Shown here: positions 1-50,588 of the stretch, piece by piece
Layout: each line of letters starts with the position of its first letter
Position numbering within the stretch: position 1 is the first letter of the stretch
Origin: Gemmatimonadota bacterium
GTDB taxonomy: Bacteria > Gemmatimonadota > Gemmatimonadetes > Longimicrobiales > Gaopeijiaceae
DNA length: 50,588 bases
Direction: 5' to 3'
Assembly: GCA_029262115.1 (NCBI GenBank)
Contig: JAJCZZ010000075.1
Coordinates: forward strand, 1 to 50,588
Made by a program: the position numbers and the translations under genes
The notes under the pieces: generated by a model
Database searches by the model: none
What the model saw: only the letters and a program-made list of their open reading frames with translations
Told to the model about the DNA's origin: nothing

Positions 1-151
1 TCCGGCGCGGGTTCCCCAGAGCGGTGCTATTCCTCGGGGGTACCCGAGTCCGCAGGACTTGGGTCGCGCCTACCAGGGGGGTACCCGGGTCCGCAGGACC
101 TGGGTCGCGCCTCGGCCCTCTCGGTGGCTCGCGAACTTTCGCAACACCACA
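1..151. repeat. Two tandem hairpin repeats downstream of the sugar transferase
   Basis: This non-coding stretch lies just after the stop codon of the minus-strand sugar transferase. It holds two direct copies of a unit of about 40 nt, 41 nt apart. Each copy is an inverted repeat: arms 42-51 and 55-64 in copy 1, and arms 83-92 and 96-105 in copy 2, each around a GCA loop. The arms differ by a paired change (A:T in copy 1, G:C in copy 2), as expected if base pairing is kept. It could be a bidirectional terminator or a dispersed palindromic element. The left side is cut by the window edge. Confidence 0.6.
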
Positions 152-1039
152 CTAGTAGGCCCCGTCTCCGGTGAGAACAGCAGGCACCGTCTGAGCCAGG
201 ATCCTCAGATCAGTGGCGAGACTCCACTCCTCGATGTACTGGAGGTCAAGTCGCGCCCACTCATCGAAGTCGGTGATCTCACTGCGACCATTCACCTGCC
301 AGTAGCATGTGATCCCCGGCATGACCGAGAGCTTCGCCCGCTGCCAATCCGCGTACTCGACCCACTCCTCGGGCAACGGAGGGCGAGGGCCTACGAGGCT
401 CATGTCACCCCGTAACACGTTCCAGAGCTGGGGCAACTCGTCTACCGAGTACTTCCGGAGAAACCGACCAAGTCTGGTGATCCGCGGATCCTCTCGGATC
501 TTGAAAGCGGGTCCCGTCATATGGTTCAGGTGAGCCAGGTCCGCCTTCCGGGCCTCCGCGTCCGCCTGCATTGTCCGGAACTTGTAGCCGGGAAACCTAC
601 GGCCTCGGTATCCGACGTACTCGCACACGTAGAAGATCGGTCCGCGAGAACGAGCCTTGATGAGCACGGCCACGAATGCCAGTGCGGGGGAGAGCACCAC
701 CAAACCGGTGCCGGCCAAAACGATATCCAACGCCCGCTTCACTTTCTGACCGACACGCCATCGGAGGCCGGCGGCGCGTTCGGGCAAAAACGCGTCCCAG
801 TCCGGAATCACGCTCACAGGCCGTACCACCCGCCCATTCACCGCCCCAGCCTTCAGGACGCCGTTCCCTTGCCCGGACTCGACAGCTCCGCGCCTACGCT
901 CGTGGTCAGGCCGGGCCACCCCATTCGTGTGCCCGTATACCCCATTCCCGTTGACCGATGGCCTGATTGCCGACGAGTCCGAGCGCGACGCCACACGCTC
1001 GGAAGGCTCGATCTGCACAGTCTCCCGATCAGTCCTCAT
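152..1039 (-). CDS. Polyprenyl-phosphate sugar-1-phosphate transferase (WcaJ/PglC-type catalytic domain)
   Basis: Predicted to start glycan assembly by moving a sugar-1-phosphate from a nucleotide sugar to undecaprenyl phosphate at the inner membrane. Of its 295 residues, about 100-295 form the bacterial sugar transferase domain. It shows one hydrophobic segment near 104-127, KFRTM at 153-157, the Asp-Glu pair of DELPQ at 200-204, LVGPRP near 215-220 and PGITCYWQVNGRS near 241-253. The first 100 residues are low-complexity with repeated Asn-Gly and no membrane spans, so the usual four-span plus nucleotide-binding module of WbaP/WcaJ is missing. The start is uncertain, because an internal start would remove part of this tail. 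It follows the RCC1 genes after a 336-nt gap. The sugar substrate cannot be read from the sequence. Confidence 0.88.
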   Translation of the reverse strand: MRTDRETVQIEPSERVASRSDSSAIRPSVNGNGVYGHTNGVARPDHERRRGAVESGQGNGVLKAGAVNGRVVRPVSVIPDWDAFLPERAAGLRWRVGQKVKRALDIVLAGTGLVVLSPALAFVAVLIKARSRGPIFYVCEYVGYRGRRFPGYKFRTMQADAEARKADLAHLNHMTGPAFKIREDPRITRLGRFLRKYSVDELPQLWNVLRGDMSLVGPRPPLPEEWVEYADWQRAKLSVMPGITCYWQVNGRSEITDFDEWARLDLQYIEEWSLATDLRILAQTVPAVLTGDGAY

Positions 1040-1375
1040 ACACCGGATACGATGAAGGGGTAGTTCCGGCCAGGGCCTGGCCGATGAGAGGCGTTCTGGT
1101 GGCCCCAGAACGCACGCCGCCCGAGAAGGTGCAAGGAAGATACCGCCATTGAATTAGGCCGCAACCTCCCGAAGATACTCGAAAACTCAGGGCAGTCAGG
1201 GCTCTCGTGTCCTTGTTCGAGCGTGGGTGGTGGCCGTTTTCGGAGGAGTGAGCGGGACACCCTCGGAGCCTCCGCAAGTGAAGGCCGGTTGTGGGCTATT
1301 TCTAAATAGAAACACTTGAACAATCCAGGTGCAAGGAACGATTGCTCGCCGAAGGATAGAGGTGCGGCTGCGCCT
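1040..1375. promoter_or_regulatory. 336-nt gap with an AT-rich palindrome upstream of the sugar transferase
   Basis: No convincing gene is seen here on either strand. Around 1296-1309 there is an AT-rich palindrome (CTATTT and AAATAG arms), unusual in such GC-rich surroundings. On the minus strand a weak promoter-like pair of hexamers can be drawn around it, which would give the sugar transferase its own promoter and a 5' leader of about 250 nt. No ribosome-binding site is obvious before the chosen start. The promoter call is inference. Confidence 0.3.
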
Positions 1376-2446
1376 TCAAAATGTCCCCCGGCCCCAGCAC
1401 CGCATTCCGTTGGAGTCATCAATCGCACATGCCTGGCGTGCCCCAACCGCCAAGCGAACGAATCGCCCGTTCGGCGCCACGGGGAGCCATCCGCGAGAAT
1501 CGAATCCGGGACTCCCCGCCGTTCGGTCGTCCCATCGCAACCCCCAGCAGCGAACGGTGCCTACATTCTGAAGGGCGCAGGTCCACCCCTCGCCGACCCC
1601 AATGCTCACCAGCGATCCGCCGTCCCTCAGCACTGGGGTTCCATGGAGTTTCTTCTCGTCTCGGCCGACCTGGCCAAACGTGTTGTCACCCCAGCACCAA
1701 CCAAGACCATCTCGGTCAACGGCACACGTGTGCTCCGCGCCGGCACTGATCCCGTGAAGCGTTGTGGGGAGCGATACCCGAGTCGGGCGGGGGCTGTCCA
1801 CGAGCGTGCCTGAACCGAGCGCACCCGTACTGCCCCGACCCCAGCAGACCGCCACCCCACCCGTGGTGATCGCGCATCCATGAGCGCGCCCCGCCGCCAC
1901 CGTGCCCAGACCACCCTTCGAGTCGACAGGAGTCGGAGGCACTCCCTCGGACGACGCCAGACCGATGCCGCTCTGACCCTGCGCATTGGCACCCCAGCAA
2001 AGCGCCCGACCATCCAGACGAACAGCGCAGGTGTGCTCCCACCCGGCGACGATCTCCGAAAACTGTCCCCCGGTCGCCACGCGGACCGGGCGACTGCGGT
2101 CCTGCGTCGATCCATCGCCAAGCTGACCAAGATCGTTGGCGCCCCAGCACCAGGCATTCCCGGTCGAGTCCAACCCGCAGGAGTGGCGGCCACCGGCCGT
2201 CAGACCGCGAAGTCCGAAGGGCACGGCCACATCCGTCGGCTCCGGGATCCACAGACCATCGCCCGATCCCGTCTGGCCTCGGTCGTTTGAGCCCCAACAC
2301 CGGGTCGTTCCTCCCTCCAGCACGGCACAGATATGAGCGGCGCCAACGGCAACCTCCACCCACTCACCGACCGGGGAGGGACTCACCGGTTCAAGGCCGC
2401 ATCCCGAGGCCGTGACCAGGCATGCGGCGAGGACCCTTCCCCTCAT
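1376..2446 (-). CDS. RCC1-repeat lipoprotein, second of a pair
   Basis: A 356-residue exported protein of unknown role. The ATG overlaps the stop codon of the upstream RCC1 gene (ATGA, 2443-2446), implying translational coupling. A longer reading frame runs further upstream but overlaps that gene in another frame and lacks family sequence. The N-terminus is a short hydrophobic segment ending in Ala-Ser-Gly-Cys, a plausible if imperfect lipobox. The rest is seven RCC1-type units, each with a His-x-Cys-Ala-like strand and a Cys-Trp-Gly strand with two cysteines about nine residues apart, which fits one seven-bladed propeller. The last blade ends at the stop. Unlike its partner it has no Ig-like domain. 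RCC1 propellers bind proteins or ligands; no enzymatic function can be assigned. Confidence 0.85.
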   Translation of the reverse strand: MRGRVLAACLVTASGCGLEPVSPSPVGEWVEVAVGAAHICAVLEGGTTRCWGSNDRGQTGSGDGLWIPEPTDVAVPFGLRGLTAGGRHSCGLDSTGNAWCWGANDLGQLGDGSTQDRSRPVRVATGGQFSEIVAGWEHTCAVRLDGRALCWGANAQGQSGIGLASSEGVPPTPVDSKGGLGTVAAGRAHGCAITTGGVAVCWGRGSTGALGSGTLVDSPRPTRVSLPTTLHGISAGAEHTCAVDRDGLGWCWGDNTFGQVGRDEKKLHGTPVLRDGGSLVSIGVGEGWTCALQNVGTVRCWGLRWDDRTAGSPGFDSRGWLPVAPNGRFVRLAVGARQACAIDDSNGMRCWGRGTF

Positions 2447-3873
2447 CCGCCGACCTGAGTGAAGTCGATCGCCCCCACCACAACAGTGGGGACCGCAGTA
2501 GACTGGTAAACTCCTGTTCCCAGCTGCCCCTGCCCGCCGGCTCCCCAGCAGAAGATGTCGAGCGTCGCGCCCGCCACGGCGCAGCTGTGAGCCGCGCCGG
2601 AGAACACATCGAAGTACTCGCCAGCGACCGGGGTCGGATTCCCGCGGAGGACAGTCCCACCGTCCCCGATCTGACCCGACGCGCCCTGTCCCCAGCACCG
2701 CACGACCTTCCCGACGGCCACACCGCACGTATGGCCAGCGCCAAGCGAAAGCGAAGTGTACTTCACGCCGAGAGAGACTCGGGCCGGAGCCAGATGCTCG
2801 GTCAGGCTACCATCCCCCAGCTGCGCTCGATCGTTGCTACCCCAGCAGAACGCGAATCTGGACGACGTCAGGGCGCATGTATGCCGTCCACCCGCCTCGA
2901 CATCGACGAAGGCGGAGTCCGACAAGACACGGATCGGGACCAACGACCCCAACTGCGTTCCGTTTCCCAACTGTCCGTGATCGTTGCTGCCCCAACACCA
3001 TACTCCGCCGTCCTCAGCAACGGCACATGTATGCACCCGACCTGCCGAAACGTCGATAAACCGCCGCGCCGACTCGATCAGCACGGGCGTGTCCAGCGTG
3101 ACCGTCGAGGCGTTGCCGAGTTGGCCGAATGCATTCCACCCCCAACAACGCACACGTGAATCGTCGGTGAGACCGCACGTATGACGCCCACCTGCGGACA
3201 ACGTCGTCCACGGCTGATTCTCCGACACCTCGACCGGCAAGAGGGAACTCCGCGTCGTACGATTCCCCAGTTGGCCCTCGGCCCCGAGCCCCCAGCAATA
3301 CCCCACGCCCTCATCGCTCACCCCGCAGGTATGGGCGGCGCCGGTCGTTACCGAAGACATAGCCGTGGGCAACGGCACCAGGCGGGGCTGCGACCCGCCC
3401 AGTCGATCCCCTGTCCCGAGTTCCCCACCGATTCCACGTCCCCAGCACCAGATCTGGCCGAGGCCGGATCGAGCGCACGTGTGTTCAGGAGCGTCCGGTG
3501 CCGCTGGCGACGTGACTTTGACCTGAGAGGTTCCCGTGAATCCTGCGACGGAGGCGGAGATATCTGCGACCCCCTCGCCGACCGCTTCTACACCCCCTCG
3601 ATCGTCGACGACGGCCACGGTCGTATCGGAACTCGCCCACACCACCCCATCGTCCGGCAGCGGGATGCCCGCGCCATTCCGTAGGATGACCGCGAGTTGG
3701 AACCGATCCGTGACCGCCAGCTGCTTCGAGGGAGGATCGACCGCGACACTCGCCACATCGTCGCCCCCCGGTCGAGAAATTCCTTCCTCGCACCCGGCAA
3801 GCGTGAGGACGGCGGCGGCCAGCAGGGTAAGCCGATGCGACGGAATCAACACTCGTAGCCGACGTGGTCCCAT
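2443..3873 (-). CDS. RCC1-repeat lipoprotein with an Ig-like (BIG2) domain, first of a pair
   Basis: A 476-residue predicted lipoprotein. The N-terminal 30 residues contain a hydrophobic segment ending in Leu-Ala-Gly-Cys, a clear lipobox. Residues about 40-125 look like a bacterial Ig-like BIG2 domain (V..VDP, W.SSD..VA.VD..G.V.A...G.A.I.A). Seven RCC1 units then follow, each with paired cysteines in the pattern HTC...CWG and ending in GQLG.G-like turns. The gene starts 13 nt after the stop of the UDP-sugar dehydrogenase, so the two are probably co-transcribed, and it overlaps the second RCC1 gene by 4 nt. Location in the periplasm or on the outer membrane is inferred from the lipobox. A structural or adhesion role at the surface glycan is possible but unproven. 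Confidence 0.87.
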   Translation of the reverse strand: MGPRRLRVLIPSHRLTLLAAAVLTLAGCEEGISRPGGDDVASVAVDPPSKQLAVTDRFQLAVILRNGAGIPLPDDGVVWASSDTTVAVVDDRGGVEAVGEGVADISASVAGFTGTSQVKVTSPAAPDAPEHTCARSGLGQIWCWGRGIGGELGTGDRLGGSQPRLVPLPTAMSSVTTGAAHTCGVSDEGVGYCWGLGAEGQLGNRTTRSSLLPVEVSENQPWTTLSAGGRHTCGLTDDSRVRCWGWNAFGQLGNASTVTLDTPVLIESARRFIDVSAGRVHTCAVAEDGGVWCWGSNDHGQLGNGTQLGSLVPIRVLSDSAFVDVEAGGRHTCALTSSRFAFCWGSNDRAQLGDGSLTEHLAPARVSLGVKYTSLSLGAGHTCGVAVGKVVRCWGQGASGQIGDGGTVLRGNPTPVAGEYFDVFSGAAHSCAVAGATLDIFCWGAGGQGQLGTGVYQSTAVPTVVVGAIDFTQVGG

Positions 3874-3886
3874 AGGCGACCGCCCC

Positions 3887-5197
3887 TCAACCCTTCACGA
3901 TCCAACGAGTCTCATTCTCCGACGGCACGCCTGCGGTGGCATTACGCGCGTCAACCAGGACCCTTGACTTCGCGACGATTGCCGGATAATCGAACTGCGA
4001 GTGGTCTGTGAGAATGACCACCGCGTCGGCCTCACGGAACGTCTCTTCGGTCAGCTCCACCGAGGTGTGTTCGGAGCCATTCTCACTCACGGACGCCACG
4101 AACGGGTCGTGGTAGGTCACCTCGGCTCCGTCGGCGGCGAGGAGACGGAGAACGTCGAGAGCCGGCGATTCCCGTACATCGTCGATGTCCTTCTTGTAGG
4201 CCATCCCGAGGAGCAGTATCCGTGACCCTTTGACGGACTTGCTGCAGTTGTTCAGGGCCTCGCGCACCTTCCCCACGACAAACAGCGGCATTTCCGCGTT
4301 GATCTCGGAGGCGAGTTCAATGAACCGGGTCTTGTAGTTCAGCGTGCGCATCTTCCAGGACAGGTAATGCGGGTCAACCGGAATACAATGCCCACCCAGT
4401 CCGGGGCCCGGGACGAACTTCATGAAGCCGAATGGCTTCGTACCCGCCGCCTCGATGACTTCCCAGATGTTCACACCGAGACGGTCGGCGATGATGGCGG
4501 TCTCATTCACCAGTCCGATGTTTACGGCACGAAACGTGTTCTCGAGAATCTTCGTCAACTCCGCCGCTTCAGCGGACGAGACGGGCACCATGCAGTCGAT
4601 GAAGCGTTCGTAGACGGCCGCGCCTACGGCCGAGCACGTTTCCGTGATCCCCCCGATGACCTTCGGGGTGTTCTTCGTAAACCACTTGGTGTTGCCCGGA
4701 TCAACGCGTTCCGGAGAGAAGCACAGGAAGAAATCCCTACCGGCCTCCAGGCCCGTTTCTTCAAGCGCGGGAAGGACCACCTCCCGCGTCGTGCCGGGAT
4801 ATGTGGTGGATTCCAGAATGATCAACTGTCCAGGCCGGAGGGCTGCTGCCACCGCCTCGGTGGCAGCAATCACATGGGAGACGTCCGGGTCCCGCGTCTT
4901 CGACAGCGGCGTGGGGACGCAGATCGAGATCGCGTCGCACTCCTTCAGCCGTGACATGTCCGTGGTGGCTTCGAGGATACCGGCCTCCCGCAGGCTCGCC
5001 ACGTCAGAGTCTTCCAGGTCCTGAATATGGGTCCGGCCGGCATTCACACCGTCGACCACACGGTCGCTGACGTCGAAACCGATGACGCTGAGGCCGCCCC
5101 GTCCCGCTTCGACCGCCAGCGGGAGACCCACGTAGCCCAGGCCAATCACGCCCAGAGTCACGGGCTGGTCACGAAAACGATCTACAACATCAGACAT
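3887..5197 (-). CDS. UDP-N-acetylhexosamine 6-dehydrogenase (WbpA/WecC family)
   Basis: Predicted cytosolic NAD-dependent enzyme that oxidises C6 of a UDP-HexNAc twice to the uronic acid. The 436 residues match the usual family length. A Rossmann motif GLGYVGLP lies at 19-26, the EST-TYPGTT segment at 129-137, the substrate-binding SSAEAAELTKILEN region around 207-220, and the catalytic cysteine is C271 in GGHCIPVDP. The C-terminal UDP-binding domain has GMAYKKD. Both WbpA-like (UDP-GlcNAc) and WecC-like (UDP-ManNAc) substrates fit, and I lean to WbpA. It heads a run with the two RCC1 lipoprotein genes. The AsnB-type amidotransferase elsewhere in the locus could amidate the resulting uronic acid. 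Confidence 0.9.
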   Translation of the reverse strand: MSDVVDRFRDQPVTLGVIGLGYVGLPLAVEAGRGGLSVIGFDVSDRVVDGVNAGRTHIQDLEDSDVASLREAGILEATTDMSRLKECDAISICVPTPLSKTRDPDVSHVIAATEAVAAALRPGQLIILESTTYPGTTREVVLPALEETGLEAGRDFFLCFSPERVDPGNTKWFTKNTPKVIGGITETCSAVGAAVYERFIDCMVPVSSAEAAELTKILENTFRAVNIGLVNETAIIADRLGVNIWEVIEAAGTKPFGFMKFVPGPGLGGHCIPVDPHYLSWKMRTLNYKTRFIELASEINAEMPLFVVGKVREALNNCSKSVKGSRILLLGMAYKKDIDDVRESPALDVLRLLAADGAEVTYHDPFVASVSENGSEHTSVELTEETFREADAVVILTDHSQFDYPAIVAKSRVLVDARNATAGVPSENETRWIVKG

Positions 5198-5306
5198 ATG
5201 TCGTCCGGCTCTCGGTTTTCATTCAGGGATGAAAGGCACAGCCATACATTATGGATGATTTTCCCCATACGTTCTACTGGGCGTTCTACTGAGAAGGGGG
5301 CTCGGT
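5198..5306 (-). promoter_or_regulatory. Candidate promoter and operator region for the dehydrogenase-RCC1 genes
   Basis: This is one of the few real gaps in the left half of the locus. On the minus strand a CATAAT hexamer (5248-5253) resembles a -10 box, about 50 nt before the dehydrogenase ATG. The matching -35 position is weak. Two perfect copies of a 10-nt direct repeat (5270-5279 and 5282-5291) overlap that -35 position and could be a regulator site. A small inverted repeat (arms 5217-5222 and 5229-5234) lies in the presumed leader. Confidence 0.35.
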
Positions 5307-7232
5307 TCAGCGAGGGTGGGTTGTCCCGCCGCCTGTGTGTGCGGCTCTGGAGCGGGCTGCCTCCAAAGCGCGCTGGGACTGACTCGCCAAGGTAAGCCTG
5401 ACTTCCAACTCGAAGACATCCACGCCCCCTCCGCTCTCCAGGTAGTCCTCCGCTGTTTGGAGCCCGGCTTTCCGGTCGTCCTCGGTTCCCACCAACACCA
5501 CGGAGGAAGCTCCCGTGTCGGCCAACGCGTTACTGAGCGCCGACACGCCCCCGTAGATGGGATGGGATCCCAGGTTGCCCCGGCCGCGGGCCATATCGGG
5601 TGACGCGAGCCCCACGACCCGCATGGGAGTCGAGGCAACGCGCTCGACTTCCTGCGCGGCACCGTCGAGGAATGCGAGCGGGCCGTACAACACGGCCGTT
5701 CGACCGCCGTCCGCCCAACGTTTCGTGGTGCCCTCCATCAAGCGGAACGAGAGCCGACTCCCTACGGTCAAGAGCGAGCAGGCAAGCAGGTCGATCACCA
5801 CCACTCCGCGGGAAAGGCCCACCCGGTCTACAAGGAGGACGAGGGCGACGGCCAGGAGCGTCGCGACCAGATTCGCCCGTCCGATCCGCAGCGCGTCGTA
5901 CAGACCGAAGGTCGGCCAGTGCGTGGAATACACGCCTGACACGATGAAGCCGATCAACTTCGCCCCCAACCATAGAGGGAGCGTCCGGGCGAAGTACACC
6001 AATTCGGCGGGGAGTTCGGCGGCCTCCCATCGAACCAGGTAGGCGGCATAGTAGGCCAGGCCGATCCAGACCCCGTCCAGAACGAGGCTCAGCACCGGGT
6101 AGCGGGCGTGGGCCCGAACGACCGCCTCGTACAACGGTGGCCCATCTCCAGACTCGGTCTCCAACGAGCGAAGTCGAACGGTGAGGAGGTAGGCGCCCAC
6201 GAGCGTCAGGGCACCGACGAGAATCCCGCCCAGCAGCAGCGCGGTGCCGCGGCCGACCGTGCGCAGGAACAGGCCGGCCCCGCCGCCCGCTGCCGCGAGC
6301 CCCCACAGCAGCCAGACGGTGCGCGTTTCAGGAAGCCCCAGCGCCACCAATCGATGGGACGTGTGATCCCGTCCACCCTCGCTGACCGGACGCCCTTCGA
6401 GGAGTCGACCGACCGTGACGAGCGTGGTGTCCAGAATGGGAACCCCCAGGATCAGAACCGGGGCCGCCAAGACGGCCGCCAGGTTCCGTGAAAGCCCGGG
6501 AACGGGCGCCAGGGCCAGGCCGCCCAAGAGGAGGCCCACGAAGAGTGAACCGGAGTCTCCCATGAAGATCCGCGCAGGCGGGTAGTTGTGGGCCAGGAAG
6601 CCGACCAGGGCCGCCGTGAACGCCATCGCCAGGGTCATCAGTTCCGTGGCACCCTCGAAAGCGAACAGCACCGCGAGGTACGCCCCCGCAATGGCGGCAA
6701 CGCCCGCTGCCAGCCCGTCCATGTTGTCGAGGAGGTTCAGGGCATTCGTGATTCCCACGAACCAGAACAAGGACAGCACGACGTCGACGGCGTAGAAGCC
6801 AGTCAGCCAGACACCGATCCCCGACACGACGAGGACAGATGCCGCAGCGATCTGCCCGGCGAGCTTGGCAAGCGGTCGGAGTTTGAGGAGGTCATCTACC
6901 AGACCGAGCAGAAAGGCTGCGGATGACGCGAGAAGGAGGCCCTGCCCGGGAGTCCACCCCACGAGCGACTGAGAAGGACGGAGCGAAAGAGCCCGCTCTG
7001 GCCCGCCCCCCAGCATGTACCAGCCAGCGACCGACAGCCCGAATCCGAGGAAGATGGCCACCCCACCCACAGCGGGCGTAGGCCGGCGGTGCCACCGGTC
7101 GTCCTGCACACCCCGCACGAGCCCACCAGCCAACGCTGCACGGCGGACCACCGCTGTAAGGACCAGCGTCAAGATCAACGCCAGGCTCGCGACGATCCCA
7201 GTCAGCACGCTCGCGTTCACGCGATCGTCCAC
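5307..7232 (-). CDS. WecA/MraY-like phosphoglycosyltransferase fused to a CapD/WbaP-type membrane module
   Basis: A 641-residue membrane protein with two parts. Residues 1-355 are a glycan-initiating polyprenyl-phosphate HexNAc-1-phosphate transferase: DDRWHRRPTPAVGG near 44-57, Asp pair 113-114, NLLDNMDGLAAG 167-178, MGDSGS 224-229 and the His-containing GGRDHTSHRL near 287-296, with about ten spans. Residues about 366-500 add several more spans, and 510-610 resemble the nucleotide-binding fold found before the catalytic domain in WbaP, WcaJ and CapD proteins. No epimerase or sugar-phosphate transferase domain follows, so the module is orphaned. It starts with GTG, 16 nt after rfbB. It would start glycan assembly on undecaprenyl phosphate; the added module may be regulatory. 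Confidence 0.87.
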   Translation of the reverse strand: MDDRVNASVLTGIVASLALILTLVLTAVVRRAALAGGLVRGVQDDRWHRRPTPAVGGVAIFLGFGLSVAGWYMLGGGPERALSLRPSQSLVGWTPGQGLLLASSAAFLLGLVDDLLKLRPLAKLAGQIAAASVLVVSGIGVWLTGFYAVDVVLSLFWFVGITNALNLLDNMDGLAAGVAAIAGAYLAVLFAFEGATELMTLAMAFTAALVGFLAHNYPPARIFMGDSGSLFVGLLLGGLALAPVPGLSRNLAAVLAAPVLILGVPILDTTLVTVGRLLEGRPVSEGGRDHTSHRLVALGLPETRTVWLLWGLAAAGGGAGLFLRTVGRGTALLLGGILVGALTLVGAYLLTVRLRSLETESGDGPPLYEAVVRAHARYPVLSLVLDGVWIGLAYYAAYLVRWEAAELPAELVYFARTLPLWLGAKLIGFIVSGVYSTHWPTFGLYDALRIGRANLVATLLAVALVLLVDRVGLSRGVVVIDLLACSLLTVGSRLSFRLMEGTTKRWADGGRTAVLYGPLAFLDGAAQEVERVASTPMRVVGLASPDMARGRGNLGSHPIYGGVSALSNALADTGASSVVLVGTEDDRKAGLQTAEDYLESGGGVDVFELEVRLTLASQSQRALEAARSRAAHTGGGTTHPR

Positions 7233-7248
7233 CGATGAGCGCGGCGGA

Positions 7249-8277
7249 TCATCCGTACTGCTCCTTCATCCACTCCCAGTATGCCCCGCTCTTCACCCGC
7301 TCCCACCACGTCGGGTTCTCCAGGTACCACCGCACCGTATCCTGCATGCCGTCCTCGAACCCGACCTGGGGCGTCCACCCCAGCTCCTCCGCCGCCCGAC
7401 TGAAGTCGATGGCGTACCGCCGGTCGTGCCCCGGGCGATCCTTCACATGCTCGATCCGGTCCGTCGGCTTCCCGAGGATGGCCAGAAGCGTCGTGACGAC
7501 CGCCAGATTCGTCTTTTCGGCATCGCCCCCGAAGTTGTAGACCCGCCCCGCCCCACCCCGGTCGGCCGCGGCCAGGATCCCTCGGCAGTGGTCGAGCACA
7601 TGGATCCAGTCGCGCACATACAGACCGTCTCCGTAGACGGGCAGCACCCGGTCTTCGAGGGCGTGTGTGATCATCAGGGGGATGAGCTTTTCGGGGAACT
7701 GATACGGACCATAGTTGTTGCTGCACCGCGTGACGACCACGTCCATGCCGTGCGTGTGGTGGTACGCGAGCGCGAGATGATCCGAGGCCGCCTTCGAGGC
7801 CGAATACGGCGACCGCGGAGCAATCGGCGTCTCCTCGGTGAACATCGGCGCGCTGGGGTCGCCGTCGTCCGGGTCCCGCCACGGGAGTTCGCCGTACACC
7901 TCGTCGGTGGAGACGTGGACGAAGCGGTCTACCCCGGCCGCCAAGGCCGCCGCGAGCAAGGTCTGGGTGCCGAGCACGTTGGTCCGCACGAACGGTGCGT
8001 CGGACACGATCGAACGGTCCACGTGGGACTCGGCCGCCAGATGAAGCACCACGTCCGTGCCGTCCATGACCGCTGCCACCGCCTCAGCATCGCAGATATC
8101 GGCACGGAGGAAGGTGTAGCGCGGGTCGTCCGCCACGTCCGTGAGGCTCTCCAGATTCCCGGCGTAGGTGAGGGCGTCGACGTTGACGATCTCCGCCGTG
8201 GGCCGCGTTTCAAGGAGATGGCGGATCAGGTTCGAACCGATGAAGCCCGCTCCTCCGGTCACCAGGTACCGGGTCAC
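7249..8277 (-). CDS. rfbB: dTDP-glucose 4,6-dehydratase
   Basis: Second step of dTDP-L-rhamnose synthesis: dTDP-glucose to dTDP-4-keto-6-deoxyglucose, with bound NAD. At 342 residues it has normal length. It shows the Rossmann motif GGAGFIGS at 8-15, the catalytic TDE at 124-126, YSASK with Y158 and K162, and the NNYGPYQFPEKLIPL segment at 187-201. The C-terminus (W..VK.G.Y..W....Y) is typical of RfbB. The GTG start overlaps the rfbA stop by 4 nt, so the two are coupled. Substrate comes from RfbA and product goes towards RfbD, although the intermediate epimerase RfbC is not encoded in this window. Confidence 0.95.
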   Translation of the reverse strand: MTRYLVTGGAGFIGSNLIRHLLETRPTAEIVNVDALTYAGNLESLTDVADDPRYTFLRADICDAEAVAAVMDGTDVVLHLAAESHVDRSIVSDAPFVRTNVLGTQTLLAAALAAGVDRFVHVSTDEVYGELPWRDPDDGDPSAPMFTEETPIAPRSPYSASKAASDHLALAYHHTHGMDVVVTRCSNNYGPYQFPEKLIPLMITHALEDRVLPVYGDGLYVRDWIHVLDHCRGILAAADRGGAGRVYNFGGDAEKTNLAVVTTLLAILGKPTDRIEHVKDRPGHDRRYAIDFSRAAEELGWTPQVGFEDGMQDTVRWYLENPTWWERVKSGAYWEWMKEQYG

Positions 8278-9158
8278 GGGACCGTGTCCTCCGTGGGGCC
8301 GATCTCGGTATGGCCGGGTCCCAGGGTCCGCGGCGATTTTTTACCCGGGGGGCGGAGCCCGTCCCTCCCCCCGTGCTCCCCGTCCTCACCCCCGGCGGCG
8401 CCCCCCCCTCCCGCCGCCGCCATCGACGCCAACACCGCGTTGCCCCGGTCCGCCGCAACCAGCCCCGTGGCCCGGTGCAGCGACCCCACCGTCCCCGCGT
8501 CCGTCCACCAGCCCTGCAGTTCGTGATGCCGGAGTGTGCCCCACTCGAGGTAGCGGTTGTTCACGTCGGTGATCTCGAGCTCTCCCCGTTCGGACGGCTC
8601 GAGTTCATGGATGATCTCGAAGACCCGAGCGTCATAGAAGTAGCAGCCGGTCACGGCCCAGTCGGATTCCGGCTCCGACGGCTTCTCCACGATGCGCACG
8701 ACGCGGTCGTCTTCGACCCTCGCGACTCCGAAGCGGTGGGGGTCGTCCACCCGTTTGAGAAGGATCATGGCTCCGCCTTCCCCCTCCGAGTAGCGGCGTA
8801 CGGCTGGCGCCAGCGAGTCCTGGAAGATGTTGTCCCCGAGGATGACCAGCAGCGGCTCACCCCCCGCGAAGTGTTCGGCCAGACCCAGCGCCTCGGCGAT
8901 CCCACCCTCGCCTTCCTGATACGCGTAGCTGAGGTGCTTCAGACCGAACTCGTGCCCGTTCCGAAGCAGCTTCAGGAAGTCTCCCGCATGGTTGCCCCCG
9001 GTGACGACGAGGATATCCTCAATGCCGGCATGCACCATCTGCTGGATCGGGTAGTAGATCATCGGCCGGTCGTAGACCGGGAGAAGGTGCTTGTTCGTCA
9101 CCCGCGTCATCGGGAGGAGCCGGGAGCCGAGTCCGCCGGCCAGGATCACGCCTTTCAT
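8274..9158 (-). CDS. rfbA: Glucose-1-phosphate thymidylyltransferase, short form with a C-terminal tail
   Basis: Makes dTDP-glucose from dTTP and glucose-1-phosphate. The ATG at 9158 overlaps the stop of the upstream phosphatase gene (ATGA), and the protein starts directly with the family's MKGVILAGGLGSRL. Further motifs are NKHLLPVYDRPMIYYP, LGDNIF and the WWTDAGT segment near the end of the core. The core ends near residue 238, as in the short-form enzymes. About 55 extra residues follow: a Gly/Ala-rich stretch and then a basic, proline-containing end with no recognisable domain, encoded by a poly-pyrimidine-rich tract. The tail may be an idiosyncrasy of this lineage, or a frame change near the 3' end. 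Confidence 0.92.
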   Translation of the reverse strand: MKGVILAGGLGSRLLPMTRVTNKHLLPVYDRPMIYYPIQQMVHAGIEDILVVTGGNHAGDFLKLLRNGHEFGLKHLSYAYQEGEGGIAEALGLAEHFAGGEPLLVILGDNIFQDSLAPAVRRYSEGEGGAMILLKRVDDPHRFGVARVEDDRVVRIVEKPSEPESDWAVTGCYFYDARVFEIIHELEPSERGELEITDVNNRYLEWGTLRHHELQGWWTDAGTVGSLHRATGLVAADRGNAVLASMAAAGGGGAAGGEDGEHGGRDGLRPPGKKSPRTLGPGHTEIGPTEDTVP

Positions 9159-10063
9159 GTGTCGTTCAACCACCCATCCAGTGTGTGAGCGCCGACGCCG
9201 GGCCCTGCCGCTACGAATCCCGGAAATGTAGGGGATCTCTGGTTGAACGGCGGGTCCGTTCGGTCCCCGGGCACAAAGGTGCGCCCGCCGGCGGCACGGA
9301 CCAACGCCGCACCGGCCGCGACATCCCATTCGCTCTTCGGAGTCAGCGTCCACATGGCGTCGGCCTTCCCCGCCGCAACAAGTCCGAGCTTATAGGCGAC
9401 GGACCCGCACGGGCGGACCACGAACGGGGCGTCGGCGTAGCGAGCCCACTCGCCGCGCCGAACCTCCGAGCGACTGGCGAGGACCGTCGGCGTACCGCCT
9501 GCCGAACCGGTATCGCCGCCACCTGCCCCTGCATCGCCGACGATCGGGTCGACCTCGCCGATCCAAACGCCATTGTAGCTGACGCCGACATCCACGGCGC
9601 CCAGAATCGTCTCATCGGTCACGGGATTGACGATGCCACCCGCCACCGCGAAGCCGCCCACCACCAGGCCGATCGAGACACACCATTCGGGAACGCCGTC
9701 GACGAACTCCCTGGTGCCGTCGATCGGATCGACCACCCAGACGCGCTCACACTCCAACCGGACCGGGTCATCGACCGTCTCCTCACTCAACCAGCCTTCG
9801 CCCACCTGCGGAAGCAACTCGCGCAGCACCCGATCGACCGCGAGGTCGGCCTCGGTGACCGGATCGCCTCGATGGGTCTTCACCCGGTACTCCACCCGAC
9901 CGGACGTGAACGGCGCGAGCGCGTCGGTTGCGGCCGACAGCGCTTCCGAAATTCGTCGGATATCCGCCAACAGGTCCGAGCCGGACCGAGAAGGCGAGCC
10001 GCCCACCCCGGCTTCCGGACCCAGCCGCTCGAACGCCGACGCCCGAGGCGTGCCTTTCTTCAT
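9155..10063 (-). CDS. Inositol-monophosphatase-family phosphatase (CysQ/HisN-like)
   Basis: A 302-residue Mg-dependent phosphatase of the IMPase superfamily. Metal and catalytic motifs are visible: DPVTEADLAVD near residues 67-77, the SEE motif, DPIDGTREFVDG, and SEWDVAAG towards the end. The DGTREF variant resembles CysQ (3'-phosphoadenosine-5'-phosphate phosphatase) and also HisN-type histidinol phosphatases, so the substrate is open. It lies between rfbD and rfbA with 4-nt overlaps on both sides, so it is made together with the rhamnose enzymes. A sugar-phosphate or nucleotide-phosphate role in glycan supply is plausible. The start at 10063 is set by the rfbD stop, because the longer frame overlaps rfbD. 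Confidence 0.82.
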   Translation of the reverse strand: MKKGTPRASAFERLGPEAGVGGSPSRSGSDLLADIRRISEALSAATDALAPFTSGRVEYRVKTHRGDPVTEADLAVDRVLRELLPQVGEGWLSEETVDDPVRLECERVWVVDPIDGTREFVDGVPEWCVSIGLVVGGFAVAGGIVNPVTDETILGAVDVGVSYNGVWIGEVDPIVGDAGAGGGDTGSAGGTPTVLASRSEVRRGEWARYADAPFVVRPCGSVAYKLGLVAAGKADAMWTLTPKSEWDVAAGAALVRAAGGRTFVPGDRTDPPFNQRSPTFPGFVAAGPGVGAHTLDGWLNDT

Positions 10064-10905
10064 CGTGCGTCCCCCAGATATCGCGCGACCGACTCTCGCC
10101 ACGGCATCATCCGCCGCCCGAGCACCACCTCCGCCGAGCCGGTGTCCAACACCGAGTAACGCGGCCGTTGGGCCGGCGCCCCCCATTCGGCCGACGACAC
10201 CGCCTCCACACGCACGTCCAGCCTTCTCAACCGAAGCACTTCCTCCGCCACCTCCAGCCACGACACGCCGCCCTCGTCCGTGAAGTGGAAGACGCCACGC
10301 GCGCCCCCGTCCACCAGATCGACGATCCCCTCCGCGAGATTCCGCGCCCACGTCGGCGATCCGCATTGGTCGCTCACGACCCGGAGGGCGTGCCCTGCGC
10401 GAGCGCGCGCGAGGATCGCGTCCACGAAGTTCCTCCCACCCGCGCCGTACACCCAACTGGTCCGCACGACGAGGTGCTGGGCACACACGTCGGCGGCCAC
10501 TCGTTCACCCTCCAACTTGGTGCGCCCGTATACGTTCAGGGGTCCGGTCGGGTCGTCCGGGCGGTATGGTCGGTCCGCCGTACCGTCGAAGACGAAATCC
10601 GTGCTCGGATAAACGAGGAGCGCCCCAACCTCACGCGCGGCACGCGCCACATTCTGCGTGCCCTTCACGTTTACCCGCTCCGCCTCCTCCCGGTGAGACT
10701 CGGCCGCGTCGACTCCCGTGTGCGCGGCCGCGTGCACGATCACGTCAGGGCGATGCGAGCGGACCGTCGCCTCGACCTGAGAGGCGTCGACGACGTCCAG
10801 GTCGGAACGCGAAAGGCCGACGACCGCCACGTCCGCACGGCGGGATCCAAGTCCGACCATCTCAGTGCCAAGCAGCCCGCCCGCTCCTGTGACGAGAATT
10901 TTCAC
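10060..10905 (-). CDS. rfbD: dTDP-4-dehydrorhamnose reductase
   Basis: Last step of dTDP-L-rhamnose synthesis, the NAD(P)H reduction of dTDP-4-keto-rhamnose. The GTG at 10905 puts the family's KILVTGAGGLLG at the N-terminus. An in-frame ATG at 10947 has a purine-rich stretch before it but would add 14 residues using TTA, AGA and GCA codons that are rare in this genome, so I prefer 10905. Motifs: N-terminal Rossmann loop, STDFVFDG, the YGRTKLEGE catalytic YxxxK, and QCGSPTWARNLA. Normal length at 281 residues. It overlaps the following phosphatase gene by 4 nt. Confidence 0.92.
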   Translation of the reverse strand: MKILVTGAGGLLGTEMVGLGSRRADVAVVGLSRSDLDVVDASQVEATVRSHRPDVIVHAAAHTGVDAAESHREEAERVNVKGTQNVARAAREVGALLVYPSTDFVFDGTADRPYRPDDPTGPLNVYGRTKLEGERVAADVCAQHLVVRTSWVYGAGGRNFVDAILARARAGHALRVVSDQCGSPTWARNLAEGIVDLVDGGARGVFHFTDEGGVSWLEVAEEVLRLRRLDVRVEAVSSAEWGAPAQRPRYSVLDTGSAEVVLGRRMMPWRESVARYLGDAR

Positions 10906-10972
10906 AGCGTGTAATCTGCGTCCGTACCGACCACCCCATGCCTCCATCGCTCCCCACCATCAACCCGCATCC

Positions 10973-12172
10973 TCACACGACATCCGCCCGCTCGCCCACC
11001 GCGGCCAGTTCGGTCCGGTACAGCGCCGCGAGGTCGTCGGCCAGTCGGTCGACGGAAAATCTCCGCACGATCCGATCGCGGACTGCGGAGGTCGGAGCGT
11101 CGGAGTGGAGCGCGGCGCGCAGCGCGACGGCCCACTCGCGGGACCCGGCCACGGCCGGGATCAAGTGCCCGGAGCCGGCCTCATCGAGGATCTCCCCGAC
11201 GCCCCCGACGTCCCGCGCGGCCACTCGAACCCCCGAAGCCATCGCCTCGAGAAGCGCCACGGGGGTTCCTTCGTCGTGCGATGTCAGCGCAACGAGGTCG
11301 AGGGCCGGGTAGATCTCATGGAGATCCCGACGCCACCCCAACCACTTCACGCGAGGGGCGATGCCAAGGTGCTTCGCGACCGCACGGAGTTCCGCCTCCC
11401 GCTCGCCGGACCCCACCACCACACCATGCAGCGGGCGTCCGTCCACCTCCGGCAGTGCGGCGAGGGCACCGAGGAAGAGTTCGTGGTTCTTCACCGGTAC
11501 GAGGCGCCCGACAATACCGATATTATGCGCATCGCCATCGAGTCCGAGCCCTGCGCACGCATCGCCGCGCTGCCCGGCGCTATCCACTCCTCGAAAAGGC
11601 CCGAGGTCCAGCCCCAATGGAATCACGGTGAAGCGATCCGTCGGTGCGATGGCCAACTCTTCGGCCATCTCCCTGGCCTGGCCATGCGTCAGCACCACGA
11701 GCCGTTGGGTACCCCTTGCCAACTGGCGCTCGATTCCCGTGAACAGTCGGTTCAGCGTCGGCGAGAAGTAGCTCCCGCCCAGCACGTGGCCATGGAAGGT
11801 ATGGATCCGCACCGGCACGCCGGCCAGGATCGCGGCCAACCGCCCCAGCGTTCCGGCCTTGGCCGTGTGGGTATGTACGATGGCGGGACGTTCGGTGCGA
11901 AAGAGATGGTACAGGCCCCACAGCGCCAGTACGTCGCGCAGCGGTTTCAGGCTCCGGGTCAACTCGGGAATATGGATGACCGTCACCCCGCGATCGTGGG
12001 CGTAGTACTCCATGTCCCCTTCGTCCGCGCCCACGGAGCCCGCGATCAGTCGGGTGCGCCAGGCGCCGCCATCCAGGCGCTCCGCCAGATTCACGACATG
12101 CATGGCCGGGCCGCCCACGTTGAGCCTGGCAATGACCCGATGGATCAACACCGGCCCCGGCTGCTCGGTCAT
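10973..12172 (-). CDS. Glycosyltransferase family 4
   Basis: A 399-residue retaining glycosyltransferase of the GT-B fold, predicted to act at the cytosolic face of the inner membrane. The N-terminal acceptor domain starts with VIARLNVGGPAMHV, typical of GT4. A nucleotide-sugar domain follows, with GIVGRLVPVKNH and the EGTPVALLEAMASG version of the EX7E motif. It is coupled to the upstream epimerase gene by a 4-nt overlap and ends 67 nt before the chosen rfbD start. Rhamnosyl transfer is a guess from position only. Confidence 0.9.
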   Translation of the reverse strand: MTEQPGPVLIHRVIARLNVGGPAMHVVNLAERLDGGAWRTRLIAGSVGADEGDMEYYAHDRGVTVIHIPELTRSLKPLRDVLALWGLYHLFRTERPAIVHTHTAKAGTLGRLAAILAGVPVRIHTFHGHVLGGSYFSPTLNRLFTGIERQLARGTQRLVVLTHGQAREMAEELAIAPTDRFTVIPLGLDLGPFRGVDSAGQRGDACAGLGLDGDAHNIGIVGRLVPVKNHELFLGALAALPEVDGRPLHGVVVGSGEREAELRAVAKHLGIAPRVKWLGWRRDLHEIYPALDLVALTSHDEGTPVALLEAMASGVRVAARDVGGVGEILDEAGSGHLIPAVAGSREWAVALRAALHSDAPTSAVRDRIVRRFSVDRLADDLAALYRTELAAVGERADVV

Positions 12173-13149
12173 GCCGTCGCGGGATCGACCCCACGCGACC
12201 GGAGATAACCGACCGACGCGTCGATGATCTCATCGAGGTCGTACGTCGGTGTCCAGCCGGTGAGCGTTCTGAGCCGGGTCGTGTCGGGCTGGCGGCGCTC
12301 CATGTCCTCGAAGCCGGTACCGTAGGCTTCATCATAGGGGATGACCTCGACCGTTGACGTCGAGCCGGCCCGTTCGACGACCTTGTGCGCCAAGTCGAGA
12401 ATGGTGATCTCGTCCTCCACGCCGATGTTGAAGACCCGCCCCCACGCATCGTCGGAGGAGAGCAGGCGCATAACGGCATCCACCATGTCGTCCACGTGGA
12501 GGAAACAGCGCCGCTGACTGCCGTCCCCGAACACGCGGATCGGCTCGCCGGCCAGCGCGGACGCCACGAATGTCGGCAACACCATGCCCCACTCCCCCGT
12601 CTGCCTCGGCCCGACGACGTTGAACATGCGTCCAATGATTACGGGGAGATGGCGCTCCTGGTTATACGCGAGCGCGAGGAATTCGTCCATCGTCTTGGTG
12701 CAGGCGTACGCCCAGCGGCGGTTGGCCGTGCTTCCCATGACGCGGTCGTGGTCCTCGTTCAAGTGCTCGCCCGCCTTCCCGTAGATCTCCGAGGTGGACG
12801 CGACGAAGAGCGGCACCCGGTGCCGGTCGCAGTTCTCCAGCAGGATCTCGGAACCCCGCACATTGGTCGTGATGGTGTTCACGGGCTCGTCCAGCACCTT
12901 CTTGACCCCGACCACCGCGGCGAGATGGACGACCTGGTCGCACTTGCCCACCGTCTCTTCCATCAGGCGGTAGTTCAGGATGGAGTCCACGGCGAGGTGG
13001 AGGTTCGCGTGCGTCCTCGCCTTTGCCAGGTTGGCGAGGGCCCCCGTCGACAGGTCGTCGATCACGTACACCGTATCGCCCCGTTCGAGCAGCCTCTCGA
13101 CGAGATGGGATCCGATGAATCCGGCGCCGCCGGTCACAAGGATGTTCAC
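12169..13149 (-). CDS. NAD-dependent sugar-nucleotide epimerase/dehydratase (extended SDR)
   Basis: A 326-residue extended short-chain dehydrogenase acting on a nucleotide sugar. It shows GGAGFIGSH at the N-terminus, a STSEIYG strand, YACTK as the YxxxK motif, NVVGPRQTGEWGMVLPTFV, and a GDGSQRRCFLHVDD segment, close to UDP-glucose 4-epimerases and UDP-glucuronate decarboxylases. The GTG start shares its first base with the TAG stop of the upstream gene, which fixes the start at 13149 and rules out the long extension in frame upstream. The exact reaction is unresolved. A decarboxylase would make UDP-xylose and an epimerase UDP-galactose or a HexNAc isomer. Confidence 0.85.
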   Translation of the reverse strand: MNILVTGGAGFIGSHLVERLLERGDTVYVIDDLSTGALANLAKARTHANLHLAVDSILNYRLMEETVGKCDQVVHLAAVVGVKKVLDEPVNTITTNVRGSEILLENCDRHRVPLFVASTSEIYGKAGEHLNEDHDRVMGSTANRRWAYACTKTMDEFLALAYNQERHLPVIIGRMFNVVGPRQTGEWGMVLPTFVASALAGEPIRVFGDGSQRRCFLHVDDMVDAVMRLLSSDDAWGRVFNIGVEDEITILDLAHKVVERAGSTSTVEVIPYDEAYGTGFEDMERRQPDTTRLRTLTGWTPTYDLDEIIDASVGYLRSRGVDPATA

Positions 13150-14273
13150 TACGCGCTCCTCAGCGAGAGATAGGTGTCCCGCAGTTGATCGACACCTCTG
13201 GCCACGTCGTTCTGATCCACGGTGTTCCTTTGTCCGTCCCGGATCCGGTCCCGAAGGGCCTTGTTCTGCGCCAGCCGGACGAGGTCGGAGCCGAACCAGT
13301 CCGCACGCCCCGAGATGCGAGGCGGATCGACGCCCTCGTCCAGGCCCCCGTTCACGACACCGTCCACTCTTTTCACCACCGGAAGGCCGGCGCCCATGGC
13401 CACACGTGCCCCTCGTGACCAGTTCGGACCGGGATACGCGTCGATGACGAGATCGGCAGCGGCCCAGATCCCGTCGACGTCCGGACGTCGTCCGAGGAAC
13501 ACAACGGCATCGTCGAGCTGTAATTCCTCGGCTTTCCACCGGCTCGACCCTTCGTACCGTCCCGACCCCGCCAAGAAGAGGCGAATCTCCGACCGCTCGC
13601 GCCGCGCCACCGCGACGCCGCGGAGGATCTCGTCCATGGCGGACTCCGAGTGGAAGGGCGTAAGGCAAACGAACACGAATTCACCCGAGGCGATCCCCAT
13701 CTGCACCCGCGCACCATTGTGGCCCACGTCTTCGACTCCGGCTCGAACGGCGGCAAGATCGACGGCCGTCGGCACAACGGACGTCACCCCGCCCCCGTAG
13801 CTGTCGAACACGATGGACAGAGCGCTCTCGGACGGCACGACGAAGTGCGTCCCCTCGCGTCGGGCGGCCCCTCGCTCCATGAGTCCCAAGAGCCATCCCC
13901 GCAAGTCCGATCCAGAGGGGGGCGGGCGGGAGACCGATCGGACCACCCCCACGCCCTTGGGCGCGGCCAGCGCGGCCACCGAACCACCCCACGACCCGAA
14001 GCCGTGCACGATCTCGGCGTCCATGCTCTTGAGAATGGACCGAACCTTCGAGATGGCGAGTACCACGCCGAGAGGTCCCGAGAGCCCCAGGGGATAGACC
14101 CGCACCTTCATCTGGGCGATGCGCTCGCGCAGATCCTCCCGCCCCCCGAGAGCGATCACCCGGGGCTCGAACGTCGAGCGCGACAGCCGGCCGAGGATCG
14201 CTACGATCTCCTCACCCATATCGTTCGCCTCGAGCGAGCCGAGGATGTAGAACACACGGGGGCGATTCGCCAT
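13149..14273 (-). CDS. Atypical GT4-like glycosyltransferase
   Basis: A 374-residue GT-B-like protein. The N-terminus FYILGSLEANDMGEEIV and the VHGFGSWGG segment resemble GT4 acceptor domains, and VFLGRRPDVDGIWAAADLVIDAYPG marks the donor domain. The region that should carry the EX7E glutamates reads PNWSRGARVAMGAGLPVV, so the usual glutamates are not visible. It may use a different donor contact or be catalytically weak. It lies 83 nt after the asnB-side gap and is joined to the epimerase gene by a 1-nt overlap. Confidence 0.78.
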   Translation of the reverse strand: MANRPRVFYILGSLEANDMGEEIVAILGRLSRSTFEPRVIALGGREDLRERIAQMKVRVYPLGLSGPLGVVLAISKVRSILKSMDAEIVHGFGSWGGSVAALAAPKGVGVVRSVSRPPPSGSDLRGWLLGLMERGAARREGTHFVVPSESALSIVFDSYGGGVTSVVPTAVDLAAVRAGVEDVGHNGARVQMGIASGEFVFVCLTPFHSESAMDEILRGVAVARRERSEIRLFLAGSGRYEGSSRWKAEELQLDDAVVFLGRRPDVDGIWAAADLVIDAYPGPNWSRGARVAMGAGLPVVKRVDGVVNGGLDEGVDPPRISGRADWFGSDLVRLAQNKALRDRIRDGQRNTVDQNDVARGVDQLRDTYLSLRSA

Positions 14274-14356
14274 GCAGGGGACGACTCAGGTGAACGTGGG
14301 TGGGGGCACGAGGGAAAGTCCGCACCGGTGGCATCGGGCGCAACCGTTCGGGGGTC

Positions 14357-16309
14357 CTATGAGCGCCCGCGCAACCACGTCTCCAGGGTGAGAAGCGCCC
14401 ACAGCGCGTGGCCGTGGTCGACCGTGCCGCCCTGATGCTCGGCCCACATTCGCTCCACCGGCTCTCTCTCCAGCCACTCCCACGTACGGCTGTCCGGTCC
14501 GAAGAGTCGATCTTCGACCATCGGCTTCCAATGAGTACGGAACCAGATGGGGAGCGGGACGCCGAAGCCCTGCTTTCCACGCCCTGCGATGTCCGGCGGA
14601 AGGAGGTCCGGGAACGCGGCCTTGAGGAGCCACTTGAGCGTGCGTCCCCGTATCCGGTACCGGTCGGGCAGCACGGCGGCGAACTCCATCACCGCCGTGT
14701 CCAGGAAAGGCGATCGCAGTTCGAGTCCGTGGGCCATCGAACAGCGATCGGACTTCACGAGCAGATCCTCCGGGAGATAGGTCTCGAAGTTCAGCGCGAG
14801 CGTGCGGGACAGCGCCGATCGTCCGTCGTGCGATTCCCACCCCGCCCGAAAGCTGGCCGTGAGTTCCTCACGGTCGATCAGGGCACGGTACTCCGGACGA
14901 AGGAGCACGGAAACCCGATCGGGCATGAAGCCGATCCAGCGGAGCATGCGCTCCTCCGGCGGGAGGGCAGCCGCGTCGAAGAAGCGGGAGAAGCGCCGTA
15001 CCGGATGCCGGAAGTTCGGGTGGTGGGGTAGCGCCCGTCCCACCGTCGATCCGAGCCAGCTCGCCCACCGGGGAAGCCTCTCCGCGATGACCATCGCGGC
15101 CATCCTGGGATATCCGGCGAACATCTCGTCGCCGCCGTCCCCCGTCAGGGCGACCGTGACATGCTCCCGGGTGAGGCGTGACACGATGTGCGTGGGGATG
15201 GCGGAGGAGTCACCGAATGGCTGGTCGTACGCGTCGACCAATTCGTCGACCAGCTCCACCGACTCGGCGCCGACCGTGAATTCGGTGTGCTCCGTGCCGA
15301 AGCGCCGGGCCGCCATGCGGGCGTAGTGCGTCTCGTCGTAGGTGGGATCGTCCTCGAAGCCGAGCGAGAAGGTCCGGATCGGACCTTCGATACGCTCGCG
15401 CATCAGGCCCACGATCAGCGTCGAGTCGACCCCCCCCGACAGGAACGCGCCGAGCGGCACGTCCGCCACCAGCCGCCGTTCGACAGCATTGCCGAGAAGC
15501 TGTCGCACTTGCTCCACCACCTCGTCCTCGGTCGGGTCCGTACGGCCTGGGGGCCCGGAGCTCCAGTCGAGAGACCAGTAGGCCCGCGGGGTCATGGGCG
15601 GGCCCGCATCCGTCCGCGATCTTCCACCGGGGGACCGGTGTGTGTCCGATCCGGACATCCCCGGGACCCGGGCCCACATCCGGTGCCCCGGCTCGAGCGT
15701 GACGATCCCATGATAGAACGTCCCGGGTGCCGGCACGTATCCGTACGCCAGGTAGAACGGGAACGCCGTGGGGTCGATCCTGTCCTCGACCCAGGGCAGC
15801 GCCAGCAGCGCCTTGATTTCCGACGCGAACGCCAGACGACCACCCGCGGCGGTCCAGAACAGCGGCTTCTTTCCGGCCCGGTCGCGCGCCAGGAAGATCG
15901 TGCCGGCCGACTCGTCCCACACGGCAAACGCGAACATCCCGTCGAGCTGCTCCGGCAGCCCGTGACCCCACTCCAGCCACCCGTGGACGAGGACCTCGGT
16001 GTCGCTGGCGGTGCGGAACCGATGGCCGCGCCGCTCCAGGTAGGACCGAAGCGAGCGGAAGTTGTAGATCTCACCGTTGAAGACGACCTGGACGGAGCCG
16101 TCGGGGCTTCCCATCGGCTGATCGCCTGTGACCAGGTCGATCACCTTCAGTCGCGAGTGTGCGAGCAGGCACCGCCCGTCCGGGGAGGCCCAGGCGTCGG
16201 TCCCATCGGGCCCCCGGTGGCGCAGAGTGCGTGCCATAGAGACGCCGAGCGGTACAGCGAGGGGCTCCAGGCCATCCGCCAAGTGAACGACGCCGGCGAT
16301 CCCGCACAT
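14357..16309 (-). CDS. Asparagine-synthase-family glutamine amidotransferase
   Basis: A 650-residue AsnB-type enzyme. The class II glutaminase nucleophile is Cys2 in MCGIAG, with RHRGPDG at 31-37, NGEIYN at 78-83 and ARDRAGKKPLF at 141-151. The ATP-pyrophosphatase loop is SGGVDS at 291-296. Residues about 212-262, between the two domains, hold an Arg/Pro/Gly-rich insert. Family members make asparagine, but those inside polysaccharide loci (for example WbpS in Pseudomonas O-antigen clusters) are linked to amidation of uronic acids. Since this locus also makes a UDP-HexNAc uronic acid, a glycan amidation role is a reasonable inference. Its ATG directly follows the stop of the upstream membrane-protein gene. 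Confidence 0.9.
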   Translation of the reverse strand: MCGIAGVVHLADGLEPLAVPLGVSMARTLRHRGPDGTDAWASPDGRCLLAHSRLKVIDLVTGDQPMGSPDGSVQVVFNGEIYNFRSLRSYLERRGHRFRTASDTEVLVHGWLEWGHGLPEQLDGMFAFAVWDESAGTIFLARDRAGKKPLFWTAAGGRLAFASEIKALLALPWVEDRIDPTAFPFYLAYGYVPAPGTFYHGIVTLEPGHRMWARVPGMSGSDTHRSPGGRSRTDAGPPMTPRAYWSLDWSSGPPGRTDPTEDEVVEQVRQLLGNAVERRLVADVPLGAFLSGGVDSTLIVGLMRERIEGPIRTFSLGFEDDPTYDETHYARMAARRFGTEHTEFTVGAESVELVDELVDAYDQPFGDSSAIPTHIVSRLTREHVTVALTGDGGDEMFAGYPRMAAMVIAERLPRWASWLGSTVGRALPHHPNFRHPVRRFSRFFDAAALPPEERMLRWIGFMPDRVSVLLRPEYRALIDREELTASFRAGWESHDGRSALSRTLALNFETYLPEDLLVKSDRCSMAHGLELRSPFLDTAVMEFAAVLPDRYRIRGRTLKWLLKAAFPDLLPPDIAGRGKQGFGVPLPIWFRTHWKPMVEDRLFGPDSRTWEWLEREPVERMWAEHQGGTVDHGHALWALLTLETWLRGRS

Positions 16310-17287
16310 CTAGGCTGCCGGCTCCACCGAGGCATCCCGGCCGGTGACGCCGAAGACGGCCAGCGCCGCCAGCACTGGGAGCACTACCAGCAGAATGCGG
16401 ACCTCCCGCCAGATGCCGAATACAAGGTAGAGACCGAGGGCCGGCGGCACTGCCCAGGCCGCCCGGCGAAGAACAGGAGGGGCGACCGACAGACCGCGCA
16501 CCGCCGCCAGCCACAGAGGACCGAGAAACAGCCCGAACAAGAGCACCGCCCACGCCACCACCGCCGGGGCCGTGTTCGCCGCGAGGATCTGGGGGAGGGT
16601 GATCGCCGGGGGTGCCGGTCCCCGAAGCCAGCGAACAGCGCCGTAGGTAATCCCCCAGACAAGAAACGGGGATCCGGCCCACGCAATTCCCATCGGCTCG
16701 TCTTGGGGCCCATCGGTGCGCGACCATATCGCGGCCACCATGATGGCAGCGAGAACGGCGGTTTCGCGGTTCGAGGTGGCCAACGTGAGGGCGGCGAGCA
16801 CCACCCACCGCCTTCGCTCGATTGCCCACGACAGTGTCCATACAACCGCCGCCGCTTCCATGATGCTGAATGGTTGGAAGTAGTATGCGGGGTCGGCGAG
16901 AGAAAGGATCATGGCGGGAACCACGATCAGACTGCCCCACAGCGCTGTCTCGGAGCGGAACCATCGCCCGAGCAGTTTATACTGACCAACCAGAAGGCCG
17001 AGAGCCCCCGCAGTATTCCACGTGAGATAGACGAAGTGGAAGCTCCGCCGCTCACCCATGAGGGGGGACAGGATCGAGAGCCCACCCTCGGCCACCAACA
17101 CCGAGAGCATCCGATAGCGGTACGGCGAAGTGGCGACCCCTTCGAGAACGTCGTTGTGTCGCGCGATCCGTAGGTCGGTCTGGGGGACCTCGATGAGGAC
17201 CCAGTATACCAGCACGAGCAAGACGCCGACCCAGACGAGAAGCCAGGGCGCCCAACGCTCGACCGGATCGCGCGCCTGGCCGGTCAC
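16310..17287 (-). CDS. Polytopic membrane protein, possible GT-C-like glycosyltransferase
   Basis: A 325-residue protein with roughly nine hydrophobic segments and no firm family. The GTG start at 17287 overlaps the stop of the dprE1-like gene by 4 nt. After the first span comes a loop with acidic residues and the segment ATSPYRYRMLSVLV. Similar loops appear in poorly annotated bacterial GT-C-like proteins, which use polyprenyl-phosphate sugars as donors. As it directly follows the ubiA-dprE2-dprE1 set, it is a candidate user of lipid-linked arabinose, but this rests on position and topology alone. It could also be a transporter or flippase of the lipid donor. Confidence 0.7.
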   Translation of the reverse strand: MTGQARDPVERWAPWLLVWVGVLLVLVYWVLIEVPQTDLRIARHNDVLEGVATSPYRYRMLSVLVAEGGLSILSPLMGERRSFHFVYLTWNTAGALGLLVGQYKLLGRWFRSETALWGSLIVVPAMILSLADPAYYFQPFSIMEAAAVVWTLSWAIERRRWVVLAALTLATSNRETAVLAAIMVAAIWSRTDGPQDEPMGIAWAGSPFLVWGITYGAVRWLRGPAPPAITLPQILAANTAPAVVAWAVLLFGLFLGPLWLAAVRGLSVAPPVLRRAAWAVPPALGLYLVFGIWREVRILLVVLPVLAALAVFGVTGRDASVEPAA

Positions 17288-18666
17288 GAGCGGCTCCCGG
17301 GCACTCCACGGTGGGCCCCGCGCTCCCACCGTCGAACCAGGTTCGACGAAAAGACCCGGTCACGGCGACCCGGCAACCGACCCACGGACACCGCGTCCTT
17401 GGCCGCGTACACACGGGCGCCGTGATCCCGTCCGATCTGGTCGAGCGATCGGAGCAGTCGCATCAACCGCACGTAGTGCTCGCCACGGCCTACGGCGAAG
17501 TCGAGGGCGAGCGAATACCCGTCCAGGGGATAGCCGGCAGCTCCCTCCTCTGGAGTGTGTCGCTTCATCACGCCCAGGAACGAGCGGACGCCGGACGACC
17601 GTTGTTGGGCCAGGACAGCTGCGAACGCGTCGCGCGCGGCGTCACCCGGCACGAAGAGCTGATACTGCAAAAGCCCATCGGCACCATACGCTCGCTTCCA
17701 GCCAGGCATGTAGTCCAGGAGGAAGTGGAAAGCGGCGTGCGTCTGCCGGTACCGGCGGACACCACCCGCACGGGCCGTCACGTATTTTCCTGCGTTCAAC
17801 GTCCGGATGCCGGGTCCGTTCGTCAGGGGGCGCAGCGCCATCCATGCATGTCGCCTCGGGAGTACGCCGGCGAGGCGGCTCGGGAGCCTTTGAGCTTCGG
17901 CGTCCATCGCCTGGCCCGACAGTTGGTGGTCCGGCGGCAGATACCACGCGGAGTGGATCACGCCGCGTCCGGGCTTGGAGCCCGTGCAATCTATCCACGC
18001 CACGACGTAGTCCGCCTCACGGGCGCCTCGGTCGAGCGCCTCGAAGGTCTCTTCAAGGGACGACGTCGGACGGCCTTCGACATCCAGAAACCCACTGTGA
18101 ACCCGGCGAAGCGACAGGGTCACGTCGGTGATTGTGCCCGTCAGCCCCTGTGCACCCACGACATCGTCGACCCCGAGCGACCACACGTCCGAGTCCTCCG
18201 CTACAACTCCACGGTCGAGCCGTCGCTCTTCGCCGTTTCCCGTCACGAGACCGAGACCCTGCACCCACCGGCCCACGGCACCCGCACCGACATGGTTCTT
18301 TCCGTGGACGTTCATGGCCACGCAGCCGCCCAGGGTGGCTTTCATTGTGCCGGGGACGACGGCAGGCCACCAGCCGTGCGGGAGCGCTGAGGCCCAGAGG
18401 GCCTCGATCGTCACGCCCGCCTCTGCTCGCACGACGCCGCGATGAGGGTCGAGTTCCAGAATACGATTGAGACCTCGGAGGTCGAGGACCGCCCCCCCTT
18501 GGTTCAGGGCGGCGTCTCCGTAGCTGAGGCCGCCCCCCCGGGCGGCCACCGACAGACCCTTCTCGACGGCCTCGGTGATCGAGGCGGCGACCTCCTCGGC
18601 ATTCAGCGGCCGATAGACCGTCGACCGGGCGCGATTGGCCATTCCCCACCCGGTCAGCATCTCCAT
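17284..18666 (-). CDS. dprE1: Decaprenylphosphoryl-beta-D-ribose 2'-oxidase-like FAD enzyme (DprE1 family)
   Basis: Predicted FAD oxidoreductase that oxidises polyprenylphosphoryl-ribose at C2' to the keto intermediate. It has 460 residues from the ATG at 18666. An N-terminal LTGWG as in Mycobacterium DprE1 supports this start, and a longer frame would run into the preceding gene. The FAD-binding segments RGGGLSYGDAALNQGG (43-58) and VHGKNH (121-126) match the family, and WKRAYGADGLLQYQLFVP is close to the mycobacterial version. The benzothiazinone-target cysteine of M. tuberculosis (Cys387) corresponds here to Ala387 in SLALDF. The lysine of AAKD near 423 is kept. The C-terminal part appears shorter by my recollection of the mycobacterial protein. 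It overlaps the next gene by 4 nt. Confidence 0.85.
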   Translation of the reverse strand: MEMLTGWGMANRARSTVYRPLNAEEVAASITEAVEKGLSVAARGGGLSYGDAALNQGGAVLDLRGLNRILELDPHRGVVRAEAGVTIEALWASALPHGWWPAVVPGTMKATLGGCVAMNVHGKNHVGAGAVGRWVQGLGLVTGNGEERRLDRGVVAEDSDVWSLGVDDVVGAQGLTGTITDVTLSLRRVHSGFLDVEGRPTSSLEETFEALDRGAREADYVVAWIDCTGSKPGRGVIHSAWYLPPDHQLSGQAMDAEAQRLPSRLAGVLPRRHAWMALRPLTNGPGIRTLNAGKYVTARAGGVRRYRQTHAAFHFLLDYMPGWKRAYGADGLLQYQLFVPGDAARDAFAAVLAQQRSSGVRSFLGVMKRHTPEEGAAGYPLDGYSLALDFAVGRGEHYVRLMRLLRSLDQIGRDHGARVYAAKDAVSVGRLPGRRDRVFSSNLVRRWERGAHRGVPGSRS

Positions 18667-18677
18667 GCGAGGCGGCC

Positions 18678-19403
18678 TCACGGGGGCGCGATCCGCTTGA
18701 AGAGCGGCCTCGGCATCAGCCGGAGGGCCGACGACACGACCCACCACCACCCTGGCACGTAGAAGACGTCCCTGCCCCGATCGAGCCCCCGGACAATGAT
18801 CTCGGCGGCCTTCGACGCGGCAATCGAGGGCGGGAACCCGGGTACATCTCCGAGCATCCGGGTCCGCACCCAGCCGGGTTTGATGACCGAAACGCCCACA
18901 CCCGCCCCGTGCAGGGCGTGGCGCAGCCCCTCCAGGTACTGATGAAGAGCGGCTTTGGTCGCCCCGTAGATCGGATTTCCCTTGCGTCCCCGATCTCCGG
19001 CCACGGAGCCGATCGCCGCCAGTCGACCTTTGCCGGCTTCCACGAAGTAGTCGGCACCCCAGGACAGAACGTGCACGGCACCGATGAAGTTCACGTCGAC
19101 CATACGGCGAGTACCGCTCACGCCTGCCTCCATGACGCCCGCGCAGTAGACGAGCAGATCCATCTGACCGAGGGCGGCGAGGGCGCGCTCCAACGAAGGG
19201 ACGACGTCTCCGTCGCGGGCCACGTCGAGTACGCCTCCCACGATCGTCTCCGACGGGAACTCCGAACCGAGTTCACCGACGACCGCGTCCACCTTTCCCT
19301 CATCCCGGCCCAGAAGCGCGACCCGCCACGAGCGATCGAGGTAGACACGGGCGAGCGCCTTGCCGATTCCGTCGGTGGCGCCGACCAGAACGACGTGCTT
19401 CAC
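18678..19403 (-). CDS. dprE2: SDR reductase, DprE2-like
   Basis: A 241-residue classical short-chain dehydrogenase, predicted to reduce the keto intermediate made by the DprE1-like enzyme to polyprenylphosphoryl-arabinose. It shows GATDGIGKA at 8-16, an NAG-like CAG at 87-89, Ser133 in GSVAGDRGRKG, and Y146/K150 in YGATK. The C-terminus is hydrophobic and basic (YVPGWWWVVSSALRLMPRPLFKRI), as in DprE2, which suits membrane association. The GTG at 19403 is chosen because the next residues are the family's N-terminal strand. DprE2 identity depends on its place between ubiA and dprE1, since the SDR family alone is not specific. Confidence 0.82.
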   Translation of the reverse strand: MKHVVLVGATDGIGKALARVYLDRSWRVALLGRDEGKVDAVVGELGSEFPSETIVGGVLDVARDGDVVPSLERALAALGQMDLLVYCAGVMEAGVSGTRRMVDVNFIGAVHVLSWGADYFVEAGKGRLAAIGSVAGDRGRKGNPIYGATKAALHQYLEGLRHALHGAGVGVSVIKPGWVRTRMLGDVPGFPPSIAASKAAEIIVRGLDRGRDVFYVPGWWWVVSSALRLMPRPLFKRIAPP

Positions 19404-19443
19404 GTCCGGACCCCATCGCTGACGCCGGCCAACCCGACGCTCT

Positions 19444-20385
19444 TCACGTGGCCAGCCACACGGCGGCGCCGAACACCGCCAGACAGATCCAACTGGCCCG
19501 GTCCCGCAGCGCGAACGCGACGGGATCGTCCGACGTCTCGCCCCGGTGCGCCAAGACCCACGCCCGCGCGAGCCAGTAGAGGATGACCGGAAGCCCCAGC
19601 CAGAGCACGTCGGGTCGTGAGTAGAGCCGGATGACGTCGTCGCCGGTGATGTACAGGCAGTACACGAGCGCCGCCGCCACCCCACTGCCGAGCCCGAGCG
19701 ACACGAGAATGGGAAGGTCGTCCACCCGCCATCCCCGTCCGTCCAGGGCCTCCAGCGCCCGAGCCTGCGCACCCCACGACTCGATGGCCCGTTTCAGGAG
19801 CGCGAGCGAAAGGAACAGGAAGACCGAGAACGCGAGGAACCATCGGGACAGGGGCACCTCCGCAGCCGCGGCGCCGGCCACGACACGGACGGTGTACAGG
19901 GCGGAGAGCACCAGGACATCGAGCGCCAGCAGTCGCTTGAGCCCCATGGAGTAGGCGGTCGTGGTGACCAGGTAGGCGCCCCAAACGGCAAGAAAGAGTC
20001 GGGGCAGCGTCCACGCGAGGGCGAGTGATCCGAGCACGAGGACAAGGGCCGCTACCATCGCGGTCCCCTTCGAGAGGGTGCCCGCCGCCAGCGGCCTGTG
20101 GCGCTTCGTAGGGTGGAGGCGATCGACTTCGATGTCGGTGAGGTCGTTCATCAGATACGTCGCCGACGCCAGAGCGGACATGCTGGCCGTGGCTGCCACG
20201 ACAGCAACGAAGACGTCCACCTCGGACAGCCTGTGGGCGGCCAGCGCCGGAAGCAGTACGAGGAGGTTCTTCGACCACTGGTGCGGTCGGAGGGCTCGGA
20301 GGAGTGGCGGCAAGGTGGGCGGGGTGGGTGCGATGGGACCGATCAGGCTCGGGCTAACGTGCGGGAACCGGGTCCGATCCGCCAC
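19444..20385 (-). CDS. UbiA-family prenyltransferase, polyprenyl-phosphate phosphoribosyltransferase-like
   Basis: A 313-residue integral membrane protein with about eight to nine spans. It carries N80-D81-x-x-D84-x-x-x-D88 followed by RLHPTKRHRPLAAG, which is the form found in decaprenyl-phosphate phosphoribosyltransferase (Rv3806c) rather than in quinone-pathway UbiA. It also has YSMGLKRLLALDVLVL and LYTVRVVAGA. The predicted reaction is transfer of 5-phosphoribose from PRPP to polyprenyl phosphate. The GTG start overlaps the preceding glycosyltransferase gene by 32 nt and no better internal start is available. The phosphatase that would remove the 5-phosphate is not seen nearby. Confidence 0.85.
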   Translation of the reverse strand: MADRTRFPHVSPSLIGPIAPTPPTLPPLLRALRPHQWSKNLLVLLPALAAHRLSEVDVFVAVVAATASMSALASATYLMNDLTDIEVDRLHPTKRHRPLAAGTLSKGTAMVAALVLVLGSLALAWTLPRLFLAVWGAYLVTTTAYSMGLKRLLALDVLVLSALYTVRVVAGAAAAEVPLSRWFLAFSVFLFLSLALLKRAIESWGAQARALEALDGRGWRVDDLPILVSLGLGSGVAAALVYCLYITGDDVIRLYSRPDVLWLGLPVILYWLARAWVLAHRGETSDDPVAFALRDRASWICLAVFGAAVWLAT

Positions 20386-21463
20386 CGCGTGCGAGCGCCC
20401 GCTCGAGCACGCCCCGGTAGGTCGCGCGAGTCGCGCGCACGGAGTAGCGCGCCTCGACCGTCTCGCGCGCCGCCGCCCCCAACCGCGCCCGAAGCCCGGG
20501 GTCGCGGATCAAGGCGCGGAGGTGCCGGAGCCACTCTTCTTTCGAATCGGCCAGAAACCCGTTCTCGCCGCTCGCGACGATCTCCAGATTCGTGCCCACA
20601 CGTTCCACGACCGGAGGAATGGCGAGCCCCATGTACTGCAGAGCCTTCAGACCGCTCTTTCCGAGGACCCACTCCTCGTGCGGCAAGGGGTACAGCCCGA
20701 TGTCGATCTCCGACAGGTCCTCCACCTCGGTCTCCCGGCGCCACGGGAGCGCTTCGACGTCCACGCCGGGAATTGAAAAGGAGGCGTCCCCGATCACGCG
20801 CACGCGCACCCCGTCGCTCGCTTGAAGCTCCCGGAGAACGTCGTCGAGGAGGTGGAGGTAGGGGGATGTCGAGTGGCTTCCGCTCCACCCCAGCACCACT
20901 CCATCCGTCGTGGCTCGATGCGGACGAGGACGGTACACGTCGGTATCGATGGTGGAGGAGATGTTCGTGACGCGTTCCGTGTACCGCTCCGCGAAGTCGG
21001 CCAACACCTGCGTGCACACCACCGCTTCATCCGCAAGCGACAACAGCTCGGGGACCTTGGACGGAGCCCGCAGCCAACGCATGAACGGATTCGCGCTCGA
21101 CGCGTGCGGAAGGTGGATCATGTCGTCCACGTCGTACACCAGGGGCACGCCGGCCCCAGTCAAGCGACGCTCGAGCGTCGGCGGGCCAACCGGAACCGCC
21201 TCGAGGTGGAGGTAGACGAGGTCGGCGGCGAGGGCGGCACGCAGGTCGGCCCGCCGCCGCCGGAGCCCTCGCACGAACGCGGCCGCCTTGTTGACGACGC
21301 CCCCCCTGTAGAGCCCGCGCCACGCCTCCTCGTCCCAGAAAGGCCGGACGTCCACAGACCATCCCTGAGCCTCCCAGTCGGGAAAGTACTGCTCGTACTT
21401 GAGGCGCTGGCTGGGAGCCCGGTCTCGCGGGTAGGGGCAGAGCACGACCATCGACCGCTTCAC
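20354..21463 (-). CDS. Glycosyltransferase family 4
   Basis: A 369-residue GT-B protein. The N-terminus (VVLCPYPRDRAPSQRLKYEQY) and VYDVDDMIH are characteristic of a GT4 subgroup in polysaccharide loci. The donor-site region reads WVLGKSGLKALQYMGLAIPPV, where a lysine replaces the second glutamate of EX7E, a known variant in this subgroup. It is coupled to the upstream glycosyltransferase gene by a 4-nt overlap and overlaps the ubiA gene at its 3' end. The sugar is not predictable. Confidence 0.88.
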   Translation of the reverse strand: MKRSMVVLCPYPRDRAPSQRLKYEQYFPDWEAQGWSVDVRPFWDEEAWRGLYRGGVVNKAAAFVRGLRRRRADLRAALAADLVYLHLEAVPVGPPTLERRLTGAGVPLVYDVDDMIHLPHASSANPFMRWLRAPSKVPELLSLADEAVVCTQVLADFAERYTERVTNISSTIDTDVYRPRPHRATTDGVVLGWSGSHSTSPYLHLLDDVLRELQASDGVRVRVIGDASFSIPGVDVEALPWRRETEVEDLSEIDIGLYPLPHEEWVLGKSGLKALQYMGLAIPPVVERVGTNLEIVASGENGFLADSKEEWLRHLRALIRDPGLRARLGAAARETVEARYSVRATRATYRGVLERALARGGGSDPVPAR

Positions 21464-22656
21464 GGCCGCGCCCTGAGAACGTCCGCGTACAGCCGCGAGT
21501 ACGCGTCGACGCCCAGTGCCAGGTCGTACCGCCGGGCCGCCGACGCGCGACAGCGCTCGACGATGTCCGGCGCGGCGAGGACCGCGAGCAGGCGGCGCGC
21601 GGCCACGTCGAAGCCGTCACGGTCGAGCGCCGGGACGACGGCTCCGACGTCGTCTGCGCGGATCACGGCGGCGCTGTCTCCGACCCCCTCGTTCGCGAGA
21701 ACCGGACGTCCAACGGCCAGCGACTCGCCGAACTTGGTGGCAGCCGAAGCGATCTTGGAGCCTTCCGGTCGAATCAGGAAAAACGTGGCCGTCGATCGTG
21801 TGAGCACGTCTGGGACCTCGGCGTACGGGACGCTCCCGACCTGGAGGCGCGCCGCCGCGATCCCCGCTCGATGGCCCGCTTGGCGCACCTCGTCCGGGTC
21901 ACCGTTCACCACGAACTCGATAGTGGAGCCGGGCGACAGTTCCAGAAAAGTGCGGGCCAGTTCCATCATGGGATCCAGGAGATACCAGGTGCCGACAGAG
22001 CCGATGTACGTGAGTCGTGGTGCTCCGGCGGGCAGAGGAGAAGGCTGGAACCGTTCCAGGTCGGCACACGTCGGAATCACCGCGACCGTTGCGGTGCTGC
22101 CCACTCGAGTCAGGAGCGGATCAAGCACGGGCAAGCTCGCCTCCGTCAGTGTGACCACGCCGCCGGCGTCCCGAAGGAGATCGGCTTCCAGCCTCTTGGT
22201 GACAGCGTAGACCGGACCGTCCGACCGCCACAGCCCCCCGTCGACCCGCTCCTCCGGGTAGAACCCGCGCATGTCGAAGATGTAGGGAATTCCCAGGGCC
22301 CCGCCGACGCGACGAGCGATGAACGCGGAAGGATACGAGCGCGCATGGACGAGGTCGAAACCCTCGGCGGCGGCGAGACGTCGCGCCACCACCACGCCAC
22401 GCCTGAGGTCGCCGGCCGTACCGAGCAGCGGGGGCGTCTTGTGGTATTCGAGGGGATGCCAGTGGATTCCGGACGCCGCCAGCCGGTCGGTCATGGCGCG
22501 CCGATCGGCTTCATGGGCCCAACGCACCGGCTTCTCGAAGGTGATCAGGTGGAACCGCACCCCCGCCTTCGTCAGACCCTCCAGGTAGGGTACGACCTGA
22601 GAATTCCCGAGCGGATCGAGCGCGCCGTCGTACGAGATGTACAAGACGGAGATCAT
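21460..22656 (-). CDS. Glycosyltransferase family 4
   Basis: A 398-residue GT-B enzyme. The ATG at 22656 puts the family strand VLYISYDGALDPLGNSQV at the N-terminus. A longer frame would need a TTG at 22683 overlapping the upstream gene and is less likely. The acceptor domain has VHARSYPSAFIARRVG, and the donor domain has YIGSVGTWYLLDPMMELA and a KFGESLAVGRPVLANEGVGD variant of the donor-binding loop. It lies in a tight run of transferases, 19 nt after the GT39-like gene. Substrates unknown. Confidence 0.88.
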   Translation of the reverse strand: MISVLYISYDGALDPLGNSQVVPYLEGLTKAGVRFHLITFEKPVRWAHEADRRAMTDRLAASGIHWHPLEYHKTPPLLGTAGDLRRGVVVARRLAAAEGFDLVHARSYPSAFIARRVGGALGIPYIFDMRGFYPEERVDGGLWRSDGPVYAVTKRLEADLLRDAGGVVTLTEASLPVLDPLLTRVGSTATVAVIPTCADLERFQPSPLPAGAPRLTYIGSVGTWYLLDPMMELARTFLELSPGSTIEFVVNGDPDEVRQAGHRAGIAAARLQVGSVPYAEVPDVLTRSTATFFLIRPEGSKIASAATKFGESLAVGRPVLANEGVGDSAAVIRADDVGAVVPALDRDGFDVAARRLLAVLAAPDIVERCRASAARRYDLALGVDAYSRLYADVLRARP

Positions 22657-22675
22657 GCCGCGGCCCCACACACGA

Positions 22676-24013
22676 TCATCCAAGCCCGAGGATCGACCGG
22701 AGCCCCTGCTTCAAGGGGTCGGCGGCGACGGCGAGAGCGACGACGGTCAGAGCGGTTGCAGTCGCGGCGGCCACGGCCGTGTGCCGTCCGAAGCGGCGGG
22801 ACGTGACCACCAGTGCGGACGCGGCCCCGATCGCAAGAAGGGGGTCGACCGGCCCTCTGAACCTCGGACTCCCATAGAAGACGAGGGCGATCAACTGGAA
22901 GTAGAGCACGGGAAGCCAGATCGGCCAGCTCTCCACGATGGCCGTGCGCACCGTGCGGCCCTGCGGTCCGGGGACATCCTCCTGTCCGATCGATCCACGA
23001 CCGCGCGCCACGAAGGGGAGGACGGCGGCCCAGAGCAAGATGAAGAGATACGTAGGGTTCAATGCGCCCTCCCAGGGAAGGATCTCCCAATCGAGAGGGA
23101 TCCAGAAGAACGCGATCTTCAAGGCCGCCAGGCGCGGCAACTCAGCAGGACGGCCGGCCAGGCTCCGCACCGTCGCGTCCACGAGGTACGAGGACGCCTC
23201 GACTTCGCTCAACTCAGCCGCGGCTCGGGTGACCTGGTCCGACGGCAACATACCGAACTTCCAGCCGTCCAACGGATGGTTGCCGCCGTACAGTGTCGCC
23301 CCCCCCTGCGTCGCCACCGGTACGAACGCATCGTGAACGCGCGCGTTGCGCAACGCCCATGGGGCCAGCGTCATCGCGTAAGCCATAAGGAGAACGGCCA
23401 GGCGACCCAGCGGCCAACGGAATCGACCGGAGGGACTCGAGCTCCGGTTGGCCACCAGCCACATCGACACGACGGCGAATGGGAAGAGCACGAGGGCACC
23501 TCGGGCCAGCGTTCCCAGTCCGAGCAGCACTCCCGCACCGATGGCCGGGCCGAGGCCCCCTCCCCTGGCACGCAGGAGCACAACCACGGACGCCATCAAC
23601 AGCGTGGTGAACAGTGTCTCGCTCAGATGGTGTGACACGGAGAAGATCTGCGCCAACTCCACCGCAGTGAACAGGGCCGCCAGCGACCCCACGACACGTC
23701 CGGCGGTCCACAGCCCCGCCAGGTAGACAAGGCCGACGGTCAGAGTCGACAGCCCGGCCTGGACGAGACGTACGGCCGGCTCCCCACCGATCGTCCCTTG
23801 GACGACCGCGAGAAACGCAGGGTAGAGCGGCGGCCGCCAGGACGTGGGTCGTCCGAGTCCGTCCAGGTATCCCCGGCCCTCCCGGATGCCGTTCGCAAGA
23901 CGCTGGTAGTCGGCGGCGTCAGCCTCGAGGGGCGCCGCCCAGGAGAGCGCGACCCCCACGCGCAGAACCAGCGCCAGGACCAGGATCCACAGGAGTCCGT
24001 CACGAAGCCGCAT
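22676..24013 (-). CDS. Polytopic membrane glycosyltransferase, GT39/PMT-like
   Basis: A 445-residue membrane protein with about ten hydrophobic segments. After the first span, a periplasmic loop contains acidic residues (PLEADAADYQRLANGI) and then GYLDGLGRPTSWRPPLYPAFLA. This is the usual layout of GT39/ArnT-type enzymes, which use polyprenyl-phosphate sugars and place the catalytic acid in that loop. The ATG at 24013 overlaps the upstream gene by 14 nt; the longer frame adds a basic non-family stretch. It could add a sugar from a lipid carrier on the periplasmic side, and so is another possible user of the lipid-arabinose made by the dpr genes. Confidence 0.82.
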   Translation of the reverse strand: MRLRDGLLWILVLALVLRVGVALSWAAPLEADAADYQRLANGIREGRGYLDGLGRPTSWRPPLYPAFLAVVQGTIGGEPAVRLVQAGLSTLTVGLVYLAGLWTAGRVVGSLAALFTAVELAQIFSVSHHLSETLFTTLLMASVVVLLRARGGGLGPAIGAGVLLGLGTLARGALVLFPFAVVSMWLVANRSSSPSGRFRWPLGRLAVLLMAYAMTLAPWALRNARVHDAFVPVATQGGATLYGGNHPLDGWKFGMLPSDQVTRAAAELSEVEASSYLVDATVRSLAGRPAELPRLAALKIAFFWIPLDWEILPWEGALNPTYLFILLWAAVLPFVARGRGSIGQEDVPGPQGRTVRTAIVESWPIWLPVLYFQLIALVFYGSPRFRGPVDPLLAIGAASALVVTSRRFGRHTAVAAATATALTVVALAVAADPLKQGLRSILGLG

Positions 24014-25121
24014 AGACGGCCTCCAGCCGATCGATCCAGCGCGCGGCATCGAACTCCTCGGCCCGCGCGGCGGCAATAGAGCCCTCCCGGCGGCGCAGGG
24101 CGGGATCGGCCGCGAGGACCTCAAGTTCCTGCGCGAGCGCCCCCTCGTCGTCGATCGGAACAAGCCGCGCGGCCGTCCCCGTCACCTCCGGGATCCCGCC
24201 TGCATCCGTCGCGATGATCGGGAGCCCCGCGGCCATCGCCTCGAGCAACGCGAGTCCGAACGCCTCGAAACGGGACGGAAAGGCGAAGATGTCGGCACAT
24301 GCGTAGAGCCGAGCGGGGTCGGGCACCGATCCGACGAACCGAACCCGCTCATTGATATCCAGCGAGCGAGCCAACTCCCGCATCTCGGCCTCGAGGGCAC
24401 CCTGCCCCGCCAGGACGAGCCGGAGCTCCGGCCGGACCGACGAGGCGTCAGCAAACGCGCGGAGCAGGACGTCATGGCCCTTCTGCCGATGGAACCGACC
24501 GACATGAAGGACAACCACGTCCGTGGGCGCGACCCCGAGCTCGGTCCGGGCGACGGTTCGATCGATCGCGTCGAGTCGACCCCGAAACCCTTCGACGTCC
24601 ATGTAGTTGTAGATCACTTGGATGTCCGACCATCCGAAGTGCTCGCGAAAGTCGTCACGGACCGCGTCCGAAACGGCCAACAACATGCCCCCGGTCCACG
24701 CCCTGGAGAGTCGATCCAAGAGCTTACGTGCCTTGAACCGGAGCGTGCCGTTGTCCTCGTACGTGTAGTCCGGATTGTGCAGCGTCGACACCAGTCGTAC
24801 CGGGCGGCGCGCGGCGAGGCGGCCCACCACGTTCGCGAAGAACAGGTGGGTGTGTAGCACGTCGATCGATCGGCGCCCTAGCAGCGCCCGCAACCGCAGC
24901 GACGTAGTGACCATGCTCGCGGGACCCGCGAATCGGAGGTCATGGAATGGGGTGGAGAGTGCGTCCAGCTCTGGCACGAGGTCGTGGGGCCCCCGCAAAC
25001 AAGCCACCTCGGGGTTGAACCGGGCGCGGTCGAGCTTCTCCACGGTCGTCAGCAGGAGGCGCTCCGCTCCCCCGCGGCCGAGCGACTCGATCAGAAAGAG
25101 GACGCGCAGCGGACGCTCCAC
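24000..25121 (-). CDS. Glycosyltransferase family 4
   Basis: A 373-residue GT4 enzyme with a complete signature: N-terminal VLFLIESLGRGGAERLL, middle VVVLHVGRFHRQKGHDVLL, and the donor loop FEAFGLALLEAMAAGLPIIATDAGGIPEV with both EX7E glutamates. The GTG start immediately follows the TAG stop of the upstream membrane protein gene. Family members transfer many different sugars, so substrate and linkage are open. Confidence 0.92.
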   Translation of the reverse strand: MERPLRVLFLIESLGRGGAERLLLTTVEKLDRARFNPEVACLRGPHDLVPELDALSTPFHDLRFAGPASMVTTSLRLRALLGRRSIDVLHTHLFFANVVGRLAARRPVRLVSTLHNPDYTYEDNGTLRFKARKLLDRLSRAWTGGMLLAVSDAVRDDFREHFGWSDIQVIYNYMDVEGFRGRLDAIDRTVARTELGVAPTDVVVLHVGRFHRQKGHDVLLRAFADASSVRPELRLVLAGQGALEAEMRELARSLDINERVRFVGSVPDPARLYACADIFAFPSRFEAFGLALLEAMAAGLPIIATDAGGIPEVTGTAARLVPIDDEGALAQELEVLAADPALRRREGSIAAARAEEFDAARWIDRLEAVYAAS

Positions 25122-26549
25122 CTACCTGGCCGGTCCCTGGAGACGCACGTTCGAGCGAGCGGCGACGCGCTGCCGCACGGACAGCCGGGCTTCCCTACGA
25201 AGACGCCAGATCGCGTACATGTCCTGGATTCCCACCGCGCAGAAGACGAAAGCCAGCGGCATGATTTGCGCACGGTGCCGGTAGGCCGTGCCGACATTCC
25301 CCTCAACCATGGCGTAGGCGACTGTCGTGACCATCAGGATCGCGGCCGGCACAGTATACGACCTCGCGTCGTGTCTCAGAGCCAGGATCGCTCCCCAAAT
25401 TCCCGCGGGAACCAACAGGTACCAGAGAAGAACCTCCGGAAGGGTGAACGTTTGCAAAGCGCCGGAAATCGACCATGGAAACGGCGCGAAGAGGAAGTAC
25501 ACCAGCCCAACCGGAAGGAAGAGGAGCGCGCCGACCGGCGACGACACGTCGAAGTTCTCTCCGTATGCGGAGCCCGCTCCGAAGGCGAGATCCTGTCGCA
25601 GGTACTCGACGCGTTGAAGGGAAGGCTCTTCGAACAGGCTGCCGCCCGCCCCCGTCATCTGAAGCGCGACGACAAGGACCGACATCAATACGACACCCAT
25701 TGCGAGCGCACGGAGCGGGCGCCGACTATTGCCCATGGCAATACCGGCAACGGCGGGGATGCCGACGATTACGGTGAGATACTCCCGGAAGACGGCAAGG
25801 AGAGCGAGTGGAACGAATGCCATGACCAGATCCCACACCTTCCTCCGCCGCTGAAATCGAACCGCCAGCATAACGACGAGCGAGATCAGGAAGATCGCAG
25901 GGGCCTCCCGCACGTTCAGGACCGACCAGAGGAGGAGCGAGGGAAAGAACAGCGTCAGCCACACCGCCGTCCGGGCGATCCTCGGCTGATTCGGGACGAT
26001 ACTGGCGAGCGTGTAGTAGACGGGAATGGCACACCACGTCATGAGGAATATGTTGACCACCGCCACCGCCGCTTTCGCCGGCCCGAAGATCAGGAAGGCG
26101 ACCGCATTCATGGTCGGGAAGCCGACCTGGAGGCTACCGCGCAGCTTGCTCGGCACGGGCCCACGGCCCTGCCAGCTATCCAGGAGGCCCTGACCCAAGA
26201 GCTCAAACGAACCCTGGTCCGGGGCGAACACATACGGACCGACCGTCTGGTGGATGAGGGCGAAGAGCAACAGACGGACGCCCGCCGCCAGGAGCATCAC
26301 CGGTAGCAGGAATTGCCCGACCGATCGATCCGTCTGGAGCTTCGCCAGCACCAGCGAGATCATGATCCCCACGCCACCCAGGAGCGTCACCGCGAATCGG
26401 GAGTTGGGGTCGCTGACGCCGAGCGCCGCCGCCGCCAATCCCACCACGGCCACGAGGGGCGCGAGCGTGAGGACTGCCGGGAGCCCGGCCCGCCCGCGCC
26501 CGCCGTTTCGGACGCGAAGTTCCTGCGGGGCGTGGTTCAAAAAGGCCAT
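25122..26549 (-). CDS. Polytopic membrane protein, possible polysaccharide polymerase (Wzy-like)
   Basis: A 475-residue protein with about ten to eleven hydrophobic segments and a large loop after the third or fourth. Near the C-terminus, GNVGTAYRHRAQIMPLAFVF resembles the conserved end of many polysaccharide-locus membrane proteins, where the Arg-His-Arg pattern is typical of polymerase or GT39-like proteins. FAPDQGSFELLGQGLLDSW near 110-130 is similar to GT-C first loops. I cannot decide between chain polymerase and membrane glycosyltransferase. It is followed without a gap by the GT4 gene and preceded by an 82-nt gap in which nothing clear is seen. Confidence 0.75.
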   Translation of the reverse strand: MAFLNHAPQELRVRNGGRGRAGLPAVLTLAPLVAVVGLAAAALGVSDPNSRFAVTLLGGVGIMISLVLAKLQTDRSVGQFLLPVMLLAAGVRLLLFALIHQTVGPYVFAPDQGSFELLGQGLLDSWQGRGPVPSKLRGSLQVGFPTMNAVAFLIFGPAKAAVAVVNIFLMTWCAIPVYYTLASIVPNQPRIARTAVWLTLFFPSLLLWSVLNVREAPAIFLISLVVMLAVRFQRRRKVWDLVMAFVPLALLAVFREYLTVIVGIPAVAGIAMGNSRRPLRALAMGVVLMSVLVVALQMTGAGGSLFEEPSLQRVEYLRQDLAFGAGSAYGENFDVSSPVGALLFLPVGLVYFLFAPFPWSISGALQTFTLPEVLLWYLLVPAGIWGAILALRHDARSYTVPAAILMVTTVAYAMVEGNVGTAYRHRAQIMPLAFVFCAVGIQDMYAIWRLRREARLSVRQRVAARSNVRLQGPAR

Positions 26550-26631
26550 CTCCTGGCGAGTCGGGCAGGGAGTCGAACAATGGTGGGCAAGGCGAAACCG
26601 GTCAACGCGGGGAACGGCGACTCAGCGCGGC

Positions 26632-27486
26632 TCAAGTGGCCCGGAGGAGAAGGTTCCCGTGCGAGCCGGGCCGCCACTCTCCCGTTAGCCGCCGCACCTC
26701 GGGGGTCGACCCGATGTCGTAGGCGCGGTAGCCGATCGGCGACAGCAGGCCGGACAACTCGAGGGCGGCGGCCCGGGTCAGCACTTCCATCACCAGGGCT
26801 GGACGGTGCTCTCGCAAGGTGTCCATCATGCCTCGAATCACACTCGCCTCGTGTCCCTCGACGTCGATCTTGACGAGATCAGGGGCGATACCATGGGCTT
26901 GAGCGTAGTGATCCATTGTGACAGCGGGGACCTGCTGGGGCGCTACTTGATGCCCCGTCAAGAAGTCCGCCTCGAGGGAGGCCGAGAGCGGGCTTCGGCC
27001 CGTCGGAGTGAAGAGCGTGACCACACCATCGGTGTCGGACACCGCAGCGCGCACGCACTCCATTCGCTCTCCGTTCAGCCGGGAATTCTCCACCAGGCGC
27101 TCGAAAACCTCCGCCACTGGCTCGAACGCCACCACGCGCGCCTGCGGACTGACGGACGCGCCCACCAAGCCGAAGAGCCCGGAGTGGGCGCCGACGTCGA
27201 GGATACATCGAGCGTCGGCGGCCAGCGTCCTCCATAGGGCCACGGTCTCCGCTTCCCATCCGTCATCGAGTCCTCTCCAGAAGAGCTCGTTCTCCAACTG
27301 GTTTCCCCGGTGCCTCATGCGGAAGCCACCGCCCTCCCCCGTGACCCGGAACACTCCATCGAAGTGAAGATGCCGGAAAACGGGTTCGGGGATGGAAGAC
27401 ACGCGGCGCAGCACTTCGAAGACCGGCTGCTTTCCCGGGACCAACGAGTACGCTCGGCGTGCGAGGGCGCGGAATTCGACGGTCAT
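26632..27486 (-). CDS. FkbM-family SAM-dependent methyltransferase
   Basis: A 284-residue methyltransferase of the FkbM family, which commonly O-methylates sugars in surface glycans and antibiotics. The SAM-binding motif is DVGAHSGLFGLVGA, followed by VVAFEPV. The diagnostic DLVKIDVEGHEASVIRGM lies towards the C-terminus. The ATG at 27486 is preferred to the in-frame GTG two codons upstream. It stands between two non-coding gaps of about 80-90 nt. It could cap or decorate the repeat unit made by this locus. Confidence 0.88.
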   Translation of the reverse strand: MTVEFRALARRAYSLVPGKQPVFEVLRRVSSIPEPVFRHLHFDGVFRVTGEGGGFRMRHRGNQLENELFWRGLDDGWEAETVALWRTLAADARCILDVGAHSGLFGLVGASVSPQARVVAFEPVAEVFERLVENSRLNGERMECVRAAVSDTDGVVTLFTPTGRSPLSASLEADFLTGHQVAPQQVPAVTMDHYAQAHGIAPDLVKIDVEGHEASVIRGMMDTLREHRPALVMEVLTRAAALELSGLLSPIGYRAYDIGSTPEVRRLTGEWRPGSHGNLLLRAT

Positions 27487-27575
27487 GGGCACGCTCGCTC
27501 TCGTCGTCCGGGGGCCAGGGTGGCCATGAACCAGCAGATGGAGGTCATCGTCGACGCGGCCACGGAGTCATCGGC

Positions 27576-29006
27576 TCATGAACCGGATAGCATCCGACGG
27601 AGTCGCACGTCCCACACTGCCGTAGCAGCCATCGCCACCCCGATGAAGGCAACGAACCCAACCGTACCGGCCACCGGCGCCATCGTCTGGCTGCCCAACA
27701 TCAGGGACACTACAAGGAGTCCGACGGACGCCGCGAGCGGCCGGGCCGCCGCGCGAATGAAGCTGACGTCACCCAGGGCACGGTGCATCAACGGGAGACG
27801 CAACGCCGGTCCGAGAACCAGAGCATACGCCAGGGCGTACAGCGCACCCCCAAGGGGCCCCTGCCAGTAGATGAGGGGAACACCTACCGCGAGAACCAGG
27901 AGTGCGTTCGCCACCGAAACCTTCCCCACATACCGCGTCTGGTCGGACAGAAAGGCGAGGGCACCCCAGTTCGTTCCGGAGACCGCGCGGATCCCGAAGG
28001 CAACCCCGAGAACAGACAGCGGAGCGGCAGCGCCCACCCAATCGGAGCCCAGCAAGAAGTGAAGCAGTGGACGCGAAAAGCCCGCGAGCCCCATCCCCAA
28101 CGGTAGCGACACGAACGCGATGATCCGAGTCGAGTCGGCGAAGGCCCGGCGACGCTCCTCCAGCGTATCAAGGGCGCCGAGCACCGGCAGCGTGATCCGG
28201 TCCAGCGCCAAGGCAACTTCCTGAATCAGGGCGGGCACGTAAAACGCGACCGTGTAGACGCCCAACGCCGTATTCCCGTGGAAGTATCGCACCGCCAGAT
28301 CATCGGCACGCTCACCCACGATGGCGAAGCCCGAGGTCCCGAACATCGGCACGGTGAATCGAAACGCGCCAGCGAACTCCTCCCGGTTCCACCGTATCGG
28401 GGGGAGGGGCCGGGCCAACCAGATCAGCCCGACGCCCCGCACGATCGTCATGACCGCGTGTCCCGCCGCCATCGAAGCGGCTGGTCGAACCCCACTCCGG
28501 AAGAGGACCACAGTCGCCCCGAGGCCGAGGACCATCGCCACGGCCTCCGTGACCTTCGGTCGCAGGAAGTCCAGACGTCGATCCAGGACGGCTTGGTACA
28601 TCCCGGTGGGCCCGTCCAGCAGGGACAGCGTCAGGATGTACACGACGGTGGCCAGGTCCGGATCGCCGAGCCAGCGCCCGAGAGCGGGAGCCAGCAAAGC
28701 CATGGCCGCGGCCGTGGCCAAAGAAAGAGCGGTCGTAAGTATGAGACCGGCCGTGAGCGCCGCCGACAGGCGAGACTCCTCCACCTTGACGGCGTACTGA
28801 CGGAATCCAGATTGGAGCAGCAGCAACCCGGGCGCCAGTACGATCAGCCCGGTGGAGTACGCACCGTACTGCTCAGGGAGGAACAGCCGTGCCAGCACAA
28901 CGAGGCGGATCATACTGAACCCGCGCAGGACTGCCGTTCCCCCCACCTCCACGAAGGCCTTCCGCACGACCAGACGTGCGGTGGCCTCCCCCGTGTCACC
29001 CGTCAC
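27576..29006 (-). CDS. Polysaccharide flippase (Wzx/MATE-like, MOP superfamily)
   Basis: A 476-residue membrane protein with about 12-14 spans. The N-terminal region (VGGTAVLRGFSMIRLVVLARLF and the EQYGAYSTGL segment) is typical of lipid-linked oligosaccharide flippases, followed by VYILTLSLLDGPTGMYQAVLDRRLDF. It should move undecaprenyl-diphosphate-linked repeat units across the inner membrane. The GTG start at 29006 overlaps the methyltransferase stop by 4 nt; the longer frame upstream lies over that gene and is not used. With the ligase/polymerase gene, it supports a Wzx/Wzy-type route. Confidence 0.9.
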   Translation of the reverse strand: MTGDTGEATARLVVRKAFVEVGGTAVLRGFSMIRLVVLARLFLPEQYGAYSTGLIVLAPGLLLLQSGFRQYAVKVEESRLSAALTAGLILTTALSLATAAAMALLAPALGRWLGDPDLATVVYILTLSLLDGPTGMYQAVLDRRLDFLRPKVTEAVAMVLGLGATVVLFRSGVRPAASMAAGHAVMTIVRGVGLIWLARPLPPIRWNREEFAGAFRFTVPMFGTSGFAIVGERADDLAVRYFHGNTALGVYTVAFYVPALIQEVALALDRITLPVLGALDTLEERRRAFADSTRIIAFVSLPLGMGLAGFSRPLLHFLLGSDWVGAAAPLSVLGVAFGIRAVSGTNWGALAFLSDQTRYVGKVSVANALLVLAVGVPLIYWQGPLGGALYALAYALVLGPALRLPLMHRALGDVSFIRAAARPLAASVGLLVVSLMLGSQTMAPVAGTVGFVAFIGVAMAATAVWDVRLRRMLSGS

Positions 29007-29860
29007 CGGCGACCCACGACGAGAAGGGTGTTCGCAAGCCGTGCTCGGCGGCTCACCCGGTACACAAGCCCACTGATCCGATCCAGCCCGTTGCCCAGGA
29101 GGGGCGGCACCGACCCCCATCCACGGACTTCCGGAACATCACGTAGGTCCGTGGAGCCGCCGGTCGACACCTCCTCCACCGTGAGGCCCGCCTGCTCGAA
29201 CAACATCGTGAGGCCGCGAGGGCCGAGATGGTGAAGATGGCCGTATTGAGCGAGGTCGAAATAGGACCACCATCGTCCGTGCAACCGGGCAGTCAGACCC
29301 TCCGCGTTCGGCATGGAGGCGACAACCAGGCCACCGGACCGCAGGCGGGCGACGGCTTCCACGAGGAGTTCACGAGGCCGCGGAACGTGTTCGAGTACAT
29401 CCCAAAACGTGACGGCATCGAAGCTCGGGACGGCGCGCAGCGACGAGAGCGTCCCACACACGAGGCGAGGAGCGTGCAGCCGGAGACGCGCGCTCTGGAG
29501 CGGGTCGATCGCCAACTCGACGCCCACCCCACTCCAGCCCACCGACTCCGCGGCGTCCAGGAACCGTCCGTCCCCACACCCGACGTCGAGCACGCGGCCG
29601 GTGGATCCCTTCAGCCTCACCAGGTCGCGGGCGCGCTCCGGCCAGACTCGCTCGTCGGGTCGGTCGAATACGGCCGCCCACTTCCCCTCTCCGTGCTCGC
29701 GGGCGTAGCGTGCCTGGAGTTCCGCTTCCGTAGGAACCGGGTGGACGAACTGAGACCGGCAGCTTCCGCAGCGCCGAACGGGAACCGACCATGCGTTGTC
29801 CACCACGTTCGTTTCGTCTGCCCCGCATATCGGGCAATACGTCGGGCACTCGTCGGTCAC
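29003..29860 (-). CDS. Class I SAM-dependent methyltransferase with an N-terminal Zn-ribbon
   Basis: A 285-residue protein. It starts with a four-cysteine ribbon (CPICG and CGSC), then has the SAM motif LDVGCGDGRFLDAAESVGWSGVGVE, FDAVTFWDVLEHVPRP and a Y/H-rich HLHHLGPRGL segment, as in sugar or lipid C/O-methyltransferases (UbiG-like). I chose the GTG at 29860. In-frame ATGs at 29914 and 29920 would add residues written with AGA, CTA, CAA and GCA, unlike the codon use of the gene, and would leave almost no space from the divergent plus-strand gene. It overlaps the flippase gene by 4 nt. Confidence 0.85.
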   Translation of the reverse strand: MTDECPTYCPICGADETNVVDNAWSVPVRRCGSCRSQFVHPVPTEAELQARYAREHGEGKWAAVFDRPDERVWPERARDLVRLKGSTGRVLDVGCGDGRFLDAAESVGWSGVGVELAIDPLQSARLRLHAPRLVCGTLSSLRAVPSFDAVTFWDVLEHVPRPRELLVEAVARLRSGGLVVASMPNAEGLTARLHGRWWSYFDLAQYGHLHHLGPRGLTMLFEQAGLTVEEVSTGGSTDLRDVPEVRGWGSVPPLLGNGLDRISGLVYRVSRRARLANTLLVVGRR

Positions 29861-29926
29861 CGTATCATAGGACCCCCACCGACCTCTTGCTTGCTGTAGT
29901 CTTCGGAACGACATAAACATACGCCG
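29861..29926. promoter_or_regulatory. Divergent promoter region between the methyltransferase and the plus-strand glycosyltransferase
   Basis: This is the only head-to-head junction in the window. The 66 nt are less GC-rich than the genes around them. On the minus strand TATGAT stands directly before the methyltransferase GTG. On the plus strand TAAACAT ends 7 nt before the glycosyltransferase ATG. Neither start has a good Shine-Dalgarno sequence, so both transcripts may be leaderless. The -35 regions are poor. Confidence 0.4.
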
Positions 29927-31084
29927 ATGCGGATTCTGCTCGTCCACAACGTGCCAATCTGGCATCCCCACGCCGGCGGTGGCCAGCGCATCAATCACGA
30001 CATCGGTGTCGGGCTTGCGCGTCTCGGTCACGATGTGACGGTAATCCACGTCGGGGGCGGCGAGAACGAGCCGTCGGGCCTGCCGTTCTCGACAATCACG
30101 GTCTCCTACAGCGGGCGACCCCTCGTCGCAGCCGCTCGGGTCGCACGAGCCGCCCGCCGGCATCTACGTGCCGCCGGCGCGGACGTCGTCTACGCCAGCG
30201 CGAAGGAAGGTGGGTTTCTCCGGCGGGTTCTCCCGCCCGGGGTGGGACTGATGGCCACGCATCACCATCCGGACCCGCCACCCCTCCCCCGTCTCGACTG
30301 GTTCGGATCTCCCGTACGGTCGGTCCGGCTCGCCCGGAGATCTCAGAGCGCCCTCCTGGACGCGGCTCTCCTCCGTTCCGCTCACCATCTGACGACCGTA
30401 TCGGTCTGGAGCGCGGACCGGCTCAAGAAGCTCGGGTATGTCCCGCCTGACCAACGGTTCGCGACCGTTCGGAACGGGCTTCGGGAGGAGTGGTTCGCCC
30501 CGCCCCCCGACCCGTCCGGGAACGACGCCACCGACCTGTTCCTGGTGGGACGGCTGGACCGGCAAAAGGGGGTGGACGTATTGCTTCGGGCGCTGGCCCG
30601 GCCCGAGCTCCACGGGCGAACCCTGCGCGTCGTAGGTGACGGCCCCGACCGCGCCGTGCTGGAAGGGCTTGCTCGCGATCTCGGCGTCGGCGACCGCACG
30701 ATCTTCGAGGGCGGCGCGGACAACGACCGGGTCCGTGCGCTCATACGCGACTCCCACGTCGTCGCGTTGCCCTCGCGGTCCGAGAATTATCCGCTCGTAG
30801 TCCTCGAGGCCCTTGCCGCTTCGATGCCCGTGGTGGCGACCACGGTCGGCGGGATTCCCGAGATGGTCAAGAACGAGCGGCACGCGCTCCTCGTACCACC
30901 GGACGACGTCACAGCTCTCGCCGCGGCACTCGCACGGCTCCTGAGCGACCCCGTGCTTCGGCGGCGTCTGGGCGCCGCCGGTCGAGAGCGGGCCGAGGAG
31001 CATCGTTGGGCTCGCATCCTCCCCCGGGTGGAAGAAGAGCTGCTGGTGACCGCGGAGTTGGCGGGCGGCCAAGGGGTCGGCTAA
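29927..31084 (+). CDS. Glycosyltransferase family 4, the only plus-strand gene
   Basis: A 385-residue GT4 enzyme with N-terminal LLVHNVPIWHPHAGGGQRINHDI, the donor-domain start FLVGRLDRQKGVDVLLRAL, and SENYPLVVLEALAASMPVVATTVGGIPEM containing both EX7E glutamates. It is the only confident gene on this strand. It stands head to head with the methyltransferase and ends 4 nt before the end of the opposing glycosyltransferase gene, with no terminator visible between them. Its orientation suggests separate control or a later insertion into the locus. Its GC content and codon use look like those of its neighbours. Confidence 0.92.
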   Translation: MRILLVHNVPIWHPHAGGGQRINHDIGVGLARLGHDVTVIHVGGGENEPSGLPFSTITVSYSGRPLVAAARVARAARRHLRAAGADVVYASAKEGGFLRRVLPPGVGLMATHHHPDPPPLPRLDWFGSPVRSVRLARRSQSALLDAALLRSAHHLTTVSVWSADRLKKLGYVPPDQRFATVRNGLREEWFAPPPDPSGNDATDLFLVGRLDRQKGVDVLLRALARPELHGRTLRVVGDGPDRAVLEGLARDLGVGDRTIFEGGADNDRVRALIRDSHVVALPSRSENYPLVVLEALAASMPVVATTVGGIPEMVKNERHALLVPPDDVTALAAALARLLSDPVLRRRLGAAGRERAEEHRWARILPRVEEELLVTAELAGGQGVG

Positions 31085-31088
31085 GCGC

Positions 31089-32312
31089 CTAAGAGCCCGC
31101 CAGGGAACAAATGCTACATTCGGTCGGACCGGCCGCCGCCCGATACCCGTCCACCGTTCGCCGGGCGGCGGCCGCCCAGGTGAAGTCCCCCGCCCGCTGC
31201 AGTCCCGCAGCCCGAAGCCTCTCACGTTCGCCGTCGTCTCCGATCACCCCGAGGACCGCGGATGCGAACGCATCCACGTCCTCAGGGTCGGCGACCACAC
31301 CTGCACCCCCCACCACCTCCGGCACGGCGGTCCGGTTCGAGGCGACCACGGGCAGTCCGCACGCCATCGCCTCGACAATCGGAATGCCGAACCCCTCGTA
31401 CAAGGTCGGGTAGACGAGCGCCTCGCCCCCGGAGTACAGAGCCACCAGATCGGAGCGGTCGACACGGCCCAGGATACGGACCCGCTCTCGGAGCCCGTGG
31501 CGGTCGATGGCCCGCTCGAGGGCGTCGCCGCTCCAGGCGGACACACCCTGCACGCGCGCCCCTTCGATCTGGGGACGCATCCCGATGAGGACGAGGTCGA
31601 GCGCCGGGTCCTCCCCGGCAAGCCGGGCGAAGACCTCGATCAAACCCACCACGTTCTTCCTGCGCTCTCGACTGCCAACGTAGAGCACGTACGGGCGCGC
31701 CAAGCCGTGCGCCGCACGGCAACGGCTCACCTCCACCCGTTCGGAAGGACGAAAGCCGGCGGCAGCGCCGTTGTAGGTCACGCGAATTCTCTCGAGCGGG
31801 ACCGAAAAGCGTTCGGCGAAGCGGCGGCGCGTATAGTCGGAGACGGTGAAGATGACGGCCGCGTTTCGCGCGACGCTCTCGTTGATCCGTCGGTGCATGG
31901 AGACCACGTCCTCGGAATACCAATCGGGTCGGTCCAGTGGCCCGAGATCGTGTACCGTAGCGGCGAGGGCCGCGGTCGCCCGAGCCGGGTGGATCCAGTC
32001 CGAGGCATGGAACACGTCGATCGGCCCCGACCACCGCTCGACAGGCGGCCAGCCGAGTCGGTCCCACGCGAACCGGAGGACCCTCGAGGGTAGGCGCGGG
32101 TTGATGACGGGGACGGCAGGGAGAGCATAAGGCGCCGCCGGGCGGGCCACCCCGCGGTGATTGAAGAAGACCCGCAGGTCCACACCCCTCTCGCTGCCCT
32201 CAGCGGACTCCGGAAGACCCACCATGGCCATGAGCAACTCACCGGTATACCGCCCGATTCCAGTCTCCGGGTAGGCGAGCGCGCCGCCGTCCACAGCAAC
32301 ACGGATGCTCAC
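31089..32312 (-). CDS. Glycosyltransferase family 4
   Basis: A 407-residue GT4 enzyme. The GTG at 32312 overlaps the stop of the upstream ligase-like gene by 4 nt and is followed by the typical RVAVDGGALAYPETGIGRYTGEL. Also seen are HDLGPLDRPDWY, YVLYVGSRERRKNVVGLIEVFA and YEGFGIPIVEAMACGLPVVASNRTAVPEV, with intact EX7E. Close relatives include mannosyltransferases of O-antigen synthesis, but the sugar is not certain. A far longer reading frame upstream lies over the ligase gene and is spurious. Confidence 0.92.
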   Translation of the reverse strand: MSIRVAVDGGALAYPETGIGRYTGELLMAMVGLPESAEGSERGVDLRVFFNHRGVARPAAPYALPAVPVINPRLPSRVLRFAWDRLGWPPVERWSGPIDVFHASDWIHPARATAALAATVHDLGPLDRPDWYSEDVVSMHRRINESVARNAAVIFTVSDYTRRRFAERFSVPLERIRVTYNGAAAGFRPSERVEVSRCRAAHGLARPYVLYVGSRERRKNVVGLIEVFARLAGEDPALDLVLIGMRPQIEGARVQGVSAWSGDALERAIDRHGLRERVRILGRVDRSDLVALYSGGEALVYPTLYEGFGIPIVEAMACGLPVVASNRTAVPEVVGGAGVVADPEDVDAFASAVLGVIGDDGERERLRAAGLQRAGDFTWAAAARRTVDGYRAAAGPTECSICSLAGS

Positions 32313-33637
32313 ACCGCCCCTTCGAGCCCCGACCCAGGTTCGGAGCTGACCCTGGCGTCTCGGGCCTCCCGCGCCGATCGCTCCGCGTAGGCCAGCCCCG
32401 TGAGGCCGAGCAGCAGCCACAGATGCCGTAGGTCTTCGCTCGCGAGGAACATGGAGTTGACGCCGGCGCCGATCCAGGCGAGGCGGAGGGACGTAGTCAA
32501 CCGATCGTCCGCCCCCGCCAGCGCGCTCCGCAGACAGACATAGAGGCCCACCGCGAACAGCCCCGCCCCGATCAGGCCGAACTGGCCCAGGACCGATAGC
32601 ACGATGTTGTGCGCGTCCCACAACATCGCCGCGCCCCCTGTCACCGGATCGGCCACCTGGGCCAGGTAAGGGCTTGCACCGACACCGAAAATGGGGGCCT
32701 CGGCGATCGCGCGGAGGCTGGCCCTCCAGATTGCCGGGCGAAGCCCACTCGTTGCGATCTCCGCACCCCCGACCTGAAAGTCCACGGGCACGAGTAGGGC
32801 CACCACGGTGACCCCCGCGACGAGGCTTCCGCCCACCCGTAGGAAGCGTCCCCATCGACCGACGTGGCCCCAACGCCCGGCCACGATCGCGACGACCCCC
32901 AGGCCGACCCACGCGGTCGAGAGGCTGCCCACCAGCGCGGCGCCCAACCCGACGGCCAACGCCCCGGCGAGACGCCGTGTACGCAGCGAGTAGTGCGGGA
33001 ATCTTGCCCACAGCAGGACGAAGGTCACGAGTACGTAGTCGCCGAGCATGTTGGGGTGTACGAACGGGCCGGTCGGCCGGGGGAACGGAAGTCCGCTCAC
33101 CCCGCCGGCCTCGTAAACGAGTCGCGAGGCGAGGGCACCGTCCGTGACCAATGAGATGGCAACCGAAGCCACCAGTGCCGCGGCCGCGCCGGCGAGCCAC
33201 GCATCCACCGCCCGCCCCCACGTCCCACCGGAGGTCGCCACGGCGAGCGCCGCGACCGACATTCCGGCGACCGCGGCACCCTTCGCCAGGGCGTACTGGC
33301 CGTGGAAACCCCATAGGCCGGAGGCCGCGACCCAGACGCCGTAGACGACAAGCAGCACGATCCCGGCGACATAGCTTCGCCGTGGCCCACCCGCCGATCC
33401 GCGGGTCAAGGCACTCAGCGAGGCCAAGATGCCGGTCGGTTCCAGCGCAAGAAGAACCACCCACGAGAGCGCGAGGAAGCCGATGGCGAGGTCGGCTGCG
33501 GTGGCCACGGCCCCACCGACGGGAACCACCACGAGGTGACCGAGAGGCAACGAGAAGAGGGCGAGCTGTGCGACCCTCGTGTGAGGAGACACGGAGCCCC
33601 TCGCCGGGCCGGATTCGTACGACTCGCCTGATTCCAT
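32309..33637 (-). CDS. O-antigen ligase/polymerase-family membrane protein
   Basis: A 442-residue membrane protein with about 11-12 spans. A large periplasmic region holds RPTGPFVHPNMLGDYVLV and, later, RPAIWRASLRAIAEAPIFGVG and AHNIVLSVLGQFGLIGAGLF, the conserved parts of the Wzy_C/WaaL superfamily. Members either polymerise repeat units or ligate them to lipid A or another acceptor, and the sequence does not settle which. The start is ATG at 33637; the TTG three codons upstream is less likely. It is the first gene of the minus-strand polysaccharide run after the ribosomal block. Confidence 0.87.
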   Translation of the reverse strand: MESGESYESGPARGSVSPHTRVAQLALFSLPLGHLVVVPVGGAVATAADLAIGFLALSWVVLLALEPTGILASLSALTRGSAGGPRRSYVAGIVLLVVYGVWVAASGLWGFHGQYALAKGAAVAGMSVAALAVATSGGTWGRAVDAWLAGAAAALVASVAISLVTDGALASRLVYEAGGVSGLPFPRPTGPFVHPNMLGDYVLVTFVLLWARFPHYSLRTRRLAGALAVGLGAALVGSLSTAWVGLGVVAIVAGRWGHVGRWGRFLRVGGSLVAGVTVVALLVPVDFQVGGAEIATSGLRPAIWRASLRAIAEAPIFGVGASPYLAQVADPVTGGAAMLWDAHNIVLSVLGQFGLIGAGLFAVGLYVCLRSALAGADDRLTTSLRLAWIGAGVNSMFLASEDLRHLWLLLGLTGLAYAERSAREARDARVSSEPGSGLEGAV

Positions 33638-33748
33638 GGACCTCAACCTACCGATCTCCGGGTCGTCTCGGCGAGGTGCCGAACGTAGCGAAGCCCTCCC
33701 AGACGAGTCTGGAAGGGCTTCGCTACCGACATCAGACGGCGCGCGTCG
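33638..33748 (-). terminator. Long hairpin after rpmB
   Basis: The gap between rpmB and the ligase-like gene contains an inverted repeat with 19-nt arms (33685-33703 and 33708-33726) around a 4-nt CGAG loop, with one mismatched position that can pair as G-U. It is placed as a terminator for the ribosomal operon. There is no run of T after it on the minus strand, so it is not a classic intrinsic terminator. It may act with Rho, or protect the 3' end. Confidence 0.6.
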
Positions 33749-33961
33749 TCAGGCGTCTACCTTGACCGGCGGAGCCTTCGTGATCTTGCCCGCCGAAATG
33801 CACGACGTGCAGACGCGGACTCGACGCCGCTGTCCCTCGGTATCGATGATCCGAGCCGGCTGGAGGTTGGGAAGCCAGCGGCGGCGGGTCTTGTTGTTCG
33901 CGTGGCTGACGTTGTTTCCCGTTGCGGGTCCCTTGCCACACACATAGCACACTCGAGCCAT
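33749..33961 (-). CDS. rpmB: 50S ribosomal protein L28
   Basis: A 70-residue L28 with CYVCGKGP at residues 5-12 and a second pair, CTSC, near 51-54. This is the zinc-binding (C+) form. [17 protein letters not shown] is the diagnostic centre. It is the last gene of the ribosomal block, after an unrecognised membrane-anchored protein. rpmB is more often found with rpmG, which is not here. Confidence 0.96.
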
Positions 33962-34000
33962 TTAATCGATTCCTACAGTTGTCGTCGTGTCCGACGCGGA

Positions 34001-34573
34001 TCAGTTTCCGCCGCCGGCGTTTCCAGCATCGCCCTCGGGCGGCGCCGTGCCTGTGACCCGCACCCGTGTGGCCTCCAGGTAATGCGTCGCAAACTCGGCG
34101 GCGAGTCGGTCTCCTTCACTGATGCTTCCCGTGGTCACCCACGCCGACGCCACGGAGTCGCTCATGGCGGTCATGACGCCCGTTACCGTGGCCAGCTGTC
34201 CCGACCGCAGGGTCACGCCCTCGGCCTTCACACCCTCGTCGAACGACACGAGAAACGGGTTGCCGTTCGGCATGTCCAACCAGACGCCCTGAGTCCCGAG
34301 CGGGCTGGCCACCTCGACGTCCTCGAGAGAGATGATGCGACCCACATAGGGCGATGCATCCATCTGAATCGCTGTCGGGTTGAGAATCTCGCCCATCGCG
34401 TCGCGTTCGGCTCGCTCCGCCGCGATCCGTGCTTCCTCCTGGAGTTCGAGCTGACGCTCGTTTTCCGCACCGAGGTACAGCCAGTAGAGGAAGCCTCCGA
34501 TGACGATGAAGGCCGCGATCATGAGAGGTACACCCAGGCTCGCGGCACCGCGTCGGGAAGCGTTGTAACGCAT
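34001..34573 (-). CDS. Membrane-anchored protein of unknown function between rplQ and rpmB
   Basis: A 190-residue protein I do not recognise. The ATG at 34573 is preferred over an upstream in-frame start because the next residues (MRYNASRRGA) lead directly to the span. It has a basic N-terminus, one membrane segment at about 14-34 and a charged helix likely to form a coiled coil (37-59). A soluble part (70-176) follows with alternating strands and glycines, including GVWLDMPNGNPFLVSFDEG and LRSGQLATVTGVMT, which suggests an OB-like beta barrel. The end (177-190) is Gly/Asn-rich. N-in topology would put the soluble part in the periplasm. Nothing in it suggests a ribosomal role. Confidence 0.75.
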   Translation of the reverse strand: MRYNASRRGAASLGVPLMIAAFIVIGGFLYWLYLGAENERQLELQEEARIAAERAERDAMGEILNPTAIQMDASPYVGRIISLEDVEVASPLGTQGVWLDMPNGNPFLVSFDEGVKAEGVTLRSGQLATVTGVMTAMSDSVASAWVTTGSISEGDRLAAEFATHYLEATRVRVTGTAPPEGDAGNAGGGN

Positions 34574-34622
34574 GTTGATCGTCCTATCTGGTTGGTGTGT
34601 CGGTCTGCGGAAGACGCGCAAA

Positions 34623-34976
34623 CTAATCGACCAACTCGATCAGCGACATCTCTGCCGCGTCACCTTTTCGACTGCCGAGTTTCAGGATCCTCGTGTACCC
34701 GCCCGGGCGATCCGAAAAACGAGGCCCGATGTCGCCGAAAAGCGTACCGAGAACCTCACGATCCGCGATCTTCCGAGCGGCGAGGCGCCGTGCATGCAGA
34801 TCGCCCCGCTTGGCCAACGTGATCAGACGCTCGGCATACGGGCGAAGCTCCTTCGCCTTGGCGGTCGTCGTCTCGATCCGGCCATGTCGGAAGAGCGACG
34901 TGGCCATGTTTCGAAGCATCGCGCGCCGATGCGCCGCGGTTCGATTGAGTTTCCGTCCCTTGATCCGGTGCCGCAT
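34623..34976 (-). CDS. rplQ: 50S ribosomal protein L17
   Basis: A 117-residue L17. It starts with [20 protein letters not shown], followed by [20 protein letters not shown], the family signature. It lies 5 nt after rpoA, the usual end of the alpha operon. L17 sits near the peptide exit tunnel on the 50S subunit. Length and start are normal. Confidence 0.97.
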
Positions 34977-34981
34977 CGCTC

Positions 34982-36025
34982 TTATTCCTCGCCGCTGTCA
35001 GCGGTTTCTGTCTCTTCCTCTAGGAAGAACAGACGCCCGTCGTCACCCTGTTCCAACCGAGTCCCAAAGCCCAGCGAGTGCTCTTCGAGAAAGTCGGAGA
35101 TTTCCTTCAGCGACTTCTTCCCGAAGTTCTCGATCTTCAGCATCTCATCCTCCGAGCGCCGCACCAGATCGCCGAGCGTCCGGATGTTCTCCTTCTGCAG
35201 AGAGTTGCGGGAGCGGACGGACAGCTCCGCCAGATCCTCGATCGGCCGGACCAACAGATCCTGCAGACGATCCGAGACCGGGCTGGCCCCTGCCGGAGCG
35301 GCCTCTGGAATGCCACCCTCTCCGAAGTAGAGCATGTACTCGAGGTGCTTCCGAACCAGCGCGGCCGCATACCCGACGGCCTCTTCGGGAGCGACCGAAC
35401 CGTCCGTCTCTACCTGGAGTGTCAGACGGTCGAAGTCGGTTCGCTGACCCACCCGAGTCTCCTCGACGGAGAAGTTGGCACGCCGAACCGGATTGTAGAT
35501 GGAGTCGATCCGCACCAGGTCGACCGGTGCGCCGCGGGGAAGCTCGTGCTGATCCGCAAGGACGAACCCACGACCCTTGTTCACATAGAGCTCGACGCTG
35601 AGCGCCTTGTCTTCCTGATACGTGAACAGGTGGTGGTCTCCGTGGAGTACCTCCGCACCTGCCTTCGTCTCGATGTCCGCCGCCGTCACGGCGCCGCTCT
35701 TGCTCACGTTGATCTCGAGCACGGCCTCGTCCACGTCGTCGTCCAACTGAACAACCAACGACTTGAGATTCTGGATGACCTGATGGACGTCCTCGACCAC
35801 ACCACCGATCGTCTGATGCTCGTGCACCACACCGTCGATCCTGAACGCCCACACGGCTGAACCGCGCAGCGAACTCAGCAAGACACGGCGGACCGAATTC
35901 CCCAGCGTGTGGCCGAAGCCACGCTCCAGGGGCTCGATGACGAATCTGGCCGACCGGCCATTGCTGGAAACTTCGTCGGCTTCGACTCGCTCAGGGAGTA
36001 CCAACCCAGTGAGATCTATCTCCAC
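34982..36025 (-). CDS. rpoA: DNA-directed RNA polymerase alpha subunit
   Basis: The 347-residue alpha subunit. The GTG at 36025 is chosen because a strong AGGAGG Shine-Dalgarno (36031-36036) stands 5 nt before it; a longer frame would add residues across that site. The N-terminal domain (about 1-230) has [27 protein letters not shown] and dimerises to start polymerase assembly. The C-terminal helix-hairpin-helix domain (about 258-315, [13 protein letters not shown] and [13 protein letters not shown]) contacts UP elements and activators. The last 30 residues are acidic. Confidence 0.97.
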
Positions 36026-36097
36026 AATTTCCTCCTGCAGGTCTGCGGCGTCGCGAACCGGGGGACAGAAAAACACCGTCCCCGGCCCACGGTTGGA

Positions 36098-36733
36098 TTA
36101 CTTCGAGTAGAGCTCGACGATGAGCTGTTCCTGAACGGCCAGCGGAATGTCATCCCGCGTCGGCCTCCGTACCATGCGTCCCACGCGCGCCTTCTCGTCC
36201 AACGCCAACCACTCCTGCAGCGAGGGACGCGTACGCGCCTCGAGGCTGGCTTGCACGGGAAGGATGTCTTTGGACGAGGCCTTGACAGCGATCTCGTCGC
36301 CGGGCGTTACCTGGACGCTCGGCACATCCGTGACGCGCCCGTTCACTTCAACGTGACGATGGCGGATAAGCTGGCGGGCCGCAGCCCTGCTCACGGCGAA
36401 GCCCATGCGGAAAATCACGTTGTCCAGCCGAGACTCCAAGGCGATCAGCAGGTTCTCACCCGTGATCCCATCCGTCTTCGCGGCGGACTCGAACAGGTTC
36501 CGAAATTGCTTCTCGTGCATCCCGTAGATCCGCTTCACTTTCTGCTTCTCGCGGAGCTGCACGGCGTAGTCTGACTGCTTCCTACGGCGAGCCTGTGCGG
36601 GTCCGTGCTGCCCCGGGGGGTACGCACGGCGATCCACGGGGCACTTGTCGGTATAGCACTTCTGACCCTTCAAAAAGAGCTTCTGCCCTTCTCTGCGGCA
36701 GAGCCTGCAAACGGGTCCGGTATGACGAGCCAT
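36098..36733 (-). CDS. rpsD: 30S ribosomal protein S4
   Basis: A 211-residue S4. The first 31 residues hold four cysteines (9, 12, 26, 31), the zinc-binding form. The S4 RNA-binding domain follows (SRLDNVIFRMGFAVSR and the RHRHVEVNGRVTDVPS segment). S4 starts 30S assembly and, in other bacteria, represses its own alpha operon by binding the leader. The hairpin upstream of rpsM in this window is a candidate site. Confidence 0.97.
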   Translation of the reverse strand: MARHTGPVCRLCRREGQKLFLKGQKCYTDKCPVDRRAYPPGQHGPAQARRRKQSDYAVQLREKQKVKRIYGMHEKQFRNLFESAAKTDGITGENLLIALESRLDNVIFRMGFAVSRAAARQLIRHRHVEVNGRVTDVPSVQVTPGDEIAVKASSKDILPVQASLEARTRPSLQEWLALDEKARVGRMVRRPTRDDIPLAVQEQLIVELYSK

Positions 36734-36745
36734 TCTTCAGATTCC

Positions 36746-37135
36746 TTAGACGCGGCGCTTCTTGGGAGGGCGGCACCCGTTGTGCGGCAGGGGTGTGACG
36801 TCCTGGATGGACTTGATGTGGAGCCCGGCGGTGGCCAAGGCCTGGATGGCGGACTCACGTCCCGAGCCGGGGCCCTGAACGCGCACATCCACACGCTTCA
36901 CCCCGAGCTGGACCGCCTCGCGGCCCGCTTGCTCGGCTGCCATGGTGGCGGCAAAAGGCGTGGACTTCTTCGAGCCCTTGAAGCCGGCCTTGCCGGCGGA
37001 CGCCCACACGACCGCATTTCCCTGACGGTCCGTGATGGTGATGATCGTGTTGTTGAAGGTCGCCTTCACGAAGGCGAGGCCTTCGGCTTCAACGACCTTC
37101 TTGGCGCGCTTGGCGCGGGTTTTGGGCTTGGCCAC
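36746..37135 (-). CDS. rpsK: 30S ribosomal protein S11
   Basis: A 129-residue S11. It has a basic N-terminus, then [16 protein letters not shown] and the conserved end [18 protein letters not shown]. It binds 16S rRNA on the platform, next to S18 and S21. The gene is preceded by a 116-nt gap that forms strong hairpins and is followed by rpsD 12 nt later. Confidence 0.97.
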
Positions 37136-37251
37136 GTGTCTTGCCTTGTTCCTTGTTGCCTACAATGCGGATGCGGCGGGCCGGGGAGAGTCCCCGTAAA
37201 GCGCGCCGCATCGGGTTGATCGAGAGCCCCGAGAGGAGCTCGGTAGAGCGC
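37136..37251 (-). other. Structured gap between rpsM and rpsK
   Basis: No gene. Perfect nested inverted repeats are seen: outer arms 37170-37178 and 37204-37212 (9 bp) enclose an inner hairpin with arms 37182-37187 and 37191-37196 (6 bp). A third small hairpin follows (arms 37229-37233 and 37239-37243). Such a gap inside an alpha operon is unusual, and it may be a processing, attenuation or autoregulatory site. Confidence 0.5.
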
Positions 37252-37629
37252 CTACTTCTTCGGCGCCTTCTTCTTACCAGCGATCGGACGGCGGGAACCT
37301 TTGTGGGTCCGCGCGTTCGTATGAGTCCGCTGGCCACGAACCGGAAGGCCACGCCGATGCCGCAATCCGCGATAGCAGCCGATGTCCATGAGCCGCTTGA
37401 TGTTCATGGACACTTCGGTGCGAAGCGCGCCCTCGACCTTGAACTTCTCCAACTCCCGACGAATGCGGTTCACGTCATCGTCGGAGATATCCTGTGTCCG
37501 ACGATTCGGATCCACACCACACGATTCGAGAATCTGGCGAGCCCGAGTGTCACCGACCCCGTAGATATAGGTGAGGGCGACCTCGATCCGCTTGTTACGC
37601 GGAAGGTCTACTCCGGAGATACGTGCCAT
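37252..37629 (-). CDS. rpsM: 30S ribosomal protein S13
   Basis: A 125-residue S13. It starts with [20 protein letters not shown], has [12 protein letters not shown], and ends with [24 protein letters not shown] and a lysine-rich tail. It contacts the A-site region and the 50S subunit in bridge B1. A GAGGA sequence about 10 nt upstream serves as ribosome-binding site. The 155-nt leader contains a strong hairpin. Confidence 0.97.
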
Positions 37630-37784
37630 TCAGTTGGTTCCTCGTTGTCCCGCTATCTGAGGGGCGGCGGCGTGAGTTCGGATGCAGGGGTAGGCGGGCG
37701 AGGACGCGCGACCGAGGCATACTCTTCGTACGCCGCAGGTCGCGACCCGGAGCCCAAAGACGCCCTGCGCCGAAATCACGTCGC
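37630..37784 (-). promoter_or_regulatory. Possible S4-binding leader upstream of rpsM
   Basis: In this gap, a two-tier hairpin is formed by arms 37707-37713 and 37738-37744 (7 perfect bp) with an inner, nearly perfect stem around a TCTTC loop. In other bacteria S4 represses the alpha operon by binding just upstream of rpsM. This hairpin is in the right place, but sequence alone cannot show that S4 binds it. Confidence 0.4.
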
Positions 37785-37901
37785 TCAGCCCTGCTTCTGT
37801 TTGTGCTTGGGGTTACGACTACAAATGATGCGAACGACACCACGGCGACGAATCACCTTGCAATGTTCACAGATCGGTTTGACGCTGCTTCTGACCTTCA
37901 C
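37785..37901 (-). CDS. rpmJ: 50S ribosomal protein L36
   Basis: A 38-residue L36 starting at a [21 protein letters not shown] at the N-terminus, then a C..NPKHKQ-type end. Zinc ligands are Cys11, Cys14, Cys27 and His32, so it is the C+ form. It stands 63 nt after map. infA, which often lies between map and rpmJ, is not present. Confidence 0.96.
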
Positions 37902-37964
37902 GGCTTCTATCTCCACGTGCGTTTGTGGCAGAGCTTTGTAGTATAACCAGGAGCGCCGGTGCCT

Positions 37965-38756
37965 TCAAGCGGGCGCTTGGACTCCCGCGGTGCCCGCAGG
38001 AGCCGGTGCCATGGTCAGGATCCGGGGACCGGACGCGGTGATGGCCACCGTGTGCTCGAAGTGTGCGGCGCGCGAACTGTCCGCCGTCACGACGGTCCAC
38101 CCATCGTCGAGCGTTCGGATATCGACCGTACCCGCCGACAGCATCGGCTCGATAGCCAGGACCATGCCTTCTCGAAGCAACGGACCGAAGCCGGGCCGAC
38201 CCACGTTCGGGACCTGCGGATCCTCGTGTACCTCCCGCCCGATCCCGTGTCCCACCAGGTCACGGATGATCGCCAGACCGGATCCCTGCACCGTGCGGAC
38301 CACCGCCGCGCCAAGATCACCGATGTGGTTGCCCCGCTCGGCCGCTTCCGCGGCGGCGTCCAGCGACTGTCGTGTCACGTCGAGAAGGCGGGCCGAGGCA
38401 TCGTCGACATCCCCGACAGGGAAGGTCCAGGCGGAGTCGGCACACCAACCGCCCAGGCGGACACCCACGTCGATGGTCACCAGGTCCCCCTCGTCCAGGA
38501 TCACCCGATCCGAAGGGATCCCGTGGACCACTTCCTCGTTGACCGAGATACAGACGCTTCCAGGGAAGCCGTACAGTCCCTTGAACGCCGGGACGGCGCC
38601 GTCGTGGTCCGTGATGTAGGTATCGCAAAACCGATCGAGCTGTTTCGTCGAACGCCCGGGCCGCACCTCGTCGTCCAGCGCCGTCAACAGGGTCCCGATG
38701 ATCGCCCCGCTTCGGGCCATTGCGTCGATCTCTTCGGCGGTCCTCAGGTGGATCAT
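37965..38756 (-). CDS. map: Methionine aminopeptidase, type I
   Basis: Removes the initiator methionine from new proteins. The 263-residue enzyme has the metal ligands in VTIDVGVRLGGWCADSAWTF (two Asp), GHGIGREVHEDP (His), AIEPMLSAG (Glu) and EHTVAIT (Glu). The ATG at 38756 overlaps the adk stop by 4 nt. A Pro/Ala-rich end of about 15 residues follows the core. It has the common spc-operon position after adk. Confidence 0.96.
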   Translation of the reverse strand: MIHLRTAEEIDAMARSGAIIGTLLTALDDEVRPGRSTKQLDRFCDTYITDHDGAVPAFKGLYGFPGSVCISVNEEVVHGIPSDRVILDEGDLVTIDVGVRLGGWCADSAWTFPVGDVDDASARLLDVTRQSLDAAAEAAERGNHIGDLGAAVVRTVQGSGLAIIRDLVGHGIGREVHEDPQVPNVGRPGFGPLLREGMVLAIEPMLSAGTVDIRTLDDGWTVVTADSSRAAHFEHTVAITASGPRILTMAPAPAGTAGVQAPA

Positions 38757-39409
38757 GTTGCCACCAGACCGACCGCGCTTCGGAAGTCGGAGTAGATCAG
38801 GTCGACGTCGCGGTCCGCCTCGATCACGACCTGCTCGGCCTCCGTCGCGCCGTACCACTCGATGAGCGGCGCAGTCTGCTCCTTGTAGACCTCGAGCCTG
38901 CGCACCACCGTGTCCGGGTCGTCATCCTTTCGATGGATCAGCGCGGCCCCGCACCGGTCGCATACCCCCTCGACTTCCGGTGGCGTGAAGTGAACGTTGA
39001 ACACCGCACCGCAGTCGGGACAGCTCCGCCGGCCCGACAGGCGTTTGATCAGCGTCTCGTCCGGAGCTTCGAACACCACGACACGGTCCACCCTCCGACC
39101 TACCGCGTCCAGGACTCCAGCCAGACCCTCTGCCTGGGCAACGGTACGTGGAAAACCGTCAAAGAGGATTCCAGACCCGGAGGTCAACACCGAGAGATAC
39201 TCGCGCACGAGATCGAGAATCAGGCCGTCAGGAACCAATTCACCGGCGTCCATGAACGTCTGGGCCCGCTTGCCCAGCTCGGTGCCGTCACGGCGTGCCG
39301 CCCGGAGGAGGTCACCCGTGGAGACATGCGCCCACCCGGCATCGTCCGCCAGGCGAACTGCTTGCGTCCCTTTGCCGACACCCGGAGGCCCGAGGAGAAT
39401 TACGACCAT
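38753..39409 (-). CDS. adk: Adenylate kinase
   Basis: Interconverts ATP, AMP and two ADP. At 218 residues it is the long form. The P-loop is GPPGVGKGTQ near 7-16, the AMP site has STGDLLRAA, and FDGFPRT is seen near 80-86. The LID holds a four-cysteine zinc site (CPDCG and CDRCG), as in many Gram-positive and some Gram-negative enzymes. It lies between secY and map as in many spc operons. Confidence 0.97.
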   Translation of the reverse strand: MVVILLGPPGVGKGTQAVRLADDAGWAHVSTGDLLRAARRDGTELGKRAQTFMDAGELVPDGLILDLVREYLSVLTSGSGILFDGFPRTVAQAEGLAGVLDAVGRRVDRVVVFEAPDETLIKRLSGRRSCPDCGAVFNVHFTPPEVEGVCDRCGAALIHRKDDDPDTVVRRLEVYKEQTAPLIEWYGATEAEQVVIEADRDVDLIYSDFRSAVGLVAT

Positions 39410-39433
39410 GACGTTCGAGGAGGGATTGCGGCG

Positions 39434-40750
39434 CTACATGTAGCGCTGCCGACCCCTCATTTTGACGCGCCCCTTCTTCATGAAGCCGTCGTAGTGGCGG
39501 AGCAGAAGCAACTGCTGCGCCTGCTGAACGGTATCCAGTCCTACGCCGACCACGATCAGGAGGCTGGTACCTCCGAAGAAGAACGTGTTGATGTTGAAGA
39601 TGTCGAAAATCCAGAACGGGACGAGCGCGATCAGGGCCAGATAGATCGAGCCGGGTAGCGTGACGCGGGTCAGCACGCGATCGATGTACTCGGCCGTGCG
39701 GGCTCCCGGCTTCACACCCGGAATGAACGCACCCTGCTTCTTCAGATTCTCCGCCAGGTCGATCGGGTTGAAGATGATGGCGGTGTAGAAGTAGGTGAAG
39801 AAGACGATCAGCAGGCCATACGTGATGTAGTAGGCGGCCGTCTGCGGCTGGAACATGTCGGACAGCGTCTGGAGCAGGGGCATGCTCGAGAACGCGGCCA
39901 ACGTACCCGGAATCACGATGAATGACTGCGCGAAAATGATCGGCATCACGCCCGCGGAATTCACGCGGAGCGGAATGAAGCTCTTCTGCCCTTCACGGAT
40001 GCGACCCCGGCCCACGACCTTCCGAGGGATCTGCACCGGAATCTTCCGGGCCGCCATCGTCATTGCCACGACACCGGCGCTCACGAGAATCACCACCGCA
40101 ATCAGCGCGATTCCGCTGAACACGCTCAGCTCACCCAGCGTGAACGCCTCCCAGGTCCGCACGACAGCGGCGGGAAAGCCCTGGATGATCGAGAAGAAAA
40201 TCAGGAGGCTCATTCCGTTCCCGATCCCGCGCTCCGTGATCTGCTCACCGAGCCACATCACGAACAGCGCGCCGACCGTCAGAACCAAGACCGTCGTGAA
40301 CGTGAAGACGATCCCGGGCGTCCGAACGGCCTCGGGAATAGCCGAAAGGAAGGCCGAGTAGCCGTATGCCTGGAGTGCGGAAAGCACCACCGTGGTGTAC
40401 CGCGTCCACTGCGTCAGCTTCTTGCGGCCGTCTTCGCCTTCTTTCTGCAGCTTCTCGATGGTCGGGAAGACCGCAGCCAGCAGCTGGAACATGATGCTGG
40501 CAGAGATATACGGCATGATGCCGAGGGCGAAGATCGTGGCCCGACTCAGGCCACCTCCCACGAACATGTCGTAGATCCCGAAGAACGTGCCTTCGAGCTG
40601 GCTGAACTGCTGGCGCAGCGCGCCCACGTCCAGACCGGGTACGGTGATGTGCGCACCGACTCGGTAGATGAGGAGCATCGCGAGCGTGAAAAGGATCTTG
40701 TCCTTCAGCTCGGGCACTCGTAACAGATTCGCGACCGGATTGTTCGCCAT
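39434..40750 (-). CDS. secY: Protein translocase subunit SecY
   Basis: The 438-residue central channel subunit of the SecYEG translocon, with ten predicted spans. Conserved parts are the N-terminal RVPELKDKILFTLAMLLIYRVG, PYISASIMFQLLAAVFP in the plug-adjacent region, and the cytosolic loops with ERGIGNGMSLLIF and GVKPGARTAEYIDRVL. It is followed by adk 24 nt later. Lipoproteins and the exported RCC1 proteins in this window would pass through it. Confidence 0.97.
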   Translation of the reverse strand: MANNPVANLLRVPELKDKILFTLAMLLIYRVGAHITVPGLDVGALRQQFSQLEGTFFGIYDMFVGGGLSRATIFALGIMPYISASIMFQLLAAVFPTIEKLQKEGEDGRKKLTQWTRYTTVVLSALQAYGYSAFLSAIPEAVRTPGIVFTFTTVLVLTVGALFVMWLGEQITERGIGNGMSLLIFFSIIQGFPAAVVRTWEAFTLGELSVFSGIALIAVVILVSAGVVAMTMAARKIPVQIPRKVVGRGRIREGQKSFIPLRVNSAGVMPIIFAQSFIVIPGTLAAFSSMPLLQTLSDMFQPQTAAYYITYGLLIVFFTYFYTAIIFNPIDLAENLKKQGAFIPGVKPGARTAEYIDRVLTRVTLPGSIYLALIALVPFWIFDIFNINTFFFGGTSLLIVVGVGLDTVQQAQQLLLLRHYDGFMKKGRVKMRGRQRYM

Positions 40751-40775
40751 GGTCTACAAAGGCCTCGGGGGCTTC

Positions 40776-41231
40776 CTACTCGGCGTCGGCGGCACCGAGG
40801 ACGCTCACAGAGCCCCCCGCCGCCTCGATCTTTTCCCGCGCGCTCTTGCTGAAGGCGTGAGCCTCAACGGTGAGCGCTTTCTCTACGTCTCCAACGCCGA
40901 GAATTTTCACGGGCTTGCGACTCGACCCGATCAGTCCGGCGGTCTTCAGCCCCTCCACGGTCACATCGCCGTCGAAGCGGGACAGCTCCCGAACGTTGAC
41001 GACCTGGTACTCGACCCGGTTGATGTTCGTGAAGCCGCGCTTCGGGATGCGGCGATGCAACGGCATCTGGCCGCCCTCGAACCTCGGGTGCACGCTGCCA
41101 CCCGAACGGGACTTCTGGCCGTTCGCTCCGCGGCCGGCCGTTTTGCCGAGGCCGGAACCCGGTCCGCGCCCCACTCGCTTCCGATTGCGGTGCGAGCCGG
41201 GAGACGGCTTCAAATCATGAAGTTCGGACAT
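40776..41231 (-). CDS. rplO: 50S ribosomal protein L15
   Basis: A 151-residue L15. The N-terminus [23 protein letters not shown] is followed by [13 protein letters not shown], and later come [17 protein letters not shown] and the helical end with [14 protein letters not shown]. It binds 23S rRNA late in 50S assembly. It is 4 nt after rpmD and 25 nt before secY. Confidence 0.97.
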
Positions 41232-41235
41232 AGTC

Positions 41236-41436
41236 TCAATCCTCCAGTTCGCGCACGGAAACCATGTGCGAAACCTGATTGATCATTCCGCGGATGGCGG
41301 GTGAATCGTCATGGATGACAGACTGCTGATGCCGTTTGATCCCCAACGCCTCGATGGTCCGGCGATGTTTCCCCTGCCGACCGATGCCACTACGCGTCTG
41401 GGTGATCTCCAGCCGTACCTTCTTACTCTTAGCCAC
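41236..41436 (-). CDS. rpmD: 50S ribosomal protein L30
   Basis: A 66-residue L30. The GTG at 41436 gives [29 protein letters not shown] near the start, which is the whole family pattern; upstream in-frame sequence overlaps rpsE and is not family-like. The 8-nt overlap with the rpsE end suggests coupling. The C-terminus ([16 protein letters not shown]) is normal. Confidence 0.95.
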
Positions 41437-41956
41437 GTCGGACTCCCAGGGCCTCCACGGAGATACCCCGCTCCTCGGCGACCTGTTCGGCCGTGACGAG
41501 GTGCTGGAGTCCGTGCATCGTGGCCCGAACCACGTTGATTGGGTTGTTCGTGCCCAGACTCTTGGTGAGCACGTCCTTGACGCCTGCCGCCTCGAGCACC
41601 GCACGGACAGGTCCACCGGCAATCACGCCGGTACCGGGAGCGGCGGGCCGAAGCAGCACCCGACCCGCACCCCACTCCCCGATGATGTCGTGAGGGAGCG
41701 TGCCGTTCTCGAGCGGGATCTCGACCATGTTCCGCTTGGCGCGCTCGAAAGCCTTCCGTATGGCCTCGGACACCTCGTTCGCCTTCGCGAGTGAGACGCC
41801 GACCTTTCCCTTCTGGTCGCCGACTGACACGAGGGCGGAGAACGAGAACCGACGTCCGCCCTTCACCACCTTGGCGACCCGGTTGATGTGGATGACGTTC
41901 TCGACGAGATCGCTTTCACGGCCCCGGCCGCCACCCCTTCGGTTTTCCCTGGCCAT
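41429..41956 (-). CDS. rpsE: 30S ribosomal protein S5
   Basis: A 175-residue S5. After a Gly/Arg-rich start come [23 protein letters not shown] and [17 protein letters not shown], the double-stranded RNA-binding fold, then [39 protein letters not shown]5 supports decoding accuracy with S4. It shares one base with the rplR stop and overlaps rpmD by 8 nt. Confidence 0.97.
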
Positions 41957-42342
41957 CAGAACTTCAAGCCTCCCTCGCGCGCGCCATCGGCGAACGCTTT
42001 GACCCGACCGTGATAGCGGTAGCCGCCCCGATCGAACACGATGGATTCGATGCCTTCCGCCTTCGCCTTCTCTGCCAGCGCCTTGCCCGCGGCAAAGGCC
42101 TGCTCGACCCGCGGGTTGCCTCCCTCGGCCGAGAAGTCACGCAACCCGGCAGAAACCGTGGACAGACCCAGCAGGGTCCGACCAGTCTCGTCGTTCACCA
42201 GTTGGCCCTCGATGTTCTTCAGCGAACGAAACACCACGAGCCGCGGTCGCTCCGCCGAGCCGGACACCTTGTTCCGCACCCGGTTGTGGCGCCGCTTCCG
42301 CTGGAGGAACCGACTCTTCTTCAGCTTGCTCTGCTTGATCAT
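41956..42342 (-). CDS. rplR: 50S ribosomal protein L18
   Basis: A 128-residue L18. The start has [26 protein letters not shown], then IYAQL-like sequence ([16 protein letters not shown]) and the end [26 protein letters not shown]. It binds 5S rRNA together with L5. It follows rplF by 2 nt and shares one base with rpsE. Confidence 0.96.
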
Positions 42343-42344
42343 GA

Positions 42345-42884
42345 TCAGGCTCCGGCCGTCTTACCGGCTTTGCGCCGCACGTGCTCGCCCTGATACCGCA
42401 CGCCTTTGCCCTTGTAGGGCTCCGGCGGACGGAACGAACGAATCTCGGCAGCAGTCTGGCCGACTTTCTGTTTGTCCGTACCCGACACGATCACCGTCGT
42501 CGGGGTGGGTGTCTCGATGTTGACGCCGTCGGTCGGCTGATAGTCGATCGTGTGCGAGAAGCCGAGGCTCAAGATGACCCCCGAGCCCTTCTTCTCGGCC
42601 TTGTAGCCGACGCCTATGATCTCGAGGTTCTTCGAAAAGCCGTCCGTGACCCCTTCGACCATATTGGCGACGAGGGAGCGCGTCAGTCCGTGGAGCGCCT
42701 TGTGGCGCTTCTCGTCCGACGGGCGTCCGACCCGAATCTCGCCGTTCTCGACCGCCATCTCCATTTCGGGATGGAACTCCATGTCGAGTGCACCCTTGGG
42801 TCCTTTCACCGTCACGACGCCATCCTGGACCTTGACGTCCACACCCTTCGGCACCGCGACCGGCATCTTTCCGATTCGTGACAT
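42345..42884 (-). CDS. rplF: 50S ribosomal protein L6
   Basis: A 179-residue L6 made of two similar domains. It has SRIGKMPVAVPKGVDVKV at the start and the conserved end PPEPYKGKGVRYQGEHVRRKAGKT. It lies near the factor-binding site of the 50S subunit. Spacing to rpsH is 12 nt and to rplR 2 nt. Confidence 0.97.
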   Translation of the reverse strand: MSRIGKMPVAVPKGVDVKVQDGVVTVKGPKGALDMEFHPEMEMAVENGEIRVGRPSDEKRHKALHGLTRSLVANMVEGVTDGFSKNLEIIGVGYKAEKKGSGVILSLGFSHTIDYQPTDGVNIETPTPTTVIVSGTDKQKVGQTAAEIRSFRPPEPYKGKGVRYQGEHVRRKAGKTAGA

Positions 42885-42896
42885 TGCTCGTGCCCC

Positions 42897-43289
42897 CTAC
42901 CAGACCACGGCCATCAGCTCTCCACCCACACCCTCGGAACGAGCGGTGCGGTCGGAGAGCAGGCCGGCGGAAGTGGACAGGATTGCCATACCCAGACCGT
43001 TGCGGACGCGCGGGATATCGGACACCCCCACGTAGTGCCGACGGCCCGGACGCGAGATCCGCTCCAGGTGTCGGATGACGGGCTGGCCTTCATGGTACTT
43101 GAGATACACCCGAAGCACGCCGAAGCGGCCATCGTCCAGCACTTTGAAGGCGTGGACGTAATGGTTGTCGGCGAGGATCTTGGCGACCTCGACCTTCTTG
43201 TTCGAGACAGGCATGTCCACCCACTTGTGGCCCGCCCTTCCAGCGTTCCGGACGCGGGTGAGCATGTCTGCAATTGGATCGGTCATCAT
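42897..43289 (-). CDS. rpsH: 30S ribosomal protein S8
   Basis: A 130-residue S8 with TDPIADMLTRVRNA at the start and GIAILSTS-type (GMAILSTSAGLLSDRTAR) sequence near the end. Two ATGs stand side by side (43289 and 43286); an AAGGGA stretch precedes them and either may be used. S8 binds central 16S rRNA and in other bacteria also represses spc-operon translation. Confidence 0.97.
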   Translation of the reverse strand: MMTDPIADMLTRVRNAGRAGHKWVDMPVSNKKVEVAKILADNHYVHAFKVLDDGRFGVLRVYLKYHEGQPVIRHLERISRPGRRHYVGVSDIPRVRNGLGMAILSTSAGLLSDRTARSEGVGGELMAVVW

Positions 43290-43304
43290 GGTCGGTTCGG
43301 TCCC

Positions 43305-43490
43305 TTACCAGCTCGACTTGCGAACACCGGGGATCTCTCCCCGAAGTGACATCTCCCGGAAACAGATTCGGCACAGGCCGAACTTCCGGAGGAAGGCCCG
43401 GGGCCGACCGCAACGCTGGCAACGATTCCGATGCCGCACCGCGAATTTCGGCTCCAACTTCCCTTTCTCAACGAGCGCCTTTCTAGCCAT
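43305..43490 (-). CDS. rpsN: 30S ribosomal protein S14, zinc type
   Basis: A 61-residue S14 of the short, zinc-binding (type Z) form. It shows [28 protein letters not shown] with four cysteines, ending in [11 protein letters not shown]. It binds 16S rRNA in the head of the 30S subunit. No second, zinc-free S14 is seen in this window. Confidence 0.97.
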
Positions 43491-43520
43491 TTCTTACCTC
43501 GAATCCTCTAACTGTAGACG

Positions 43521-44093
43521 TCAGGCGCCGGCGCCGATGGCGACCGGGACATGCCCGCGGAATGGGAAGCCCAACTGGCGAAGCAAAGCCACCGCCTCGT
43601 CGTCCTTATCAGTGGACGTCACGAACGTGATGTCCATCCCGTGAATCTGATTCACCTGGTCGTAATTGATCTCTGGGAACATGATCTGCTCTTTCACGCC
43701 CATCGTGTAGTTGCCCCGACCGTCGAAGGAGCGCGTCCGCAAGCCGCGAAAGTCGCGGATCCGGGGGATCGCCGTGCTGATCAACCGGTCGAGAAAGAAC
43801 CACATGCGGTCCTTCCGGAGCGTCACGGACGCACCCACAGGCATTCCCTCGCGCAGAGCGAAGTTCGATATCGATCGCCGTGCCCGGTTCACGACGGGCT
43901 TTTGGCCCGTGATGATGGCCAGTTCCTCAAGTACGCTGTCGAGGAATTTCTGGTTCTTGGTGGCCTGACCCACACCGACGTTGATCACGATCTTCTCGAG
44001 CCGCGGTATCTGATGCGGGTTCACGAAGCCGAACTCCTCCTGGAGCGCGCTCTTCGCCTGCGTCTCGTAGTGTTGTTTGAGCCTGGGTTCCAT
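43521..44093 (-). CDS. rplE: 50S ribosomal protein L5
   Basis: A 190-residue L5. The ATG at 44093 gives the normal N-terminus MEPRLKQHYETQ; a long frame upstream is unrelated. It includes PRLEKIVINVGVGQA, KDRMWFFLDRLISTAIPRIRDFRGL and EINYDQVNQIHGMDITFVTS. L5 binds 5S rRNA and contacts tRNA in the P site. An 85-nt gap without visible gene separates it from rplX. Confidence 0.97.
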   Translation of the reverse strand: MEPRLKQHYETQAKSALQEEFGFVNPHQIPRLEKIVINVGVGQATKNQKFLDSVLEELAIITGQKPVVNRARRSISNFALREGMPVGASVTLRKDRMWFFLDRLISTAIPRIRDFRGLRTRSFDGRGNYTMGVKEQIMFPEINYDQVNQIHGMDITFVTSTDKDDEAVALLRQLGFPFRGHVPVAIGAGA

Positions 44094-44178
44094 TGTCGCC
44101 TTGACGTTTGCCCACTGGGGCGTCCATCTGAAATTCGAGAACGAGCCGCGCGTGCCGAAGCCCGTCCGTCCGCTCCGA

Positions 44179-44508
44179 CTAAACCGTCGGAATCGGGTTG
44201 CCGCTCTTGACCGACACCCGCTCCTTGCCGCCATCCCCCGAACGCTCGATCCGAATCCGACTGGCGTCACCCGTCGCGGGATCGACCAGCATCACGTTGG
44301 ACATGTGAATCGGCGCCTCGAAGCTGATGATGCCGCCATCCGGATTATCCTGGGTGGGACGGGTGTGGCGCTTACGCATGTTCACACCCTCGACGCGGAC
44401 CCGATCCTTGTCCTTCACGACTTCGAGCACGGTGCCCTCGAGATCGCGATCGTTGCCGCGGATCACGCGAACACGATCGCCCTTACGAATTCTATGCTTG
44501 GTCGCCAT
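44179..44508 (-). CDS. rplX: 50S ribosomal protein L24
   Basis: A 109-residue L24 with a KOW motif at the start (RIRKGDRVRVIRGNDRDLEGTV), followed by VEGVNMRKRHTRPTQ and SNVMLVDPATGDASRIR. The ATG at 44508 shares a base with the rplN stop; an in-frame GTG one codon earlier is possible. It is one of the two initiators of 50S assembly. Confidence 0.96.
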   Translation of the reverse strand: MATKHRIRKGDRVRVIRGNDRDLEGTVLEVVKDKDRVRVEGVNMRKRHTRPTQDNPDGGIISFEAPIHMSNVMLVDPATGDASRIRIERSGDGGKERVSVKSGNPIPTV

Positions 44509-44876
44509 CACAACACCTCGGGCGCCAAAGATACGATTTTCATGTACTTCTTCTCCCGCAGCTCCCGGCCTACCGGGCCGAAGATCCGCGTTCCGCGCGG
44601 CTCACCCTGAGGGTTCAAGATGACCGCCGCGTTGTCATCGAAACGGATATAGGTCCCGTCTCTGCGACGGGTCTCTTTCGCCGTGCGAACGACGACCGCC
44701 TTCACGACGTCGCCTTTCTTGACGCCCGCGTTGGGGATCGCGTCCTTGACGGTGGCGACGATCACGTCGCCGACCCCGGCATAACGCCGCCGCGATCCGC
44801 CAAGCACGCGAATGCAGAGCGCTGATTTGGCTCCCGTGTTGTCCGCGATCCGGAGGACCGACTCCTGCTGAATCAT
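44508..44876 (-). CDS. rplN: 50S ribosomal protein L14
   Basis: A 122-residue L14, full-length. It begins [27 protein letters not shown] and contains [36 protein letters not shown]. It forms intersubunit bridges and is the known binding site of the silencing factor RsfS in other bacteria. It lies 56 nt after rpsQ. Confidence 0.97.
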
Positions 44877-44932
44877 CTCAGTCTCTCAATTCAAGAAAGT
44901 TCAAGCGGCGCGCCGTGGCGCGGGTCGCTGTG

Positions 44933-45214
44933 TTACTCGGGGCGCTCGAGAAGCTCGATCACCCGCCACCGCTTCGTCTTCGAAAGCGGACGCGTCTCCA
45001 TGATGCGGACGCGATCACCCACCTGGTACTCGTTCTTCTCGTCGTGCGCGTGGTACTTCTTCGTCCGCGCCACCTGCTTCCTGTACAGCGGATGCGGGAA
45101 CTGACGCTCGACGGTCACGGTCACGGTCTTGTCCGTCTTGTCACCGACGACCGTGGCCATTCGCACCTTCCGGCTGGCGCGATCGACACTCTCCTGCGGC
45201 TTGGTCTCACTCAT
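44933..45214 (-). CDS. rpsQ: 30S ribosomal protein S17
   Basis: A 93-residue S17. The ATG at 45214 gives a short hydrophilic start, then [30 protein letters not shown] and [22 protein letters not shown], the OB-fold family pattern. It binds 16S rRNA early in assembly. Reading frame upstream of this start runs over rpmC and is not coding. Confidence 0.96.
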
Positions 45215-45225
45215 GGCTCTCGTCG

Positions 45226-45429
45226 TTACCCGTTCTGAGCGGCGAGCTCGCGCTCCCGCTGAAGCGTCTTCAGGCGCGCGATGTCGCGCCGGATGTGCCG
45301 TATCAAGGTCGGATTCTCGAGCTCCATGACGGTCGTCTGGAACCGGAGCTTGAACTGCTCTTCCTTGAGTTCTCTGAGACGCGCGGTGATTTCCGAGTCG
45401 TCCCATTCGCGTATTTCTTCGGCCTTCAT
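45226..45429 (-). CDS. rpmC: 50S ribosomal protein L29
   Basis: A 67-residue two-helix L29: [31 protein letters not shown] followed by [17 protein letters not shown]. It sits next to L23 at the exit tunnel, where SRP and trigger factor dock. It is 18 nt after rplP and 11 nt before rpsQ. Confidence 0.96.
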
Positions 45430-45447
45430 CTGATAGTCTCCCGGGGC

Positions 45448-45864
45448 CTAGAGCTGCCGATCGCGCACGACGAATCGGCACTTGATGGGCAACTTGGCCG
45501 CCGCCAGTTCCATGGCCCTGCGGGCCGTCGGTTCGTCCACTCCTTCCAACTCGAACATGATCCGGCCGGGCTTGACCACGGCCACCCACTTCTCCGGATT
45601 CCCCTTCCCCTTACCCATCCGCGTTTCCGCAGGCTTTTGGGTGATGGGTTTGTCGGGGAAGATCCGGATCCAGACTTTTCCGCCACGCTTGATGTGCCGT
45701 GTCATGGCGATACGAGCCGACTCAATCTGCCGGTTCGAAATCCACGTCGGCTCGGTGGCCTGCAGGCCGTATTCGCCAAACGAGACCTTGCTGCCCCGCA
45801 GGGCGAGGCCCCTCATCCGGCCCTTATGTGTTTTGCGGTGCTTGACCCTTTTCGGCGCTAGCAT
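45448..45864 (-). CDS. rplP: 50S ribosomal protein L16
   Basis: A 138-residue L16, with [19 protein letters not shown] at the start, [41 protein letters not shown] in the middle, and [13 protein letters not shown] at the end. It lies near the peptidyl-transferase centre and the A site. It is 24 nt after rpsC. Confidence 0.97.
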
Positions 45865-45888
45865 CGTTCGATTCCCTGTTCAGTCGGC

Positions 45889-46548
45889 TCAGGCGCCCGT
45901 GGAGTAGGTCCGGCCACGCCGGTCTTCAATCACTTCGCCTTTGAAAATCCAGCACTTCACGCCAATGACCCCGTAGGTCGTCATGGCATGCAGCTGGGCA
46001 TAGTCGATGTCTGCGCGCAGCGTGTGCAGCGGCACGCGACCCTCGTTGTATCCCTCGCGTCTCGCGATCTCGGCCCCGCCAAGGCGGCCCGAGCATTGGA
46101 TCTTGATCCCTTCCGCACCCGCGCGGATCGCGGATTGAACGGCCCGCTTCATGGCACGCCTGAACGAAATCCGCTGCCGCAACTGGTGCGCGACGTTCTC
46201 AGCAATGAGGTACGCGTCGACCTCGGGCCGCTTGATCTCCTCGACGTTCACGGAGATCTCGCTGCTGGTCAGCACGGCAAGCTCGTCGCGCAGCTTGTCA
46301 ACCTCGGCACCGCGCTTCCCGATGACGACGCCGGGTCGAGCGGTGTGCAGGGTGATCACGATCTTGCTCGGCTTCCGCTCGATCTCCACGTCGGCCAAGG
46401 CCGCGTGGGCCAACCGGCGCCGGAGATACTTCCGGACCGTCTCGTCTTCCATGAGGAGGCGGGGAAAGTCACGCTCCGCGTACCAGCGCGACTTCCAGTC
46501 CTTTACGATGCCGAGCCGGAACCCGATCGGGTGGGTCTTCTGTCCCAT
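45889..46548 (-). CDS. rpsC: 30S ribosomal protein S3
   Basis: A 219-residue S3. It starts [14 protein letters not shown], has a KH domain ([18 protein letters not shown]) and the C-terminal domain with [36 protein letters not shown]. It takes part in the mRNA entry channel. It follows rplV by 5 nt. Confidence 0.97.
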
Positions 46549-46553
46549 ACTCT

Positions 46554-46907
46554 CTACGCTTCCTTGGAGTCCACGACCACAGTGATGTGGCTCGTTCGCT
46601 TACGGATGGGCGCCGCACGACCCTGCGCACGGGCGCGCCAGCGACCGAGCGTGGGGCCTTCGTCGACGAAGCATTCACGCACGTAGAGGTCGTCCACGTC
46701 CACGAAGTCGTCCGCGTCCTGTGCCTTCACCTGGGCGTTCGCCACGGCGGAACGGAGGGTCTTCCCCACCGGCTCCGACGCATTCTTCTTGGAGAACTGA
46801 AGAATCGCGTACGCCTCGTTCACCGACTTGCCACGGATCTGGTCCACGACGAGCCGCACTTTGCGCGGGCTCATACGGACGTGCCGTGCGATCGCTCTTG
46901 CATGCAT
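46554..46907 (-). CDS. rplV: 50S ribosomal protein L22
   Basis: A 117-residue L22: [39 protein letters not shown] at the start and [26 protein letters not shown] at the end, which is the beta hairpin reaching into the exit tunnel. Macrolide-resistance changes are known there in other bacteria; none stands out here. Confidence 0.97.
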
Positions 46908-46913
46908 GGTTCT

Positions 46914-47201
46914 CTACCGGGCCTTGGACCGCTTGTCTGCCAGCTTGCCCCCGTGACCACGGAACAGGCGGGTCGGCGAAAACTCACCGAGCTTATGGCC
47001 CACCATGTTCTCCGTGATGTACACGGGAATGAACTTGTTGCCGTTGTGAACGGCCACCGTATGCCCCACGAAGTCCGGAGATATCGTCGAGGCTCGGGCC
47101 CACGTCTTCACCACCTTCTTCTCGTTCTTCGAATTCATGATCTCGATGCGGAGAAGGAGGCGGTCGTCGATGTACGGGCCCTTCTTTACACTGCGCGGCA
47201 T
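46914..47201 (-). CDS. rpsS: 30S ribosomal protein S19
   Basis: A 95-residue S19, starting [19 protein letters not shown] and containing [45 protein letters not shown]. It forms a complex with S13 at the top of the 30S head. It is 6 nt from rplV and 12 nt from rplB. Confidence 0.97.
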
Positions 47202-47213
47202 ATCGTCAACTCC

Positions 47214-48056
47214 CTAGGACTTCGTGGCCTTACCGCGCTTGCGGCCGCGCACGATGTACTTACTGGATTGCTTCTTCTTGTTCCTGGTCTTCTTGCCCTC
47301 CGGCTTTCCCCAGGGGGATACCGGGGGACGACCACCGGACGTGCGGCCTTCACCACCACCCAACGGGTGATCGACAGGGTTCATCGCCACACCACGAACC
47401 TTCGGGCGACGTCCCCGCCACCGGCTCGCGCCGGCCTTGCCGAGCGACGTGAGCTCGTGGTCTCCGTTCCCGATCTCACCGACCGTGGCCAGACACTCCT
47501 TATGGATGCGTCGGACCTCGGTCGAAGGGAGACGAAGCGTCACGTAGTCTCCCTCCTTGGCCATCACCTGGACGCCGGCACCGGCCGAGCGAGCCATCTG
47601 CCCGCCCTTACCCGGCTTGAGTTCGACGTTATGGACGGTGGTACCGAGCGGGATCAGAGCGAGTGGGAGCGCACATCCATTCCGGACATCCGCCTCCGGC
47701 CCCGACATCACGGAGTCACCGACCTGCAGGTTCTTGGGATGGAGAATGTAGCGCTTCTCACCGTCCGCGTACGCAATCAGTGCAATGTTCGCGCTACGGT
47801 TGGGATCGTACTCGATCTCCTTGACGACGCCGGGGATCCCGAACTTGTTGCGCTTGAAGTCGACTCGACGATACCGACGCTTGTGACCGCCACCACGGCG
47901 ACGGACGGTGATGTGCCCGTGGTGGTTGCGTCCGCCTTTGCCGGAAAGCGACTCGGTCAGGGACTTCTCCGGACCCTTCCGGGTGATCACGTCGCCGTCC
48001 AACGTGGACCGGAAGCGCGTACCGGGAGTCATGGCCTTGAATTTCTTGATACCCAT
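47214..48056 (-). CDS. rplB: 50S ribosomal protein L2
   Basis: A 280-residue L2. It shows [26 protein letters not shown], the RIPLG-type MKLVSGEVR region ([24 protein letters not shown]) and the catalytic-centre loop [19 protein letters not shown] containing the conserved histidine. It is essential for subunit joining and peptide-bond formation. It is 2 nt after rplW. Confidence 0.97.
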
Positions 48057-48058
48057 GG

Positions 48059-48370
48059 TCAGCCCACCTCGTAGAACTCGATGTGGTCACCTTCAGCAAG
48101 GTGCACCACAGCCTTTTTGTAACCCGGACGGCGACCCTTCGAGAAGTTCTTGGCCATTCGACCGAGGAACGAGCGTCCGGCCTTCCCGCCGTACCGCATC
48201 GTGCGGACGCCGCTGACCGAAACGTCCCAGAGCCGCTCGACGGCCTGACCGATCTCGATCTTGTTGGCGTCCTTCGCGACCAGGAACGTATAGACGTTCC
48301 GTTCCTCGATCTGACCCGTCGTCTTCTCTGTCACGACCGGGGCGATGATGATGTCATGTGCGTCACGCAT
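48059..48370 (-). CDS. rplW: 50S ribosomal protein L23
   Basis: A 103-residue L23. It has [12 protein letters not shown] at the start and [32 protein letters not shown] in the middle. It lies at the tunnel exit with L29, where trigger factor docks. The start at 48370 overlaps the rplD end by 8 nt. In-frame sequence upstream is the shadow of the L4 tail. Confidence 0.96.
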
Positions 48371-49226
48371 CGTCCTTCTCCTCGTCAGCCGAAGCGTCGG
48401 ACCCGGCATCGGCGACCGGCTCGTCGGAGCTCTCGGCAGCGGCCTCGACCTCAGGCGCCGCTTCGGCGGAGACCTTCTTCTTGGGTGCCGTCTTCTTCGG
48501 AGCCGGCTTTGCGGCCTCGTCGACGGCGGGCTCCGACTTGGCGGCGGCCTTCTTCTTGGGTGCCTTCTTCTTCGGCGCTGGCTCCGCGTCCTCGTCGGAC
48601 GGGTCGGCACCTGAGTCCACGGCGTCCAGCGCGCCGGGCTCGATCACGACCGTATGCGCCCAGAGCAGGTCGTAGACCGACTCCTCGCCAAACGGCATGA
48701 CGCGCACCTTGGCGAGGTTCCGCGCCGAGCGGTACACCGTCTCGTTCAACCCGGCGGTCAGGATCAGGACCTTCCCGGTGGCACCGTCGATCCCGGCGAT
48801 CATATTCACGATCTCCTTCGTCTTCGGCGCCTCGATCGAGGGCATGTCGGCCAGGACCACGCGGTCACCCTCGGCGCGAGCGTTGAACGCCGAGCGACGA
48901 GCGAGTGCCTTCACCTTCTTCGGGACCCGCTGACGCCACGAGTGGGGGATCGGCGGGAAGGCGACACCACCACCTGCCCACTGAACCGCTCGGATGGTGC
49001 CCTGACGAGCACGCCCGGTCCCCTTCTGGCGCCACGGCTTGCGGCTTCCGCCTCGGACCTCGGAACGGGTCTTCGCGGAAGCCGCGCCCTGACGTTGGTT
49101 GGCGAGATACACCTGAACCACCCGGTGCATCACGCTCTCGTTGACGACTCCGTCGAAGAGGGCGTCAGGCAGAGCCCGAGCCTTCCCCTTCTTGCCGTCC
49201 GCTTTGTAGTAACGCGCTTTATACAT
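48363..49226 (-). CDS. rplD: 50S ribosomal protein L4 with a long lysine/alanine/acid-rich C-terminal tail
   Basis: A 287-residue L4; normal L4 is about 200-210. The core (1-about 205) has the tunnel-loop region TRSEVRGGSRKPWRQKGTGRARQGTIRAVQWAGGGVAFPP and ends with VYDLLWAHTVVIEPGALDAV. The final 80 residues are Ala/Pro/Lys/Glu-rich with two PAPKK(K/T) repeat blocks, then an acidic end (DEEKDDA). The reading frame is continuous and overlaps rplW by 8 nt, so the tail is real rather than read-through. In other bacteria L4 also represses the S10 operon. The start is either ATG 49226 or a GTG two codons upstream. Confidence 0.95.
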   Translation of the reverse strand: MYKARYYKADGKKGKARALPDALFDGVVNESVMHRVVQVYLANQRQGAASAKTRSEVRGGSRKPWRQKGTGRARQGTIRAVQWAGGGVAFPPIPHSWRQRVPKKVKALARRSAFNARAEGDRVVLADMPSIEAPKTKEIVNMIAGIDGATGKVLILTAGLNETVYRSARNLAKVRVMPFGEESVYDLLWAHTVVIEPGALDAVDSGADPSDEDAEPAPKKKAPKKKAAAKSEPAVDEAAKPAPKKTAPKKKVSAEAAPEVEAAAESSDEPVADAGSDASADEEKDDA

Positions 49227-49228
49227 GG

Positions 49229-49846
49229 TCACTTCGAGATCAAAACGTAGCCGTCACGGGCGCCGGGAACGCCGCCCTTCAGGAAGAGCAGGTTCCGCTC
49301 CCCATCCACCCGAACCACCTGCAGATTCCGGATGGTCGTACGGGTGCCGCCCATGCGACCAGGGAGCTTCTTGCCCTTGATCACACGGGACGGATCCGTA
49401 CCGGGACCAATCGAGCCAGGGGTCCGTGACATCGGGTGACCGTGACCACCGGGACGGCCAGCAAAACCGTACCGCTTCACGACACCCTGGAACCCGCGAC
49501 CCTTCGAGCTTCCGGTGACCTTCACACGGTCTCCGGCCTCGAACTGCTCCACCGTCAGCTCCTGGCCAACCTCGTACTCGTCGCCCTCGGCGACCGAGAA
49601 CTCGCGCAGAAGCCGCGGAGCCGCATCCAGCCCGGCTTTCGCGGCATGGCCGCGGATCGCCTGGGTCGAATGCTTCTCCTTTCGGGAGCCGAAGCCCACC
49701 TGGATCGAGACGTACCCGTCTGTCTCCTCGGACTTCACCTGTACCACAGGGCATGGACCGGCCTCGATGACGGTTACGGGAACCTGCACCCCGTCCTCGT
49801 CGAAGATCCGCGTCATGCCGACCTTTTTACCAATCAATCCGGGCAT
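49229..49846 (-). CDS. rplC: 50S ribosomal protein L3
   Basis: A 205-residue L3. The ATG at 49846 gives the family start [19 protein letters not shown], and a longer frame adds a non-family stretch towards rpsJ. Also seen: [27 protein letters not shown] and [25 protein letters not shown]3 is an early 23S rRNA binder. It is 16 nt after rpsJ. Confidence 0.97.
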
Positions 49847-49862
49847 CTCCGGAGCTCCTCCC

Positions 49863-50171
49863 TCAGTCGACCTTGATCTCGACGTCGACACCAGCTGGAA
49901 GATCCAGCTTGGTCAACGCGTCGATCGTCTGGGGACGGCTGTCGACAATGTCGATGAGTCGTTTGTGCGTGCGAAGTTCGAACTGCTCCCGGCTCTTCTT
50001 GTCGACGTGCGGGGAGCGTAGAACGGTCCAGCGCTGACGCCGCGTCGGCAGGGGAATCGGTCCCCGCACCGTCGCGCCCGTCTTCTGGGCCGTACGCACG
50101 ATATCTGCTGCAGTCTGATCGACCACCCAGTGGTCGAACGCCTTCAGCCGAATTCGAATTCTGTCAGCCAT
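49863..50171 (-). CDS. rpsJ: 30S ribosomal protein S10
   Basis: A 102-residue S10: [67 protein letters not shown] is the complete family pattern. S10 is also the transcription elongation partner NusE. First gene of the S10 operon here, after a 361-nt structured gap from tuf. Confidence 0.97.
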
Positions 50172-50532
50172 CCTCTCGCCTCGTCGTGGCGGGCCAAGCC
50201 CGCCCGTGGTGCATCGTTGTCTTCATCAGTCCCACCTACCTACTCCAGGTTCGCGCGCCCAACGGCGTTCGAGAACCAGATCCCACCAGTCCACCTACCT
50301 ACCCGCTACGATGGTTCGCGCGCCCAACGGGCGTCGAGAACCGAGATCATCCCACCAGCCTGCTGCCGAGGATTCGGAGGGGGGGCCCGTGACCGAGGAG
50401 ACTCGGAACGAGGACTCGGTCGGCCTCGTTTCGAGCGAAGCCAGCCACCCGTTCGGATTTCCCACCCGCCCGACGGCGTAGCGGTCTCCCGAGGGCACGG
50501 GCCCCCCTACGAATCCCCCACAACAAAGCTCC
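50172..50532 (-). promoter_or_regulatory. Structured leader between tuf and rpsJ with tandem repeats
   Basis: No gene. Two imperfect tandem copies of about 60-70 nt (50227-50288 and 50287-50358) each hold a hairpin with GGTTC and GAACC arms (50248-50252 with 50273-50277, and 50313-50317 with 50338-50342). Nearer tuf, a G-rich arm (50378-50391) can pair with a C-rich arm (50496-50508) over 13 bp, enclosing smaller hairpins. Possible roles are an S10-operon leader, termination between tuf and rpsJ, or both. No promoter hexamers are convincing. Confidence 0.5.
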
Positions 50533-50588
50533 CTACTCGATGATCTCCGTGACGACCCCCGCTCCCACCGTGCGGCCTCCCTCGCGGA
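50533..50588 (-). CDS. tuf: Elongation factor Tu, C-terminal end (cut by the window edge)
   Basis: Only 17 codons and the TAG stop are inside the window. The last residues, REGGRTVGAGVVTEIIE, are the conserved C-terminus of EF-Tu, and the str-operon position before rpsJ agrees. EF-Tu delivers aminoacyl-tRNA to the ribosome. The rest of the gene lies beyond the right edge. Confidence 0.93.
   Translation of the reverse strand, partial: REGGRTVGAGVVTEIIE

Follow-up and report, generated by a model that had tools for sequence, protein, structure and literature searches.

The window analyzed here is a stretch of 50,588 nucleotides from a Gemmatimonadota bacterium, in which two tandem genes, p1 and p2, lie inside a polysaccharide locus. 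Because this stretch is the whole of contig C75, the locus is cut off at the low-numbered end of the sequence. The features on which the analysis draws are the following.

152-33592, minus strand: polysaccharide locus (glycosyltransferases, nucleotide-sugar enzymes, flippase), from profile matches
152-1039, minus strand: priming sugar-phosphate transferase, catalytic half only (Bac_transf; TIGR03025; EPS_sugtrans positions 255-445)
1376-2446, minus strand: p2, 356 amino acids (open reading frame and translation), with a short signal peptide, a weak lipobox (ASG-C16), and seven cysteine-paired RCC1 blades, without Big_2
2443-2446, minus strand: ATGA overlap of the p1 stop and p2 start, read from the sequence
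2443-3873, minus strand: p1, 476 amino acids (open reading frame and translation), with a signal peptide and lipobox (LAG-C28), Big_2 at about 40-111, and seven cysteine-paired RCC1 blades at about 124-476
3887-5197, minus strand: NDP-sugar (UDP-sugar type) dehydrogenase (Pfam PF03721, PF00984, PF03720; TIGR03026)
5307-7232, minus strand: WecA/MraY-like transferase fused to the N-terminal half of EPS_sugtrans (Pfam, NCBIfam)
27576-29006, minus strand: Wzx-like flippase (Polysacc_synt_3)

The locus lies downstream of an rplQ-rpoA-rpsD-secY block and, on the minus strand from 152 to approximately 33600, consists mostly of genes for glycosyltransferases, nucleotide-sugar enzymes, methyltransferases, and the Wzx flippase. 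The dehydrogenase gene ends 13 bases upstream of p1 and the priming transferase gene follows p2 after 336 bases. An earlier, sequence-only reading had placed the pair between a UDP-sugar dehydrogenase and a sugar-phosphate transferase in a glycan locus, and profile matches (TIGR03026 for the former, TIGR03025 and Bac_transf for the latter) confirmed this. The priming enzyme itself looks split, with its N-terminal half in the fusion at 5307-7232 and its catalytic half separate at 152-1039, minus strand. At 17284-20385 (minus strand), a DprE1-like FAD oxidase, a DprE2-like reductase, and a UbiA/DPPR-synthase-like prenyltransferase are encoded side by side, with DprE1, DprE2, and DPPR matches that fall below NCBIfam cut-offs; these possibly constitute a pathway to a polyprenyl-phosphate pentose, resembling the one that supplies the arabinose donor in mycobacteria. 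Proteins encoded at 25122-26549, 16310-17287, and 30164-31225 (minus strand) had no Pfam match and the first two had no NCBIfam match either; the products of these two resemble membrane proteins, and 25122-26549 is a candidate for the polymerase gene.

Most of what had been said of the two genes themselves held. They overlap by four bases, each encodes seven RCC1 units as judged by sequence and Pfam, and Big_2 was matched in the first protein only (26.0 bits against a cut-off of 22.8). Pfam matched RCC1, RCC1_2, and WD40_RLD in both proteins, the RCC1 families (PF00415/PF13540) scoring 198 and 95 bits for RCC1 and 132 and 143 for RCC1_2, with cut-offs of about 22. No NCBIfam model matched p1 or p2, and no kinase or other signaling domain was found in either by Pfam. 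A lipobox had been proposed for each, which stood for p1, where it is classical and good (LAGC, in LTLAGC) and where orthologs retain C-E-E-G..P-G-G, but was weak in p2. The p2 signal has only 15 residues before ASGC, so that lipidation is less sure, and the p2 ortholog has a good lipobox (LVAC) in relative G020 but not in relative G014. By its lipobox p1 is clearly predicted to be lipid-anchored, and p2 is probably so. No RCC1 genes besides these two were found in the 5.45-Mb assembly.

Fold and cysteine pairs

The expectation of two cysteines about nine residues apart in every unit proved correct for all 14 units: p1 and p2 each have seven C-x9-C-W-G units spaced 48-51 residues, except that the last p1 unit has ten residues between its cysteines (x10), and the only unpaired cysteines are the signal and lipid ones. 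AlphaFold2 modeled both proteins as seven-bladed propellers (p2 mean pLDDT 81.5 and pTM 0.83; p1 propeller pLDDT about 90), while the Big_2 (Ig) part of p1 came out unfolded in a model from a five-sequence alignment. In a Foldseek search of the PDB the p2 model matched UVR8 (TM 0.85) and also RCC1 and BLIP-II. The cysteine pairs sit on facing strands of a hairpin in the models and would be expected to form disulfides in the oxidising environment of the periplasm or at the cell exterior. The proposal of disulfide-braced propellers is therefore plausible, but the feature is generic and no mark of this pair, since both cysteines were present in 442 of 443 recognised RCC1 blades of relatives, a figure biased upward because the blade set was picked by the cysteine motif. 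Cysteine pairing as a hallmark of the p1-p2 pair was accordingly rejected, being near-universal in RCC1 units of relatives.

Placement in related genomes

RCC1 genes were present in 47 of 59 relatives, of which only G014 and G020 had near-full-length p1 matches of at least 450 bits and only the same two had p2 matches at 308 bits, with identities of 48-51% for p1 and 46-47% for p2. The priming transferase ortholog is directly behind the p2 ortholog in both. G014 keeps the order p1-p2-transferase, tens of kilobases away from the dehydrogenase, and G020 has the order p2-Bac_transf-Wza-Wzc-Wzx-GT2-Wzy-p1, with a second p1 a few genes further. G014 also has two apparently identical priming transferase genes 5 kb apart (L075:1642-2427 and 6701-7486), which suggests a recent duplication or an assembly repeat. 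Searching 395 genomes of the phylum at a later stage, which served as a held-out test, added G159 (467 bits) and G389 (300 bits, the gene being cut by the contig end), each with its p1 ortholog directly behind a Wzy gene in a polysaccharide locus. None of the 18 weaker matches examined from this search was in a polysaccharide locus, compared with both of the strong ones (Fisher p 0.005).

All strong p1 orthologs (at least 300 bits: G014, G020 with two copies, G159, and G389) are therefore in Wzx/Wzy polysaccharide loci. The predicted non-random placement of p1 and p2 orthologs was upheld in that every one is in a polysaccharide locus and gene order with respect to the priming transferase is conserved in two cases, although this conservation of gene order within one family could partly be shared descent. 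The idea of a pair was partly right: orthologs of both p1 and p2 are present in G014 and G020, G014 alone has them side by side, and in several loci there is just one RCC1 gene.

Quick maximum-likelihood trees were built from 86 and from 90 propellers; backbone support was weak and the repeats are hard to align. Changes of the label marking an exopolysaccharide (EPS) locus numbered 10 against 18.0 when shuffled in the tree of 86 propellers, and 6 against 17.4 in the tree of 90, with none of 500 shuffles giving as few. The p1 orthologs formed a clade (support 96) near other EPS-locus groups, including family f2, and the p2 orthologs formed a separate clade (support 100), which indicates that p1 and p2 did not arise from one another by recent duplication and that at least two RCC1 lines occur in these polysaccharide loci.

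The wider survey covered the strongest RCC1 matches, genes of one genome being non-independent. Among the matches listed, 12 of 95 RCC1 windows had at least three polysaccharide markers, as against none of 20 random windows, a contrast that by itself is not significant (p 0.2) and that is somewhat circular since the markers were partly drawn from these same loci. The glycan placement thus does not extend to RCC1 genes at large, with approximately seven-eighths of surveyed windows below three markers, and a general link between RCC1 genes and glycan loci was rejected as a rule because most surveyed windows were without polysaccharide genes. Rather, the windows were of two kinds, most having no polysaccharide gene and a minority being packed with them. 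At 8 loci, against at most 1.87 expected, an RCC1 gene was no more than 10 kb from a gene for a priming transferase or a dehydrogenase, and the excess over chance persists with transferase and dehydrogenase markers taken from the p1-p2 contig alone. No polysaccharide neighbors of RCC1 genes were seen in the deltaproteobacterial relatives (L009-L013).

In the polysaccharide-rich minority, the RCC1 gene was usually inside the locus and co-directional. G055 has the order Wzy-RCC1-Wza-Wzc-Wzx and G043 Wzy-RCC1-Wza, both with a 4-base overlap of the Wzy and RCC1 genes; G028 has Wza-Wzc-RCC1-Wzx with a one-base contact; G039 has Wza-Wzc-RCC1-RCC1; in G047 the RCC1 gene follows a glycosyltransferase gene with a 4-base overlap; and in G045 it is flanked by glycosyltransferases at gaps of 11 and 5 bases. 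Overlaps in relatives are provisional because gene starts came from a simple caller. Neighbors in these loci include Wza (Poly_export), Wzc, and Wzi-family barrels, to which several neighbors of 550-590 residues belong, some scoring below the Pfam cut-off, and the polymerase genes match Wzy_C, which includes O-antigen ligases as well. In G039 the RCC1 gene beside wzc (L081:5513-9106) encodes a Big_2 protein whose 21 RCC1 units would suffice for three propellers, and a single-propeller RCC1 gene follows it.

These data bear on whether p1 and p2 are bystanders, that is, general surface RCC1 lipoproteins of a kind frequent in the phylum, which bind other ligands or proteins and have come by chance into a variable glycan region. 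That most RCC1 genes are located elsewhere is consistent with this, as is the modest tree support inside the family, where repeats are hard to align. We nonetheless consider it unlikely, because all p1 orthologs remain in EPS loci even where these are rearranged (G014), because the genes are co-directional and overlapping, and because the labels cluster on the tree. The priming-transferase subtype and an EPS-locus RCC1 gene also occur together in 7 of 59 genomes (hypergeometric p 8e-7), which is partly circular as one locus type carries both.

Some RCC1 propellers of relatives occur in one protein with a Ser/Thr kinase and an Ig-like part (L155:2258-4978, L087:7406-10306, L134:2194-5259), and are likewise cysteine-paired. 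Fusion of a sister RCC1 lineage to kinase and Ig domains implies use of the propeller as a sensor ectodomain, and p1 and p2 might by extension recognise a ligand and tune polysaccharide output through contact with the inner-membrane machinery. This appears quite improbable, given that neither p1 nor p2 contains a signaling domain, kinase or other, and that the p1 lipobox speaks for a lipid anchor and against a membrane-spanning receptor.

Proposed role

As read from sequence, p1 and p2 are exported seven-bladed RCC1 propellers encoded within a Wzx/Wzy-type exopolysaccharide operon, and they probably reside in the outer membrane as lipoproteins and take part in a late step of the polysaccharide pathway. 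The chances seem to us about even that they work outside the cytoplasm as a functional part of the polysaccharide system, with a role in polymer handling. Since relatives keep proteins of this type in secreted-polysaccharide clusters, they probably help to handle or hold the polymer at the cell surface.

One way in which they could do so is as an export accessory, with outer-membrane lipoproteins assembling or gating a pore of short OPX protein (Wza) and Wzi-type barrel, in the way that other machines of the outer membrane are aided by lipoprotein helpers. RCC1 genes adjoin wzy, wza, or wzc in G055, G043, G028, and G039, and Wza is short (205-214 amino acids) with Wzi-family barrels nearby, as in the Myxococcus translocon (PMC9601211). 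This reading is nevertheless rather doubtful. RCC1 genes are missing from most polysaccharide loci of the family, their copy number ranges from one to three, and Wza and Wzc genes are off the p1-p2 contig. The genome does have such a pair near the start of another contig, C15, most like that of the G020 locus (58% and 51% identity), which counts in favor of p1 and p2 belonging to a polysaccharide system. Many related genomes with the dehydrogenase have no EPS-locus RCC1 genes, so the two proteins do not belong to the core of the export machinery, and variable gene presence fits a surface-retention accessory better.

We favor polymer binding and retention, followed in order by the export accessory, bystanders, and sensing. 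The propellers would act on the polymer after polymerisation. By analogy it is possible, though short of an even chance, that they attach to the polymer once it is exported and retain or arrange it at the outer membrane, the Big_2 domain of p1 then serving as a stalk. Against this, no glycan-binding site was identified in p1 or p2, the p2 lipobox is weak, and most RCC1 lipoproteins of the phylum are encoded away from polysaccharide genes, which implies a binding module of general use, possibly with a protein as ligand. Only tentatively, then, do we suggest that a cysteine-paired RCC1 lineage is a dedicated, undescribed part of Wzx/Wzy systems that binds and fixes or orders the emerging polymer, here in a two-protein form from overlapping genes, with p1 bearing Big_2 and p2 bare. 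How bacteria retain secreted polysaccharides at the cell surface is poorly known beyond a few models. If the proposal is true, a propeller fold best known from eukaryotes gains a bacterial role in polysaccharide handling, and a likely job emerges for some of the numerous RCC1 lipoproteins of bacteria whose present annotation goes no further than the fold.

Comparison with known systems

The preference for binding and retention derives from analogy with the Vibrio propellers Bap1 and RbmC, which are not known to have RCC1 repeats or to be lipoproteins, so that the likeness to p1 and p2 is functional only. Both are extracellular beta-propeller adhesins that bind the organism's own exopolysaccharide (PMC10102183). 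Myxococcus EpsY/EpsX is a composite OPX/beta-barrel polysaccharide translocon; short OPX proteins and Wzi-type barrels also occur in the RCC1-bearing loci here, and the available part of that account mentions no RCC1 component (PMC9601211). In the open-access literature we found no relevant link of RCC1 proteins to exopolysaccharide loci, Wza, or lipoproteins.

By structure, p1 and p2 share the seven-bladed RCC1 fold of UVR8, RCC1, and BLIP-II, but these function in another compartment or with another partner, and p1 and p2 differ in their lipoprotein anchor, the Big_2 domain of p1, and the polysaccharide locus. BLIP-II is a secreted bacterial member of the RCC1 family (PMC9218822), and the likeness seen between this beta-lactamase inhibitor and p2 is one of fold. 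The cysteine motif is close to that of the plant receptor kinase CRINKLY4/ACR4, whose extracellular domain is an RCC1-like propeller containing seven C(X10)CWG repeats that are presumed to be disulfide-bonded (PMC4617170; 7a0j), although the spacing there is C(X10)C as opposed to C-x9-C here. A transmembrane segment with a fused kinase defines that type and p1 and p2 have no kinase, whereas the kinase, Ig-like, and RCC1 proteins of relatives do match its general layout. The RCC1 fold, its exported use in bacteria (BLIP-II), and the cysteine motif (CRINKLY4) are thus already known, and what seems new here is not the cysteine pairing but the linkage of the p1/p2 lineage to polysaccharide loci.

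Follow-up and report, generated by a model that had tools for sequence, protein, structure and literature searches.

A putative lipid-linked pentofuranose gene set with a divergent DprE1/DprE2-like pair in a Gemmatimonadota polysaccharide locus

Judged from sequence comparisons, three consecutive genes of a Gemmatimonadota bacterium probably constitute a module that makes polyprenyl-phosphate-arabinofuranose for the surface glycan of the surrounding locus. In tuberculosis bacteria the same three gene types make lipid-carried arabinose, and the DprE1/DprE2 pair is the target of benzothiazinone drugs. The supply of lipid-linked arabinofuranose outside Actinobacteria is already known; what is unusual here is the epimerase pair. 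If its product differs from arabinose a new sugar donor would be added, and otherwise the set is just one more example of a known and widespread module.

A coupled gene set in a polysaccharide locus

The window, i.e. the whole stretch of DNA analysed (50,588 nucleotides), carries the UbiA, SDR and FAD genes consecutively, as the initial annotation described, and they are coupled (Table 1). The SDR gene starts with GTG at 19403, 40 bp past the UbiA stop, its own stop is overlapped by the GTG start of the FAD gene (GTGA at 18681), and the FAD stop is overlapped by the GTG of the next gene (GTGA at 17287). The set lies inside a polysaccharide locus that adjoins the ribosomal operon. Among 98 loci examined, UbiA and FAD genes were co-located in 58, mostly with an SDR gene and across many phyla; since a DprE1-like FAD gene is found near UbiA this often, the grouping is not due to chance. 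The gene order UbiA-SDR-FAD is unique to the window set and its divergent relatives. The placement of the set outside Actinobacteria was also correct, as the RpoA of the window is 60% identical to that of Candidatus Kutchimonas (Gemmatimonadota) and at most 46% identical to those of the named genomes from other phyla that were compared (Nocardioides, 44%). In agreement with the claim that mycobacterial-type cell-wall genes are missing nearby, no Emb-type genes were recognized near the set.

Table 1. Coordinates of the gene set and of features in the surrounding locus
Feature	Position	Strand	Basis
Polytopic membrane protein, 325 aa, candidate GT-C or flippase	16310..17287	-	start overlaps FAD stop
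DprE1-like FAD oxidase, 465 aa counted from GTG 18681, divergent clade	17284..18681	-	NF053785, 4aut, tree
DprE2-like SDR reductase, 241 aa, divergent clade	18678..19403	-	NF053786, NF005489, 21gq_C, tree
UbiA-family polyprenyl-phosphate phosphoribosyltransferase (PPPRS/DPPRS-like), 313 aa, without HAD phosphatase domain	19444..20385	-	NCBIfam, PDB, motif
GT4-type cytoplasmic glycosyltransferase, upstream gene, overlaps UbiA start	20354..21463	-	Pfam PF00534/PF13692
PMT_2-type GT-C membrane protein, 445 aa, candidate pentofuranosyltransferase on lipid donor	22676..24013	-	PF13231
Wzx-like flippase, candidate exporter of glycan or lipid donor	27576..29120	-	PF13440, 121 bits
Central part of polysaccharide locus: glycosyltransferases, FkbM methyltransferase, asparagine-synthase-like amidotransferase, Wzy_C-type protein	14357..33646	-	Pfam
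One glycosyltransferase of the locus, on the opposite strand	29927..31084	+	Pfam

The UbiA-family protein and the divergent FAD/SDR pair

The Rv3806c-like pattern NDxxDxxxDRLHPTKRxRP reported for the UbiA protein is found in it exactly (NDLTDIEVDRLHPTKRHRP). The motif NDxxDxxxDRxHPxKxxRP corresponds to residues 80-98, in which N80, D81, D84, D88, R89, H91, K94, R97 and P98 are invariant. The closest solved structure is DPPR synthase 8j8j (E=1e-32), followed by another UbiA protein at E=0.008. Only positions 186-480 of the 482 in the PPPRS-type NCBIfam profile NF006088 are covered, and the fused HAD (PRP) phosphatase domain is absent. In the UbiA tree the protein falls on the PPPRS side and not the DPPRS side, and it clusters with Gemmatimonadota PPPRS that are fused to HAD and share their loci with canonical DprE1/DprE2.

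UbiA passes the curated cut-off of NF006088 (363.5 bits vs 351) but stays below that of the DPPRS-specific models (146 vs 207). The FAD and SDR proteins match DprE1 and DprE2 profiles, but far under the curated cut-offs: FAD scores 258 bits with NF053785 (DprE1; cut-off 500), and SDR scores 132.6 bits with NF053786 (cut-off 250) and 157 bits with NF005489 (PRK07102; cut-off 267), where the rhizobial NoeO reaches 192 and 336 bits, respectively. Because the rhizobial NoeH, at 401 bits, also fails NF053785, that cut-off seems to be set for actinobacterial members. The closest solved structures are DprE1 4aut for FAD (E=8e-59; next non-DprE1, E=4e-13) and DprE2 21gq_C for SDR (E=6e-22; next SDR, E=1e-15).

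In the alignment, FAD keeps the DprE1 residues Y60, H132, K134, W230, W323, Q334, Q336, K367, D389 and K418, and Y60, H132, K134, W230, Q334, Q336, K367 and K418 are identical in the window FAD and those of two related loci, L029 and L030. It displays the changes R58L, D130N, P280A, Y/F314H and P316L, several of them at invariant positions of 54 canonical FAD proteins, and Y/F314H and P316L sit near the substrate pocket. The Cys387 position is Ala, which is also the residue in 47 of the 54 canonical sequences. SDR keeps the catalytic N119, S147, Y160 and K164 as well as R152, R154 and N157 of the RxRxxN stretch (21gq_C numbering).

In the FAD and SDR trees alike, the window protein and those of two Gemmatimonadota loci (G223, G147) form a clade of their own. 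For SDR this clade lies outside the 42-row clade holding Mtb DprE2 (support 96), in a tree with a weak root and long branches. Most trees place the window FAD outside the clade with M. smegmatis DprE1, and two place it outside the clade of known DprE1/NoeH (support 99); in one further tree the order of M. smegmatis DprE1 and the window clade is not settled, and NoeH stays separate. Joining the window FAD with M. smegmatis DprE1 gave p 0.395 in an AU test on the large set and p 0.0008 on the reduced set. An AU test rejected (p 0.005) that the divergent FAD arose from the canonical FAD proteins of the Gemmatimonadota loci L032, L034 and L041. The pair is probably a variant found in Gemmatimonadota, either a sister of canonical DprE1/DprE2 or a deep offshoot from it, that would hold the place taken by the canonical pair in relatives with a similar UbiA. 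As a deep relative with conserved catalytic residues and altered pocket neighbors, it is useful for probing C2 specificity.

Comparison with known pentofuranose systems

Lipid-linked arabinose outside Actinobacteria, as suggested by the initial annotation, is not novel. Arabinofuranosylation by sets of the UbiA-DprE1-DprE2 type outside this phylum has been published for rhizobial Nod factors (PMC2443382, PMC5080398), for the pilin of Pseudomonas paraeruginosa (PMC12369383) and, in general form, for gram-negative glycans (Kelly et al. 2024, PMC11127046). No relevant literature surfaced on arabinose or DprE1 in Gemmatimonadota, and the published pentofuranose-lipid systems now extend to this phylum, the surface glycans of which are little studied.

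The rhizobial noeCHOP/noeCNHOP operons (Azorhizobium ORS571; IRBG74 plasmid, locus L138) resemble the window set in that an unfused UbiA, a DprE1-like FAD and a DprE2-like SDR protein are encoded in one operon outside Actinobacteria, with a polytopic protein downstream; that they feed an extracellular glycoconjugate we count as a further likeness. The operons differ in gene order (UbiA-GtrA-FAD-SDR-NoeP), in the canonical character of NoeH and NoeO, which score 401 and 192 bits where the window proteins score 258 and 133, and in having GtrA and NoeP, whereas the window genome contains no GtrA match and no homologue of NoeP was detectable. Deletion of noeP in the noeCNHOP operon abolishes Nod-factor arabinosylation.

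With the mycobacterial decaprenylphosphoryl-arabinose pathway (Rv3806c DPPRS, DprE1, DprE2) the window shares the three enzyme types and the main active-site residues, but its UbiA is on the PPPRS side, its FAD and SDR are divergent, and no Emb/Aft was recognized in the locus. The three-component pentofuranose systems (PPPRS, flippase and GT-C; Kelly et al. 2024, Citrobacter O1/O2) use DprE1/E2 homologues where Araf is made and, like the window, pair a PPPRS-type UbiA with epimerases, in a polysaccharide locus that also encodes a GT-C-type protein; in the window, however, no dedicated flippase is adjacent, the FAD/SDR pair is divergent, and UbiA lacks the HAD (PRP) domain fused to PPPRS of the Citrobacter ORF15 type. 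The pilin island of P. paraeruginosa PA7/Pa5196 is likewise gram-negative, with a DPPRS-type D-Araf supply and a PPPRS without HAD, but it serves type IV pilin via TfpW and has a separate phosphatase, PA7_6246. Within the same phylum, the loci of Candidatus Kutchimonas, G202 and G219 encode UbiA proteins 55-57% identical to that of the window, but these are HAD-fused and accompanied by canonical FAD and SDR in the order UbiA-FAD-SDR.

Identity of the pentose and candidate partners

In the pathway that we favor, the 5-phosphate would be removed by a phosphatase encoded elsewhere, FAD would oxidize C2, and SDR would reduce it back with inverted stereochemistry to yield polyprenyl-phosphate-D-arabinofuranose. 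This donor might then be flipped, and a GT-C enzyme of the locus, either the 325-aa polytopic protein or the PMT_2-type protein, might add the pentose to the glycan. Which proteins serve as arabinosyltransferase, phosphatase and flippase we can only guess. The arabinofuranose reading agrees with the best solved matches (DPPRS, DprE1 and DprE2), the passed PPPRS cut-off, the retained pocket and Asn-Ser-Tyr-Lys residues, the start-stop overlaps, the clustering in 58 of 98 loci, the noeCNHOP parallel, and the finding that DprE1/E2 homologues go with Araf-containing glycans (Kelly et al. 2024, PMC11127046). Against it stand the divergent FAD and SDR clades, the changed invariant positions, and the lack of a phosphatase domain, a GtrA/Rv3789-type flippase or a recognized arabinosyltransferase. 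Of the earlier proposal of an arabinofuranosyl donor, the part that is supported is a set resembling a polyprenyl-phosphate pentofuranose module, within a polysaccharide locus outside Actinobacteria; for arabinose as the product, inversion at C2 is something we infer, because in most trees FAD and SDR are beside and not within the DprE1/DprE2 clade.

It is conceivable, although we consider it unlikely, that the Gemmatimonadota FAD and SDR form an epimerase family of their own for polyprenyl-phosphate-pentose, sister to DprE1/DprE2, which acts on another carbon or on the 5-phosphorylated lipid and leads to a lipid-linked pentofuranose that would be new as a donor. Inversion of polyprenyl-phosphate-ribofuranose at C3 (xylofuranose) or at C2 and C3 (lyxofuranose), a slightly less probable proposition, would fit the separate clades and the altered invariant positions, including those near the pocket; moreover, the pair looks exchanged, given a UbiA close to Gemmatimonadota PPPRS with a canonical pair, and the epimerase gene sets pentose identity (Kelly et al. 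2024, PMC11127046). However, the known C3 epimerization needs a single GalE-type SDR and no FAD/SDR pair (PMC11127046), the pocket residues H132, K134, Q334, Q336, K367 and K418 are all retained, and divergence alone does not imply a new specificity. Improbable, in our view, is a pair working on the still 5-phosphorylated lipid, with dephosphorylation later or never, which would account for the absent phosphatase domain. The window, L029 and L030 do combine a UbiA lacking the fusion with the divergent pair and the UbiA-SDR-FAD order, unlike the related L032, L034 and L041, which have HAD-fused UbiA and a canonical pair; a HAD-phosphatase-domain query of the window genome also gave no match. 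Yet that search was a single query without positive control, four PAP2-family matches in the genome (two over cut-off) could supply the phosphatase, and unfused UbiA also occurs with canonical pairs, rhizobial NoeC included.

The low scores with the curated DprE1/DprE2 models might also suggest proteins unrelated to pentofuranose, namely a prenyltransferase for quinone or heme together with an oxidase of the sugar-lactone type and some generic SDR. We rejected this very improbable combination, since two other UbiA genes of the genome score far higher with the general UbiA model and the best solved matches point elsewhere; the structure-match margins, the passed PPPRS cut-off and the clustering kept across phyla also speak against it. 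Of the outcomes that the initial annotation named as contrary to its reading, neither a FAD protein closest to sugar-lactone oxidases nor a UbiA grouping with quinone-pathway enzymes was seen: the best FAD matches are DprE1, and UbiA groups with phosphoribosyltransferases.

As for partners of the favored arabinofuranose module, a GtrA/Rv3789-type flippase was looked for in the window genome and a recognized arabinosyltransferase in the locus, and neither was found. The locus holds, besides the PPPRS, the Wzx-like and PMT_2-type proteins, neither of them tied to pentose. The PMT_2-type protein scores 26.0 bits with PF13231 (cut-off 26.1), and its relatives occur near a UbiA-FAD-SDR set in a Chromatiaceae locus (L067) and near UbiA in locus L079; its predicted structure (pLDDT 43) was too poor for a fold search. 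The 325-aa protein encoded at 16310-17287 holds the same position as the arabinosyltransferase NoeP of rhizobia. It has no significant Pfam match and no homologue but itself in 298 genomes of the phylum or in plasmids, and its predicted structure was likewise too poor for a fold search (pLDDT 51.5, pTM 0.24). Homology to NoeP, to which a striking likeness in position and motif drew attention, is not claimed, as the hhalign probability was 1.6%, barely over that of control membrane proteins. A 641-aa membrane protein, without a relative in the window genome (in a search lacking a positive control) and without a solved-structure match, adjoins the L030 set and carries the motif DDAMISMRYA...GYT.

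A UbiA-SDR-FAD set in a polysaccharide locus

Our results favor the lipid-linked arabinofuranose reading of this locus insofar as the gene observation holds and the biochemistry is plausible. The general claim, however, has already been published. The product of the set is probably arabinofuranose. The novelty is modest and consists of a divergent DprE1/DprE2-like pair found in Gemmatimonadota.

The three consecutive minus-strand genes reported in the initial annotation as ubiA-dprE2-dprE1 are indeed present. A 40-bp gap separates the UbiA stop from the GTG start of the SDR gene. The GTG start of the FAD gene overlaps the SDR stop (GTGA), and a GTGA overlap likewise links the FAD stop and the start of the following gene. 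The set sits within a polysaccharide locus that encodes glycosyltransferases, sugar epimerases and proteins of Wzx-like and Wzy_C type, and that is bordered by a ribosomal protein operon.

Among all solved structures, the best matches were DPPR synthase for UbiA (8j8j, E 1e-32), DprE1 for the FAD protein (4aut, E 8e-59; first non-DprE1 at 4e-13) and DprE2 for the SDR (21gq_C, E 6e-22; next 1e-15). In profile searches UbiA exceeded the cut-off of NCBIfam NF006088 (363.5 bits against 351), aligned to the UbiA half only; it lacks the N-terminal half, which is a HAD domain in relatives. The DprE1 and DprE2 assignments stood by structure match but not by profile cut-off (258 bits against 500, and 133 against 250). 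With a general UbiA model, two other UbiA genes of the genome, presumably quinone or heme enzymes, outscored this one by far. Family identity, gene overlap, active-site conservation and polysaccharide setting are established at the level of sequence.

The setting outside Actinobacteria was borne out, and the host genome is Gemmatimonadota as judged from RpoA: 60% identity to Candidatus Kutchimonas denitrificans (Gemmatimonadota) and 58% to a same-class genome, with at most 46% to the named Proteobacteria, Actinobacteria, Acidobacteria, Planctomycetes, Chlorobi, Myxococcota and Entotheonella genomes.

Features in the window and in comparison loci (L-numbers)
Feature	Location	Strand	Remark
UbiA	20385-19444	minus	313 aa; carries NDLTDIEVDRLHPTKRHRP
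SDR	19403-18678	minus	GTG start
FAD	18681-17284	minus	GTG start
GT-C candidate A	16310-17287		follows FAD
GT-C candidate B	22676-24013		PMT_2-type
Membrane protein	L030 12404-14329		641 aa, ~12 TM; DDAMISMRYAKNLVEGYGLAWN...VEGYT
DprE1-like FAD	L031 8972-10507		258 bits
noeN	L138 8576-8998		IRBG74 symbiosis plasmid
Genes downstream of rplQ	33646-34976; L029 4936-11430		polysaccharide genes
Single-TM protein	34001-34621; L029 5324-5884		adjoins rplQ
PF00953 fusion	5307-7232		WecA/MraY-type
Second initiating transferase	152-1039		apparent
RCC1-like ORFs	1376-3873	minus	two, overlapping

A divergent epimerase pair

The FAD proteins of the window and of two further Gemmatimonadota loci, L029 (genome G223) and L030 (G147), form their own clade (support 99), as do the SDRs (support 98); a further fragment, 73% identical, occurs in a same-genus genome (G001). 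The three FADs score 258-265 bits with the DprE1 profile, versus 401 for rhizobial NoeH and 418 for L032, and the SDRs 115-133 bits with the DprE2 profile, versus 192 (NoeO) and 188 (L032). In most trees the divergent FADs lie outside the clade of M. smegmatis DprE1 and UbiA-adjacent FADs from other phyla. This placement is favored but not settled, since an AU test joining them with M. smegmatis DprE1 gave p 0.395 in a large set and 0.0008 in a reduced set, and one tree left M. smegmatis DprE1 unresolved. The SDR tree, which has a weak root and long branches, likewise separates the divergent SDRs from Mtb DprE2. Derivation from a canonical Gemmatimonadota FAD was rejected (p 0.005).

Of 98 fetched loci (the best 80 of at least 572 UbiA relatives plus 18 phylum loci), just L029 and L030 have the UbiA-SDR-FAD order of the window, and the HAD domain is missing from all three UbiA proteins. 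The window UbiA shares 55-57% identity with the UbiA proteins of L032, L034 and Kutchimonas, which are HAD-fused and accompanied by canonical FAD and SDR. The simplest inference is that the epimerase pair was exchanged beside a similar polyprenyl-phosphate phosphoribosyltransferase (PPPRS), which would give the divergent pair the same type of lipid-linked ribose as its substrate. At 34 of the 94 positions conserved in at least 85% of 54 canonical FADs, one or more divergent members differ (including R58L, D130N, P280A, Y/F314H and P316L), while Y60, H132, K134, W230, W323, Q334, Q336, K367, D389 and K418 are kept; the window SDR retains N119, S147, Y160 and K164. For what these residues do in DprE1 and in SDRs, we rely on general family knowledge.

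The DprE1-like FAD of L031 (G028), with no UbiA nearby and Glu in place of Q334 and Q336, may be a third branch whose substrate differs.

Precedent and distribution

Published work has established that lipid-linked arabinofuranose occurs outside Actinobacteria, so the headline of the initial annotation is not new. Azorhizobium noeCHOP resembles mycobacterial genes (PMC2443382), and in IRBG74 deletion of noeP, in the noeCNHOP operon, abolished Nod-factor arabinosylation (PMC5080398); we located this operon (UbiA-GtrA-FAD-SDR-hypothetical) beside nodABC. P. paraeruginosa pilin bears D-Araf supplied by a genomic-island gene set (PMC12369383). Kelly et al. 2024 found PPPRS-flippase-GT-C systems widespread and linked DprE1/E2 homologues to Araf-containing glycans (PMC11127046). 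The noeN gene, proposed as the missing phosphatase (PMC5080398), appears to be the one annotated as GtrA-family; given a GtrA relative in 26 of the UbiA loci, it looks more like a lipid-donor flippase.

A search of genome contigs with one degenerate pattern for UbiA proteins of this type gave at least 572 confirmed relatives. Among the best 80, the fetched flanks held a FAD in 41 loci and both FAD and SDR in 30, from Proteobacteria, Chlorobi, Planctomycetes, Myxococcota, Gemmatimonadota and one Nocardioides; in the flanks fetched from Dadabacteria, Entotheonella and Desulfatibacillum a FAD was seen and an SDR was not. UbiA was accompanied by a FAD in 58 of the 98 loci, most commonly as UbiA-FAD-SDR (n=40). 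Within Gemmatimonadota the set occurs sporadically (UbiA matches in 8 of 59 relatives; strong DprE1-type matches in about 20 of 298 phylum genomes).

Proposed pathway and neighboring genes

UbiA would use PRPP to form polyprenyl-phosphate-ribose-5-phosphate, to be dephosphorylated by an unlinked enzyme; the genome has four PAP2 matches, two over cut-off, and a HAD phosphatase-domain query of it, run without a positive control, returned none. Inversion at C2 would give arabinofuranose. The lipid donor would then be flipped (no GtrA-type match was found in the genome; a Wzx-like protein is present in the locus) and a GT-C enzyme would transfer the pentofuranose. Two proteins are candidates for this last step, both with poor structure predictions. 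Candidate A occupies the position of NoeP, with no homology detectable by sequence comparison; candidate B has relatives close to a set of this kind in L067 and close to UbiA in L079. The L030 membrane protein, directly upstream of the divergent set, has no match in Pfam or solved structures and is a possible pentofuranosyltransferase.

G223 carries the set at the same site as the window, a few genes from rplQ. The polysaccharide genes downstream of rplQ are many in one genome and apparently few in the other, and this stretch, next to the ribosomal operon, may be a variable glycan site. A small single-TM protein adjoins rplQ in both. Elsewhere in the window, a sugar-phosphate transferase domain is fused to more membrane helices and to what may be a nucleotide-binding region, and a second initiating sugar transferase is apparent. 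The two RCC1-like ORFs, one preceded by a lipoprotein-like start and a Big-like region, overlap in different frames, which suggests that a frameshift, either real or an assembly error, has split a single gene.
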